Source: Flammulina velutipes (Eukaryota > Basidiomycota > Agaricomycetes > Agaricales > Physalacriaceae). From it: a stretch of DNA of 64,000 nt. Shown piece by piece: positions 1 to 64,000 of this stretch. How positions within the stretch are numbered: position 1 is the first letter of the stretch; every line of letters begins with the position of its first letter. The stretch is taken from contig CM022369.1 of assembly GCA_011800155.1 (NCBI GenBank), positions 3,410,001 through 3,474,000 of the forward strand, read 5' to 3'. A model generated the notes under the pieces. The model saw nothing but the letters and a program-made list of their open reading frames with translations. It was not told the origin of the DNA and did no database searches. The translations under genes were made by a program, and so were the position numbers.

Positions 1-1
1 A

Positions 2-950
2 TTGAAATCGGTCAAGGTCGATGAGGACAAGATGACGGCAACTGTCAATAAAGGGAAAGTGTATCGTCTTGTTCCAAACCCTGCCGAGCTAGGTGCTCCG
101 GACAAAAATGGACTGAACAGGAGGTACTATATGATTGATGATACCCCAGAAATCGGCGAGGAGCCAATTAAGGTAGCTGTCCTCAAGATCGTTGACCTGC
201 TTAAGGCGAATAAATTTCATAATAAGAGTGTTCCGAAGATTTTGCAAGAAGAGGGCTATTTCTGGGGAAAGGTATGTTCGTCAATTGTGGTGTTCGTCCT
301 CTACTCAGACATATCTCAGCTGAGATTATTCATGTGGCACAAAACCATAAAACAAGTTGATAAGCACCATAAACTAAAAAGGTGGGAGTACCACGTCGTG
401 TATACCGCGCTTCGAAACGGTTTAGACTTGAACGAATTCCAAGAAACGTTATATGGCGAACAGGAAGCTACGCTTAGAGCATTGAAGACCGTCCACGAAT
501 GGTCTATAGAACAGCAGTGGACGCCGGCGAATGTCGAAGAAAGGTTGGCTCAATGCAAGGCGACAGCAAAGAAAACACATAAAGAATACGCTGAAATAGG
601 CTTCGGGTACGTCCTTTCAATAGACAGAAATTGTATACGCAGCAGTTCTAACAATGCGCAGGATAACCAATGTCAGTCTGAAAATGTGGTTGACGGACGC
701 AGACTGTGAGCTTTGGATACCAAATCAGATGGATCCGAGCTACACATACGTGAACCGTCATACCAAGGCGTTGATAAATGTAAGAGGCGCAATGGAACTC
801 AAGGACGGTAAAGCAAAGGATAAATACTTGAAGGATGTAAAGCACAGATTGAAGGAGGTGTTTACAGTAGAATCTCTCCAGAAGCAAGGAGACACCTTCG
901 TCCATATGGAGCATGAGATTGCTGAAGGAAATCTAGATGATTACATGTAG
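2..950 (+). CDS. Y0: 3' part of a Y-family protein, exons 2..271, 320..606, 662..950
   Basis: The gene is cut by the window start, so the N-terminus, including any signal peptide, is not visible. Three exons in phase (introns 272-319 and 607-661, both with GTATGT/GTACGT donors) give about 281 residues ending at the TAG at 948-950. The core matches four other genes in this window (Y1-Y4): a segment around NPAELG, the RRYYMID block, LKIVDLLKA, an EEGYFWGK exon end, then a Trp-rich middle exon and a last exon with WLTDADCELWIPNQM. It is the most divergent of the five copies; the middle exon keeps little beyond length and phase. I do not recognise the family. From Y1-Y4 I infer that it was secreted. 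Confidence 0.7.
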
Positions 951-1064
951 CATGGGATTGCGATAGCCATTACTTACCAATGAGATACAAAGACTTAGAT
1001 GGCCTGTCACTACACGATATGTTGGAGATCAGGGCAAATGAAAATGAAGTAGTTAGCTCCGGGG

Positions 1065-1260
1065 AGAAGTGAGAAAGGAGCTAAGCGGCGACTTTCCCGC
1101 ATTTGTAAAAATAAATGCCGCCACATATCGTTGATCATTGAAGAAGCATGTGGTTATTGGCAGAATATCTCTCGCCAGATTCGCCGACTGACTGGCTCAA
1201 TCATCGCCGACAGCACAAGAGTTTTCTGAAGAGCGAGCCAAGCAAATGATATCCACTCAA
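1065..1260 (-). promoter_or_regulatory. Relic of an X-family promoter without its gene
   Basis: The rest of 951-1722 holds no gene. This part resembles the promoter that precedes X genes at 5380-5580, 7420-7570 and 24785-24860: a GAGAAGTGAGAAAGGAGCTA stretch, an A-rich TGTAAAAATAAATGCCGCC core, CACATATCG, and a GCATGTG block. Orientation is as in the 5.4 kb copy, so it would drive a minus-strand gene, but no X coding sequence follows below 1060, where the Y0 3' flank begins. It is probably left over from a rearrangement. Confidence 0.5.
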
Positions 1261-1722
1261 GTTCGGGAGAGTGGTAAAGTATCGATGTCTCGTTATCCAA
1301 TATCCTGCTATAGGTGTCCCAAGAAAGAAAGACTTCATCGTCGCCACCTTGATGGGATAATAACGAGCTAAAAGGAAGTTATGCCTTCATCACGTAGGAC
1401 ATAACTGTGGCCTTTTTTCTGAATAACATTTCATGACACACACATCTTCGTTATGTGGCGCACCTTTATCTACGCAGATTTTGGCTCTGCGTCCTCGATG
1501 CCTGTCTTCGCAGTGTATCAAGGCACTACTTAGCTTAAGACGTGACGTGCGCGTAAATTCCCGCCCCGATCTGGCCTTCTGATCTTTTTCGTATGATAGT
1601 ACCCTAAAAGATAACAATTACTAAGCCAAGTGCATTATTCACCTAATTATTGCCCGACGGGTGCGGGTTATGAATTCATATATCTTCAGTTATAATACCA
1701 ATTGCACACCAGCATCACTGAC

Positions 1723-2728
1723 ATGTCGCCCAAACTTGTAGTGATACTTGGCGCCACCGGAAAACAAGGCGGATCCGTCGTTGACGCTCTATTGAAGAAT
1801 CCGGAATCCTACACAGTGCGCGCAGTCACCCGGAATCTCAACAGCGACAGAGCACGGTCTCTCGTTTCTCGAGGCGCCGAAGTCGTCGCTGGGGATCTAG
1901 ATAATCACAACAGCCTCCTGAAAGCCTTCCATGTAAGCATAATTCAAAGCCTTGCACCTTCATGATGACCAACTTACCATGTAGGGCGCATACGCTATAT
2001 TTGGCGTCACGGATTTCTGGACTACCTTCGGCGAGAAACAGGACGTGGACGACGCGCACAAGAGAGAGTACGAACAGGGAAAGCGTCTCATCGATGCTGC
2101 TGCTGCGACCCCCACTCTCCAGCACTTCATCTGGAGCACCCTCGCCTCCGTCGACACATCCGTCCCTCATTTCCTGAGCAAAGCCCGTATCGACGAGTAC
2201 CTCACGACGAAATCAGAGCTCGCAAAGATCACCACCTATCTCATCGTTGGGTACTATTCTTCCAACCTTGCCGAATACGATATCCCAATCTTAGAGGGAA
2301 CCAAGTACGTCTGGAAGCAGCCGGCGAAATCAAGTAGCTTCCTCCCTATGGCTGGTGATGCCCAGGTAAACTGTGGATTGCTCACTGAAGCAAGCCTGCG
2401 CCAGCCTGGGCTCACTCGGGGGAAAGCCGTTGCCGTATACGTTGCCAGCACGTTCGAAGAAATCTTGCAGCTCTGGGGAAAGGCCGTGGGAAAGGAGGTG
2501 GAATACGTGCATTTAACGTTCGACGAATACGTTAGGCAATGTCCCCATGGCACGAAGTTCGGCCTGGAGCTTGCATTGGGTATGACCTATCTCGATAAAT
2601 ATGGCTTGGAGGGATACGCGAAGCCTGGAATTGAGATGTTGACGAAAGAGGATTTGGGCGTCGAGGGATGGGTTGATGCAGAGGAGGCCTTCCGTCGCAT
2701 TGAATGGGGTTCAGTTCTGGCAAAGTAG
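1723..2728 (+). CDS. NmrA-like family NAD(P)-binding protein, exons 1723..1932, 1985..2728
   Basis: Atypical short-chain dehydrogenase of the NmrA-like group, which often acts as a redox-sensing regulator or reductase in the cytosol; the substrate is unknown. The protein has 317 residues. The N-terminus has a beta strand followed by GATGKQGG, the Rossmann dinucleotide loop (GxxGxxG), then VRAVTRN and the VVAGDLDN strand seen in this family. After the 52 nt intron (1933-1984, GTAAGC...TAG, phase 0) comes FGVTDFW, the usual NmrA segment. The C-terminal half (GRxWGKAVGKEV-like part, then FGLELALGMTYLDKYG) fits the family. The start at 1723 is preferred over the upstream in-frame ATG at 1702 because MSPKLVV begins the Rossmann strand. 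From intron 1 onward the gene lies in the left arm of an inverted duplication; the other copy (27430-28102) is broken. Confidence 0.88.
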
Positions 2729-4579
2729 TAGGAGCCGTCGTGATAGTCATTGATTCCGTGCAAAATGCAATGTTCAATTGGAAGCCCTATGTGAAACGAG
2801 CCTAAGCCGTATGACGAACAAAGAGGTCTACTGATGTCGAGGCAGAGGCCAATTGACTCGATATAAAAGTCGTCTGCCTCGCCATTCTCCATCCGATGCT
2901 GCGATCGAAGACGTCCTCGACATCGCTCTTGATGACACAGTGTCTCGAGCACATCAACATCAACATCCTCAAAAGTGTTCTTGATCATAGGTCTGGCATG
3001 GAGGAGCTTTGCTTGAGATGGAGACGAAGGTGGTCTGGACCAAACTGCCTGACAGTCATTGATTCTGGGTAGGGAGTGGTACACATGAGAAGTCCATCGA
3101 GTGGAGTGACGACCGTCTTGCCCACCCTTTCCTATGAGATGGAAGATGTGGTCGGTCCATCCAAAGATGATGTATCGCCGAACGTGTGCTCCGCCCTCTC
3201 GCGGCAGAAGAGAATGTCACTAATTGTGGGCTCGCCCTTCTCCAGCAGAGAGTACTGTACTGTTCGAGCCAAAGGTTGATGCGAGCGATGCCCGATGGCG
3301 AATACGTGGCAGAGGTTGAGTCGTTGGATGGTGGGCGGAATGTCCGTTAAGGTTAGATTGAGAGGGTCGTTGTTGCGACTAGCGGAGGTAAATATGAATG
3401 TGATTGTGTTGACTGCGTGGGAGGCCTGAGGACGGGGGAGCCCTTCGAGTCACTTGAGTACCGATATTCCTCGGACAGAGTCATGATGGCCAGAAAAGCT
3501 TGCAAAAGTCCGACCGTGGGACCAGGGCCAGCTTTAACCGTTCAACGACTGGGCGACCTGTGACTGTTTTGCCTGCGAACACGATGGCGGGCGGGGAAAA
3601 GAGCATCCAAATGTCGAGGATAACCGCAGCATCGTGGTAGATGGACGTGCATGTGAGAATGGTCCGTGCGCCCCCCGTAGCATGACTAAGGCTTGCTCAA
3701 GGACGACGTGAGCGACTCCAACGAGAGGATGCTCGTATCATAGGTGCGGGATTGAAGTCGATAGATTCCGCCTGGTTAGTCACTGGAGACGCGTTGCAGA
3801 GAGGGCATTCAAGGATATGCGGAGATTCGCTTGAGGAAGAGGCCTACTCGTTTGCGACATGCCCTGGTTTCCGTCAAGGCGAGGAAATAGTAAGAACGGT
3901 ACAGGAGAGCGCAAATTTGATAGCATACTTGGCGTATTTCATACTGACATTGAGTCTGCGTTCTTCCCAGATATATCCAAGTCAAACGTCTCGGAGTTGA
4001 CGACGGCTAGAGAAGACATGGTTCGTATTCATGGCTGGCGATCGCCATAGAATCTTGAAGGAAACAGAGAGTGTATTGTTGAAAGTACTGCGACTGGTTG
4101 AGTGTTGTATTTGAGGTGAATTGACGATGATGGAGGTCCGAGGCAGAGGTCGATAAATTTCCCACGCCAAGTGGTGGCGACATCGTCACGAGAAATCAGA
4201 AAAGCGAGAGAAGAAGAGAAAGTAGACATACTGTATTATTCTGAAGGACGACAGGAATATGTAGAACTTTTGGCAAGTCAAAATCAGTAAGTAATTCAAG
4301 GAGTAATAGGTAGACCGACCGAATATTCCATACGCCAGACACAGCCGAGTCTGAAAACATTTCGCGGTTAGGAATATCACATACAAAAAGTGGATAAGAG
4401 GCTCACCACAGAGGTACCGGAAGAGCCATACGAAGAAGAGAGTCATGAGCATACCTACAATATTGTGGATACCGAGATAGATATAGAGCAGAGAGAAGCA
4501 TCCAGTTCGTCCAAGTCCAAGACACGTCAGCCAGAAGAGCAGATGAAGTCGTCAAGAAGGTCGTCCTCAGCATACGATC
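2729..4579. other. Non-coding spacer of arm A between convergent NmrA and X
   Basis: No convincing gene. Short open frames here are not kept in the mirrored copy (25653-27429). A stretch just beyond the X stop (about 4440-4580, read on the minus strand) stays similar in both arms and may be 3' UTR. Confidence 0.6.
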
Positions 4580-5332
4580 TCAAGCCCAGTCAGCCTCGAT
4601 GTTGGCGATGCAAGCGTCGAGTTTTTCCCAGAACAATTCATCCAGAATATCGTCTTCAGCCTGCGCTCTAGCCAAGTCAGCCTCAACTTTAACGATACGT
4701 GCCTCAGCTCTTTCCCTGAACGATAGATGAGTACTAGCTCACATACGGAGTGAAACAAAGGAGACTCACCGCGCACGCTCACGGAACTGGAACGGCCTGA
4801 TAACGGAACTCACAATCTTCTTCAATGCCTTGATTTCCGGAACGGTAACTGGGGAAGGAGCACGACGAGAAGAAGAAGACATCGACAACGTCACCTTGAT
4901 CCTTGCTACCTTTAGGGGCTTAACCTCCGGAGCGTATTCAATGACAACGGGGACGGGTGAAGGAGCGGAACGAGGGACAGAAGAGAAAGAAGGGAGGGAG
5001 GTAAGGGGGGAAGGTAAAGGTATGGTAGGAGGAGGGCCGGGGGGAGGAGGGAGTCGGCGGCGTCGCACAGCCTGCTGGGCGACGACGGTTTTGGGAGCTT
5101 CAGCCCTCTGCGCAGCGGGAGAGTACCAACGAGCGTCCTCGTCGATATACCCGAGCCACGACAGAGTATCCATAGTATCTGGAATAACGTCAGCTTTAGA
5201 GATCTCAAAAGAGATCTTTTTATGGTTGCTCAGCGTCGACGACGAAACCATATTCTTGATGCCAGAATGATGGTTCGTGGTGGCGTCGGCGTCACGAATG
5301 GAGACGGTGTTGGTGATAACGGTGAAAGGCAT
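4580..5332 (-). CDS. X1: Pro-rich protein with a charged C-terminal helix, exons 4770..5332, 4580..4715
   Basis: Unrecognised family; 232 residues. The N-terminus reads MPFTVITNTVSIRDADATT, close to the N-terminus of the neighbouring HNH-like genes. A Trp-containing block follows (DTLSWLGYIDEDARWYSPAA, about residues 55-75), then an Arg run and a Pro-rich low-complexity linker (about 90-135), then an Arg/Glu/Ala-rich helix likely to form a coiled coil, ending ANIEADWA. The 54 nt intron (4716-4769, GTGAGT...TTCAG) splits an Arg codon. The intact second copy (24900-25652) has the same intron and a protein about 93% alike, which supports the model. There is no signal peptide or catalytic motif. 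A purely Gly/Glu-rich frame on the opposite strand is a shadow of the Pro-rich linker. Confidence 0.72.
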
Positions 5333-5480
5333 TGTTAACGGTTTATGAAATGTGGTGATGATGGTTCAAAGGAGAAGTAGGAAAGGAGCTATGTGACCAC
5401 TTTCACGCATTTTGTGTAGGGCTAAAAATAGACACCGCCACATATCGTCGATCGGAGAAGCATGTGATTAAAGTTCTATC
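5333..5480 (-). promoter_or_regulatory. Promoter region of X1
   Basis: Conserved upstream of three X copies and in one relic. On the minus strand it carries TCTATTTTTAGCC (5421-5433), a TATA-like element about 90 bp before the ATG, next to the CACATATCG / CATGTGATTAAA blocks. Confidence 0.55.
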
Positions 5481-5751
5481 AGTTAACGGCACACTGGTTG
5501 ACTTGTTACGCAGGCTGGCGGTCTCAATTATAGCTAATAGGACAGGCTTTTGTCATGAACAAGTCAAACAAACAATAGGATTTATCTGGGCGTCTCCACA
5601 GACATTGGGAAGTACAATGTAGATGTTGATATCTTCAGATGCCAGTATATATCAAACCATACTGACGTTTTTGTTTGCCCGAAACGATGTACATATGAAT
5701 GGCAAGGGAAAATAATGTTGTAGAGATAAATAGTATTATAGTACGAATCGA

Positions 5752-6922
5752 CTACCCAGCCACGCAACCGCACTTCCGTTTAGACGATAGGGCGAATTTG
5801 CGAGAGGAAGTAAGTGTTCGTCGAAAGAGTGGATCATTACTCATTACATCCGGCAGGCGGCGCGACTGCTCGCTTTTATAGGCAACCAGCGCCTCATCGC
5901 CAGCCACGGAGGCAACATTTGAAGGGACAATGCCGTACCGCCATCTGTCCACAGAGTTCATCCAACCACCCTGCCCAGATGATTGTGACAAGAGCAGCCT
6001 CTGGCGTTTACTAAGAGGACGCGCATCTTCCGACGAAGTCGACGACGAGTTGTCAGTATCGGCGAACATAAGACGATCACGACGCATAGGTGGTTCGGGG
6101 TATAGGTAGTGTGGAGGTAAGTTCCTTGGCCTCCATCCAAGGTATGGTCGACGATAGAAATGTAGAGGTTGATGCCATGATATGTAGATCACGCAACCGA
6201 GAATGGGAAACAGGTCGCTGTTGATCAAAGGTGTTCGTCGCATGCTTTTCATAATACCCAGCATCGTAAATGAAAGCACGAAGCATGGATGTGCGTCACT
6301 CGTGAAGGCAAGAGTCTCGTAGTACGGTGCCGGATGTGCGACGCTTCGGAGTGTGTCTTCGCACTGGGCGAAAATAGGGTTTGTATGGGTGGTTGGGACG
6401 ATGGTGTATTCGTAGGTACCCAATGGAAAGCGCTGATGGGGATAGATGAAGATGGGATAGTTACAAGTGGTGGTGAAACTTACTTTGAGAAAATGCATCT
6501 CCGATTGGGGATATCTTGCGTTATATCTGACAAAATCCTCCATTTGAGCCATGACAGCGGGGGAGGGGGATATGAGAACGTCCTTGCGACGCAATAACTC
6601 GACCAAATCCGGTTGCACTGCAAAATTTCGGTGGAGTCTCGCGCGAAAGGAAAAAGCAACGAACAGTTTATGTGATTCATTGGATGGTTGAGCCACTTCC
6701 TTGACTCTCCCCAGCACATTCCAAAGGATGATTCAATCCCATCCAACTAAACTTTGGGTTTTAGCAACGGAATCTTGAGTCTTGAGGTAGGAAACGTACC
6801 TCTTTGTCCAATTCATTGTTCTTCACCAGCTGAACGTTGGTAGCGGCGTCGACACTGGCGTTTGGATAGGTCGAGATAGTCTCTGGGACGGAATAGTTGA
6901 AACTCGCATGGGCTATGGTCAT
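5752..6922 (-). pseudogene. HNH-like protein, tandem copy 1, frameshifted (exons 6800..6922, 6484..6746, 5752..6432)
   Basis: Member of the HNH-nuclease-like family common in Agaricomycetes. Exon 1 (41 codons) ends NVQLVKNNELDKE. Exon 2 opens in frame with LDGIESSFGM and LNHPMNHIN, the part of these proteins before the second metal-site histidine. The rest of exon 2 (LHRNF, VLISPSPAVMAQMEDFVRYN) is in the next frame. Comparison with copy 2 shows about two extra bases near 6642-6660. Exon 3 carries the family's C-terminal pattern (GTYEYTIVP, then PYYETL, then SDAHPCFV) and a Ser/Arg-rich tail to the TAG at 5752-5754. Introns 6747-6799 and 6433-6483 have good splice sites. An alternative reading without frameshift would need a different exon 1-2 junction, for which I see no AG in phase. 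Confidence 0.65.
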
Positions 6923-6938
6923 TTGTACACGATGACGG

Positions 6939-7378
6939 TCAGTGGAAGGGTTGAAAGCGAACCATTTCTAGTGTCACTGTCAGAGTCATCATTTGTTTGC
7001 CGGCAAACACGCACGCGGTCTTTATTAGTCGGTTTAGATAGAGCCTGGGAATCGTTCTTGGTATCCATCCCAGACATGGCCGACGATAGAAGTGGGAAGG
7101 CTTAAGTAGCGACTCATATTTCGCAGACATCTCGATGGGGAATGAGGTGCTGTTGAGAAATGGAGATCGTAGCCATTTCCCAAGAATATCCAGGGTGGTG
7201 AGAGACAGCACGAAACATGGATGCGCCCGACGTTTGAAGACAAGGGTATCGTACGCGTGATACTGTGAAGGATGCTCGACGTCGACGACGAAACTATATT
7301 TCTGACGCCAGAATGTTTGTTCGTTGTGGCGTTGGCGCCACGAACGGTGACGGTGTTGATAATAACGGTGAAAGGCAT
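6939..7378 (-). pseudogene. Chimeric fragment: X N-terminus joined to an HNH-like C-terminal piece
   Basis: On the minus strand, 7378 to about 7273 encodes an X-type start (MPFTVIINTVTVRGANATTN, then IVSSSTS). From about 7270 down to 6939 the sequence instead matches the end of the HNH-like genes: the VLSFTML-type strand, SPFLNSTSFPI, then HFYRRPCLGWIPR. The two parts are in different frames, so the 114-residue open frame starting at 7378 runs out of frame through the HNH part. It has a complete X-type promoter upstream (7379-7510). I regard it as a non-functional fusion, though a short transcript is likely. Confidence 0.6.
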
Positions 7379-7510
7379 CGTTAACGGTCTATGAAGTGTG
7401 GGGATGATGGTTCGAAGGAGAAAGCTATGTGACCACTTTCAGGCATTTTTCGCAGGGCTAAAAATAGACGCCACCACATATCGATCGCAGAATTCAGCAT
7501 GTGATTAAAG
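7379..7510 (-). promoter_or_regulatory. X-type promoter in front of the chimera
   Basis: Repeats the X1 promoter: TATA-like GGCTAAAAATAGAC at 7456-7469 and the CACATATCG and GCATGTGATTAAAG blocks. The stretch 7511-7791 beyond it is the duplicated 3' flank of the HNH-like copies and holds no gene. Confidence 0.5.
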
Positions 7511-7791
7511 TGCTAGCAATTGACGGCACACTAGTTGACTTGTTAAGTACGCAGACAGGTATCTTCTACGAGCAAGTCAAACAAACAATAGGATTTATCT
7601 GGGCGTAACCACTACTACTGTCTGCTCAGGCATTGGGATCAAGACTGTAGATGTTGATATCTTCAGATGCCAGTATATATCCAAAAAGCATACTGATGTT
7701 GTTCTTTACCCGAAACGATGTACATATGAATGGCAAGGGAAAATAATGTAGGAGAGATAAATAATATACATGGTACGAATCGAGCGTCCCA

Positions 7792-8942
7792 TTACCCAGC
7801 CACGCAACCGTGCTTCCTTTTAGACGATAGGGCGAATTTGTGAGAGGAAGTAAGTGTTCGTCGAAAGAGTGGATCGTTACCCATCACATCCGGCAGGCGG
7901 CGCGACTGCTCGCTTTTATAGGCAACCAGCGCCTCATCGCCAGCCACGGAGGCAACGTCTGAAGGGACGATGCCACACCGCCATCTGTCCACAGAGTTCA
8001 TCCGGGCTCCCTGCCCAGACGACTGTGTCAAAAGCAGCCTCTGGCGTTTACTAAGAGGACGCGGATCTTCCGACGAAGTCGACGACGAGGTGTCAGTATC
8101 GGCGAACATAAGACGATCACGACGCATAGGTGGTTCGGGGTATAGGTAGTGCGGAGGTAGCTTCCTCGGCCTCCATCCAAGGTATGGTCGATGATAGAAC
8201 GGGAGAGGTCGGTGCCATGATATGTAGGTCACGCAATTGATAATGGGAAATAGGTCGCTGTTGATCAAAGGTGTTCGTCGCATGCTTTTCATAATACCCA
8301 GCATGGTAAATGAAAGCACGAAGCATGGATGTGCGTCACTCGTGAAGGCAAGGGTCTCGTAGTACGGTGCCGGATGTGCGACGCTTTGGAGTGTGTCTTC
8401 GCACTGGGCGAAAATAGGGTTTGTATGGGTGGTTGGGACGATGGTGTATTCATAGGTACCCAGTGGAAAGCGCTGATGGGAGATAGATGAAGATGGGATA
8501 GTTACGGCTTGTGGTAAAACTTACTTTGAGAAAATGCATCTCCGATTGGGGATGCTTTGCATTATATTTGACAAAATGCTCCATTTGGGCCATGATATCG
8601 GGAGAGGGGGATATGAGAACGTCCTTACGGCGCAATAAGTCGACCAAGTCCGGTTGCACTACAACACTTCAGCCCGGTCTCGCGAAGGAAAGAAGCAACG
8701 AACAGTTTATGTGATTCATTGGATGATTGAGCCACTTCCTTAACTCTCCCCAGCACATTCCAAAGGATGATTCGATCCCATCCAACTGTAGCTTGGTCGT
8801 TAGTTGACGAACCGTATGTCATATCACATGAATGTACCTCCTTATCAAGTTCAGTGTTCTTCACTAACTGGACATTTATGGCAGCGTCGGCATCGGCGTT
8901 TGTGTGAGTGGATACCGTCCGAAGGACAGAGCGTTTGGACAT
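7792..8942 (-). pseudogene. HNH-like protein, tandem copy 2, in-frame stop (exons 8838..8942, 8525..8785, 7792..8472)
   Basis: Same architecture as copy 1. Exon 1 (35 codons, MSKRSVLRTVSTHTN...) ends NTELDKE at a GTACAT donor. Exon 2 starts LDGIESSFGM and stays in one frame to VQPDLVDLLRRKDV, but an in-frame TGA lies where copy 1 has the codons for LHRNF (about 8662-8676). Exon 3 matches copy 1 throughout, including GTYEYTIVP and SDAHPCFV, and ends at the TAG at 7792. Introns are 8786-8837 and 8473-8524. The lesion differs from that of copy 1, so the copies decayed separately. Reading through the first intron is also open, so an unspliced form cannot be ruled out. Confidence 0.65.
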
Positions 8943-9164
8943 GGGTATGTGATGATGGTGGTCAGAGGCTCAGGTAAGTACGTGACACCGTAGGATCCAA
9001 CATAGCAGCACGTGACGCGCGACCCTCTTGACCTTTGCCATTGACAGTGACACGAATCGCCAAGCATGCTCTATAAGCATTCACGCTGTCACTTTATCCG
9101 AATAATCAACATGCTAAAGCCACACAGTACAGCTGCAATGAACGTGGACGGACATCACAAGCAC

Positions 9165-9173
9165 TATAAAAAA
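9165..9173 (+). promoter_or_regulatory. TATA box of the HNH-like gene
   Basis: TATAAAAAA 85 bp before the ATG at 9250, in the divergent 307 bp gap shared with HNH-like copy 2. The rest of 8943-9249 shows no gene. Confidence 0.6.
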
Positions 9174-9249
9174 TGTGTCTGCTCCCTGTCCTTGCCTTGT
9201 CTCTCCCCCCTACTCGGAGGCCCGTTCTCATCTCGTTTCCCATTACATT

Positions 9250-11148
9250 ATGGTATACTTCATCCCTTCCACTTTGAAGTCGAAGAAGAGGAAAAAACTG
9301 TCTAGGTCTCCGCCAGACGACACGAAACGAGATCCTACGTACTACCCCCGACAAGACTACAAGTTTTGCCATGGCAGGACACCACCTCATAATGCTAAAT
9401 GGAAGTCTCGAGCACCTCTTGACGCTTTGAGAAGAGTGACGGCAGCATCTGAGATTTCACAGGATAATATTTGCATTGTCACCAACGAGGTGGGATATTC
9501 TTCAAGTGCAATCCAGTTTGCACACGTGGTTCCTTCTGCTACCTCTGGAGACGAAAATAAGGTATGTTCAAAGTGGTCGTCTTGGTGATCTCAACCAACA
9601 TCGACCATAGATTCGTGCTATCGAGTGCGTGCTCGGTCTAGCGCCGAATTCGTTCAGTGTACATTCCTCGAGGAATATCCAGCAGCGTAAGTAATTCAAC
9701 CCACGATGAGATTCCTTCGCTAATTATATCTCTGTTACCAGTGGGTATGAAGATTCACGACTTGTGGGATGATCACCGAGTCGCATTCATCCCTGCGGAC
9801 AAAGATGACGTGAATAGACTGACTGCTTGCTTTTGCGAGAGTCCGTTAGAGGAGCGTCGTGAAAACAATCTTGATCAGGTCAGCCTCACTGTGATTTGGG
9901 TTGTAGACCTCACTTAACTCACAGCAATGATCCCGACAGGTTTTCCCTCGAATACGCTATGCCTATATGCTCATATGCATCCCGCCTCTCCTGCCCAGCA
10001 CATTCATTCTACATCGAAAAAATATCGTGAAGGAGGCTGACGGTATTTACCGCGAGACTGGTGAAGAAACGCCTTATCATGCTCCATTCCTTTCGCTCCC
10101 GTTGATCAAGTCCCATATCCCTCCCCCGATCATGGCTCTCAACGCTGGTGAAAAGATGAAGGCGCTGGATTTAGACGCTATGGATATTTTCAACGATACG
10201 TATGGTAGGGACATCGGCGATATCTGCAACCAGATACTTACTTTTTACCAACATTTCGAGTTTGTGGGCAAAAACCTCCCCCGAGGCTTCCTGGACGATA
10301 CTTGGTCAAAGGAGAGAACAGATGTTCACGACAGCGAACATCCGGCTAAACGTCCAAAGACAGGGTCGTTGGGGTATACGGACAACGATGATGCCAATCC
10401 CGAGTCTCTGGGTCCTACCACCCTCGTCGACACCAGCTCACCTGCGCGTAGCGTAACCAACACTCTTTTCTCCCACTCCACCTTCCCGCTCATCAAACCC
10501 ATCGGTTCCCGTCACATACCTTTGGAGGGCCTTGTCTTGGAGAACTTCACGGGACAGCCATTTGACTATATCAACCCATACAAGGCTATGGAGATAATCA
10601 AAGAGCTCGAGGAACAACGTGATAAGCCATCGCACAACGAGCTCTTCCAGGTTCCACCCCAGAATACTAGATTGCTACGCATTCCTCAATTAAGCTCCCA
10701 GGCATCACCTGCGAGTGACGCTGGGAGCATGTACACTCCTTCTCGCCCAGCCAAGTTCATTCCGCGCAACGCCAAAGGGCAGAAGATTTACAGCCTCAAA
10801 TACATGAAGAGCCTCGCGGCAGGTAACAATCAGTCCGTGGAGTCTTCCCCTACGCATGGCTTTACCAAGGGAAAGACTTCAGCGCCAGTTGATGCTGGTG
10901 TCAAGGCATCTGAGATGAAAGTTGTTGCGTCTTCCGCTAGACCAACTAGTCCTACCAAGGATAAACTCATCAATGTTCCGGAATTTCCAGTGGCAGCGCC
11001 TGTAGTGGCGGCTTCCTCTCGGAGCCAAGGAAATACTGCTACTTCCGTTGCTCAGAGTCGCCGTTCCGTTCCATCCAGTCGAATTCCCGTTCCTTCATCT
11101 AAGCTTCCTAAGAGGCGGATTCCACAAGCCAATGATGCGCCACTCTAA
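9250..11148 (+). CDS. HNH-nuclease-like protein, exons 9250..9561, 9611..9686, 9742..9878, 9940..11148
   Basis: Four exons in phase give 577 residues. The family signature spans exons 1-4: FAHVVPSATSG with the first histidine (about residue 95), then IECVLGL, then NIQQLGMKIHDLWDDHR (second His, Asp), then a FIPAD strand, and in exon 4 an IRYAYM strand followed by PYHAPFLSLPLIKSH. This is the His/Asn/His layout of the HNH_2-like proteins found in many copies in Agaricomycetes. Their function is not established; a DNA nuclease role is inferred from the fold. From about residue 230 the protein has a long Ser/Pro/Thr-rich tail with a basic patch (KRPKTG) that could be a nuclear signal. The third intron uses the AG at 9938-9939, because the nearer CAG at 9922-9924 leads to a stop. 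Confidence 0.72.
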
Positions 11149-11367
11149 AACGGCCCACATTGAGCGAGTCGTCTGCACACACTGTCATTTCTCTTTGGCC
11201 CTCGCGTTATTTCGTAGTTATATGTAGGTAGACGAATACAATTTATTTTTTGCGACGAAAAGGTTCCGCCGTGACGTGCGCGTGATGTTCTGCATTTGGC
11301 GTTTGCCGATCAACCACGGTCTGTTGTAGACCACGACTTGCGTGTCCGCCGGATAGCTTGATGCTGA

Positions 11368-13024
11368 ATGTCGAGTGCCATCTACGCGCTTCCCAATGAA
11401 GTCTTCCTCGCTATCATCGCCTATCTTGAGCTAGCCGAAGTCCTCGCATTCCGCCAGGCAAGTCCATACTTTGCTACGCCACTCAGTGAAACGAACTCGC
11501 GTAGACATGCAGGCTTATATACGGGACCATTCGGGACAAACTCGTGTGGCTGCATTTACTGGAGAGGCAGGGGATCCCGCTGCACGCTGATGTGCGCCAC
11601 ACGCCGGTTGGGTTATCGGCGGAGGTTCTGCAGGCGCATGTTCTTGGGGGACACCACGTCGATCGGCTGTGGCTCAAGCAGAGGAGGCATCCGCCTCGCA
11701 AGTTTCGTGCTGCTATGAATGAGCATCTGCTTGGTATGGATCTCTTGGAGGATCGGTGGCTTTTAGTTGTGTATGCCGAGGGGATCCATCTTTGGGATCT
11801 CGATAGTCATGACACGGGCGCTGCGAGTCTGACATTGGATAAAGAAGGCTTGACGTTTTATACGGCCCTCTACGACTCACCGGGACAGAGGATCTTAATT
11901 GCGGCCAAGAAGCATTCGTGCGTTCCGTTCGTTCTTGTTGTGTGTTGAGAAAGCTGAAGTTGGTGATAGGTTTATTAGCCCGTTCGTTACTGTTCTGTAT
12001 CAGGTCTCTACGGATCCAGAGGATCCGCAGGAGTTTAGGTTGCTTTGCAACATGCGGACGCATTCGATGCATGTACCGAGATACATTGATCCTAGGCGGA
12101 ATCTCGTCGTGTCGTCTCATGCGTGTATGGTTGAGCTCTTACATTGGACGGATCCGGACGCGAGCGCGGTGGAATTGCATACGGAGGGTGAAACCCTTGA
12201 AGAGATGGTAGGCACATCTCAACGAATTGCGCTTGATAGGTATTGACATTGAGACAGTATACGGCAATCAATGCGATACGCATTTTCGAGCCGTACATGA
12301 TTGTCTTCAAGACGCGTTCTATCGAGTTGCATCCGCTGCCTGTGCAGTTCCGTGTCGACACGTCTCCGCTTCCTGTACTCAAGCATACGTTCTCGAACAC
12401 GTATAGGAGTTATGACGTTTCCGAGTCGCGCACCGATGGGGAGTATAGTCTACTCGCGTGCGACCTCATTCAAGGACTGTTCCATTATACCATCCACGTC
12501 ACAGTCGATGGTCATCTCCCAACACTCCGCGTACAACTCCGTGGCGTGCACTCTCTCTCGAATTTACTTTATCGCCAATTCCCTGCTTCGCCCTATACGC
12601 TCCTGGAGCCTTCCACGCAGACGTATCACCAACAGTCGAGCGTGGCGTCGTTCAGCCAGTTTGGGCAGCAGGTGAAGAGTCGGGGGTTTGTGAGCGCGTA
12701 TTGTATGGGTGAAAGGGGGTTTAGGGCGGTTTGGATGGAGAGGAGTAGGGAGACGATGCTGAGGGAAGTCGTTGCTGCGAAGCTGGTTTTTGAGGGGGAG
12801 GAGAAAGGGGAAGACGTGCTGGAGGTGTCTAGTATTCATACGGAGATCGTACACGCTATGCGTTCGGTGGATCTTAGAGGTATTGTCGACTTTTCTCCCG
12901 GCGTCCCGTTCTTTGAATGACGTTTCTAGTAGATGATTTGACGCACTGTGCTTTGGGGGAGGCGAGTGGGAAGATCGTGTTGGGGAATCGGACTGGGGAT
13001 ATATTTGTTTTGGATATAGATTAA
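11368..13024 (+). CDS. F-box protein, exons 11368..11457, 11505..11917, 11979..12207, 12258..12879, 12930..13024
   Basis: About 482 residues. The N-terminal F-box is clear: LPNEVFLAIIAYLELAEVL, then RQTCR-L-Y, then DKLVWLHLL, the standard basidiomycete F-box helices that bind Skp1 in SCF ubiquitin ligases. The rest has strands of the propeller-like kind (DRWLLVVYAEGIHLWDLDS, and LGNRTGDIFVLDID at the end), as in other F-box proteins of this group; its substrate is unknown. Intron 1 begins with GC (CAG|GCAAGT, 11458-11504), which puts RQ and TCRLIY together. The last intron (12880-12929) is inferred because the frame otherwise stops at 12918 before the LGN strand. Its acceptor could be 3 nt further on. 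Confidence 0.78.
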
Positions 13025-13164
13025 ATTATTTTACAAAGTTGTGTGTGTGATTTTCCAACGCGCAAGATACTGGAATGGACATTTTCGACGTGAGCGCAGT
13101 GGCGGAAGAAAAATGATCGATCACGTGGCAGTAATTTGGACCTTGCCCTCCCACCATCACTGTC

Positions 13165-15933
13165 ATGCCTCTACCACCGCCTGGACTGCTGGACTTGACC
13201 TTCTACCACCTCGCTCGTCGCCCAGCGTTATCTGGAGAATATCTTGGACAATGCAAGCAACACCCAGCGGCCAGAAGAATGCATCAAGCAGCCTTAGCGT
13301 CCGGCTCGTCGTCTCGGATATCTCTCTATTCGCACCTCAAAACGAAGACCTTGGACCCCACGAAAACCCGTAATAATAAACCCAAAGGCAGACTGGGAGG
13401 CCTGCAAGTCAGGTCAGTGAAGGGCAAGGAAACGCAGACCGCTTCGAACGATATCGCGGTGGACCTGGCGCAACGAGTGCAGCAACTGGCGAAGATAGCG
13501 GAAAATACGGTGCGTAATGCTCTTTTCGCTCTCCGGTACATTTCTGAATAAGGATACAGGCGGCGGTCGTCGCGCAGGATACTTTCGCTTACTCCGAGGA
13601 TGAATTAACTGCTTTGTATCAAGATACCATGGCGGATCCCCTTCCTAACCCGTTGCGAGCGCCTACGTCTGAATTATCGTTGGAGGAGCAAGTGTCGCAG
13701 GACGCTATGACACTGGACGCGGCGTACCACCGACTGCAGGACCAGCTCTCGCGCTCGGACGAAGATTACCTGGACTCTCCGTTCGTACAAACGCTACGTG
13801 CACGGATATCTTCAGAGGCGCGGTCTGCGCCGAAATTCAACGCGGAACTGCACGAACAACCACATCGAATTTTACTCGCTCAGGTCGAGGCGTACCTCCA
13901 ACTCGTAGACCCGAAGGCGTCGCGTCTAGCAGTACCTGTGGTAGTGATGACCTTGGAGGAATGGGAAGCGTTAGTTCGTCTATCAGTGCGTATGTCCGTT
14001 CCGTTGTTCGGATAGTGACTAACTCGACGATAGGTTTATAGCCAAGACGTTCAAGGCGCCGAACTCGCTTTGCAGCTCATGCAGGTATGTCTAGAGTTCT
14101 ATCGTGGATCTCACTTATGATTTTACCAGCGCACAGCCATCCCCGTCACCGAACGATCTGTCAACGGGATTCTCGAACACTACTCAAGGACTGCTCAAAT
14201 ATCCGAATTCGAACGGGTTCTTAGCACCTATGTCGCCGGCCCAGCGACGGAGCGACAAAAGCACCTCCATGTCCGTGTCCACCTTCGAGCGACTCCTCCC
14301 AATACTATACCGAAAACCGCACTCGACGTTCTTCACGCGTATGAAGCGAAGATGAATCTTCCTGCTATCAAAACTTACACCAACGTCATAACCGCTCTTT
14401 TTAGAGTACGCGACTCGATGGCAAATGCCCACGCATGGGATCTCTACACGCACACGCGTTATGTCGCCCATCCCAACCCCGACCCGTTCCTCTACACTAC
14501 CATGATTCGGGCGTGCGCATCCCCTAGCTTCACCGCTCGCTCCGGAGATCCCGAACGCGCGCTGGATTTATGGACGGAAATGACGGTGGACCACAAGCTC
14601 CCACCCACCGTCGCCACATACAATGCTTTAATTCTAGCGTGCGCGCGCTCTGGTCGGAAAAGATACGTCGACGAAGCATACCGCCTCGCCAAGGAGATGC
14701 TCGAATTGTATCAGGACGCCCAGGGCAAACCGACGATGACGCCGGACCAGAGGACGTTCTATGCGTTATTGGAGGGTGCGAAGAGGATTGGGGATCTTGT
14801 TAGGGCGCGGTGGATCCTTGCCAAGTTGAGCAGCATCATGGCTCAAAGTGGAAGTCCAGAGATTTGCATTGACGAAGAGGTGATGATGCATGTTTTGCAT
14901 ACCTACACCACCTACGACCCGCCGTTTACGCGCAATCTCGCCCCGATGAAGGAGGGGGGAACACAGGAGGACCGTCCGAGTGCGGAGCAATCTTCGTCTA
15001 CGAACGTCGTCGACCCACCCTCGGGGGCTTCGCCGAGTTTCGCCCATGTACCTCCTCAGAGCCGTTCGGAGGTTCTCGCGGAAGTCGATGCGCTGTTCTA
15101 TCGATGTATCGCGGAGAGCGCGGCGGTACGGAATTCCGACTCGGCTTTTGACAGCACGTTGAGCTTTGGGAATGTGAAGATGTCGACGCGTGTGGTTAAT
15201 TCGTACCTTTCTGTGCATTATAAGCATGGGAAGTTGGCGGATTCGCGGGTGTTGTGGAGGCGTGTGTTTGGGGAGGCGGGGGTGGAGAGGAATGCGAGGA
15301 CATTTAGGGAGGCATTGGAGAAGTGCATGTTGGCGAAGAGGTATGAGAGGGACGAGGCGCTGGAGTTTGGGAGGGAGGTGTTCGCTGCGTATATTGCGTA
15401 TGAAAAGAGTGGGAAGGAGGAGGTGGATGCGAGGACGATTGAGAAGGTGCATGTTGCGTACATCCGGCTCCTCGCGCTGTATGTTGTTTCTACTCTGTCT
15501 TTGTTTTGCCTTGAGCTGATATCGTGCTCATAGGACTGATAACCTGCGAGAGGCCGTTGCCCACATCAAAGTCTTCATGGCCAAGTATCCTCCGAACGCT
15601 GTGCGCCAGCATCCTCGTAAACCAGCTATGCGCTCAACGCGGACGTCGTTGTACGCTACGCGCCCGCTCGTGCGCATGTCGTCTACGCCGGAGACGCCGG
15701 ATAGCTACGTCCCTCCGCTGTTGATGTTCCGCGATTTGGACGTGGTGCACCATCGATGTGTGCATAAGGGATATGGGGATGGGATTGCGTATGTGAAGTA
15801 CGTGTGTTCGGCATATGAGTGGGCTATGCGTGTTAGGAGGGATAATGCGTTTAAGGCGAGGCCGGTTACGGAGAAGGGAGATGAGGTGCCGGAGTTGGAG
15901 GAGGAGCAGGGGGTGGGGCAGGAATGGGTTTGA
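13165..15933 (+). CDS. Pentatricopeptide-repeat protein, exons 13165..13509, 13560..13985, 14034..14084, 14130..15478, 15534..15933
   Basis: Five exons in phase give 856 residues. PPR units are visible from about residue 340: KTYTNVITAL, then PDPFLYTTMIRACA, then PTVATYNALILACARSG, then TPDQRTFYALLEGAKRIGD, each about 35 residues apart and predicted as paired helices. The N-terminus is rich in Arg, Ser, Ala and Leu with no acidic residue in the first 20, as expected of a mitochondrial presequence. PPR proteins bind organellar RNA; the target is not predictable here. The very small exon 3 (51 nt) has good splice sites on both sides. It is separated from the F-box gene by 140 bp in the same direction. 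Confidence 0.85.
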
Positions 15934-16256
15934 AAGTTAAAAGTATATATTGCTTAATTTACGGCTCGTAGAGGCGAGTACAATTATTGGCTACACCATT
16001 TAGACCAATAGGGGGGAATTGGAGGGCGGACAATAGAGGCTGTAGACTAGGTACGCTGGTTGGAGGGCGCCAGTGGCACACTAACGGCAGCCAAGCCCGC
16101 ATTGTTCATTTGCCATATCGTTGCTCAAATCTGGGAATACTGGTCGAGATGATTACTTCTCCAAAGCGGTTCATGGTGGGTTTGGTGGCGCAAATAAGCA
16201 ATCCGATTATCTTTACAGGATACACAGAATGCAATAAGGAGTAGTGTCTGAGTACC
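15934..16256. other. Intergenic, convergent genes
   Basis: Lies between the PPR stop and the end of the minus-strand hypothetical gene. Nothing recognisable was seen. Confidence 0.5.
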
Positions 16257-16649
16257 TCAGTATACCCGAGTTGAAATTACAGTGAAGCGCACCAATGATG
16301 TATACTCCATGTCCTCGTAGCCTATATCCAACGTTACATCTCCGACGTCGGCCTTGATTTTTACGACCATCTTCCATGGTATGAGAACATGCCCAACGAA
16401 GCGTCCGTCTGGCGCCTCAAGCTTCAGTGCGACCGTTTCTTCTCCAATCGCGTACAGGCCAACCGTCCGCTCTAGACGATAGTCTTCGGTATTCACTAGG
16501 ACGATGTTGAGAGGTTGGTCTGTGCCAGCATATTTACCAAGAAAGATGTGATTATACGTCGTGCATACGCGTAGATTACATCGTAGAAGAGGCCGTAGTC
16601 GCTGCCATCGTGGTTGTAGGTCAAGGAGAGCTCGGCATGTGCCGGTCAC
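16257..16649 (-). CDS. Hypothetical protein, start uncertain
   Basis: An open frame of 130 residues with a beta-rich C-terminal half (LNIVLVNTEDYRLERTVGLY, then VALKLEAPDGRFVGHVLIPW, then VTLDIGYEDMEYTSLVRFTV). It could be a lectin-like or other beta-sandwich protein, but no family motif is visible. The first 30 codons look less natural, and a better reading (YNHDGSDYGLFYD) exists in a neighbouring frame just upstream of 16560. The true gene therefore probably has an intron or further exon near 16560-16690 that I could not place. Confidence 0.4.
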   Translation of the reverse strand: MTGTCRALLDLQPRWQRLRPLLRCNLRVCTTYNHIFLGKYAGTDQPLNIVLVNTEDYRLERTVGLYAIGEETVALKLEAPDGRFVGHVLIPWKMVVKIKADVGDVTLDIGYEDMEYTSLVRFTVISTRVY

Positions 16650-16963
16650 ATCTTGTCTCGTAACTTTTCGATTTCTTGGGCCATAGGACGAGCTAGCTTG
16701 ACGCGTAATGAACTGATATATCCACCAGAACAGAATGCTCTATCCGAGCACAATAACCGTCGTCAAGCCTCTTCTGGGAACAATAACCGCGCTTGTTTCG
16801 ATCTCTTCTCGTTGTCTTGGGAGTGTACACAGAGATCAGCGTCTCATGAATTACAAGAGCCTATTGTTGCCTACGTTGATGTGCGCCACGTCCGGTCCTT
16901 GTTTTCTGTACTGTCGTGGCTATTCTTCTTCTCTGGTAACAAACGACCTTGTCCTCAGCATAT

Positions 16964-16970
16964 TATAAAA
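16964..16970 (+). promoter_or_regulatory. TATA box
   Basis: TATAAAA 69 bp before the ATG at 17039. The rest of 16650-16963 shows no gene. Confidence 0.6.
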
Positions 16971-17038
16971 GCTCGATCTTTAGTACTGGAAGGACAAGCA
17001 ACTACTTTCTTCCATTTCATTTCACTATTTCGACTATC

Positions 17039-18839
17039 ATGTCTAGCCACTACCGTCCCAGGGATATGGCTCTAATCCCGTCTCAAATGCAGATCACACA
17101 TTACCCTGCTTCGCTTTCTCAGTCTTGGAGTAAGGTACGTCTGCTTTTACCATATCTGATCAGACGTTAAGCAACTTCGCATTCCTCAGCTCGTCAGCGA
17201 TGTGAGCTGGGCGCTTAGGGAACGAGACGCCGACGAAATACCTGAAGCGGTGCTCGAACGTTACCTCTTGCATTTCGGCCTGCGACTATCAGCATCTGCA
17301 TACCTTACAGGTAACTTGGTACGCGAGGCCGAGCGCTACAGCATTAACTGGACGAAGATGAGCTGGAGGCAAAGCAACACCCTTACACTGTCAAGGCACT
17401 TGAACAGCTATTCAACCACTTTCGGGCAGATAAATGGCGCTTCCACGGCTGGTGTGTCGGACGGATTTCTTTATCATGTCTGGCAGCCTTATTGGGGAGG
17501 CAAAGTGACTATTAACTATGCCCGCATCTCTTCGAGGCGCATGGGCAGAGGGAGGCAAAGTCTTTCGACTGCTGTCCTACTTGATCACCGCGGAGACAGG
17601 ATCTCGAATTGTATACTTTCAGTGGCGTTCGACCGACGTCGAGGTTATATGCTTGTTCTTGAATAGTTCGTCTTTTTCCCGGCTTCATCTAATTTATGTG
17701 TGCTCATTGTGACTCCAAGCACCATTGACTCTCGTCCCGGACGGGTTTTGGTTTATCGTCTCGGGAATCCTAACATCCCGACGTCGAGCTTAAAGGCCGA
17801 ATATGATCTTCCCATGCCGCAACCGCAACACATGAGCCCAGTAAATCTCAGGATGCAGGCCGTGAACGGCACCCTAGTCATCCTCTGCGAATTACTCAAC
17901 AGAAAGGACAACTCTCTCGTGTTAATGAGGTACCTGAACGGAACAAATGACTATCTCTTACATGTTGGTATTCTTCTTACTTTTCACACGGATTTCTAAC
18001 GAATACACTGCACAGTACACGCCAACCCAGGCTCCCATCTCATTCTATTTTGTCAACGAAACGGACATCCTCATCCTAGAGCGAGCACCACCACCGCTTA
18101 GACCCGGCCAAACTCAACTTCACCTCAAACTCCTCCGGGTCCACCTAAAGAAATCCTGCACCGTTCGAACCCTCCGAGTGCCCCCCGACCTCGAAGCCGC
18201 CTCTTCCTGGGCAACCGGCACGCCAGTCTCCAGCATCCGCTTCGTCGAGAACGTCAACGTTCCCGTTATCCACACATCCAACAGGGACATGCTCCACGAG
18301 AACGGAGATTACTTCGGGAACTGGGAGGGCGCGCCTGTGGGGTTCAAGTTTGGAAACGGGGACGAGGGGGACCCGGCTTTTAATCGGGTTTATGTGGTGA
18401 AGCAGGCGGAGTTGATGAGCAGCGCTCCGAGGCCGTTGGTGAAGGCAGCGGCGCCTGGGGGGCAGATGCATTTCATGAATGGGATGAAGCTTGTATCGGT
18501 GACGTTACCTGACGAGGGCTCGGGGCAGGTGCCGATGATTCGTGTGGAGGATTATACGGATGGGATTGGGAATTATGTGGGGTTGAGGGACTTGCCATCG
18601 ACGGCGGAAACGCGACATGATATGGATGGGAGATGGATCACGACTGTCTTGTCTCAAGGGAGGGAGAATGTCGTGTCGACGACGGTTGTTATCAATAAGG
18701 CGGACCATATTTCTGTGTCGGAGGATGCGATCGTCCTTTGGTTTGTGAGTTTTCTCTCCTAATTTTGCGGGTTCGTTTTCAGTGCTGATGCTTTTCTGAA
18801 GCGCAGAAGAGACTATACGAAGCCCAATTTGAGGCATGA
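17039..18839 (+). CDS. F-box-type propeller-like protein without a clear F-box, exons 17039..17134, 17190..17665, 17720..17963, 18016..18744, 18807..18839
   Basis: Five exons in phase give about 525 residues. There is no convincing F-box, but the body follows the layout of the group's F-box/propeller proteins: successive strands such as ILSVAFDRRRGYMLVLE, RPGRVLVYRL, LVILCEL, ISFYFVNETDILILE, then a variable region and a final strand before a short C-terminus. Intron 2 (17666-17719, GTTCGT...CCAAG) was chosen because it joins LVLE to YTIDSRPGRV in phase. Whether exon 2 is in a single frame around 17500-17600 is less certain, since a second open frame overlaps there. It may be a divergent or F-box-less family member. 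Confidence 0.6.
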
Positions 18840-19034
18840 TTCACTTCCCGAGGAACTTACGGCGGAGATGTACTCGTTCTAGTTGTGGTGACATGGTTTA
18901 TTTCCCTTTTTTGTTCCTATCCTTGTAGCTCATGATTGGAATCCCACGATATCAAGCAATACTCATGTGCAGATCAAGCGTTCGATAATGTACAACTACA
19001 AGTCGTATGAAACCTGGACGACAACAGAGTATAA

Positions 19035-19418
19035 TCACCCTTGGAGAATCGTTCCTTCCTTGCATCTGAGAAGGACGCCTCGGAATTCTTCGCTCATCTC
19101 TTTTATCTCCTCCCCTTCAGATTCTGGACCTCCTAGAAGTGGAACGAGTATCTCGAACAACGATGCCAGGATTCTCGCTTCGTCCGGGTAAATGACTATG
19201 TTGTTGTCTGGCATCTTCATCAGGATGTACACCCCTCTCATTCCTACTCTTTCCAGCTCGACGGGACAATGGAGGAGGGCGTAGATGATAGACGAGTTGT
19301 ACGAGTTGTCCATTATCTCGTCGATGTTGAGACCACCGTGCATGCTAGGGAGACCACCGCTGCTGGCTCCAAATAGACTCATATTTATGAACCTGGTGTT
19401 ACGCTCGTTGGCGAACAT
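19035..19418 (-). CDS. Small hypothetical protein
   Basis: 127 residues without an intron (115 if the internal Met, MSLFGASSGG, is the start). It contains a Gly/Ser-rich head, a middle part ALLHCPVELERVGMRGVYIL and an acidic C-terminal helix. No family is recognised. It lies convergent to the upstream gene and divergent from the macro-domain gene, whose start is 112 bp away. The reading frame could be chance, although its composition looks coding. Confidence 0.45.
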   Translation of the reverse strand: MFANERNTRFINMSLFGASSGGLPSMHGGLNIDEIMDNSYNSSIIYALLHCPVELERVGMRGVYILMKMPDNNIVIYPDEARILASLFEILVPLLGGPESEGEEIKEMSEEFRGVLLRCKEGTILQG

Positions 19419-19530
19419 GAGGTTTCCGGCATCTCCTTTGGCTCGTTTGAGACCGACGAACGGAGCGATCGGCGGGTATACTACAGATGTCGGCCCGCTT
19501 TCCGATCGTTATTTGACACAGACGACGATC

Positions 19531-20300
19531 ATGTCGAATGTTCAATTCATATTCTTCGACCATCCGATAGCAGCACCGATTCACGAACATTGGAGGAAAT
19601 TCATACTCGAGCTGCTTCCAGAGGCAGCTCGTGGTCGCGTCTCTGTCATAGAGGGCGCTTTTGTGGACATCCGAGGCTCTAGCGCAGATTTCGACTGTCT
19701 TGTATCTCCTGCGAACTCGTACGGGCTCATGGATGGCGGGTGAGTAGTCATATTCTACCCTTTGACCTCGGCCTGATCAGTTATGGATATAGGCTTGACG
19801 CTGTATTCTCAAGAGCGTTCTCAGGCAGCGGAGACGACCTCGAACTCTCCCGCGTCGTACAAGCCGTCCTTGCAGAGAAATACTTTGGCTTTGCCCCTCC
19901 CACAACGTGTACACTCGTCCCCATTCCAAAGCGACTACAGAACCCGCAATACCCCAAGTGCGAGGTCCTAGCTGTGTCCCCGACGATGCGAGTCCCGACC
20001 AACATGCAGTGGCATGAAGATCTTGCATACAACGCTATGTGGGCGTTGCTTGTCGAGATCGAGCATTGGAATCAGAACGCGAGCGACTCGGAGAAGATTG
20101 TCAAGGTCGCGACGGCTGGTTTTGCAACGGGTATTGGGATGTATGACAAGGAGCGGTGTGCACGGCAGATGGTACTTGCCCTCAAGCATTTTTTGGAGGT
20201 ACGAAGTGAGGAGGGCAAGGCGAGGCTGGCGGATAGGACATGGATGACTGATTGGGATAACATAACTCCGAACGCTGTCGAGGTTACTTGGGATGATTAA
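19531..20300 (+). CDS. Macro-domain protein, exons 19531..19739, 19793..20300
   Basis: 238 residues. Exon 1 ends in CLVSPANSYGLMDGG, the macro-domain loop that binds the ADP-ribose adenine and ribose (usual form NAANxxGxxGGG). The 53 nt intron (19740-19792, GTGAGT...TAG) falls inside the Gly run and restores it in phase. Exon 2 continues with LDAVFSRAFS, then VLAEKYFG and VLAVSPTMRVP strands and an AMWALLVEI helix. Such proteins read or remove ADP-ribose from proteins or nucleic acid, or process ADP-ribose 1''-phosphate. Which of these applies cannot be told from sequence. The usual second glycine-rich loop is represented by TAGFATGIG (about residue 190). Confidence 0.75.
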
Positions 20301-20417
20301 ATTTCAGGCCATATTTGGGATTCAAATGGGATTCGAACGTGCCAGCTGCCAACTGAGGGTGATGATGATGACGCGGACGCATGACACGATGCTTCTTGCT
20401 TTTCTTCTTTGATCATC

Positions 20418-22452
20418 ATGTCTTTGTCTGGCACCTTGGACGCAAAGGTAAGTGCCACTCCTTTTAAGATACCAACCTAACCTGAAATCCCAGCTACAAC
20501 TTCTGTCAGACTCTAGCTCAAAAGAAGACATCCATTGCGCGCTGTCGATTCTAGATAACCACACCGAACCATTCTCTGCATCGTTCTTTGACTATGTCAT
20601 TCATCCAATCCTTCGTCATCACTTCAATCCTTCGAGATGCCCCGTTGACGGCGACGACCTTGACCAATGGTCCGACAAGCTCCACATCTTTGGTTACTGC
20701 TGCAATTGGCTTTCCCGTGATGCCGACAGAACATCTTCCACCATTGTCCTGGACGTATGGCCTGGCTTCAACAAATACGCCCATTTTCTTCTAGACATAT
20801 ACATTCAGCGGGAGGACGTGCCTATCGATCTTTCACCACTCATACAGGGCATGAGCGCTATCTATAGACGCGCTCCAGAGCTCATCTCTACTCGTCCATT
20901 GCTCGGTGATTTGGTTGTTCGCGGCCATTTCGTTTTCATTCAGCGAATTGTACGTGCTGGAACCGGAGACGATTTCAAAGCCCTCATCTTCATAAAATTG
21001 TGGAGTCAAATTTTTCATGAAACTTTCGACGCGGCTCGAAGCAATCCTGCTCTACGCGAGGTCTTGACGTCAAACACTTCCAGTATCGCCAAAGCCGGTG
21101 TTTCAGCCTTGTCGCGTGCAGCTATTGTTGCTCAACCCAATCTTATCATCCTTCGCGACGAGCTGCATAATATACACGATCTAGCATCTCTGCCACAATT
21201 CCGCTACGACCTCTTTCAATGCCGCATCATCTATTGGTGTATGCACATTATCTGGCGCGTTATCAAAATCCTACAACGTTCTACTACCTCTAGTATCCCT
21301 CTCAACGACCTAGCGACGATCATTCACCTATCACTATCGTATATCCATGCGGCGCTCGGATATTTCAGCCTCGATGTGCTTCGGGAGGCGCTTCGATCGC
21401 GACTTTTCGAGGCCATTCTCATCCTCGACCCACTCCTGTTCTCTCAAGACGAACAGACTCCCAGTGACCAACGAGATCCCGAGGACCGTGTCACGCTCAC
21501 TACATCCATCCGACACTTGTTCCACACAATCCAGCCCTACGCCATCTACAAGGACATCCTCAGGCCCTTGAAGCGTTTCTTAGATGAATCCCGTTTCCGA
21601 TCTCTTTGGCTCGCAGATATCGAAAACTGTGGATGTGGCAATGGGAATCTTCACCGGACACTGTCATTGATGGAGGCTGTCGACGAGTTGTACGAGGCAA
21701 GCCTACAGCATGGAAATGCAGGCAAACATATTTGCTGCAGCCCAAAAGTGAGTGATCAGCCTATCTTGCCTTGTGAACGCGACCAACATCCCGTTACAGT
21801 GCCCCGATTTCAACTATGGTCTTATTGTCAAAGAGGTTGGACGCTGTCGAGAGTGTTCCCGTTGCCGCCAAGTTACATACTGTAGCCGCGTGTGTCAGCG
21901 CACAGATTGGAAGCGGCACCGCGAATCATGTAGTGGAATGTGCACCAAAGCACTAGAATACACCGAAGGTCAGCTATTACACATCCCTTATGATCCTAAC
22001 CAAGTTCGAAAATAGCCATGAAAACGGGCGATCCTTACACAACAAATAACCTACGCGTCAAAGAGATCGGGTTCTTCTACTTTCTCGCAACACGCATTCT
22101 GGAGCACAACGCTGACGTCATCCGTGCGCATTTCGTCGCGGTTGACGAGACGTCGTATCTGAACGAAGGCGTTACAATCACGATCAACGTAAACGAACGT
22201 CCAACTGCCAGTGAAGCCATATCGTTTGCCCCGACGACCTCGAGCCACCAGGCGGTGGAGAAAGACGAGAGGTTTGTTAGGATCACAGCGCAGTTTAGGT
22301 TCATGTCCAGCCAGATTCTGTGGAGCTGTTATTATGGGATTGTGGTGCTTCCGGAGTTGGGAGAGAGTGTTCCAGCAACGGTGTCTCCGAGAATCAAGAT
22401 AGGGAAGTCGGCCTTGTACGAGTTTCCGTTAGGTGGATGGTGGCTGGATTGA
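20418..22452 (+). CDS. MYND-type zinc-finger protein, exons 20418..20447, 20494..21747, 21800..21968, 22016..22452
   Basis: Four exons in phase give 629 residues. The first is only 10 codons. A long helical region of about 420 residues precedes the MYND finger, which is encoded by exon 3: an early CPDFNYG, then C-x2-C-x2-C, then YCSRVCQRTDW, His and Cys, the full zinc-ligand set for a protein-protein contact domain. Exon 4 (GDPYTTNNLRVKEIGFFYFL, then VTITINVNERP) matches the C-terminal part usual in Agaricomycete MYND proteins. Intron 3 uses GTCAGC at 21969, since reading on would stop at 22013. Pieces of this gene recur at about 30480-30560 and 33600-34090 inside the Y cluster. Confidence 0.8.
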
Positions 22453-23159
22453 TAATTGGTAGACTTGGACAACCGTAAACTCATATTAACGAGAATTTCT
22501 TGGAGGTTTTGGATGCGGGATTTGTGGCGCACTGCCATTGTGGACTTGGACTCGGAGCCGGCGTGCGCGACTGCTGTATTCGTGAGGATTCCTAGGAGGT
22601 CTAGGCGCTGTCGGAAAAGTGTTTTATTGCCTTCGGAGATGGTTCCCTATTCGGATGGGTCGATTTCTTGAGAGACTTCGAGGTGTTCTCAGTGCCGGCG
22701 AAGGCGAGCGAACGACATGCCAAGAATAATATATGCAGATGAGGATTTATAGCACGTAAGGAACTTCGGTGTTCGTTACCTACTATACTGCTAAGACATG
22801 CTACTAAGAAAATCCAAATGGTATTTGGAGATGGTGATGGTTAACGACCATTGAGAATAATACTACGAGTCGGTGGCGATGCGCACTCACGAAAAAATCC
22901 GAGCTACACTGCATTGTAGAACAACAATCGTCAAGGAATTGCCCAAGATCATGGAGCACAGCCCCACGATAACTTGCACGATATTGATCTGCCAGCAACG
23001 GTTGTTTTGTTATCGATCGTCCTGTGGCGAGAAGACCGATGGCGCAAATCCATCCTAGTTGTCATCACAATTACAATTATAAGGCATGAGGTAACTGTAT
23101 GGAACAATGTCATGATAGTTCTAGATGAGATATATCATATACCTAAGAACATATAATGC
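22453..23159. other. Spacer between MYND gene and Y1
   Basis: No gene seen. Parts of it (22560-22700) have counterparts at 30600-30830, in the spacer before Y3, in line with tandem duplication of the whole MYND-Y unit. Confidence 0.5.
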
Positions 23160-23184
23160 TGCAGCGCACTACGGTACTATTTAA
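23160..23184 (+). promoter_or_regulatory. Core promoter of Y1
   Basis: GCACTACGGTACTATTTAA; TATTTAA lies 92 bp before the ATG. The same block precedes Y2 and Y3, and in altered form Y4. Confidence 0.6.
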
Positions 23185-23269
23185 CAACATGTATGAATCT
23201 AAAGTGTTCCATAAATCCTTCATTTGACAATCCAGCCGGCCTGGGATTCTTCGCATTCGTCTTGACTCT

Positions 23270-24608
23270 ATGGTGCCGCTTCGCAACTCGTATTTCAACT
23301 GGCTACTGGTAGCCTTATTTACTGCCCCCGCAGTCTTCCCCTGCCTTGAATTCGTCAACGCCAAGTACGTACATTCCGTATAGGTATTCTAGTATTGAAT
23401 AATACATGCAGCCCGCTTGAGAACGATCTGTCCGGTGATGGCGTTCCGTCCCACTCCAACATTACACACTCGCCATTAGGTGTTAGAGCAGACTGGCCAG
23501 AGTATAACCCCGAGGATTTTGAGACGGATTCCGAGACCTCATCCGATGACGAAGATAACGAGACATATGCCGGATCCGATAACGGGGAGCCTCCGATAGA
23601 TGTTGTGGATTCCAACATACCACCACCCGATTACGACTCGGATAGGCCTCCTGACTATTCTTTTCAGATTGAGTCACTCGATAATATTGACGAAAGGGCG
23701 GGAAGCGCAAGAATCAACGGCTTCAAAGATGTCTTTCTAGAGAAAAATCGTCTGGAGCTAGGTGAGGATGACGCGGAAGGACTCAGCCGGAAATATCATG
23801 TCATTGACCCGAGCTTAACTGAACCTCTGGCGATACTCAAAATCGTTGACTTGCGCAAGGCGGAGAGATTGGGCAATGATATCCCAAAGCTCTTGATGAA
23901 AGAGGGAGACTATTGGTCCGAGGTATGTGTTTTCGAGGAGCTCTTCGTGGGACTTCACAAAAGGACATATGATATTCCCAGGTGGAAGGTGATATGTACC
24001 TGTGGGAAACTGAAGAACCTGTCGAGGAATACCGCCATGGTCGCCTGGTAAAACGGGATTACATGGTTATGTATAGAACAACTCGTGGTACTAGTGTTCA
24101 CTTGGGGGAGATGGACGAGGACGGTGACCCACTCCCCACAAAGCTAAAGTTCATAGGCGAATGGGCCCCATATTGGCAGTCAACGACGGATTACATGCTG
24201 GAAAGGTGCAGAGACAGTGCAATGAGGACACATGAGAGCCTATCCAGGAAGAAATTGGAGTGCGCCACAGTATCTTCTCAATATGAACAACTGAAGCTCA
24301 CATTGTACCACAGAATCAACGACTATGACCTACACAGCTGGGTTACAGATAATAACTGTGATTATTGGCACCCCAACCAGATCAATGTTGGATATGAGTA
24401 TCGTACAAGAAATGGGAAGGTCACTGTGAGAGGAGGCAAGGTGTTTGAAACGAGGAGTACGCTGGAATCATGGGCAAGGCATTTTAAAAAGGTTGGAAGA
24501 AGGCTTGACAGGGAATTCACTTTGGAAGCGCTCGTAGAGCATATAGATAAGTTGTCAGCATTGAGGGAGGGGAATGTTATGAGACTCAGAGGTGGAGGAT
24601 CGGGATGA
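23270..24608 (+). CDS. Y1: secreted protein of an unrecognised family, exons 23270..23364, 23412..23922, 23982..24259, 24314..24608
   Basis: 392 residues. Residues 1-31 are a signal peptide (short basic start, hydrophobic core with a VALFTAPAV stretch, small residues before the cut). Exon 1 ends at the secretion signal, and NPLENDLSGD follows. An acidic, Ser/Pro-rich linker of about 90 residues leads to the conserved core: IESLDNIDE, ELGEDDAEGLSRKYHVIDP, LKIVDLRKAE, then EGDYWSE at the exon end. Exon 3 has VEGDMYLWETEEPV and LKFIGEW. Exon 4 has INDYDLHSWVTDNNCDYWHP and a VTVRGG turn. Intron 3 (24260-24313) has a GTGCGC donor and can also be read through in frame. The phase shared with Y0 and Y2-Y4 favours splicing. 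Confidence 0.72.
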
Positions 24609-24784
24609 TAACTCCTTACTACATACCAATTTCATGTCGTCAGTAGTTGGTACAGGAATACCATGAGCCTGCAGCCCGTAGAGATTTCTAACGTTAACTT
24701 CGAATCATCATGAACGTGCTCAAAATGTGAGAAGGTGTGGTTGGTGATATCGCGATACGTTATTTAAATTTAATCACATGTTTC

Positions 24785-24899
24785 TCGATCTGTGGCGGCA
24801 TCTATTTTTAGCCTTACAGAAATACGTGAAAGTGAACACATAGCTCCTTTCCCATTTCTCCCTCGAACCATCATCCCCACATTTCAAAAACCGTTCAAA
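24785..24899 (+). promoter_or_regulatory. Promoter of X2
   Basis: Mirrored copy of the X1 promoter, with TCTATTTTTAGCC at 24801-24813 about 90 bp before the ATG. The remaining gap 24609-24784 shows no gene. Confidence 0.55.
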
Positions 24900-25652
24900 A
24901 TGCCTTTCACCGTTATCACCAACACCATCTCCGTCCGCGACGCCGACGCCACAACGAACCAACATTCTGGCATCAAGAATGTAGTTCCGTCGTCGACGCT
25001 GAGCAACCCTAAAAAGATATCTTCTGAGATCCAAAAAGCTGACGCTATTCCAGATACTATGGATACTCTGTCGTGGCTCGGGTATATCGACGAGGACGCT
25101 CGTTGGTACTCTCCCGCTGCGCAGAGGGCTGAAGCTCCTAAAACCGTCGTCGCCCAGCAGGCTGTGCGACGCCGCCGACTCCCTCCTCCCCCCGGCCCTC
25201 CTCCCCCCATACCTTTACCTTCCCCCCTTACCTCCCTCCCTTCTTTCTCTTCTGTCCCTCGTTCCGCTCCTTCACCCGTCCCCGTTGTCATTGAATACGC
25301 TCCGGAGGTTAAGCCCCTAAAGGTAGCAAGGATCAAGGTGACGTTGTCGATCCCTTCTTCCTCTCGTCGTGCTTCTTCCCCAGTTACCGTTCCGGAAATC
25401 AAGGCATTGAAGAAGATCGTGAGTTCCGTTATCAGGCCGTTCCAGTTCCGTGAGCGTGCGCGGTGAGTCTCCTTTGTTTCACTCCGTATGTGAGCTAGTA
25501 CTCATCTATCGTTCAGCGAAAGAGCTGAGGCACGTATCGTTAAAGTTGAGGCTGACTTGGCTAGAGCGCAGGCTCAAGACGATATTCTGGATGACTTGTT
25601 CTGGGAAAAACTCGACGCTTGCATCGCCAACATCGAGGCTGACTGGGCTTGA
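24900..25652 (+). CDS. X2: second intact X-family gene, exons 24900..25462, 25517..25652
   Basis: 232 residues, the same length as X1. The intron (25463-25516, GTGAGT...TTCAG) splits an Arg codon as in X1. The Trp block, Arg run, Pro-rich linker and ANIEADWA C-terminus are all kept. Differences from X1 are scattered substitutions with no frameshift, so both copies seem to be under coding constraint while the adjoining spacer and the NmrA copy have decayed. Function unknown. Confidence 0.72.
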
Positions 25653-27429
25653 GATCGCATGCTGAGGACTACGTCTTGACGACTTCTTCTGCTCCTCTGG
25701 CTGGCGCGTCTTGGACTTGGACGACGAACTGGACGCTTTTCTCTGCTCTATTTCTATCTCGATATCCACAATATTGTAGGTATGCTCATGAATCTCTTCT
25801 TCATAAGGCTCTTCCAGTACCTCTGTGGTGAGCCTCTTATCCACTTTTTGTATGTAATATTCCTAACCGCGAAATGTTTTCAGACTCGGCTATGTCTGGC
25901 GTATGGAATATTTGGTCGGTCTACCTATTCCTCCTTGAATCACTTACTGATTTTGACTTGCCAAAAGTTCTACATATTCCTGTCGTCCTTCAGAATAATA
26001 AAGTACGTCTTCTTTCTCTTCTTCTCTCGCTTTTCTGATTTCTCGTTACAATGTCGCCACCACTTGGCGTGGGAAATTTATCGACCTCTGCCTCGGACCT
26101 CCATCATCGTCAATTCGCCTCAAATCCAGTCAACCAGTCGCAGTCCTCTCAACAATATACCCTCTGTTTCCTTCAAGATTCTACGGCAATCGCCAGCCAT
26201 GAATACGAACCATGTCTTCTCTACAGACTCCAGCCGTCGTCAACTCCGAGACGTTTAACCTGGATATATTTGGGAACGCAGACCCAACATCACTACAAAA
26301 TACGCCAAGTATGCTATCAAATTTACACTGTCCTGTGCCGTTCTGACTATCTCTTAGCCTTAACAAAAACCAGGGCATATCGCAAACGATTAGGCCTCTT
26401 CCTCAAGCGAATCTCCGCATATCCTTGAATGCGTCTCCAGTGACGAACTAGGCGGCATCTATCTACTTTAATCCCGCACCCACGATACGAGTATCCTCTC
26501 TTCGGAGTCGCTCCACGTCGTCCTTGAGCATGCCGTAGTCATGCTACGGCTGGCGCACGGACCATTCTCACATGCACGTCCATCTACCACGATGCTGCGG
26601 TTATCCTCGACATTTGGATGCTCGGTACCGCACGCCATCGTGTCCGCAGGCAAACCAGTTGCAGATCGCCCAGTCGTTGGACGGTTAAAGCTGGTCCTGG
26701 TCCCGCAGTCGGACTTCTGCAAGCTTTCGTCGCCATCAGGACTCCGTCCGACGAATCTCGGTACTCAAGTGACTTAAATGCCTCCCCCGTCCCCAGGCCT
26801 CCCGCATCAACGCAACGACGTCCACATCCTCCACCCCCTCTAGTCTCGACGACCGGTAAAGCTTGAGCAACAACCCTCTCATTCTACAGCACAACAGGCA
26901 TCCCGCCCTCTATCCAATCACGCGATCTCTGCCACATATTCGTCGTCGTCCGTTTTTCGCATCCATCACAGTAGTCTCTGCCGGAGAAGGGCGCAAGCCC
27001 ACAATCAGCGACACTCGCGCGACGGCGGGGCCTACGTTCCACGATACATCGTCTTTAGATGGACCATGTCTGTCACGCATAGGAAATGGTTGGCAAGACG
27101 GTCGACACTCCACTCGAAATCGATGGACCTTTCAGTTGTACCATTCCCTACCCAGAATCAATGGCCGCCAGGCAAGAGTGCGAAGTGATTTCTACGTTGG
27201 GCATTGTATAAATTGGACGCTCGAGCCGCTGCCTCATCAAAAGAGCGATGTCGAGGACGCAGCGTTTTATGGAGAACAGCGAGGCAGACGACTTTCATAT
27301 GGTTTCGACTGGCCGCTGCCTCGCTATCAGTAGACCTCTTTGTTCGTCGTCCTGCTTTGGCTCGTTTCGCGTAGGCTTTCAATTGAACTTTGCAATTTGC
27401 CCGAAATCGATGACTATCACGACGGCTCC
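25653..27429. other. Non-coding spacer of arm B
   Basis: Mirrors 2729-4579. Open frames here are short and not shared with arm A. No gene supported. Confidence 0.6.
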
Positions 27430-28102
27430 TACTACTCCAGAACTGAACCCCATACACCGCCCATATACCGCGTCCTCTGTATCAACCCATCCCTCGACGC
27501 TCAAATCCTCCTCCGTCAACATCTCAATTCCAGGCTTTGCGTATCCCTCCGAGCCATATTTATCAAGATAGGTCATACACAACGCAAGCTCCAGGCCGAA
27601 GTTTGGGCCTTGAGGACATGGCTTGACGTAGTCGTCGAACGTTAGATGCACGTAGTCCATCTCCTTTCCGACGGCCTTTCCCCAGCGCCGCAAAACTTCT
27701 TTGGACGTGTTGGCAACGGCTTCCCCACGAGTGAGCTCAGGCTTGCTTGAGCAATCCACAGTTTACGTGAGCATCACCATCCATAGTGAGGATCCTATTC
27801 GGTTGCAGGCTCCAGACGGACTTACCTCCCTCCTAGGACCAAGCTATCATATTCGGCAACGATAGAAGATTAGTATCCAACGATGAGATATATGGTAATC
27901 TTGGCGAGCTCTGGTTTCGTTGATACGGCTTTGCTCAGGAAATGAGGGACATATTTGTTGAAGGAGGCGAGGATGGCAGCAGCAGCAGCATCGACGAGAC
28001 ACTTTGCCCACTCATACTCTACGTTGTGCGCGTCGTCCTCGTCCTTTTCTTATCGATGATAGTCCAGAAATCCGTGACGCCAAATATGGCGTAGTATGCG
28101 CC
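27430..28102 (-). pseudogene. NmrA-like pseudogene (exon 2 only)
   Basis: Corresponds to exon 2 of the intact gene at 1985-2728. The start reads FGVTDFWTI, then the frame meets a stop near 28020 and shifts several times. An intact stretch remains at 27440-27700 (ELTRGEAVA, then RRWGKAVGKEMDYVHLTFDD, then CMTYLDKYGSEGYAKPGIEM). The C-terminus has lost the original stop through a local indel. Exon 1 with the dinucleotide loop is missing, so no function is expected. Confidence 0.85.
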
Positions 28103-28135
28103 CTGCATGGTAAGTCTGTCCTCGAAGGCGGAAAG

Positions 28136-28779
28136 CTCTGAATGATGCCACAGTATCCGTGGCACCGCGGTCAACGTGCTCTGACACGCAACATGGACCT
28201 TTCTGTGAACAGATCCGTATACAAGATGATGACGATAGGAAAATACGTACACCAGATGGCGCATATAACAACATTGTGTCCTGTCTACGTCGCAATTCGA
28301 AATGTTTTCGGCGTCGGCATAGACGAGGGAGCGACATCTATTGATGAGGGTTTGCAGTGATTCAGCTACTTGAAATTTGTGAGTTCGCAACCTAAGTAGA
28401 ACATGCTACTTAAATCAAATTTGGCTGACTACCGTGACCGTGTAGCGAGCGTAGTTAATGGTGATCATCCGGAGATCATGGTGACCGTTGAGGCGATGCA
28501 TCGGCGTCAACGGTCTTCAACACCGAATCACAGCGACAACAACAAGCGAAGCCAATATACAGTGCGTAAGTCTGAACCACAGCCTCGATGACTTTTCCCC
28601 ACAATGTTGATCTGAAGCAACAGTCGTATGGTTATCGACCGTTCGTCCTGTTGTGAGAAGACCGACGACGCTAGCGCGGCCTATATATTATTCCGACTAT
28701 GCAACGAGCCAACCGGGTATGTCACCGTGAAGCCGTACCTTCTCACGGACAACATCCCAGCTGCACTGCACTACAGTAC
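28136..28779. other. Spacer before Y2
   Basis: No gene seen. From about 28405 it resembles the upstream region of Y4 at 34260-34450 (GCGAGCGTAGTTAATGGTGA in both). Confidence 0.5.
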
Positions 28780-28786
28780 TATTTAA
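28768..28786 (+). promoter_or_regulatory. Core promoter of Y2
   Basis: CACTACAGTACTATTTAA block; TATTTAA at 28780-28786 is 76 bp before the ATG. Confidence 0.6.
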
Positions 28787-28855
28787 CGATCCACGGTGAT
28801 CGATAAGTGCTTCAACAACAGCTGGACTGGTTTCTTCATCTTCATCTTAGACATC

Positions 28856-30008
28856 ATGCTCGCGCCGCTTCGAAACCCGCGTTTGAACTTCTGCATTCTG
28901 GCGGCGTTGTGTACAGTCTTCCACTGCCAAGCACAGTACGTCTTACATTATGCTTCAGTCTAGTATTTTATTGAACTACAACACAGTCCGCTTGGAGGAG
29001 ACAATCTGTCCATCGGTGGCCCTCACAATACTTCGCACGCGCTAGGTGCTAGGTTCGTGCTTCCATCGAACCCCGGCGAGGAGGAAGACGACAACGACGC
29101 TCCTCGTTTATATTTGAAGATTGAATCATTTAGCGATGTCGATGAAGAGGCGGGAACGGCAAAACTCAACGGCTCGGACGTCTCGTTAAGTGCGAATCCT
29201 CTGGAGCTAGGCGAGAATGACGCAGAGGGACTGAGCCGGAAGTACTATATCATTGACCCAAACCGTCGGCCGGATGCATTGGACAAGGGGGCGGTACTCA
29301 AGATCGTTGACTTGCTCAAGGCGGAGAAGTTTGGGAGGCATGTGGTCGAGGATTTGCGTTTAGAGGGGTGGTATTGGAGCCAGGTATGTCTTACTCCAAA
29401 GAACTCTTCGTGGGGCTCATTCCACTGGGTCTGGCAGATAAAAGGTCGTATGTTATTGTGGGAAACTCAAGAACCTGTTGAAAAAAAGGATAGTCATGGC
29501 AAGGTGGTGAAACGGGACCACATGCTTATATATAGATCAACTCATTCCGGTGTTCCCTTGATAGATGAGAACGATGATAGGCATTACACAAAGCTAAAGT
29601 TCATAGGTGAATGGGTCACAGATTGGGACTCGAAGGGAAAGACGGATGATATGTTGGCAAAGTGCAAAGACAGTGCAATGAAGACACACAAAAGACTTGC
29701 CAAGAAGAAAATGCAGTGCGTAGCAGCATACTCTCAGATTGTCTGAAAGGCTAACAGTGTGTTACAGAATTAATGACTACGACCTACACAAATGGGTGAC
29801 AGATGATAACTGTGGCTATTGGCTTCCCAACGAGATCAATGTTGCATTCGATGCAGACGAGGTCTCGGTCAAAGGTGGCGATGAGCTCGAGAGTGGGGAA
29901 CAAGAGGCATATTTGAAAAATGTTAAGGAACAGCTTGACCAGCAATTCACTCCGGAAGCAATCGAAACACACAGAAAGAAGTTGTTGGAAATACCGGCGC
30001 AAGCCTGA
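28856..30008 (+). CDS. Y2: secreted Y-family protein, exons 28856..28935, 28987..29383, 29438..29715, 29768..30008
   Basis: 331 residues. Residues 1-26 form a signal peptide (PLRNPRFN, then a hydrophobic ILAALCTVFHCQA). As in the other copies, intron 1 falls right after it and the next exon begins with PLGGDNLS. The linker is short and acidic. The core is well kept: ELGENDAEGLSRKYYIIDP, AVLKIVDLLKAEKFG, a GWYWSQ exon end, a WETQEPVEKK exon, LKFIGEWV, then INDYDLHKWVTDDNCGYWLP and EINVAF. Exon 3 is 278 nt as in Y1. The AT-poor 3' flank to 30180 holds nothing more. Confidence 0.75.
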
Positions 30009-30309
30009 GTAAATGAGAACTGAGGGTGAGGCCTAAGGCCTAAGGGATGGTTGGGGATCGGGATGAAGGATTGCGTTACATACGGGTTCAATATCTTCAG
30101 TATGTAGTAGTGGAAGTAGACATTTTTATCGACGTACATTTACGCCTGAAGACAGCAACGCTTCTCTGACTAGGTCCTCAATGGTCCAAAGAATATCACG
30201 AATTGTCGGCAAAGTTGGGTGTCCAAGTGTTCAACGTTTGAAACCTTCTCGACGTTGCATACACTGCATAAGTGGCAAGTGGAATGTGTCGTTCCAGCCA
30301 TCCAAATCT

Positions 30310-30560
30310 CCAGTCAGGCCGGAAAATGCCGGTAGTTTTCAGTCAGCGACCACCACAACCACCGTGGCACCCCGGTCACTATACTTCGCAAACGACTCTC
30401 TTTTAAAGACCTATGTCTTGACTTCGTCTGTTGAACAACTAGTAGGTCTTCTTGGGTCTTCTTTCGCGTCATCGCGGCTGACGGGAGGTAGTATCTCAAC
30501 GGGGGTGTTACGATCAACGTGAATGAGTGTCTGCCTAAAGGTAAAGTAAAGCCATATCAT
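30310..30560 (+). pseudogene. Relic: ARM-gene 5' flank joined to a MYND-gene 3' piece
   Basis: Follows Y2. At 30318-30430 the sequence matches the upstream region of the ARM-like gene at 36006-36370 (TGCCGGTAGTTTTCAGT, then CGCAAACGACTCT, then a GTTGAACAACT fragment of its exon 1). From about 30490 it matches MYND exon 4 near 22160-22240 (GTTACGATCAACGTGAATGA). No open frame survives. Further weak MYND-downstream similarity continues to about 30830. Confidence 0.5.
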
Positions 30561-31137
30561 TCAGACCAGCAACCACGGGCTGCATGATGGACGAGAGATT
30601 TGTTCAGCGTAGATTCTGTCCATGGGACCATGTCCAGCCAACTTCTCTGTTAATGGGATTCTGACGCTTCCGAAATGTCCCACCAACGACGTCTCCAACT
30701 AGGGCTTGTACGTTAGCGTTTCCATGCCATTGGAAAATATGGTTTCGTATTCGAATCGATCCATCTCGAGAGATACTTTCAGCGCGACGGCGGCGAGGGT
30801 GCGATGTTTGATTCAGCCACATTCAAAGGAGCGTATGGTTCGTGATCTATATATTGAAGACAAACTATGTGTCCAATGCAAATCTAACCGGTATCTCAGA
30901 TAGTCAACGTCTGGACTCTGAGTCGATCACTCGGAGATGGTGATGCGACAACTGTCAAGGCGAACCACAGCCCCTCAATAACTTTTCCACGGTGTTGACC
31001 CACTGGCGAAGCGACAGTTGTTTGGTTATCGACTGACCGTCCTGGCGTGAGAAGAACGACAAGACTAGTCCACCCTATCTACTTATCATTGCAGTATGTT
31101 ACGAGGCGACTCGCTATAACATGGTGAATCTACACTG

Positions 31138-31155
31138 CTTTGCAGTCCTATTTAA
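31138..31155 (+). promoter_or_regulatory. Core promoter of Y3
   Basis: CTTTGCAGTCCTATTTAA; TATTTAA at 31149-31155 is 77 bp before the ATG. Confidence 0.6.
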
Positions 31156-31225
31156 TGATCCCCAGTGTTCAGCAAGTCCTTCAACAATCCAGCTGGACTG
31201 GCTTCTTCGCTTGGATTTGACTTTC

Positions 31226-32591
31226 ATGCTGGCAGCACTTCGAAACCCGGGCTCCAGCCTCTGCATATTGGCAACGTTGATCGCTGCTCCCACGATCTTC
31301 CGCTGCCATGCACAGTGCGTATTGCATCCACGTTTGGGTCAAGTATCTTACTGAACGATATGCTCAGCCCGCTCCGAGGCGATCTGTCTATTGGTGTTGA
31401 TGGCGATCTGGTCCGCTCCCATCCTACACACTCGCTAGGTACTAGGATGTATGAAGACGACGAAGACGATGACCCGCCTCCTCCGTATTCAGAATTACCG
31501 GGTCCCAGCAACGTCACCGGTCACAACATGGCTGGATATGTCAATGATGGCGGCGGCGACGACGACTACTACGACAACGATGCTACCTACAGTAACAGCA
31601 ACAGCAACAGCAACAGCGACGACAGCGACAGCGGCGACAGCGACAACAATCCTCTTCGCAATACAACCTACGTTTTTTCAGTCACCAACGTCAATGAAGT
31701 GGAGGGAACAGCCAAAATCAATGACATCAAAAATGTCTTGCTGCGAGAAAACCCTGCGGACCTAGGCAAAAATGACAAGGAAAGACTCAGCCGGAAGTAC
31801 TATGTCATTGACCCAAACCGCCAAGAAAACGAAGTGGAAAAGCCGGCTGTACTCAAGATCGTTAACTTGCTCAAGGCGAAGGAACTTGACGAGAATGCTC
31901 CGGATCTTTTGGTGAAGGAAGGGGAATATTGGAAGAAGGTATGTGTTACCCCAAAAAGTCTTTGGGGGCCTTTTACCGATGTTCGTTATTTGCAGATGGA
32001 AGGTAACATGTTCTTATGGCAGACTGATGAGCCTATTGAGGTACTTGATGACTACGGTCAGGTGGTGCAATGGGTGTACATGGTCATGTATAGCGCAACT
32101 CATAGCGGCCTTGTCTTTGACCCCGATCAATATGTGTCAAAGCCTCTACGTTTCATAGGTGAATGGTATGCTAATTGGAAGGCAGAGGGCCTGGAGAATA
32201 AATTGAGAGAGTGCAAAGACACAGCAATGGCGACACACCAGAGTCTCGCAGCAAAGGGAATGGAGTACGTACTAATATCTTTCTATATCTTTGAAAGCTA
32301 ATAGTGCGGTACAGAATTGATGACTACAGCCTAAACAAATGGGTTACAGACCAGGAGTGTACGCATTGGCTTCCCAATGAGATCAATGTTGCGTTCAGTT
32401 ATTCGGTACTTAAGAATGGTACTCCAAAAAGGGCCTTGGTCAGAGGGGCCAAGGATCTGGAACTCGACAGCAGCAATTATAACGCCCATTTTGAACGGGT
32501 TCAGACGCAGCTTGAAGATAAATTTACAATTCCCTCAGTCTTGGAGCATAAGCAGCAGTGGTTGAAAATAGAGGGAAAAACTAGGGGCTGA
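31226..32591 (+). CDS. Y3: secreted Y-family protein with Asn/Ser/Asp repeat linker, exons 31226..31314, 31368..31938, 31996..32264, 32315..32591
   Basis: 401 residues, the longest copy. A 29-residue signal peptide is followed by PLRGDLS. The linker (about residues 45-135) holds a DDE-rich PPPYSELPGP part and a run of Asn-Ser and Ser-Asp dipeptides encoded by AACAGC/GACAGC triplet repeats (31590-31650), likely prone to length change. The core has LGKNDKERLSRKYYVIDP, AVLKIVNLLKAKEL, EGEYWKK, MEGNMFLWQTDEPI, LRFIGEWY, then IDDYSLNKWVTDQECTHWLP and a VRGAKDLE turn. All splice phases equal those of the other copies. Confidence 0.76.
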
Positions 32592-32639
32592 GAGGGATCG
32601 AGATGGTGAAGGATTAACTTACCTTGCACACTGGGTCCA

Positions 32640-33119
32640 TGTCTTGGATAATCCTATTCCTTTTCCTACGTATACCAGCCAAGGTTCTTAAGTCGTGACA
32701 CTTTTGACTCTTGAGACACCGGTTTCCGGAGTTTGCCGGTAGGTTTCAGTCAGATACCACCTGATACCACCTTCCCCACTCCCTATTGTTGATACGTTGA
32801 CGACACGTTTTGACGAATGGATCTATACTCCCGGATGAATTGTATCAGCTGAATCCCCGAGGGATATAACAATAGGAATACCCGTTCCCTAGGTGGCGCA
32901 TAGGACTTAATATCAAGGTTCCGAGTCCTGTCTCTTTGCCGCACTTCATTTCACGCTCAAACGCGCGCAATCAGAGATGTGAATCAATCACTAGACCGTC
33001 TGGCGCTCCTGACGTGGAGGCTTGGCTCCGCAAACGAGTCTGCTCCATAAACATAGCCCTTGACGCTCGTCATCGCAACCACCTTGATTGGCACTCCATC
33101 CACCGAACAAGACGCACAA
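32640..33119 (+). repeat. Copy of the ARM-gene 5' flank
   Basis: Non-coding. Matches 35880-36400 upstream of the intact ARM-like gene: TTTGCCGGTAGGTTTCAGTC, a GTGGCGCATA motif, then GGCTTGGCTCCGCAAACGA and a TAAACATAG box. Confidence 0.65.
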
Positions 33120-34090
33120 AACAAACAAGATGAGGAATTGGAGCCAGAGCCAGAGCCGACCGTTGAACGTTGAACAACTCCCAGAACTCTTCGAGCGCAC
33201 ATGCAATAGCGATACCGAGATAAAGTGGCAGGTCCGTAAGGTTTCCAAGCGATGAATTTCAACTAACGTTTCGCAGGCGCTGTGAAACATAACACACGTA
33301 TGATGCAGCAATCCAGACGAAGTGATCGAGCTCTCCATTCCGTGGATGCTATTCCCGCGCTACCGACTCTCGAGGATGAGAACGTAGTCATCGCCTCATC
33401 TGCACGACATCCATTGCTAGTATCAACACCCTGCTGTCTCATGTGGAGGCTCTCATTCCCTTCATCGCGGGTCGAATAACTATTTGAGGGAGACGACGAA
33501 TCATTGCGTATTCTACCTCACTTCTCGTCCGTCATCTCGGATTGGTCCGACCTCAAGGATCTGCTTAACGGTATCTTCGCCTATGCCGTATACGGTCGCT
33601 CTCAGTCCTCCTCTTTCATTTCCCTCAACAATCTAGCGATGTCATATACCCATGCAGCATCTGGATATTTGTACTTCGGGAGGCGCTTCGCTCGCAGATC
33701 CTCGACCCACTCCTGTTCGTAACGTGTAATCCCCGTCACCAACGAAATCTCAAGAGCCGCCTCACCCTTTAGACGAATCGTATTCCCGAGCTTTTTGATG
33801 GCTGGCAAACATCGGATATGGCTATAGAGGCTGTGGTCGATGAACTGTATGTCGCAAGCTTGCAGCATGGAAGCACAGGAAAACGTCTTTGTTTGTTGTA
33901 GCTCGTATGTAAGTGGCCCATCTATATTACCCTACGAATCCGACCAACATGCCGTTACAGTGCCCCGATTACGACTATGGTCATATCATCGAGGAGGTTA
34001 GCCGCTATGGAGTGTTCCCGCCGCCGCCAAGCTACCCGTTGGAACCAGCATGCTTCATTCGCAAGGAGGACATCGAGTCGCCGAAGATCT
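33120..34090 (+). pseudogene. Chimeric pseudogene: ARM-like 5' part fused to MYND 3' part
   Basis: 33120-33600 is a decayed copy of exons 1-2 of the ARM-like gene (a GTTGAACAACTCCCAGAACT core, then GAGATAAAGTGG before the intron, then CTTAACGGTATCTTCGCC, the part encoding LLNGIYVCAVYGRS). Near 33610 it changes to the MYND gene: CTCAACAATCTAGCGATG matches the part encoding PLNDLATI, then GGGAGGCGCTTCG, and at 33930-34010 the intron end and start of the MYND finger exon (TGCCCCGATTACGACTATGG). Stops and frameshifts are frequent in both halves. The junction has no splice signal, so it is a DNA-level breakpoint. Confidence 0.7.
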
Positions 34091-34199
34091 CTGATAGGTA
34101 GGACAATTAACTTGTGGGGAACTTGAAGTGATACGACGGCGCCTTTTTCTAGGGCAGACATACGAAACAATAGACTTCTCGTGCAGGTGAGAGAGTGAC

Positions 34200-34564
34200 G
34201 AGGGTGCTATGCAGATGAGCATTCAACTACCTACATGCGAGGAATACGCGACCTCGAATATGCTTTCCATATCAAATCTAACTGACTACAGTGACCATGC
34301 AGCGAGCGTAGTTAATGGTGATCGTCCGGAAATCATGGTGATGGTTGAGGTAACGTTACGCGTTGCCCGTCAATGGTTTTCATCACAACGACATCACAAC
34401 GCGAAGCCAAGATACACTCTGAACCACAGCCTCGATGCCTTTTCCCCACCATTTTGATCTGCAGTAACGGTTGTGTGGTTATCGACCGTTCATCCTACCG
34501 TCTGCCCTAGCTCAGGCTGTCATGCAACGAGGAAGACATGCACTGCACTGCAGTGCGATTTAAA
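34200..34564 (+). promoter_or_regulatory. Upstream region and core promoter of Y4
   Basis: Shares long blocks with the Y2 upstream region (GCGAGCGTAGTTAATGGTGA, then AATCATGGTGATGGTTGAGG). The core reads CACTGCACTGCAGTGCGATTTAA, ending about 85 bp before the ATG, with GATTTAAA in place of TATTTAA. No gene lies inside. Confidence 0.5.
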
Positions 34565-34645
34565 TACTGATCTACCGCGATCGGTAAGTCCCTTCAACGA
34601 TCCAGCTGGACTGGCTTCTCCGTATTCATCTTGAATTGGACCCTC

Positions 34646-35714
34646 ATGCTGCGAAACCTCTGCATAGTGGTGGCGTTGATTCATACGATCTTTCTCTGCC
34701 ATGCACAGTGCGTCTTGCGCCCGTGTTCCGGTCAAGTCCTTTACTGATTATACTCAGCCCGCTCCGAGATGATCTCGGTCTGTCGCTAGGTCCTAGGGCG
34801 GGTGATGAGACATTTCTTGTTGAGACTGTCAAGGTCGACGAAAAGAGGGGAACGGCCAAAATTAATAATAAGTATCTTTTTCTGGAACGAAACCCTGTGG
34901 AGCTAGGCAAGAACGACGTGAAAGGATTGAGCCGGAAGTACTATCTCTACGACCCAGGCCACGAGAATTACGAAGTGGAAAGACCAGCGATACTCAAGAT
35001 TGTTGACTTGGACATGGCGAAGGGACTTGGTGGGAATGCTCAGGCTTTTCTGATGAAAGAGGGGGAATATTGGGGGAAGGTATGTGTTACGCCGGAAGTC
35101 TTTGGGGGATGTTTATTGATGTTCGGCATTGGCAGGTGGAAGGTAACATGTTCTTGTGGCAGACTGATGAACCTGTTGATCTCAATGGTCAGCGGGTGTA
35201 TATGGTTCTGTACAGACCAGCTCGTACTGGTGTTATTTTTGGTCATATGGGCAATCTGCACCCGTCAGAGCCTCTAAAGTTCATAGGTGAATGGTATCTG
35301 GAATGGAAGACAGAGGTGGAAGTGAATTACATGCTCGGACAGTGCAAATATGTTGCATTGGAGACACACAAAAGTCTTGCTGAGAAGGGCATGGAGTGCG
35401 TGACTGTTTTTTTTTCGCGTGGTGTTTGAAAGCTGATGGTGTGTTATAGAATCGATGATTACGACCTAGACAAATGGGTGACAGACAAGAAATGCAAGCT
35501 TTGGCTGCCGAATGAGATGAATGTCGCGTTCAATCATGAGTCTATGGTTAAAGGGGCCAAGAAGCTGAAACTCACCACCAGGAGTGATTATGAGGCCCAT
35601 TTTCGACATGTAAAGAAAGAGCTCGACCTTGTGATTACTCAGGCATCGGTCAAGGGGCAACTAGAGAGGTTGTCGAAAATAAAGGCGGTGGAGCTTATGA
35701 GACCGGGACAATAA
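34646..35714 (+). CDS. Y4: secreted Y-family protein, short-linker form, exons 34646..34707, 34758..35079, 35136..35395, 35450..35714
   Basis: 302 residues, the shortest complete copy. The signal peptide is about 20 residues (MLRNLCIVVALIHTIFLCHA) and is followed by PLRDDLG. The acidic linker is nearly absent, so the core begins about 25 residues later: VKVDEKRGTAKINN, NDVKGLSRKYYLYDP, ILKIVDL, EGEYWGK, then VEGNMFLWQTDEPVD, LKFIGEWY, then IDDYDLDKWVTDKKCKLWLP and EMNVAF. Intron phases are identical to the others. This suggests that the linker is dispensable and the core is the functional part. Confidence 0.75.
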
Positions 35715-36379
35715 AGAATTACGTTGCATAATTCCATGTCTTCAGTAATAGTTTATATAGCATTTACCTGCACCTACATACAGATACAAATTTTTAATTC
35801 ACGCTTTGAGAGACCAAACGCAGAGATTCCCAGGTTCCTGTACCCCGACTAGGTATGTACGCACTACAGAGCGTCATCAATGGAACTTGGGTATTAAGAG
35901 TTCAACCCGTACTTCCAGTTGAGGAGATCAACTAGGATGCTAGTAAGGTAGCGTCGTTCTGACGGCTAGGGTAAGGTGCAGTGGTAGGATGTGTGCCGTT
36001 CGTCGGGCCGGAGTTTGCCGGTAGTTTTCAGTTAGATACCACCACCACCGCGATGTACTTTCGACACGTTAACGACGCGTCTTGTCCAGCGTAATGTATC
36101 TATACTCTTCGAGGAACTGCGTCAGTCAATACTCCCGACTCCCCGTTGGATACAACGATAGGAATACCCATACCCTATGTGGCGCATAAGCCATCGTGTC
36201 AAGGTTCCGTGTCATGACTTGTTGCCGTATTTCATTCCACGCTGACTTGTGTATTCATAGATTATAATCCACCACCGGATCCTATGTTCTCCTGTCGGTA
36301 TGAGACACGAAGGCTTGGCTCCGCAAACGACTCTGTTCTATAAACATAGGCCTTGACGTCCTTTCTCCCTACAACCACC
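35715..36379. other. Spacer between Y4 and ARM-like gene
   Basis: No gene. Serves as the 5' flank of the ARM-like gene and is the source of the copies at 30318 and 32640. Confidence 0.55.
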
Positions 36380-39300
36380 ATGGGAAACGCTCCATCCAAC
36401 GAGCAAGACGTCCAAGACGAGCAAGATGAAGAAATCGAAGAGCCCGAACCTGAACCCACCGTTGAACAACTCCCAGAACTCCTCGAGCGCGCGAGCGATA
36501 GCGACATCGAGATAAAGTGGAAGGTGTGTAGAGTTTTCTAGCGATGAATACTAACTAACGATCTTCAGGCTCTGTGCAACTTGGAGCGTGTACGGTGCGG
36601 CAATCCAGACGAAGCGACCGAGCCCCTTATTCCGTTCGTGCTGGCACTTATTCCCGAGCTACCGGCTCTCGAAGACGAGAACGTGGTCATCGCGTCTGTC
36701 GACCTCGTCTGCAACATGATGACGTCCACCCCCGCCAGCACAGAGGCTCTCCTACCTCATCTGGAGGCTCTGATCCCGTTCATCGCAGGCGGAAAATCCA
36801 ACGTCGCAACGTATAATCAGATCTATTCCTCCCTCGAAGAACTCCTCGAGGCAGACGAGTCCCTATCCTCGCGCCTCCTACCCCGCATTGCGTCCGTCAT
36901 CCAGGATTCTCCCGACGACCAGACCATCAAGGATCTTCTCAACGGCATCTATGTTTGCGCCGTTTACGGTCGTTCCCATTGTTCCAAACTTCTCCTCCAA
37001 GCCGGCATCTTCGACCTTGCCCAAGCTTCCACCGCATCGGCGTCCAGCGAGACTGTTTCCGCTGCTGCAGATATCCTTGGTCACTACCTTTCCGACGAGG
37101 ACTTCCAGACGCAGGTCAAGACCGTCACCGGCAAGATAATCGCTGCCACCAAGGCCGACGTCATTCTCACGTTTATCGACACCCTCTACCATCCCAACTC
37201 ACTCATCTCTGCCATCGCAGTGGAGAAGCTGACCGCCTTGGAAGACGCGGACAAGGAGCTTCTTCTGGCCCTCGGAAAACAGAGATATTGGATCGCTCTC
37301 GTCCTCCGTCTCCAGTACAAGGACCCCGACGTATATGGGGCCTCGGAAGAATGGGCTTTGGCTCGTCAAATGGAAGGTGAAGAGCCAACGTCAGTTGTAG
37401 ACGCATTCCGCTCCGTCTGGACGGGCGACTATTCAATTGATACCAAATTGGGTGTCGCAGGGGGCCTCGCGCTCTCTTTTGATGGGATTCGGAATGCTGC
37501 GTTCGAAGCAGGCTTTATCCATTTTATCCTCGATATTCTCAAGGGACCCGACGAACATAAGGCAGTGCGCATTCTGGTATGTTTGCTACTCGTTCTTTCC
37601 CCTCTTTCTAACCTTCTCAAAGTCAATCCTAACCAAAATGGTCGCAGACAACCAGCGCGCTGGGATACATCTGCTGACAGGAGACGGCGTCATCGACCAA
37701 CTCATCCCTTTCGTCGCTTCGCCCAATTCTGAAATTCGCAACTATACTTTACGGTCTTTGGCCTCCCTCTGCGATTCGTTCACGAGCGACGCAGATTCCC
37801 TGCGCGATGTGGCCAAAACCGCATTCTCGACCCCAAATAATCTTTCCCTCATCGTCGGTGCTCTGTATCACGATGACAAGACCACTGCGAACTACGCTGC
37901 CATTCTTCTCGCGGAGATGATGCTCAATGAGGACGGCTCTGAATCATGGAGCTACGACAGCGCTTCTTCTGACCCACCGCCTCCGACACCGTTCAAGGAC
38001 CAGATCTTCACGGCTGAACTGGTTCACCATGTTATTGGTCTCTTGCAATATAAAGAATCGTCCAAAGGGGCGTTCTACCTCCTCTGCTACGGATGCTGGG
38101 GCTCTGACCGAACGCTCGAGCTCGTCAAGACCGGTTTCCAATCCTACGTCGATTCGGCTGACGTGTCGTTCTTTTCGGCGCTCCATCATCCTAATGTCAG
38201 AGGCTCCCATATCTCGCGCGTGGCTGAAGCTGCTGCCTATGCGGGAGCGATGCCAAGGGTGTTGCAATTGTTGAAGGAGCAGACGACGAAAGAGTCTCGA
38301 AGAGCTGCTGTCGATGGACTGAGCAACTTGCTTATGGCGCCTTCGGCGGACAAGGACATGTTGTACGGGGACGCGTACTTGCCCGGGGCGATGGCGGCGT
38401 TGTTGGCGGACGAGGACGAGGATTCGCTCACGAACTTCTTGTGGATGTCGAGGCAGCTGAGCAAGAACGAGAATAAGTGGGTGGGTGAGGGGAAGTGGGC
38501 TGTCTTGGGTGGGGACGACGTCGTCGCGCATTTGGTGAGCATGTTGGAGGTGAAGAAGGAAGAGGTCGCTATGGAGGAACCGGACGAGAGTGCGATGGAG
38601 ATGCGAGAGTATCGGAAAGCGCAGAAGGAGTATAAGGAAGCCGTTACGGCTGCGGAAGAGAAACCTGGCCGGTAGGTCTTATCGACTCGCGATTTTGTTC
38701 GATGCTGATGTTTCCTCGTTTCTTAGGATACTTGAGAAGGTTCTGAGTGTGATCGAATTTACGCTCGCGGCGACTGGACTGAAAGCTGAAGCGTTCATAC
38801 GTCCTCTTATGACTCGCACCTCCGAGTCTCCGCGCATACTTGGTGTTATCGACAAGATCGTCTTACTGGAAGGCTTTGACTCCACAGTTCTTGTGGATTC
38901 GATGAACGACATCCTGGCCAGAGCCGAATCGTGGGACATGATGGAGGAGTGGTGTAATCCGGAGCGACAAGGCATCCCTGCTGCTGTTCTCAAGACCACG
39001 GCTCTGGAGTGTTTGGTCGGGGATGTTGGCGGTGAGGATGAGGACTCCATCGACCCCGCTGGATCGCTCGTGGCTCTCGCAGCTATGGTCAAGATTTCCC
39101 CGCCCGACTACGTCAAGAAGATCAAGGATACGTTCTTTGGGAACCCCCGCGCTGTCAAGGACTCGCTTTTGATTGCTGGAGGAGCAGCTGGGGAGGGATA
39201 CATCGCGGACTCGGCGACGAATGCGCTCTTCACGCTCGCGGCTGATTATCCCGAAGGTATCAAGGTGTTGGCGTCGCCGGAGTTGTTTGAGGTGGCGCTG

Positions 39301-40411
39301 ACGCGGTTTGATGATGAGGAGAATGGGTCGGGGGAGTTACTTGCTCCGCTCATTGGGTATGCGTGTGAGAATGATGAGGAGGCTTTGGGGAGGGTGAGGG
39401 AGATGGTGAAGGGGTATCTTGAGGCGCTGCAGGTGCCGCCTGAGGTGAAGGGTGGGGGAAAGAAGAAGAAGCAGAAGAAGGTGAAGCAGGCGAGGATGGG
39501 CTTTTACGAGACGTGGAGGAGGATGAGGGCGCTGGTGCGAACTACGCCTGCTGCGAGGAAGGCGCTTCTTGAGGCTGGTGCTATTGGGGAGGTGAAGCGC
39601 GTGTTGGAGTCGTCGAAGGATGAGGATGATAAGGAGACTGCGATCCGCTTTTTGCGGGAGCTGGTTAATGCCCATCCGGAGGAGGGACATGCGCAGGATG
39701 TGCTGCCTGTCTTGCCGGCTGTGAAGGTCATGTGGGAGGAGGAAGTTGGGTTGTCGGCGGTGGTGCTGTTTTTGAAGGAAGTGGACGTGCGGGTGTTGTT
39801 GGGGGATGAGGTGGGGATGGAGGTGGCGCGGTTGGTCGTGCGGTCGTTGGGTGAGAACCCGTCGTCGTTTGATCAAAGCGCGCTGTTTGAGGCTGCTGTT
39901 CGTGTGGCGGGTGATGAGGTTGGGTATGGGGTTGTTGTGGATACTTTGAGGGAGTGTTTTGAGGCGGATGATGAGAGGGTTGTGAAGTATGAGATGTTGT
40001 GGGGGTATTCGCATCCTGTGCAGGTGTTAGCGCGGGATGGGCCGGATGTTGCAAGGAGAGTTTTGGAGGACGCTGGGGCTGTGGAGTTTGTGTTGAGGCT
40101 TGTGGGGATGGATAGTTTTCAGGTGGGTTTTTTCTTTTTTGTTTGCTTGGTCTTTCTAATGGTTACTGTAGGCTGTGGCGAATGGGGCGGAGAGTGCTGG
40201 TGTGTTGATTGAGCATGTTCAGGGGATGAAGGAGCGGTTAGTGGGTCCGGTGTTGGAGGTGTTGAAGGTGCGGGTTGGTGAGGCGCGGAAGGCGAGGGGG
40301 GATGCGGAGGGGAGGAGGGATGAGGAGGAGGGTGCAGAGGAGTATAGTCAGTTGGTTAGGCAGGTTGAGGTCATCGAGAGGGTTCTTGGGGTTCTTGGGC
40401 CTTTGGTTTGA
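36380..40411 (+). CDS. ARM/HEAT-like helical-repeat protein with a probable frameshift, exons 36380..36523, 36569..37576, 37648..38671, 38727..40122, 40172..40411
   Basis: About 1270 residues. Starts MGNAPSNEQ, a good N-myristoylation signal, followed by an acidic Glu/Pro stretch. The rest is almost wholly helical, with repeating motifs such as LLNGIYVCAVYGRSHCSKLL, ILTTSALGYI, RNYTLRSLASLCDS and LLEAGAIGEVKRVLESS, as in armadillo-type scaffolds. A Lys-rich patch (GGGKKKKQKKVKQ) lies near residue 920. All junctions are in phase except exon 2-3: spliced at GTATGT/GCAG the frame reads TTSALGYI and meets a TGA, while the continuation (HLLTGDGVIDQLI) is in the next frame, one base off (37665-37672). 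This may be a true lesion, a sequencing error, or two genes with a start at the ATG at 37639. The exact family is not certain. Confidence 0.65.
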
Positions 40412-40617
40412 AATTTTTGGATTTGTGTATCTATGTAAATGTACTGTAAAATCAGAGAATGAAATGATGTATACGTCCGGCTTTTGTGTGTGGTGCACAT
40501 ACCTTGATCACTTTGAGTAAGTCGAGAGGGTTTATAGTAGTTCTGATTTCCCTGGAGTATTACTATTGATGTATTATTGGACTTATAGATGAAGATATCG
40601 CGCTCGCCGACTTCCGC
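40412..40617. other. Spacer between convergent ARM-like gene and Z1
   Basis: No gene recognised. Confidence 0.45.
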
Positions 40618-41278
40618 ATCAAAGACTCGAAATCTCACTAGATGTACCTTCTGTTTGGACGCTTTCCAGCGACATATTGCCAGAGAGATGTTTGAATGAG
40701 TTTGCGGGCATGGTATACAGCCCGAGGATCTTGTCTTGCAGTTGTCCATGTCGGTTTTGAGTGCGGACATTTCGGCGGTGAATGCGACGCGGTTGGCTTT
40801 GTATCTGGCACATTCGGCTTTGCATCTGGCACTGCTGGCTTTGTATCTGGCACTTTCGGCTTTGTATCTGGCTCTGTTGGCATGTTGGGCGTTGAACTTG
40901 GTTTCGATGTCGACGTCTTTGTTTTTGGTTGGTTGATTTTGGAAGGTGAGGGGGAGGGAGGAGCTTACGCGGCAGCTGGCCTTGGACTAGGGGCTCGAGG
41001 GGAAATGCTCACGATGTTGAAGGAGGGGCTTGGAGGGTTAGGGATGGGATGTCGTAGACTGAAGTGTGGGGGTACCTCTCAGAATCAGTGTCGTTGGTGG
41101 GGGTGATGGAGCATAGAGAGTGGCGAGGGGTGCGCCATCGACGTTCAATTGGAGATTGGGTGGATGATTGGAACCGGACGGGCGGTTTGTGGACGGTTTG
41201 GCGGGAGGTGTATCCTAGGACTTGGGGAGCGAAGAGGGTGGGGATTGTGAAAGCTGGATATGAGTCGGGGGTGGGCAT
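40618..41278 (-). CDS. Z1: small coiled-coil protein, exon 1 41076..41278, later exons uncertain
   Basis: Paralog of Z2. Exon 1 (67 codons) starts MPTPDSYPAFTIPTLFAPQV, then LGYTSRQT and KPPVR, nearly as in Z2, and ends at a GTACCC donor in the same phase. An exon around 40960-41020 (a NIV-x-I part, GTAAGC donor at about 40965) corresponds to Z2 exon 2. The last exon (about 40618-40925) encodes a heptad coiled coil, ARYKAES / ARYKASS / ARCKAEC / ARYKANR, and ends in one of two possible frames. The phase of the exon 2-3 junction does not fit the heptad frame. Either an exon boundary differs from Z2 or there is a frameshift. No family recognised. Confidence 0.5.
40795..40878. repeat. Coding minisatellite, 4 x 21 bp
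   Basis: Four units of GGCTTTGTATCTGGCACNNNC type (40795, 40816, 40837, 40858), differing at a few bases. Each equals one coiled-coil heptad of Z1 on the minus strand. Confidence 0.85.
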
Positions 41279-41685
41279 TAAGGAAGTATTGTGAGCATTG
41301 GACTTGGGATATGTAAAGCAACTCGCCGTCGCATGTTCGGCATGTTCTGAGCACAAGTCATAAACTTCAACATAACTTGGTTGTCGGTTGCAACAAGTAA
41401 GGCGTGACGTGTCTTATCCCGACTCCGACTCGGACTATCTGAATGTTCTTTCATGCCTACCCCCGTGGTTATTACTTGACTTATGAGAGAGAGAATGGTA
41501 AGCATCAACCAGCTGCTCGACGTTCATCGTTGAGTTGGGAAGTGTGTGTATATCAATGTACTCTATGGACACCGAGATATACCTTTCTCACTGATCTCGA
41601 CCGATTCCTGTTTCCATCATGGCGTGGGAAAATAATCGACTTGAACTGATGTGGCGTCCGATATGCACTATGTATTATGTCCAAC

Positions 41686-42312
41686 CTACATACCACAACC
41701 ACTGGGAGATACCTGGACGTGTTCGTATTTGAATGCTGCGAGAAGGTCGAGGGAAGCCCCGGTGATCTCATCTGGGAAGTCACTGAGGAGGGCGGTCAGG
41801 ATAGAGTTGAGGCGGGCTTTGTGTGTTGCTTCGAATTCGGCCTGTTCGGCTCTGAATTTGGCTTTCCAGGTGTTGAAGGCGGCTTTGTCGTCTAGTTGGA
41901 AGTGAGTGTGCGAAGGGGGAGCAGAGAGGGAGAGGGGCTTACGTTGGAGGTCACGGTGGCGGTTTGCCTTGGGCCGGGTAGACTGGGTGCCAGCGCGACG
42001 CAGAATTCTCACGACGTCGAAGGTGATGCTGCGGGGTTAGGTATGGGATGAAGTTTAGGGGATGAATGGTATGTACCTCTGAGAATCAGTGGGGGCTGGA
42101 ATTGGGGTGATTGAGTATAAAGAACGGCGACGGGGTTTGGTATGATGTTGACGTCGGCGTTGACGCTTAGGTCGGGTGACGGCTTTTGGACATGACTGGG
42201 TCCGGACGGGTGGTTTATGGATTAGTTGGAAGGTTTGGCGGGAGGTGTATCCTAGGACTTGGGGGGCGAGGAGAGCGGGAATCGTGTAAGGTGGATAGTT
42301 TGAGGCGGGCAT
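41686..42312 (-). CDS. Z2: small coiled-coil protein, exons 42077..42312, 41943..42028, 41686..41891
   Basis: Three exons in phase give 175 residues. The N-terminus (MPASNYPPYTIPALLAPQVL, then GYTSRQT, then HKPPVR) matches Z1. A basic middle part (RPKRQRRRQ) may be a nuclear signal. Exon 2 encodes ITFDVVRILRRAG. Exon 3 encodes a charged helix (AAFNTWKAKFRAEQAEFEAT) likely to form a coiled coil, followed by FPDEITGASLDLLAAFKYE. Introns of 48 and 51 nt have GTACAT/CAG and GTAAGC/TAG ends. No family recognised. The pair Z1/Z2 plus a relic upstream point to local duplication. Confidence 0.65.
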
Positions 42313-42559
42313 TAAGTGAGGAATTGTATTGTGAGCGCGCGGTTGGGATTAAAGTAACTCGTGCGCGACATGTTCCGAGCGCAGCAACTTCAACTGCGCA
42401 AGCGGTTTGTTAATTCGATGTACGTTGTTGGCGTGGAAAGATAACTGACCTTTGAAGGATGTATTTCGTTTTGAGGTCATCGTTCAGCTCCTGGATGACG
42501 TCCTGCGCATGTTTACGATTATGCCATCCTATGTACGACATAAACAGATCCCATTCAGC

Positions 42560-42690
42560 TTTTGCCTGGACGTGTTCGTCATAATGCTGCGAGGACCCTG
42601 GTGGAGAGGTCGAGTGAAGAGTCAGACAGGACTTGTATGCTTGGGGCGCGAAGAGAGTGGGATCGTAGGGGGATAGTATTTGCAGTTCGA
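42560..42690 (-). pseudogene. Z3: relic of a third Z gene
   Basis: Around 42640-42685 the minus strand still encodes the start region of Z genes (Tyr-Pro-Pro, then a CTCTTCGCGCCCCAAG stretch as in FAPQ). The frame is then lost. Spacing to Z2 is like that of Z2 to Z1. Confidence 0.45.
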
Positions 42691-43875
42691 GGGGGGCATT
42701 TATTGAGTGGGCGCGTATGTAGGCGAGATTGGGTAAAGCAAGCGTAGACTCGGCATTTTCCGAGCACAGCCACCACTGTAGTGCTCTTGGATGGTTACTA
42801 TTACGACTTGTAAGGTGCGTGTCGGTACACGACTTATCCCTTTGACTCCGACCTAGATACGAATCTCGCCGCTGGCGCTTTGTCTGGAAGGTCTATTGCT
42901 TTATTTTGAGCGAGCGCCGGTACTACATAACGACATGAATGAGGCTAGCTTCTCGTACTCGGGAATATAAACTGGGAGCTGTCAGATAACTTTTTATAGG
43001 TTTGTATGGCGCAGACGATTGGAGCTATTTAACCCCAAGATGTGCATCCGTTTGTTGGCGAACTGAATGATGATGGTGGCGGGTACACTGAGGGATATAT
43101 GTGAGTGGGTAGAAGACGTGTATGTGTATGTGTGGGCTTCCCCATCTCCGCGCACGTTGGTGGTTGACGTTGATTATTGGGACGTTGACTTTGGGTGAGT
43201 CATCCGTGTGGCGCTGGGATCGGACGGCGACGGATCATGGGTGGGGGGATTATTGTGTTGTTTGGCTGCAGGCGCAATGGGCCTCGACTAGCGCGTGCTA
43301 TGTCACAAGAGGAGGGCCATTCTGGACATGGTGCGGGATTTATGCCATTTGAAGGGTGGGTAAGTTGTGTTGTACGGAATAGAGAAGCGGTAGAGTTGAG
43401 ACCGCTTTCTCCGAGAATTTCATCTCCCGCGCTGGATGGAGGAAGTTGGTAAAATTATGGCAGGAGAGTGGGTGTGTGTTCTGTTATCGAGAAAAAATCG
43501 TATTTGAAAGAGTCATGGGATGGGGTACCGTAGAGGGACTTCCTATCAGATATTCGAGATGTCTTCTGGCTGGAGCGATTGCTTACGTAAAGAGATTCTC
43601 TGCTTGCAAAGGTTTACCATTGACCACGACCATCTTCATCTGTTTATCGTTTGCTTTTCCTTTTGTCGTTCTCGACAGCGCCCAGGTTACGATCTACCGG
43701 CGACGAGAGGCGTTTTGCCTGCTCGCTTGTCGTCTTTCCCGCCCCCCCTCCCAACCGCCAATTCATCCCTCTCCGGCCGTCATGATATCCCTCTAATTCG
43801 CAACACCGACCTACGATTTGCATCCATATACGAACCAAGATTCCTCTCACTATTTTTTCTGAACGATCGGATAGG
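42691..43875. other. Long intergenic region upstream of the kinase gene
   Basis: About 1.2 kb. Open frames are short and lack splice-consistent partners. It probably holds the kinase promoter and 5' UTR, and the pyrimidine-rich stretch 43735-43800 is typical of fungal promoters. No gene supported. Confidence 0.5.
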
Positions 43876-45569
43876 ATGGCGGACCAAGACGACTCTGCGC
43901 AGACTGACGGGGACAGCCCCGACAGTTCTGACAAACCACCGCATGAAGCTACGCCCACGCCCAAAACCATAACGAAGAAACCCCACCCGAACCATATCCC
44001 TATGCCTCCCCCCGACTCGAGTTCGTTCGAGAAGCAGCCAGGCCACACCCTCGCGTCGCTGCAAAAGCTGTCGCTGGCTGCGCCTATGCTGCACACCCAG
44101 GAATCCTCGGGCAGCACGTCCACCGCGTCGTCCCCGACCGTCTCGGACAGCGACTGGGGCAGTGTCCCGTCCACACGCGCAAACAGCAGAGCACCCAGCC
44201 GCGCACCGAGTATGTCTGCCGGTACCGCGGGGGACAAACTCCCTCCTCCTCCTCCTCTCACCACCACCAAACCCGCCGACCCACCCTCCTCCGCCTCGAC
44301 ACTCCGTCCGCCCAAAGCGCCGTCCGTGACCTCCCAGGACGGCGGCGGCCACAAGTTCAACCTCAAGGATCTCCTGGGCTCCGGCCCCAAGCTCTCTAGA
44401 AAATCATCCCAGCGCTCGACTGGCAGCAGCCGGAGATCAGACGGAGATAGCGATGCGGGGGGTAGGGGCCCTAGGTCAACCGGCGGCGACTCCACGGCTA
44501 GCCTCGCTTCAAAGTATGGCGTCTGCCAAAAGGTCGCCATCGGCAAAGGTGCCACCTCTGTCGTCCGACTCGCTCACAAGTGGGATCGGAGCGAAGAGAA
44601 GCTGTATGCTATCAAGGTGTGTTCCCTAGCTTCATACGACTTTTCTTGGCTCACACTATGTCTAGGAATTCCGCAAACGTCGCAAGAACGAGACGGAGAA
44701 AGAGTACATCAAGAAACTCACCGCCGAGTTTTGCATCTCGTCTACCCTTCACCATGTCAATATCGTTGAGACTGTCGATCTTATCCAGGACGAGAGTCAG
44801 AAATGGTGCGAGGTGATGGAGTTCTGTCCTGGTGGGGATCTGTACGCTGCGATAAAAAAGGGTGGAATGTCCCCGAGCGAAGTCGAGTGCTGCTTTAAGC
44901 AGATTCTTTGCGGAGTGTCGTACTTGCATAGCCAAGGCGTCGCCCACCGTGATCTCAAGCCTGAGAACCTTTTCTTCGATACGAAAGGTCATCTCAAGGT
45001 GCGTCCGCTCTCTTTTACTATTCACATTTCTAACGACCAGGCAGATCGGCGACTACGGTGCTTCGACGGTTTACCGGTTGCCTTGGGAAGCGACGGTTCA
45101 CATGTCGACGGGCCTTTGCGGGAGCGAGCCGTACATTGCTCCAGAGCAGTTTCTGGGTAAACGTGAGCCATCCATCCCTCCACCTTTCCCCATCCTGACG
45201 TCTGTAGCGTACGATGCGCGACTTGTGGATATCTGGGCATGTGGCGTAGTGTACTACTGCCTGCACTTCCAGGAGCTCCCATGGCGCGCTGCGCAGCCCT
45301 CGGACGCGATGTACGCAGCCTACGCCCAGGCGTGTGCGTCTGCGCAGGGGAGCACGCCTCCCACGATCAATAATCTTTCGCCTCGGATATGCCGTCCGCT
45401 GATTCGCCAGATGTTGGAGCCCAATCCGAAGAAGCGGGTGACGATTGAGGAGGTGATGAAGAATACTTGGATTGAGGGTGTTGAGGTGTGTCATGAGGTT
45501 GCGTCGCCGAAGCATGTGCATGTGCATGCGCAGGCTTTGGCGCTGGCGCAGTTGGGCCAGTTGTCGTAG
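43876..45569 (+). CDS. HAL4/HAL5-type protein kinase, exons 43876..44616, 44666..44998, 45045..45162, 45208..45569
   Basis: Ser/Thr kinase of the fungal NPR/HAL group, which sets potassium transport and nutrient-permease stability at the plasma membrane. Four exons in phase give 517 residues. Residues 1-210 are Ser/Pro-rich and disordered. The catalytic domain starts at YGVCQKVAIGKGATSVVRLA (glycine loop), with the ATP lysine in LYAIKEFRKR, the helix-C Glu in KLTAEFCIS, the catalytic loop HRDLKPENL, and APEQF with DIWACGVVYYCL. The metal-binding triad reads DYG (IGDYGAS) instead of DFG. The segment CGSEPYIAPEQ is usual for this group. Introns are 46-49 nt. It ends with a His/Ala/Gln-rich tail. 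Confidence 0.9.
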
Positions 45570-45775
45570 TGTGTTCTCTTTCCTCCGCCCCCCGTAGTCT
45601 TAATACAAGCTTACATACGTACGTGATTGTTTAGCAGTGTAGTTGTTATTATCTATAATTTTGTGACGATTTTTGGACGGTGCGAGAAGAAGACCTAACC
45701 CTAAGATACATATTCTCCTTGCGTTCATACGCTCATCATCTCCCGATCCAAAAACCTTGCGCTCCTACGCTCATC

Positions 45776-46661
45776 ATGACGACGAGATCTGTAGTCTCCG
45801 AAGAAAAGAACCCGCGTGGAATCCCAAGAGCGCCGTTCATCGTTCGTTGCTCGCTCGTCGCCTGCCAGCATTCATCCCAACACCCAGATAGGACGATGTG
45901 GAAAAGTACGTTGGGGGCCCGGATGGCGATACGGAGGGCGCGTTGAAGGCGTTTGGGGATGCGATTTCGTATGTCCATTTCTCCTTTCCTTTTTCTTGTG
46001 AACGTTGGCTGATTTGAGGGGTGGGGTGTAGGAAGTATAGGTACATGGAGAGTAACCTAGGCCAGAGGCGGAGAGGGCTCGAGGATAAGATCCCGGATTT
46101 TAGGAAGACGCTGGATATGGTTGAGGTTCTTGGGGGGAGGGGGCTGGTGAGTCTTCTTTTTCTTTGTGTTTTGTTGGGGTTGGGCTGATTGGGTGTAGGA
46201 TGCGGAGGGGGAGGACGAGGAGGAGGATGAGAAGAAGCCTTTGAGGACGACGTTCGAGCTCAACGAGACGCTGTACGCTGAGGCGGAGCTGGAGGATACA
46301 GATATCGTGTATTTGTGGCTTGGGGTGCGTTTTTTCCCACATCTATCTATCCCTCCCACCCTCTCAATCAACCCATCCATCCATCCATCCACCCCTCCAT
46401 CCCCCTCCCACTCTACCGCTAACGCCCCCCCCCCCCCAGGCAAACGTAATGCTCTCCTACCCCATCCCCGACGCCATCCACCTCCTCACCTCAAAACTGA
46501 AAGCGGCGGAGAAGGCGCTGGATGATACGGTGGAGGATCTAGAGTTTTTGAGGGAGCAGGTTACGGTTATGGAGGTTAATACTGCTAGGGTGTATAATTG
46601 GGATGTGAAGAGGAGGAGGGGGAGGAGGGAGCGGGAGGAGGGGAAGGAGGGGAGTAGTTAG
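45776..46661 (+). CDS. PAC10: Prefoldin subunit 3, exons 45776..45841, 45892..45968, 46032..46146, 46199..46324, 46440..46661
   Basis: Five exons in phase give 201 residues. An alpha-type subunit of the prefoldin hexamer, which hands unfolded actin and tubulin to the CCT chaperonin in the cytosol. Recognised by NPRGIPRAPFIDDVEKYVGG at the start, the first coiled-coil helix (SKYRYMESNLGQRRRGLEDK, then IPDFRKTLDMV), the two beta hairpins with ELNETLYAEAEL and VYLWLGANVMLSYP, and the second helix (SKLKAAEKALDDTVEDLEFL) with VYNWDVKRRR near the C-terminus. Intron 4 (46325-46439) is long for the window and contains a CCATC repeat and a run of C before its acceptor. The length suits the family. Confidence 0.92.
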
Positions 46662-47305
46662 TGTTGCCGCTATTCAAGTCGAAATCGTTTGATGAACTTG
46701 ACTTGAATTGAATCGATTCCCGTTATGGAAGCGAGCTATTCAAATTTTTGATGAATCGAGTTGTCCGCTTAAAGGGGAATTTGCTGAGTTTGAATTTGGC
46801 CTTGAGTGTCCGCTTGTCTTCCTCCCGTCACCATCGCGCTGCAAAACCGTTGGAATCGATGTTTCCCGCCATTCCTTTGTCTAGGACATGTACTTACGTG
46901 TTTTCTTCAATCCTACTGCAATTATATCCCTTTTCCGCACACATCCTGGCGTGATCGAGATCAGTTTGAAATACTGGCCAACTGAACGACCTGGATACTC
47001 CTAAAGTTGGCTCGCCATTGGCACTGGTACATGTGTATGGGCTATAGTGGCAGTGCTCATTGCGAACATTATTGATTTATCAACGAACATGGCAGCGGAG
47101 GTTTTGTCACATTATGTGTACATGGTGTGCTGTAAATTAAGGCGCGCTGGTATGTCTTCTTGTTATTTCTCGCTGGCCGGTCATCCAATGTCTCAAGATA
47201 TTCCATGGCCTACACAGTCCTTACAGCCAGCCGCCATTGACGCCTACTGTCTCAGGTCATTCAATTACTGCACCATCACCAATGCCTCCTCCTACCTAGT
47301 ACACG
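46662..47305. other. Spacer; probable 5' flank of the hAT element
   Basis: No gene. The left end of the hAT transposon should lie here, but I could not identify its terminal repeat. Confidence 0.4.
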
Positions 47306-47896
47306 ATGGCTCATCAATGGTATCCACACAGCTATTATCCTCCTACATCACAACTCCCTCCAGGCTATGGTCCCTACTATCCCTCATCGCCTCATAATCA
47401 CACACCTCTCGTTATTCGTGATATGACTCAATAGGTCCAAGACCAAAACCAGACATCACTGCACCACCCCTTCGCTCCAGATGGATCTGCCCCCTTGCAA
47501 CTGAAGCGTCCAAGTACCAAGCGAAAGCGAGGAGGTAGCACTAATCGCTCGCGATGCGTACAAGGCACACATGAGGTTGATAATGATGATGATATTAGTG
47601 GTCCTACTGTGTCTGGTGTTGGGCCTATCGTCAAAAACGAGCACTCACTATCACTAGCATTCACTGATGGGATTCATTTCCACTCCCTGGTTCAAGAAGC
47701 CCGCACCCATACAGGATATCATGATGAGGCCACCCATGTCTGGCACTTTGTTCGCGGTGTTCACTCCAGCGATAAACCAGTAGATCTCGGTCCTGAGACT
47801 CCCAGTCCACATAGGCCCAACAAGAAGACCTTCAAGTATATCAGCTGCCGTCTTTGCACGTACGTTCAGCTTCTATATTACTCTTTTGAGGTGTTT

Positions 47897-49027
47897 CACC
47901 CTATGCTATAGGGACAACAAGTTATTTAGCTGTAGTAATGGGGCATAACAATGTGTTGATCACTATAGCTACTTTGGGTGGGCTGGCTGGCTGGCTGGCT
48001 GGGTAGGGGGCAATGAGACGGGCTAGGATAGGGCGGGATAGCTTCCAGATATGGATAGGAATTGATGGGAAGGAGGAGGAATTGATGGGAGAGGGTTCGC
48101 ATTTTAACACACTGGGAACACCTCTGGGATGATAATACATCATCTATAATGATAATAGAACACATTAGGACAATCCAGAGGTCAGGGGAAGTTGATAGTA
48201 TGTGTGCTTTCTTGGGGGACATTATTTGGGGTATATCCAAGGTTTTGACCGCATTTTTGACACTCCAGACTTCATCTAACTCATGATTAGAGCATTATAT
48301 ACATATATCTTCGAATATAAGGTGTCCTCAGGTCATGGCAAGTTGATAGTGTGGCCCAAAGCTATGTGGTCCGGGTTTTTGGCATTTTGATCATATCCAA
48401 GGGTTCTGTTGACCTGGGGACCTAACTGAGTGACATATACATTGCCCCAAAGGTGTCTGAACGACCTACAAGTGGTTCCAGGTCACCCCCAAGCGAGGGC
48501 AAATTGCTGCTCTCTTTTTGGTGCTTTTTAAGGGATTTTCAATAATGTTCTGCTTGTTTCTCAGCCAAATCTTCGTGTTTTTACATGGTTCTTTGTGCTG
48601 CACACATTAATTTTTCAATAGGAAGACATCTAAAGCAACTCCAGGTTGATTCGAGATATGTGCTCCCATCCCCCATCCCCTGCCCTCATCAGACCCTAGG
48701 TCCGGATTTTCCTGGTGCCACAATTCCTATCCCCATCCCTCATCCCCCTGATCAATCAATGACATCAGTACTCATCAATTCCTAGGTCCGGATTTATGTG
48801 TGGCCACATTTCCCCATCTCCTGCTCCCCCCACCCTCTCTCATCAATCCCTCCTCCTCTCCATCAATTCCTATCTATATCTGGAAGCTATCCCGCCCTAT
48901 CCTAGACCGCCCCATTGCCCCCTACCCAGCCAGCCAGCCAGCCCACCCAAAGTAGCTATAGTGATCAACACATTGTTATGCCCCATTACTACAGCTAAAT
49001 AACTTGTTGTCCCTATAGCATAGAGTG
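47897..49027. mobile_element. Non-autonomous foldback element FB-a with 7-bp target duplication
   Basis: 1131 bp. Ends are inverted: CACCCTATGCTATAGGGACA at the left, and its complement (with CACTC) at the right, followed inward by about 150 bp of inverted match, including a GGCT tandem run at 47979-48002 mirrored at 48922-48940. Flanked by GGTGTTT (47890-47896 and 49028-49034). No transposase. The interior (48170-48650) matches the large foldback element at 59890-60370. Confidence 0.85.
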
Positions 49028-49128
49028 GGTGTTTCTAACGATACATTTAGAAACAAGTGACAAGCATGACAGAACATAGATGGTATTAACACCACTGTGC
49101 AACGACACTTACTGCACACGCATGGCAA

Positions 49129-49766
49129 TAGGGTTTAAAGGTTAAGTCACTTAACTGGTCATTTTCAAGCGACTTAACCTGACCTGACTGGAAACATTAA
49201 CCGGACCCTGAGCGACTGATCACTGTGAATGACTGGTTAAGGTTAATGGTTAAACCATTTGGAGAACTTTAATGTGACTGTCAATGACTGGTCTTGACTG
49301 GTTATAACCAATACCCTTGATACTCTTAATATATAAAGAGAAAAAGAGCTATAATACAAAGATTTCTTACATATATAGTATATATATCATTAATACAGTC
49401 TGATATACTAGTATTATAAAGAGAAAGACCAGAAAACATAGACTTGAATATGAAAAAGATAAATCAATAGATTCATTAACCTTGGTTTACCTCTAGATTA
49501 TAGGGTTGATAGCATATTAACTAGTCATAACCTGTTAATAACTGGTTATAACTGCATTAAGTTTTAACTGGTTATAGCCAGTTATAACTGCATTAAGTTT
49601 TAACTGGTTATAGCCAGTTATAACTGAGTCTCAAGTGACTGGTTACACTTATTGACTGATCACGGTTAATAGTTAATCAACTTTCATGATATTGAATGAC
49701 TGGTTAAGGTCAGGTTAATCCAAAAAGTGGGTCATTAACCTGACTTAACCTGACCTTTAAACCCTA
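49129..49766. mobile_element. hAT-type MITE with 8-bp target duplication
   Basis: 638 bp, A+T-rich. Termini TAGGGTTTAAAGGTTAAGTC (left) and the complement GACTTAACCTGACCTTTAAACCCTA (right, imperfect). Flanked by CATGGCAA on both sides (49121-49128, 49767-49774). Removing it with one flank copy rejoins the hAT frame (…HTHGKV…). The interior is full of TTAACTGGTTA-like words and has no coding capacity. Confidence 0.9.
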
Positions 49767-50776
49767 CATGGCAAGGTGTAGCAGGACATCATCATCAAGG
49801 AACTCAAAGGCTACAAGAAGATACTTCGTACGAGCGTCCATTATTTACGCTTCCTGGATTCTATAAACAACTAGTCAAGTAGATTACCGTTAATGATCAG
49901 ATCAGCTTATATGTCTTTTATTTTGCAATTTATTGACAGTCCTTTAGTCCTTGCATGTCGTTGATAGTCCTGAGCTACGTGATCTGCTACTCTACGTTGG
50001 TGTCAAGCTCCAAAGCACAGAACTTCCTCATCGCATCAAGCTCAGTGACCTAATCGTTGAACACTTCGTCGCCGAGTATTGTGCCATGATACAGTGCATC
50101 ATGGTTTGTCTTACCGTTTTGTGTACATTAAACTTTCTCTTAAACATCTTAGAACTCTATTGGAAGAGTATCCTTCACTAGCGACATATGGTCACGTAGC
50201 ACTTTGGAAGTGCATGTCGCCGTCACTGCACACTATGTTGCGTGATTACCCCAAGGCCATCTTGTGATACATACTGAACTTATCGCTTTCCGTGTCATCC
50301 ATGGATCTCACACAGGAAAGAACATTGCTTCGATAATCCTTGCAGTTATTCAAGGCATTGGAGTCCTAAACACATGGAAGAAGCTGCTGATAGTCTTGCT
50401 TTCTTAGATTGGCATGATGACTCTCGACAATGTGTCAAATAATGACACACTTATAACTGAAGTTTCCACAGAACTTCATGCTCTTGGAATTCCCTTCGAC
50501 ATTGCTGGTAATCGTATTTGCTGCTTTCCGCATGTCATCAACATTGCTGTCAAGACCGGTCTCAAGGCAATCTCTCAATTCGAAACTGATGCTACTATCG
50601 CATTCGAGGACCTTCCTTCGGCGACAGAGCTGGAAAAGGATGCCAAGTACTACAAAATTCTACGTGATGATGTTGTTGCATCTGCTCGCCGACTCATCTC
50701 TGCATGCCGTGCCTCTGGAGAGTGTCGCAAGACATTCATGATGTCCTCAAGGACACCAGTAGTTGTAGAATTTCTA

Positions 50777-51960
50777 CAACCCTTGGGTTACAAGCCAAAA
50801 AAATGTTATGTTATATTAGGAATACACGTCAGTAGGTTGTATCCCAGTCAGAAAGTACAGGTTATTGACCTAAAGCAGACAGATTAGATAGTACTCCACC
50901 CAAGGGAGTGGAACAACATTGATAGATTGATGGGAATGATGGAGAAGGAGAGGATAGGAAAGTGTGGCCAACCAGAAAATACAGATCAGGAGATTTTGAT
51001 GAGATTGATGGGGGAGGAGGAGGGGATGGGGAAATGTGGCCACAGGAAAATCAGAACCTATTAATTGATGGGAACTGATGGGATTGATGGGAGAGGGAAT
51101 GGGGAATGGGGCAGAGAGATTGGGGGCAGGGGGGAAATTGTGGCACCAAAATGCCTACTGGGCTATTGCCAGGGTATGAGGAGGGTAGGGGAGGGACAAC
51201 TGTAGGTGAAAAAATCGAATTTATTCTAAGCATCTGCAATGGGTAGGGGCATGTGGCAGCTGCTGAAACCAGCAATAAAATGATGTGTGGCGCATTTTTA
51301 ATCGAGGAGAACATACCTCAGATCAACTTGGGGTTGATTTAGATGTCTTCTCCTTCAAAAATAGATATGTGCAGCACAAAGAATCATGTAAAAAGACGAA
51401 GATCTGGCTGAGAAACAAGCAAAACATTATTGAACATCCATCAAAAAGCACCAAAAAGGGAGCAGCACTTTTCCCTTGCATTCTGGTAACCTAAAATTAC
51501 TCAGAGGTCGTCTATAGACCTTTGGGGCATTGCATATAACACTCAGTTAGGTTCCCAGACCAACAGGACCATTGCATTTGGTCAAAATACCCAAAAAACG
51601 CGCCACACATCGTCGAGCCACTCCACCTGCTTGCCATCACATGGGGACACTCTATACTCGAAGATATATGTATATAGCCTATTAATCATGAGCTAAATGG
51701 ACCCTGGAGTGTGAAAAATGCGGTCAAAAGCTTGAATACACCCTCAAAAATGTTTCCCATGAAAGCACCTACACTATCAACTATCTCTGACTTCTGAGTC
51801 GTTCCACTATGTTCTAATATCATTATATATGATGAATTAGCATCCCAGAAGTGTCCCAAGTGTGTGAAAATGTGAATATTTATGTATCTCCCTGTACCCT
51901 TTCTGTCTAATTGCACTCAGAAATTCACATATCTATGACCTAGGAACTATGGAGAACATG
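50777..51960. mobile_element. Partial foldback element FB-b
   Basis: Interrupts the hAT frame at 50777 (CAACCCTTGGGTTACAAG). The sequence then follows the left arm of the large foldback element: GGGGATGGGGAAATGTGG, then AATAAAATGATGTGTGGCGC (51273) and AAAAGCACCAAAAAGGGAGC (51441). A matching right arm and right flank duplication were not found, so it may be cut off by the LTR element that follows. 51961-52079 shows nothing else. Confidence 0.65.
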
Positions 51961-52079
51961 TTTTCATATTATAATAAGCATATTGGAGCATCCAGTTCGT
52001 TCCCAAGCATTGTATATTCCTGTAAATGTATAAATGACTGAAAAACCAACATGAGTTCCTATAAGCTTATAGAGGAATA

Positions 52080-52345
52080 ATGTAACGAATCCATCGCAGT
52101 ACGTTGATTATCAGTATATCACCTTCACCATGTCCGGCTTCGGTCTCCTCTGTTTGTTACCATCTTATTTATGCTGTGTTCATGGAAACTGGGCTTTAGT
52201 ATTTAACGTAGCTACGTACTCGATGTAAAGACTAGACTACTTCAAACAACGTGTCTTACCCCAGGTCATCTCTAGTCTGAACCGCCGTGTGCCGGTGCTC
52301 TTCGTACTACCGTCACATATTTTGACCTCCGACTCGACTCGTTTT
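52080..52345 (+). repeat. Putative 5' LTR
   Basis: Begins TGTAACGAATCC, a usual start of Ty3-type LTRs in basidiomycetes. The sequence just after it, TGGCGCGACTCTG (52347 on), could be a tRNA primer-binding site. The second LTR is not in the window, so the borders are guesses. Confidence 0.4.
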
Positions 52346-52492
52346 TAACTCGCTTTTGGCGCGACTCTGCTCCTTGGACGCTCCCGGTCTGATCAACTGG
52401 ACCCGACCTCAACATTGTCCCGCCACCACTTTTTCGACTCAACCAACCAACCACCAACCATCCAAATTGAAACCACCACCAGCTACCTCATC

Positions 52493-55400
52493 ATCATGTC
52501 CTCTACTCGCTACAATCTGCGCGCCACGCGCGGCAGAACTAACCGGACTGTGAGCGCTCGTGACGCCACAGTTCCGCAAGGTGAGTCTTCTGTTCCCATC
52601 ATTGACACTAACGTTCCATCAGCTTCTCGGCCGTGTTCCGTCTCCATTGGGAATGGTTCGCGGTCATCTGGCACTGCTCGTCTGCGTCGTCATAGCGTGG
52701 CAACCAGTGACCATTTTCCAGCCTCGAAGAGAGCTGATAGCAGCGGGGATGACCATGTTCCTTCGGGATCTGGTGACCCCGTGAAGACTGTCCCGCTAGA
52801 GGATGTACAGCCTGAGAGCCATTTTACCCCAGTAGAGGGTGGCGACGTTGACGTTGACCGTGGCGGTCACATCAGGAAATGACCGTCCAGCTTGAAGATA
52901 GTTATAGAAACTTATAGTCAACATGAGTAGTTATAAGCTATGAAGCAGCGAAAGGCATCGGGGCTGCTAAAAACAAGGTTCAGATTGTCATTTGCTTAGA
53001 GATGCTTTGAAGATGTCTATGATAGCTTTCAGTACACTTAGAGTAGCTTTAACAAGCCTTTACTATGCTTCAGATAGCTTTAACTTTACTTCAAGTAGCT
53101 TTAGATAGCTTTAAATATACTTGGAATAGCTTTTCAGAGATTGAAACAGTCATAATTTAGACAGAGAAATTGACTTTGAAAATCCAGTTTATTTATCAGA
53201 CTATCAACTAATACATTATATAAAGTATCAAGTTAACTATGTTTAAAAGAAATATCTAAAAGAAAGAGCAGATTAGTCAAGAATGCAAGTCAAAGAGCAA
53301 GAAACATACCAGAACATTGAACACAGTCAAAAGAGAGCACTCTTGAACAAGAGACAATGATTAGCAAGCATAAGAAAAGAAGAAACAAGTCCACATACCA
53401 AGAGAACATTCAAGACTTGAAGATTTAAAGAGGGAACATGAAGGAAGGAGGTCAAGAGAGGAATGATGGGATCAGAGCTCAGCTCTGGTTTAAATACCAA
53501 CATGAAGTCACATGACCAGGGCATAGGGTTTGGGTCCAGAGGTCCGGACCTAAATTGCCTGCCTGTTGGACTTGATCAATTCTTGATTCTTGATTTATCT
53601 CTGTTTACTCAATAACTCTCTGGGACTTGCATGAAAGGTAGTAGACCTATATATGGTTGGAAAGTGTTTAATTGGGGCTACAAGACGAGACCATAACCAT
53701 GGGAAAATAAGGGGTGCAGCTCCAGCCATAAGCCATTCAATCAATTCTCTCTTGCTTGTGTTCAAGCAATAGCACTACTATACTTGACTGGAAGGTACAA
53801 GTATTATATACTGTCAGAAAGCATACAATTAGGGCTACAAAACGCTTATATAATCATGAAAATCGCAGAGACGCACTACAAGTTATAGGCAAAATACATG
53901 TTTTACTCAGATTTTAAGAAGTCTTTAACACTTATAGCTATGAGAACTAGTTGAAATAGCTAGCTTGGAATTATGAATTCATTTTCATTATTTCAAGAGT
54001 TCAATAAAGCATCCTAAAGCTGACCAAAGCAAGTCACTCAATGTCTAACATCTCGAGGCTTTTTGAGATGTTTAGAGACATCCCGTAATTTTACGATACT
54101 TTACAAGACTCTCAAAGCTACTCTAAGCTATATAGTCTGTGTGAATATTTTTAGACAGCTTTAGGAGTCTTTTAGAGGGTAGGTTTGATGTTGACTACTT
54201 GGAGAGATCTTGAGATGTCTCTGAGTTCCTTCTTAGCTTGTAGGATATTGTTTTATTGCATTTGCTTCAAGATACTTTTAGGCTAGTAGGCTTTTCCTGA
54301 TGCACGTCGCGTCTCCCGTCTCGCATAGTGTGCGAGAATGGGCAGAACAGCTGCGTGTACTCCATGAGAGTGTCACCAGTGTAACGAACTCGGCAGAAGA
54401 GTTCGCGAATCAGATAGCTTCGGATTTAGAAGAAAATAGAAAGTCTTTTATTCCATATAGCGCTTCTAATGTTGAGGACGACGGTTCTCAACATTCTGAC
54501 GACGAAAGCTACTATGCCGACTCTGAGAGTCCATATGAGGATGACTTCCCACCTGAGGAAGAACTTATTGCTACGTTCAATAAGCAGAAGGAGCGCGAGA
54601 AAGAAATCCGCGCCCAACGCAAAGTAACCATTGAAGATGTTACTGATGAAGAGGACGAGGGCTATGCTCGTCCTGGACCATCTACTTTTGCGAAAGGAAA
54701 GACCGTCGAGTTCCGGGAACGTGGTATTCCCGGGATCGACGATGAGGAACTTGATTGTGTTGCCCAAAAACAGGCCTTGGATCAATATGAACAGTTCCGT
54801 AAAGAACTAATCAACCCAGACGTTCAGCACGCATTATATGAGAATGTTGTTGCTAATTGGGGCAAAGGATCGTCTAATTCGAAGGGTAGCTCCCACGAAA
54901 AGACGAAATCCATGAGCTACGCCACACCAGAGATTGATAAATCTACCGCTCGTGCATCCAGTACCCCAGCGACGGAGCCAGCTAGCGCTCCCAAGAAGAC
55001 TAAAAAGTCTAAGAAGAGGTCGTCTTCGAAGGCCAAGAAGACGCCAGAGGTTGTTGAACCTACTTCCAAGAAAGGAAGTCCTGCTTTAAACCCCATGAGA
55101 CAAAGATCGTTGGATCTGGCGGCACTGACTCACCAGTTTGGTACGGATGCTTACCTCCGAAAGGAGCTTGAGAGACTGGGCAGGAAGGGCAAACGGAGGT
55201 CGAGACGTAGTACTTCACCATCCGACTCTTCATCCTCCTCCTCATCTGAGTATTCGCTGTCTGAGTCTGGCTCCAGCTCGTCGTCCAAGGATTCGTCTAA
55301 CGATTCCGATTCCGATTCGAGTTCCAGCTCTAGCTCGAGCAGCTCGGGAAAACATCGTCACGGCAAGCATCGCCGCCACAAATCATCCCGCAAGACAAAG

Positions 55401-56384
55401 AAGTCTCGCAGGTCCCGTAGCGCTCATAAAAAGTGCCGCTCGCGTCACGATAAACGCTCTATTCGCATGAGCAAACCCATCAATCCTGAGGTGTATGACA
55501 GGACGGCTAGCGTACCTAAACTTAGCCGCTTCATGCAAGAAGCGGACTCGTACGTCGAAGTTCTTGATGATATAAAGGAACAGGATGTTTATCACATCTC
55601 CCGTTCCCTTAAGGGCACCGCGCGTGAGTTCTATGACACTACTGTTAGTAGTGAGTACGAAGAATGGGATTTACCTACTTTCTTCGAGGCTATGATAGAT
55701 TATTGCTTTCCCCGAGATTTCCGTGCGCGTCTCCGACGCCAGATCGATGACTGCCGTCAAGGTGGTCGACGAGTGCGACCGTACTCGCACGAGCTAAAGA
55801 ATTTGTATAAAATGCTTGGAGACGAATCTGATAGGACGAAAACCGTCAAGTTCTGGAAAGAACTTAATGGTGATATCACTTACCAGTTGATGTTGTAAGG
55901 ATTCTCCGAGGAAGTACATTCCTGGGATGAGATCCTTGCCGCTGCAGAGGTCGTTGAGGGTGCGCTTCGACGCGCTGATGCTGCAAGACAATCAGATTAT
56001 GATCACAAACGTCGAAGTGAAGGTTGACGGACCAACAACGACATAGAGTCGACTAAATATAGAAATGTTCCGCGCCATCGACACGATAGGTCTCCTGTTC
56101 CAGAGAAGCAGAGCTTTAATGATGAGCTCAGAGAAGCTCGTGGCGACGCACCTAGACATGCACGCAAATGGAAGAATTCCAAGTTCCATAAAGGGAAACT
56201 TGGTTCGTCGAACTCGAAACCTTCTGAAGGTCAGTGTTCGAGTAAGCGGCTATCTGATAAGGAAAAGACAGAGCATACCGAGAAGGGTTTATGCTTTAAC
56301 TGCCACGAACCTGGACACATTTCCCGGAACTGCCCCAAGTATAATACTGTAGCGTCCGGGAGCAGATCTTCGCCACCTGGAAGA
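52493..56384 (+). pseudogene. gag (52493..52872, 54300..56384)
   Basis: The N-terminus starts MSSTRYNLRATRGRT and stops being coding at 52872, where a 1.43 kb insertion enters. It resumes at 54300 in the matching frame. The middle has an acidic part, a Lys-rich part and a long Ser/Asp then Arg/His/Lys run (about 55200-55460). The capsid-like part follows (VPKLSRFMQEADSYVEVLDD, then TAREFYDT, then DYCFPRDFRARLRRQ). Stops occur at 55896 (TAA) and 56025 (TGA). A CCHC zinc knuckle, CFNCHEPGHISRNC, is at 56292-56333. The frame runs on directly into pol. Confidence 0.82.
52873..54299. mobile_element. 1.43 kb A+T-rich insertion in gag
   Basis: Terminal inverted repeat of 7-8 bp (CAGGAAA at 52873, TTTCCTG ending 54299), flanked by AT on each side. 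Removing it with one AT rejoins the codons for GGH-MHVAS in frame. The interior has many TAGCTTTA-like words (53010-53160, 54100-54200) and no long frame. Superfamily unclear; a 2-bp target is compatible with a mariner-like origin. Confidence 0.7.
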
Positions 56385-58373
56385 ATGGAATCCAACCACG
56401 TTAGCCTAAACGTGGAGGAAATAGGTCGTTTATCATCTATTGCATCGCGCAATAGTGATCAAACCAACATTAGCTTGAACCATGTTGGTACATGTTGCAG
56501 ACCAATGCCGCGGACGAAGTTTCTACCTTCGCGTACTCGATTTCCTGTCCAGGAATTGAAATCTAACCTTCTTGCGACTAGCGAATGGACGCCTGAGAGC
56601 GCCGACGAGTTCCTGGATGAACCTTTAGGTGACTTGTATTCTACTTGGTCAATACATACCTTGGCCGCATTTTATCCGTACCCTAGAGACATTGAGAAAC
56701 GTCTCGATACTGATCGTTTTAGCATGTACGAGACGTGCAATGGGTATTGTCTAAAGGACAAGTGGAACCTTGAGCACGACGATGACGGTGAGATGTTAGT
56801 ACCCACCGAAGTTGTGCGTTCGGGACGTGTGTTCAATTGGTACCGCACGTACTGTGCAGACCTGTTGGATATGGATAAAAACTTTGTTTGGAGCCATAGT
56901 CCTAGTGAGGACGTCATGCAGTCTATGCTACGTGAAGTAATGAATCTTGCTTTTGGACATGAGTCCAGTACCAATGAAAGGTTTGATGTGAAGCATACCA
57001 ATGATGAGATAGACTTTGTTATCATTGACCGCGCATTTGGATGCCACGTCAAGATGCCGCGTAGTGTTGCACTGAACGCAAAGTTATGTTTCCGTCATTG
57101 GTACCTGCGCCACATTGAGAAGAAGTTCCGAAAGGATCTAGTGTGGGACTTTTGGTCAAACACATGGAGCCTTTTGCATTTTTGGAACATACCTGAGAGA
57201 AAGGGTGTAAACGCCAGTCTCTTTTGTGGTAATATCCACCGTATTGAACGATCCGCGGGATCAGCTCGGGATTTCAGCAGGAAGGTTCCGCACCCGCTTG
57301 TTGTTGAAGTAAAGATCAACGGACGAGCATGTACTGCTCTCGTCGATTCGGGATCACTATCAGATTTCATATCTACGAAAGCAGTAGATCAGCTGAAGAT
57401 CAAGAAGACGGAGTTGGTGAAGCCAATTGACTTACACCTCGCGGTACAAGGATCTAAGTCAAAGATCAACTATTGTGTGCAGCCGTCTTTTGAATACCAA
57501 GGTATCAAAGAAAATCGTTACTTCGATGTCGCGAATCTGTCAAGTTATGACTTGATCCTTGGTACGCCGTTTCTGTACCAACATAAAGTCTCATTCGGGT
57601 TGAACAAGGCTCACATCCACATTGGTAGCAACGTTTCAGTTCCTATAGAAGGAGTAAATGTTAGTAAAATCGATTCGCGAGCACTTGAATTAGCAGAAGA
57701 CGAACTTGATAAAGTTCGACGTCACTTGAAGGAAAAGGCCGCGCCACTGTTCGTTGATGCATCGGAACAAGGTTTACCTCCTTTTCGAGTCGTTAACCAT
57801 GAGATTCCAATCATCGACGACTCGAAGCAGTATAAATGGCGGCCATCAAGTTGCCCAGAGCCGTTGCGTCCGCAATGGGTAAAGCAGCGTGTGGCGTACT
57901 TGAAGTCTGGACGTTGGCGTATGACTACCGCGCGCAACACGATCCCTATGTTATGCTTGTATAAGCCACATAAACCTAAAGATCAGCCAGAGTTACGTAC
58001 CGTTTTCAATCTTCGAGAACGAAACCGAAATACTGCCAGCATGACGGCGCCACTTCCTGCCGTCGAAGGTATCCTACGTTGTGTCGCGAGTCATAACTTT
58101 GTGTCCACTATGGACATGCAGAAGTACTACGACCAGATTCGCGTCGTCAAAGAACATGTTTCTCGTAATATTATCGGTAGCCCCGATGGTAACATGGTCA
58201 GTGAAGTCATGCTGCAAGGTGACAAGAACGCCGTTGCGACAGCTCAGTCACTCGTAAATGCAGTCTTTGGGCCATATATTGGTGTATTTATGGACGTCTA
58301 CCTAGACGACATTGTGGTCTACTCTGATACTCTAGAAGACCATATCAAACATTGTGAGATAATCTTCGAAATC
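56385..58373 (+). pseudogene. pol, first part: protease and reverse transcriptase N-terminal half
   Basis: Continues the gag frame. The aspartic protease is recognised by TALVDSGSLSDFIS (about 57340) and the later LILGTPFL strand. Reverse transcriptase follows: LYKPHKPKDQPELRTVFNLR, then FVSTMDMQKYYDQIRV (first catalytic Asp), then FMDVYLDDIVVYSD (the YxDD box, about 58290). It breaks off after HIKHCEIIFEI where the foldback element has inserted. Confidence 0.88.
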
Positions 58374-60910
58374 CACCCTATGGTGTATATACATTGAAAT
58401 ATATACCAGTATTTACAGTGCTAAACATTCCATTGTTAGCTGTAAATTACAGACTGTAATTTACAGCCAACAATGGAATTCCTGTTGGCCCCAAATATGG
58501 TAGTAGGCACATGACTTCCAGGCTGGGGGATGGCTGGGGCCTACTGGCAAATCCTAATATGGATAAAGAATTGATGGAGGATTGATGGGAGGATTGACCA
58601 GGAGCAGGGGATGGGGAAATGTGGCACCAGGAAAATCCGGACCTAGGGATTGATGGGAATTGATGGAATTGATGGGGTGGGGCAGGAGGATGGGGTATGG
58701 GGGATTAGGGGCAGGGGACAATTGTGGCACCAGAATATATACTAGGCTATTGCTAGGGTATGAGGAGGGTATGGGAGGGATGATTGTAGGTTGAAAAATA
58801 GAATTCTTTCTAACTATCAGAAACATGAATGGGGATGTGACAGCTACTGAAACCAATAATAAAATGATGTGTGGCGCATTTTTAATCGAGGAGCACATAC
58901 CTCGGATCGACCTGGGGTTGTTCTAGATGTCTTCCTATTGAAAAATGAATGTGTGCAGCACAAAGAACCATGTAAAAACACGAAGATTTGGCTGAGAAAC
59001 AAGCAGAACATTATTGAAAATCCATCAAAAAGCACCAAAAAGGGAGCAGCACTTTGCCCTCGCTTGGGGGTGACCTGGAACCACTTGTAGGTCGTCCATA
59101 CACCTTTGGGGCATTGTATATGTCACTTAGTTAGGTCCCCAGGTCAACAAAACCCTTGGATATGATCAAAATGCCAAAAACCCGGACCACATAGCTTTGG
59201 GCCACACTATCAACTTGCCATGACCTGGGGACAACTTATATTCGAAGATATATGTATATAATGCTCTAATCATGAGTTAGATGAAGTCTGGAGTGTGAAA
59301 AATGCGATCAAAACCTTGGATATACCCCAAATAATGTCCCCCACCAAAGCACATATACCATCAACTTCCCCTGACCTCTGGATCGTCCCAATGTGTTCTA
59401 TTGTCATTATAGATGATGTCTGAGCATCCCAGAAGTGTTCCCAGTATCTCAAAATGCGAACATTCATGATACTAGGTGAACCCTTATTCACCCTTCCTCC
59501 TCAAGTACACTCATTGGTTCGCATATCTACATCTTTAGGACTGTTCTAATAGTCATTTAACATTGTATAGATGATATCTTGGGCCCCAGGTCATAGGTAG
59601 ACCTCGAAGATACACCCCTTTGGTACATGGTGAGGATATGATCTTTGTACTAATTCTCAAATGTCTATGCTCAATATTGAAGGGTGTTCAACCTGGGATA
59701 TATTCTGGGAAGCTAAAAACACATTGTATGATGTTAAAATCAATAGTCCACCACTCAGATGTGTGATAGTTGGGGTGGTTCTTGATGTAGAAGGAGGGGA
59801 TATAAATTATTGTACCATTTATATTCGCATTTTGAGATACTGGGAACACTTCTGGGATGCTCAGACATCATCTATAATGACAATAGAACACATTGGGACG
59901 ATCCAGAGGTCAGGGGAAGTTGATGGTATATGTGCTTTGGTGGGGGACATTATTTGGGGTATATCCAAGGTTTTGATCGCATTTTTCACACTCCAGACTT
60001 CATCTAACTCATGATTAGAGCATTATATACATATATCTTCGAATATAAGTTGTCCCCAGGTCATGGCAAGTTGATAGTGTGGCCCAAAGCTATGTGGTCC
60101 GGGTTTTTGGCATTTTGATCATATCCAAGGGTTTTGTTGACCTGGGACCTAACTAAGTGACATATACAATGCCCCAAAGGTGTATGGACGACCTACAAGT
60201 GGTTCCAGGTCACCCCCAAGCGAGGGCAAAGTGCTGCTCCCTTTTTGGTGCTTTTTGATGGATTTTCAATAATGTTCTGCTTGTTTCTCAGCCAAATCTT
60301 CGTGTTTTTACATGGTTCTTTATGCTGCACACATTCATTTTTCAATAGGAAGACATCTAGAACAACCCCAGGTTGATCCGAGGTATGTGCTCCTCGATTA
60401 AAAATGCGCCACACATCATTTTATTATTGGTTTCAGTAGCTGTCACATCCCCATTCATGTTTCTGATAGTTAGAAAGAATTCTATTTTTCAACCTACAAT
60501 CATCCCTCCCATACCCTCCTCATACCCTAGCAATAGCCTAGTATATATTCTGGTGCCACAATTGTCCCCTGCCCCTAATCCCCCCATACCCCATCCTCCT
60601 GCCCCACCCCATCAATTCCATCAATTCCCATCAATCCCTAGGTCCGGATTTTCCTGGTGCCACATTTCCCCATCCCCTGCTCCTGGTCAATCCTCCCATC
60701 AATCCTCCATCAATTCTTTATCCATATTAGGATTTGCCAGTAGGCCCCAGCCATCCCCCAGCCTGGAAGTCATGTGCCTACTACCATATTTGGGGCCAAC
60801 AGGAATTCCATTGTTGGCTGTAAATTACAGTCTGTAATTTACAGCTAACAATGGAATGTTTAGCACTGTAAATACTGGTATATATTTCAATGTATATACA
60901 CCATAGGGTG
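58374..60910. mobile_element. Large foldback element FB-c inside the reverse transcriptase gene
   Basis: 2537 bp, flanked by CGAAATC (58367-58373, 60911-60917). It consists of two arms of about 1.1 kb that are near-perfect reverse complements (about 58374-59495 and 59790-60910) around a spacer of about 300 bp. Ends read CACCCTATGGTGTATATACA and its complement. Excision with one CGAAATC copy restores the frame exactly (IIFEI-LKKEK). It has no open frame of note, so it is non-autonomous. The arm sequence also makes up FB-b and part of FB-a. Confidence 0.92.
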
Positions 60911-63480
60911 CGAAATCTTGAAGAAAGAGAAGCTCTACCTTAGCGAAAAGAAATGCTACTTCCTTGCGAAGGAGGTAAAGCTCCTTGGCCATATTGTTGA
61001 TCGAAACGGCATCTGTATGGATCCGTTAAAGGTTGACGAGGTCTTGAAGTGGAAGGTGCCGACGTCCAAGGACACTTTGCGTGGGTTCTTGGGATCTGTC
61101 AGCTACCTTGCCGATAATGTAGCGAACGTTCGCATACCGATGGGGATCCTGCATGACCTCACGGGGTCTACAGTTCCATTTCGCTGGAGAGATATTCATC
61201 AGCGCGCGTTTGAAGAGGTAAAACAATATGTACATACCTTTCGCGAACATAGTCGCGTCGGTTTGAGATATGGGCCAGATGCCCCTTCAATAAACGTCGT
61301 CACGGACGCCAGCGCAACCGGTGTAGCAGGCGTTGTTAGCCAAGGTGAAGATTGGCGTACTGCAAAAGTCGCCGCTTTCTACAGCGCGAAGATGTCTTCG
61401 GCGCAGCAGAATTACCCGGTCCATGACCAGGAGATGCTTGGGGGTCTTGAGACGATCCTACGACACCGCGATATTCTGCAGGGGGCGCGTTTTAGGTGGT
61501 ACACAGACCATAAAACACTTACACACCTTTTTACCCAGCAAACATTGCATGGGCGACGGGCTCGCTGGCTAGAACAGCTTGCCGACTTTGACTTTGAAGT
61601 TATTTATGTACCTGGAGTGGAGAACATCCTTAGTGACGTGTTATCGCGTATGTATTCAGACGACGCACCTGGTACAGTCCGTGCACCATCTGAGTACATC
61701 CAGTACGATGAAAACTCCCCACCTCCGGAACCATCGTCATTGTTGAGTGCTGCCGTTAGTGTTGGTCTTGAAGCGTCCGCGATCGCCGTACGCGCTAGTT
61801 GACGTCTCGCTGAAAAGGTGCTCGCGTCAACAGATAATCGTGCAAAGGATGGTGATCACTCACTATCCTATGCTACGGCCAGTTCGTCTAACGACTCCAC
61901 CGTTCCCAGCGCTCGTCAGCGTGAATCCACATCTGATTGGGCCAGAAGAATGGCTAAACATCCCATAAAGGTCGTTGGACCTAGCGAGGCAGCGGCCGTG
62001 CTTGAAGAACTCTCCAGAAGCGTCCTTGGGGGTGAATCAGGGAGTAAATCCACTGAAAACTTGACTACACGGGACAAACCCAATGTAGAAAGCAACGCTG
62101 CACGGGACAGACCCAATGCAATGTTGAATGACGACGATGTTGGTGGACATAAAGAGAAAAACCATCGTGGGAACTTGGTTCCCATTCCGGAATCTGATTC
62201 CGAATCTGGCACAGACTCTCACGAGTATGAGGCGCGCGACGTTGAACTTGGTTCGTCGACGTTCGACGCGTCTCTAGTTGGTCTACTATGCGATCGGATG
62301 CTCGGAGTCAATATACTCGATGTCATTCGTTTGAATTTGAAAAAGGACCCAGCCTTTAGGAAAGTGATCGAAAACCCTAAGGCCCACAAGAATTTCATAT
62401 TATCTGACGGCCTACTGTACCTCCGAGAGAACGGACGAGAACTGCTCTGCATTCCAGAGCACATTGTAATTGATGGACGCAGCCTTCGAGAGATCATCAT
62501 CTCAGAGGCACATTCTGTTTTGGCACACCTAGGTGTATCCAAAACACGGACTTATATGCGTGATCACGTCTGGTGGAAGACGATGAATAATGACCTCCAG
62601 TCATTTTGCGACTCATGTGTAACTTGCAAAAGAAGCAAGCCGTCGAACCAAAAGCCTTACGGATTATTGAATCCGTTAGAAGTTCCAACCGCCCCTTGGG
62701 AGTCTATTGGTATAGACTTTATCGGACCGTTGCCAGAGTCAGAGAATCGTGATGGTAGTTTCAACGTCATCACGGTTATCATTGACCTCTTGACTGGCAT
62801 GGTACATTTAGTACCTAGCCGTACGGATTACAAAGCTAAAGATGTCGCCGAATTGATTTTTGAGTACGTCTATAAGCTTCATGGGCTTCCAAAGAACATT
62901 ATCTCTGATCGAGATGTTCTATTTACAAGCCACTTTTGGCGTGAGCTTCATAAGCTCATTGGAGTGAACCTTAGAATGAGCAGTGCATATCACCCTCAAT
63001 CTGACGGCTCCACCGAACGCGCCAACCGCACCATTACACAAATGATCAGAAACTCTATTTCTAACGATCAGCGTGATTGGGTCGCAAGAATACCTGGAAT
63101 TGAGTTTGCAATCAATAGCGCGCACTCTGAGAGTACGGGGTACTCTCCATTCTTCCTGAATTCAGGACGGCAACCACGTGCCATGATTTGGGAGTCCCCG
63201 ACAAAACACAAGTACCCCGGAGTGAAGAAATTTGCATTGCAGATGAAGAATGCTATCATGAGTGCTCATGATAGTATACTTGAAGCTAGAATAAAGCAGA
63301 CTAGAGATGCTAATTGTCGAAGACGCGAGGCACCATTTGAACAGGGTGACCTTGTCTACTTGTCGACGAAGAACTTGTCTATTCCAAAGGGCTTGGCTCG
63401 GAAATTGGTTCCGAAGTACAATGGGCCCTATCCGATCATCCGTGATTTCGGCAACGACTCCTTTGAGTTGGATCTCCAAG
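60911..63480 (+). pseudogene. pol, second part: rest of reverse transcriptase, RNase H and integrase
   Basis: From the repeat flank on: the RT thumb (EKKCYFLAKEVKLLGHIVD), connection, RNase H (VVTDASATGVAGVVSQ, then AQQNYPVHDQEMLG, then WYTDHKTL), then a linker with a TGA at 61800-61802. The integrase zinc finger has H-x-H (SEAHSVLAHLGVS) with CDSCVTC near 62610. The DDE core has IGIDFIGPLPES, then NIISDRDVLFTS, then STERANRTITQM, followed by GPYPIIRDFGNDSFELDL. The order RT-RH-IN marks a Ty3-type element. Confidence 0.86.
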
Positions 63481-64000
63481 CCACGGCATCCTTCCAATAT
63501 GCCTACTCGTGTTCGCAGGTCCTCCGCATCATCTCCCTCTGGCGCAAGATCCAGGCCAGTAAAGCCCCAGCTACATTCGCATACCCTGCCGGCGCCAACG
63601 AGCTTACGCGCGTCATCCTCGCCAACGACAAACACGGAATCGGAAGCGCGTGCTATCTCGACGACACCAACGAGTGGATCGTTCCCGAACGCGCTATCGT
63701 CACCATCGACGAGATCATGATTCCCTAGAAGGTCGACAAGTCCTTGGCCTTGTTCATGGAGGAACGCGAGGAATTTAACATGCTGAAAGAAGCTTACCTC
63801 AAACTCTCCATGTCGATGATGCTCGGACATGCCAAAGCCACCATTCGTAACAAAGCTGGCAAGGCTCTTCGTGATCGCGCCGCCACCAAACTCTTCGACC
63901 TGATCGACGAGGAAGATCAGGCCCCGAAGAAGCGCGTCAAGCAATCTCATGCCGACATGCTCAACGCAATCAACGGGACCAACAGCATGGACATCACAGG
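63481..64000 (+). other. Coding-like tail of different codon usage, same frame as pol
   Basis: After FELDLQ the usual end of such integrases does not follow. Instead the frame continues with codons strongly ending in C (CTC, ATC, GCC, GAC), encoding QVLRIISLWRKIQ..., then SACYLDDTNEWIVPER, a TAG at 63726-63728, then KVDKSLALFMEEREEFNMLK and a helical basic segment with APKKRVKQ, running off the window. It may be a piece of a host gene joined to the element, or an unusual C-terminal domain. A long minus-strand frame here is a shadow. Not recognised. Confidence 0.4.

Follow-up and report, generated by a model that had tools for sequence, protein, structure and literature searches.

Four tandem genes with a common exon layout

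The window, a 64,000-nucleotide stretch of the Flammulina velutipes genome (C2:3410001-3474000 of a 38.1-Mb, 23-contig assembly), carries four tandem plus-strand genes, Y1 to Y4. In the rebuilt gene models these run from the Y1 start codon at 23270 to the Y4 stop codon at 35714, the span and the tandem arrangement given in the original prediction. Y1 (23270-24608, 392 aa) has exons at 23270-23364, 23412-23922, 23982-24259 and 24314-24608; Y2 (28856-30008, 331 aa) at 28856-28935, 28987-29383, 29438-29715 and 29768-30008; Y3 (31226-32591, 401 aa) at 31226-31314, 31368-31938, 31996-32264 and 32315-32591; and Y4 (34646-35714, 302 aa) at 34646-34707, 34758-35079, 35136-35395 and 35450-35714. In each gene the first exon encodes the predicted signal peptide, the second a linker and the first part of the core, and the third and fourth the rest, separated by three introns that are 47-59 nt long, have GT-AG borders and lie in phases 2, 0 and 2. 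The core motifs read previously are present, with variants (LSRKYHVIDP in Y1, LSRKYYLYDP in Y4, LNRRYYMIDD in Y0), and the variation in linker length is borne out: with the boundaries set in this analysis, the linkers comprise 19 (Y4), 43 (Y2), 84 (Y1) and 101 (Y3) residues, the last encoded in part by the expected triplet-repeat run, an AAC-AGC repeat.

The window contains part of a fifth relative, the subfamily-B member Y0 (1-950, plus strand), whose 5' end is located just beyond the window edge; the full gene is present in the assembly (L012). As judged by spliced alignment, sequence and this full model, the 3' part consists of exon 2 (1-271), intron 2 (272-319), exon 3 (320-606), intron 3 (607-661) and exon 4 (662-950). 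The published F. velutipes genome is described as 35.6 Mb on 11 chromosomes (PMC3979922).

At least 19 loci in three subfamilies

Using six members as queries (Y2, C1a, C6d, C2d, C5b and C2c), we located at least 19 loci in the genome; each query recovered part of the set, and the counts are lower bounds. Two loci are on C1, ten on C2, two on C5, four on C6 and one on C7. Those on C2 comprise C2a, C2b and Y0 in a row, the Y1-Y4 array, C2z (about 90 kb from the array, on the opposite strand), C2c and C2d. A tree of the 19 cores, two of them partial, resolves three groups: subfamily A (Y1-Y4 and C2z; support 96/95), subfamily B (Y0, C2a, C2b and C6a-c; 100/99) and subfamily C (the remaining eight members), with A and B joining at 100/99. 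Y0 had been grouped with Y1-Y4; it does belong to the same family, but sits in the sister subfamily.

We modelled 15 members from start to stop codon, excluding C6c (which lacks exons 1-2) and C5b, C7 and C1b (exon 1 unsettled). The splice acceptors of exon 1 were picked by hand among short introns, the automatic choice having taken distant acceptors in several genes. For Y0 the acceptor was reset to AAG (49-nt intron), restoring the H-P-F of its relatives where the earlier model began Q-D-I; the hydropathy, linker-length, linker-motif and dN/dS figures reported below rest on the older Y0 model.

The gene structure is strongly conserved, as had been proposed. Introns 2 and 3 keep the same place and phase in 17 paralogues, and all 15 full models show both the 2-0-2 phase pattern and a signal-peptide exon with a phase-2 junction, a pattern beyond chance given how consistently it is kept. 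The length of intron 2 is divisible by three in 6 of 17 genes, which fits the expectation for non-coding sequence, and we dismissed the idea that it is retained coding sequence. An Ala is encoded at the exon 1/2 junction, the end of the signal peptide, in every full model. The second residue of the mature protein is Pro in 14 of the 15 initial models, and in all 15 after the relative-guided choice of the Y0 acceptor. The proteins are 302-476 aa long. Exactly two cysteines, 31-34 residues apart (32 in 12 of the 14 two-cysteine members), are found in 14 of the 15 mature proteins; C6d has one. At the locus of C6c (L034, C6, upstream of position 1533), exons 3-4 stand alone, exons 1-2 being absent, and are preceded by a frame with a GDSGS serine-protease-like motif, identified by eye.

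As judged by hydropathy and the -1 rule rather than by a dedicated predictor, all 15 models begin with a signal peptide that ends in a small residue at -1. No further membrane segment was seen in these models (the highest 19-residue mean hydropathy is 1.07, as compared to 1.21-2.43 for the signal peptides), and no wall anchor was seen in the family sequences. Secretion is thus well supported at the level of the predicted proteins, and the family very probably consists of soluble secreted proteins.

Upstream blocks and duplications around the array

The promoter block predicted to be shared within the array is indeed present. As defined by sequence comparison, it lies on the plus strand at 28414-28855 upstream of Y2 and at 34271-34645 upstream of Y4, with a more diverged version upstream of Y3 (30962-31225). 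When the 38-Mb genome was searched with the 321-nt Y4 block (E <= 0.001), only the block itself and those of Y2 and Y3 matched. The 400 bases upstream of Y1 (22870-23269, plus strand) hold a diverged form of the block, missed by the genome-wide search and seen on alignment; the upstream region of C2z aligns with the same diverged form. Over 314 aligned bases, the 400-base upstream regions of Y2 and Y4 show 81% identity, as compared to 59-73% for the exons of these two genes. An element resembling CCAGCTGGACTG, with at most three changes, is located shortly 5' of the start codon in all ten aligned A and B genes.

A direct repeat of 71% identity (32726-33397 and 36008-36696) links the Y3-Y4 interval to the region 3' of Y4: the upstream region and initial portion of the next gene after Y4, a later frame of which (37482-38675) has an Arm-repeat match, are copied in the interval. 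This repeat suggests that the array grew via unequal duplication that took in the start of the next gene. Elsewhere in the window, a large inverted duplication (1937-5475 and 24766-28148, 77-87% identity) lies between the Y0 and Y1-Y4 arrays and carries a paired 188-aa frame (5332-4766 on the minus strand, 24900-25466 on the plus strand) with no Pfam match, and a direct duplication of 85% identity spans 5224-6864 and 7270-8902. Between 54300 and 63728, frames resembling, by eye, a Ty3/gypsy-type retroelement occur together with a 99% inverted repeat (58374-59472 and 59812-60910).

Linkers carry Pro-Tyr motifs in two subfamilies

Among the 15 models the linker ranges from 19 (Y4) to 172 residues (C1a). 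The linkers of subfamilies A and B are acidic and probably disordered. N-x-S/T sequons occur in the linkers of 12 of the 15 models: the A/B linkers contain 11, as compared to a mean of 4.6 in composition shuffles (11 is reached in 9 of 2000), while the C linkers contain 9 against a shuffle mean of 6.5 (339 of 2000 reach 9), which is no excess. Furthermore, we counted 20 [PL]PxY motifs in eight of the ten A/B linkers (Y0, Y1, Y3 and five other members), as compared to a shuffle mean of 0.66 with none of 2000 shuffles reaching 20, and none in the five C linkers. These statistics treat related sequences as independent and are descriptive. Given that [PL]PxY is kept in eight of ten A/B members, the linker is partly constrained. 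PPxY is a known ligand of WW domains, which are normally cytosolic; here the motif is repeated in proteins that carry a signal peptide.

Purifying selection acts on the core

Pairwise dN/dS was estimated for 14 chosen pairs of 105, with one core and one linker value failing. The seven pairs from subfamily A gave core dN/dS values of 0.35-0.53 and the five from subfamily B values of 0.17-0.29; the subfamily-C pair C5a/C6d gave 0.36 and C2c/C2d no value. The core is under purifying selection, although such pairwise estimates are blind to a few selected sites. Linker values were 0.13-0.60, with the exception of Y3/Y4 (1.07, over 19 codons) and the one failed pair. Core identity among Y1-Y4 is 43-53% and dS is 0.67-1.03 (five of six pairs tested), so the array genes are not recent copies.

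No match among the families searched

We found no match above any cut-off in Pfam, NCBIfam or the PDB sequences. Within these three collections the original description of the family as unrecognised holds, and they contain no characterised family matching the core. Weak matches to Nup54_57_C (0.08-0.12), BBMV_Gp1_N (0.035) and polymerase iota (1.7) were single and scattered, and were rejected. Profile searches of a protein database with apparently few fungal proteins in it recovered only nine relatives (P0001-P0009), and each has its nearest counterpart in one of the paralogues described here (best identity 73-100%, with introns read through); P0003 is encoded by the window itself. With A1 as the query, no relative was confirmed in prokaryote and viral contigs. 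In the open-access literature, as judged by titles and the openings of abstracts, we found nothing describing the family, and we do not claim its absence from print. A galectin profile (PF00337) gave no match in this genome, its control being equally silent; C8 carries a fungal immunomodulatory protein gene about 88% identical (counted from the alignment) to FIP-fve (PDB 1osy), a F. velutipes protein.

Many secreted proteins of agaric genomes lack a known domain, and the small secreted proteins of Agaricomycetes form a general effector-like class. The present family resembles this class in its signal peptide, lack of a known domain and clustered paralogues. It differs from small cysteine-rich effector-like proteins in its length, its two cysteines and a core under purifying selection; the mature proteins are neither small nor cysteine-rich.

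A possible kinase-like fold of the core

A low-confidence structure model of exons 2-3 has the strand and helix order of a protein kinase N-lobe, and when it was compared with known structures all 50 VIA-align matches listed were kinases. In alignment A2 (15 rows), a beta-3-like Lys (14 of 15) and an alpha-C-like Glu (15 of 15) fall on the expected strand and helix, the register being taken from this low-confidence model and from an hhalign alignment that lacks significance. In these three respects the family may resemble protein kinases such as GAK (4o38), AAK1 and MPS1/TTK. It differs from them in lacking HRD and DFG, in its short region past helix E, and in having a signal peptide and two cysteines. 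As read from the sequence, an active kinase is excluded, since neither an HRD/Asn catalytic loop nor DFG is conserved in exon 4 (alignment A6, 14 rows); a pseudokinase would be compatible with this.

Profile comparison lends the likeness no significance: hhalign of the family profile (17 of the 19 members, leaving out C6c and C5b) against ten kinases gave 0.3%, as compared to 97.8% for the control, and window scans for kinase-like similarity stayed within permutations. The structure model of the C-terminal half (pLDDT 39.9) was set aside, and a viral fold library gave no match with E under 0.001 and mixed names. Taken together, a kinase-like fold for the modelled core is a serious possibility, rated somewhat short of even.

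FunK1 kinases (PF17667) are abundant in this genome, with 116 exon-level matches over the Pfam cut-off. They are likewise a multigene fungal family and, in our reading, have superficially similar local motifs; unlike the new family, they keep HRDIS and DFD-type motifs. Neither Y1-Y4 nor the 15 A2 rows match PF17667 at E <= 10. FunK1 ancestry, suggested by local inspection, was dropped as evidence, as hhalign gave 0.2%, under the shuffled and reversed controls, and window scans did no better than shuffles.

Discussion

The family, with at least 19 genes in three subfamilies, is sharply defined by a single splice architecture and a pair of cysteines. These features, together with purifying selection on the core and the promoters of the array, argue that it has kept a function. 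Our preferred account, offered tentatively as a whole, is of a secreted two-cysteine family with a degenerate kinase-like core that serves as a non-catalytic, tethered binding module, produced from a common promoter. As read from the sequence, the signal peptide encoded by exon 1 is cleavable and has Ala as its last residue; the mature protein starts X-Pro and continues through a linker of 19-172 residues into the conserved core. The two cysteines may form one disulphide, and the linker sequons may be glycosylated. The core would be a protein-kinase-like fold that has lost catalysis, in which the sheet and helix C come from exon 2, the hinge and helix E from exon 3, and a truncated C-lobe from exon 4. 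Outside the cell it could serve for binding or as a scaffold, on tethers that differ in length, the proteins being co-produced from tandem genes under the common promoter. The chances of a non-catalytic binding role are about even. The fuller reading, in which a mushroom lineage converted a protein-kinase-like scaffold into a disulphide-bonded, catalytically dead module that is secreted, encoded by at least 19 genes, variably tethered and outside all families searched, is doubtful. In such a pseudokinase-like family, the tethers of two of the three subfamilies would carry the repeated Pro-Tyr motifs.

Two alternatives are unlikely, each to a similar degree. The proteins might be secreted enzymes of an unrecognised fold, acting for example on wall or wood polymers through invariant polar residues of the core: E79 and D183 are invariant and E133 and H162 nearly so (C1a numbering), as invariant as the core tryptophans, and the core is under purifying selection. 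F. velutipes is described as decaying wood and as having many secreted enzymes (PMC3979922). However, no enzyme family in Pfam, NCBIfam or the PDB sequences matches, and we recognise no catalytic motif. Alternatively, the proteins might meet other organisms, in antagonism or defence, having diversified as genes were duplicated in tandem and linkers changed; as a proposal on role, it is compatible with any fold. While the tandem arrays, at least 19 copies, strong variation in linker length and a dN/dS that in subfamily A exceeds that of subfamily B are in keeping with such a role, the Y3/Y4 linker is the one pair with a pairwise sign of diversifying selection, and linker motifs are conserved. 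Core dN/dS of 0.17-0.53 and the retention of [PL]PxY in the A/B linkers somewhat weaken the original, unproven suggestion of proteins facing other organisms or a variable substrate.

A structural or matrix role in the hyphal wall or the fruiting body, with acidic and Pro-Tyr linkers that bind or cross-link and a core that anchors, is improbable: it would suit the acidic, sequon-bearing linkers, the repeated [PL]PxY of most A/B members and the promoters common within the array, but subfamily C lacks the motif and neither a wall anchor nor a membrane segment was seen. Finally, a cytosolic protein with exon 1 unused and PPxY binding WW-domain ubiquitin ligases would account for the motif and its A/B enrichment, but is highly improbable, as the signal-peptide frame and phase-2 junction are kept in all 15 models across all three subfamilies and the stretch of Y2 from exon 1 to the core contains no ATG.

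Returning to the degenerate kinase-like core, such a fold outside the cell would, if true, be unusual. It would provide a fungal case of a non-catalytic extracellular kinase scaffold, and the family would then merit a separate Pfam entry. Deletion and reporter tests are made practical, in a cultivated mushroom, by the compactness of the array and by its promoter block.
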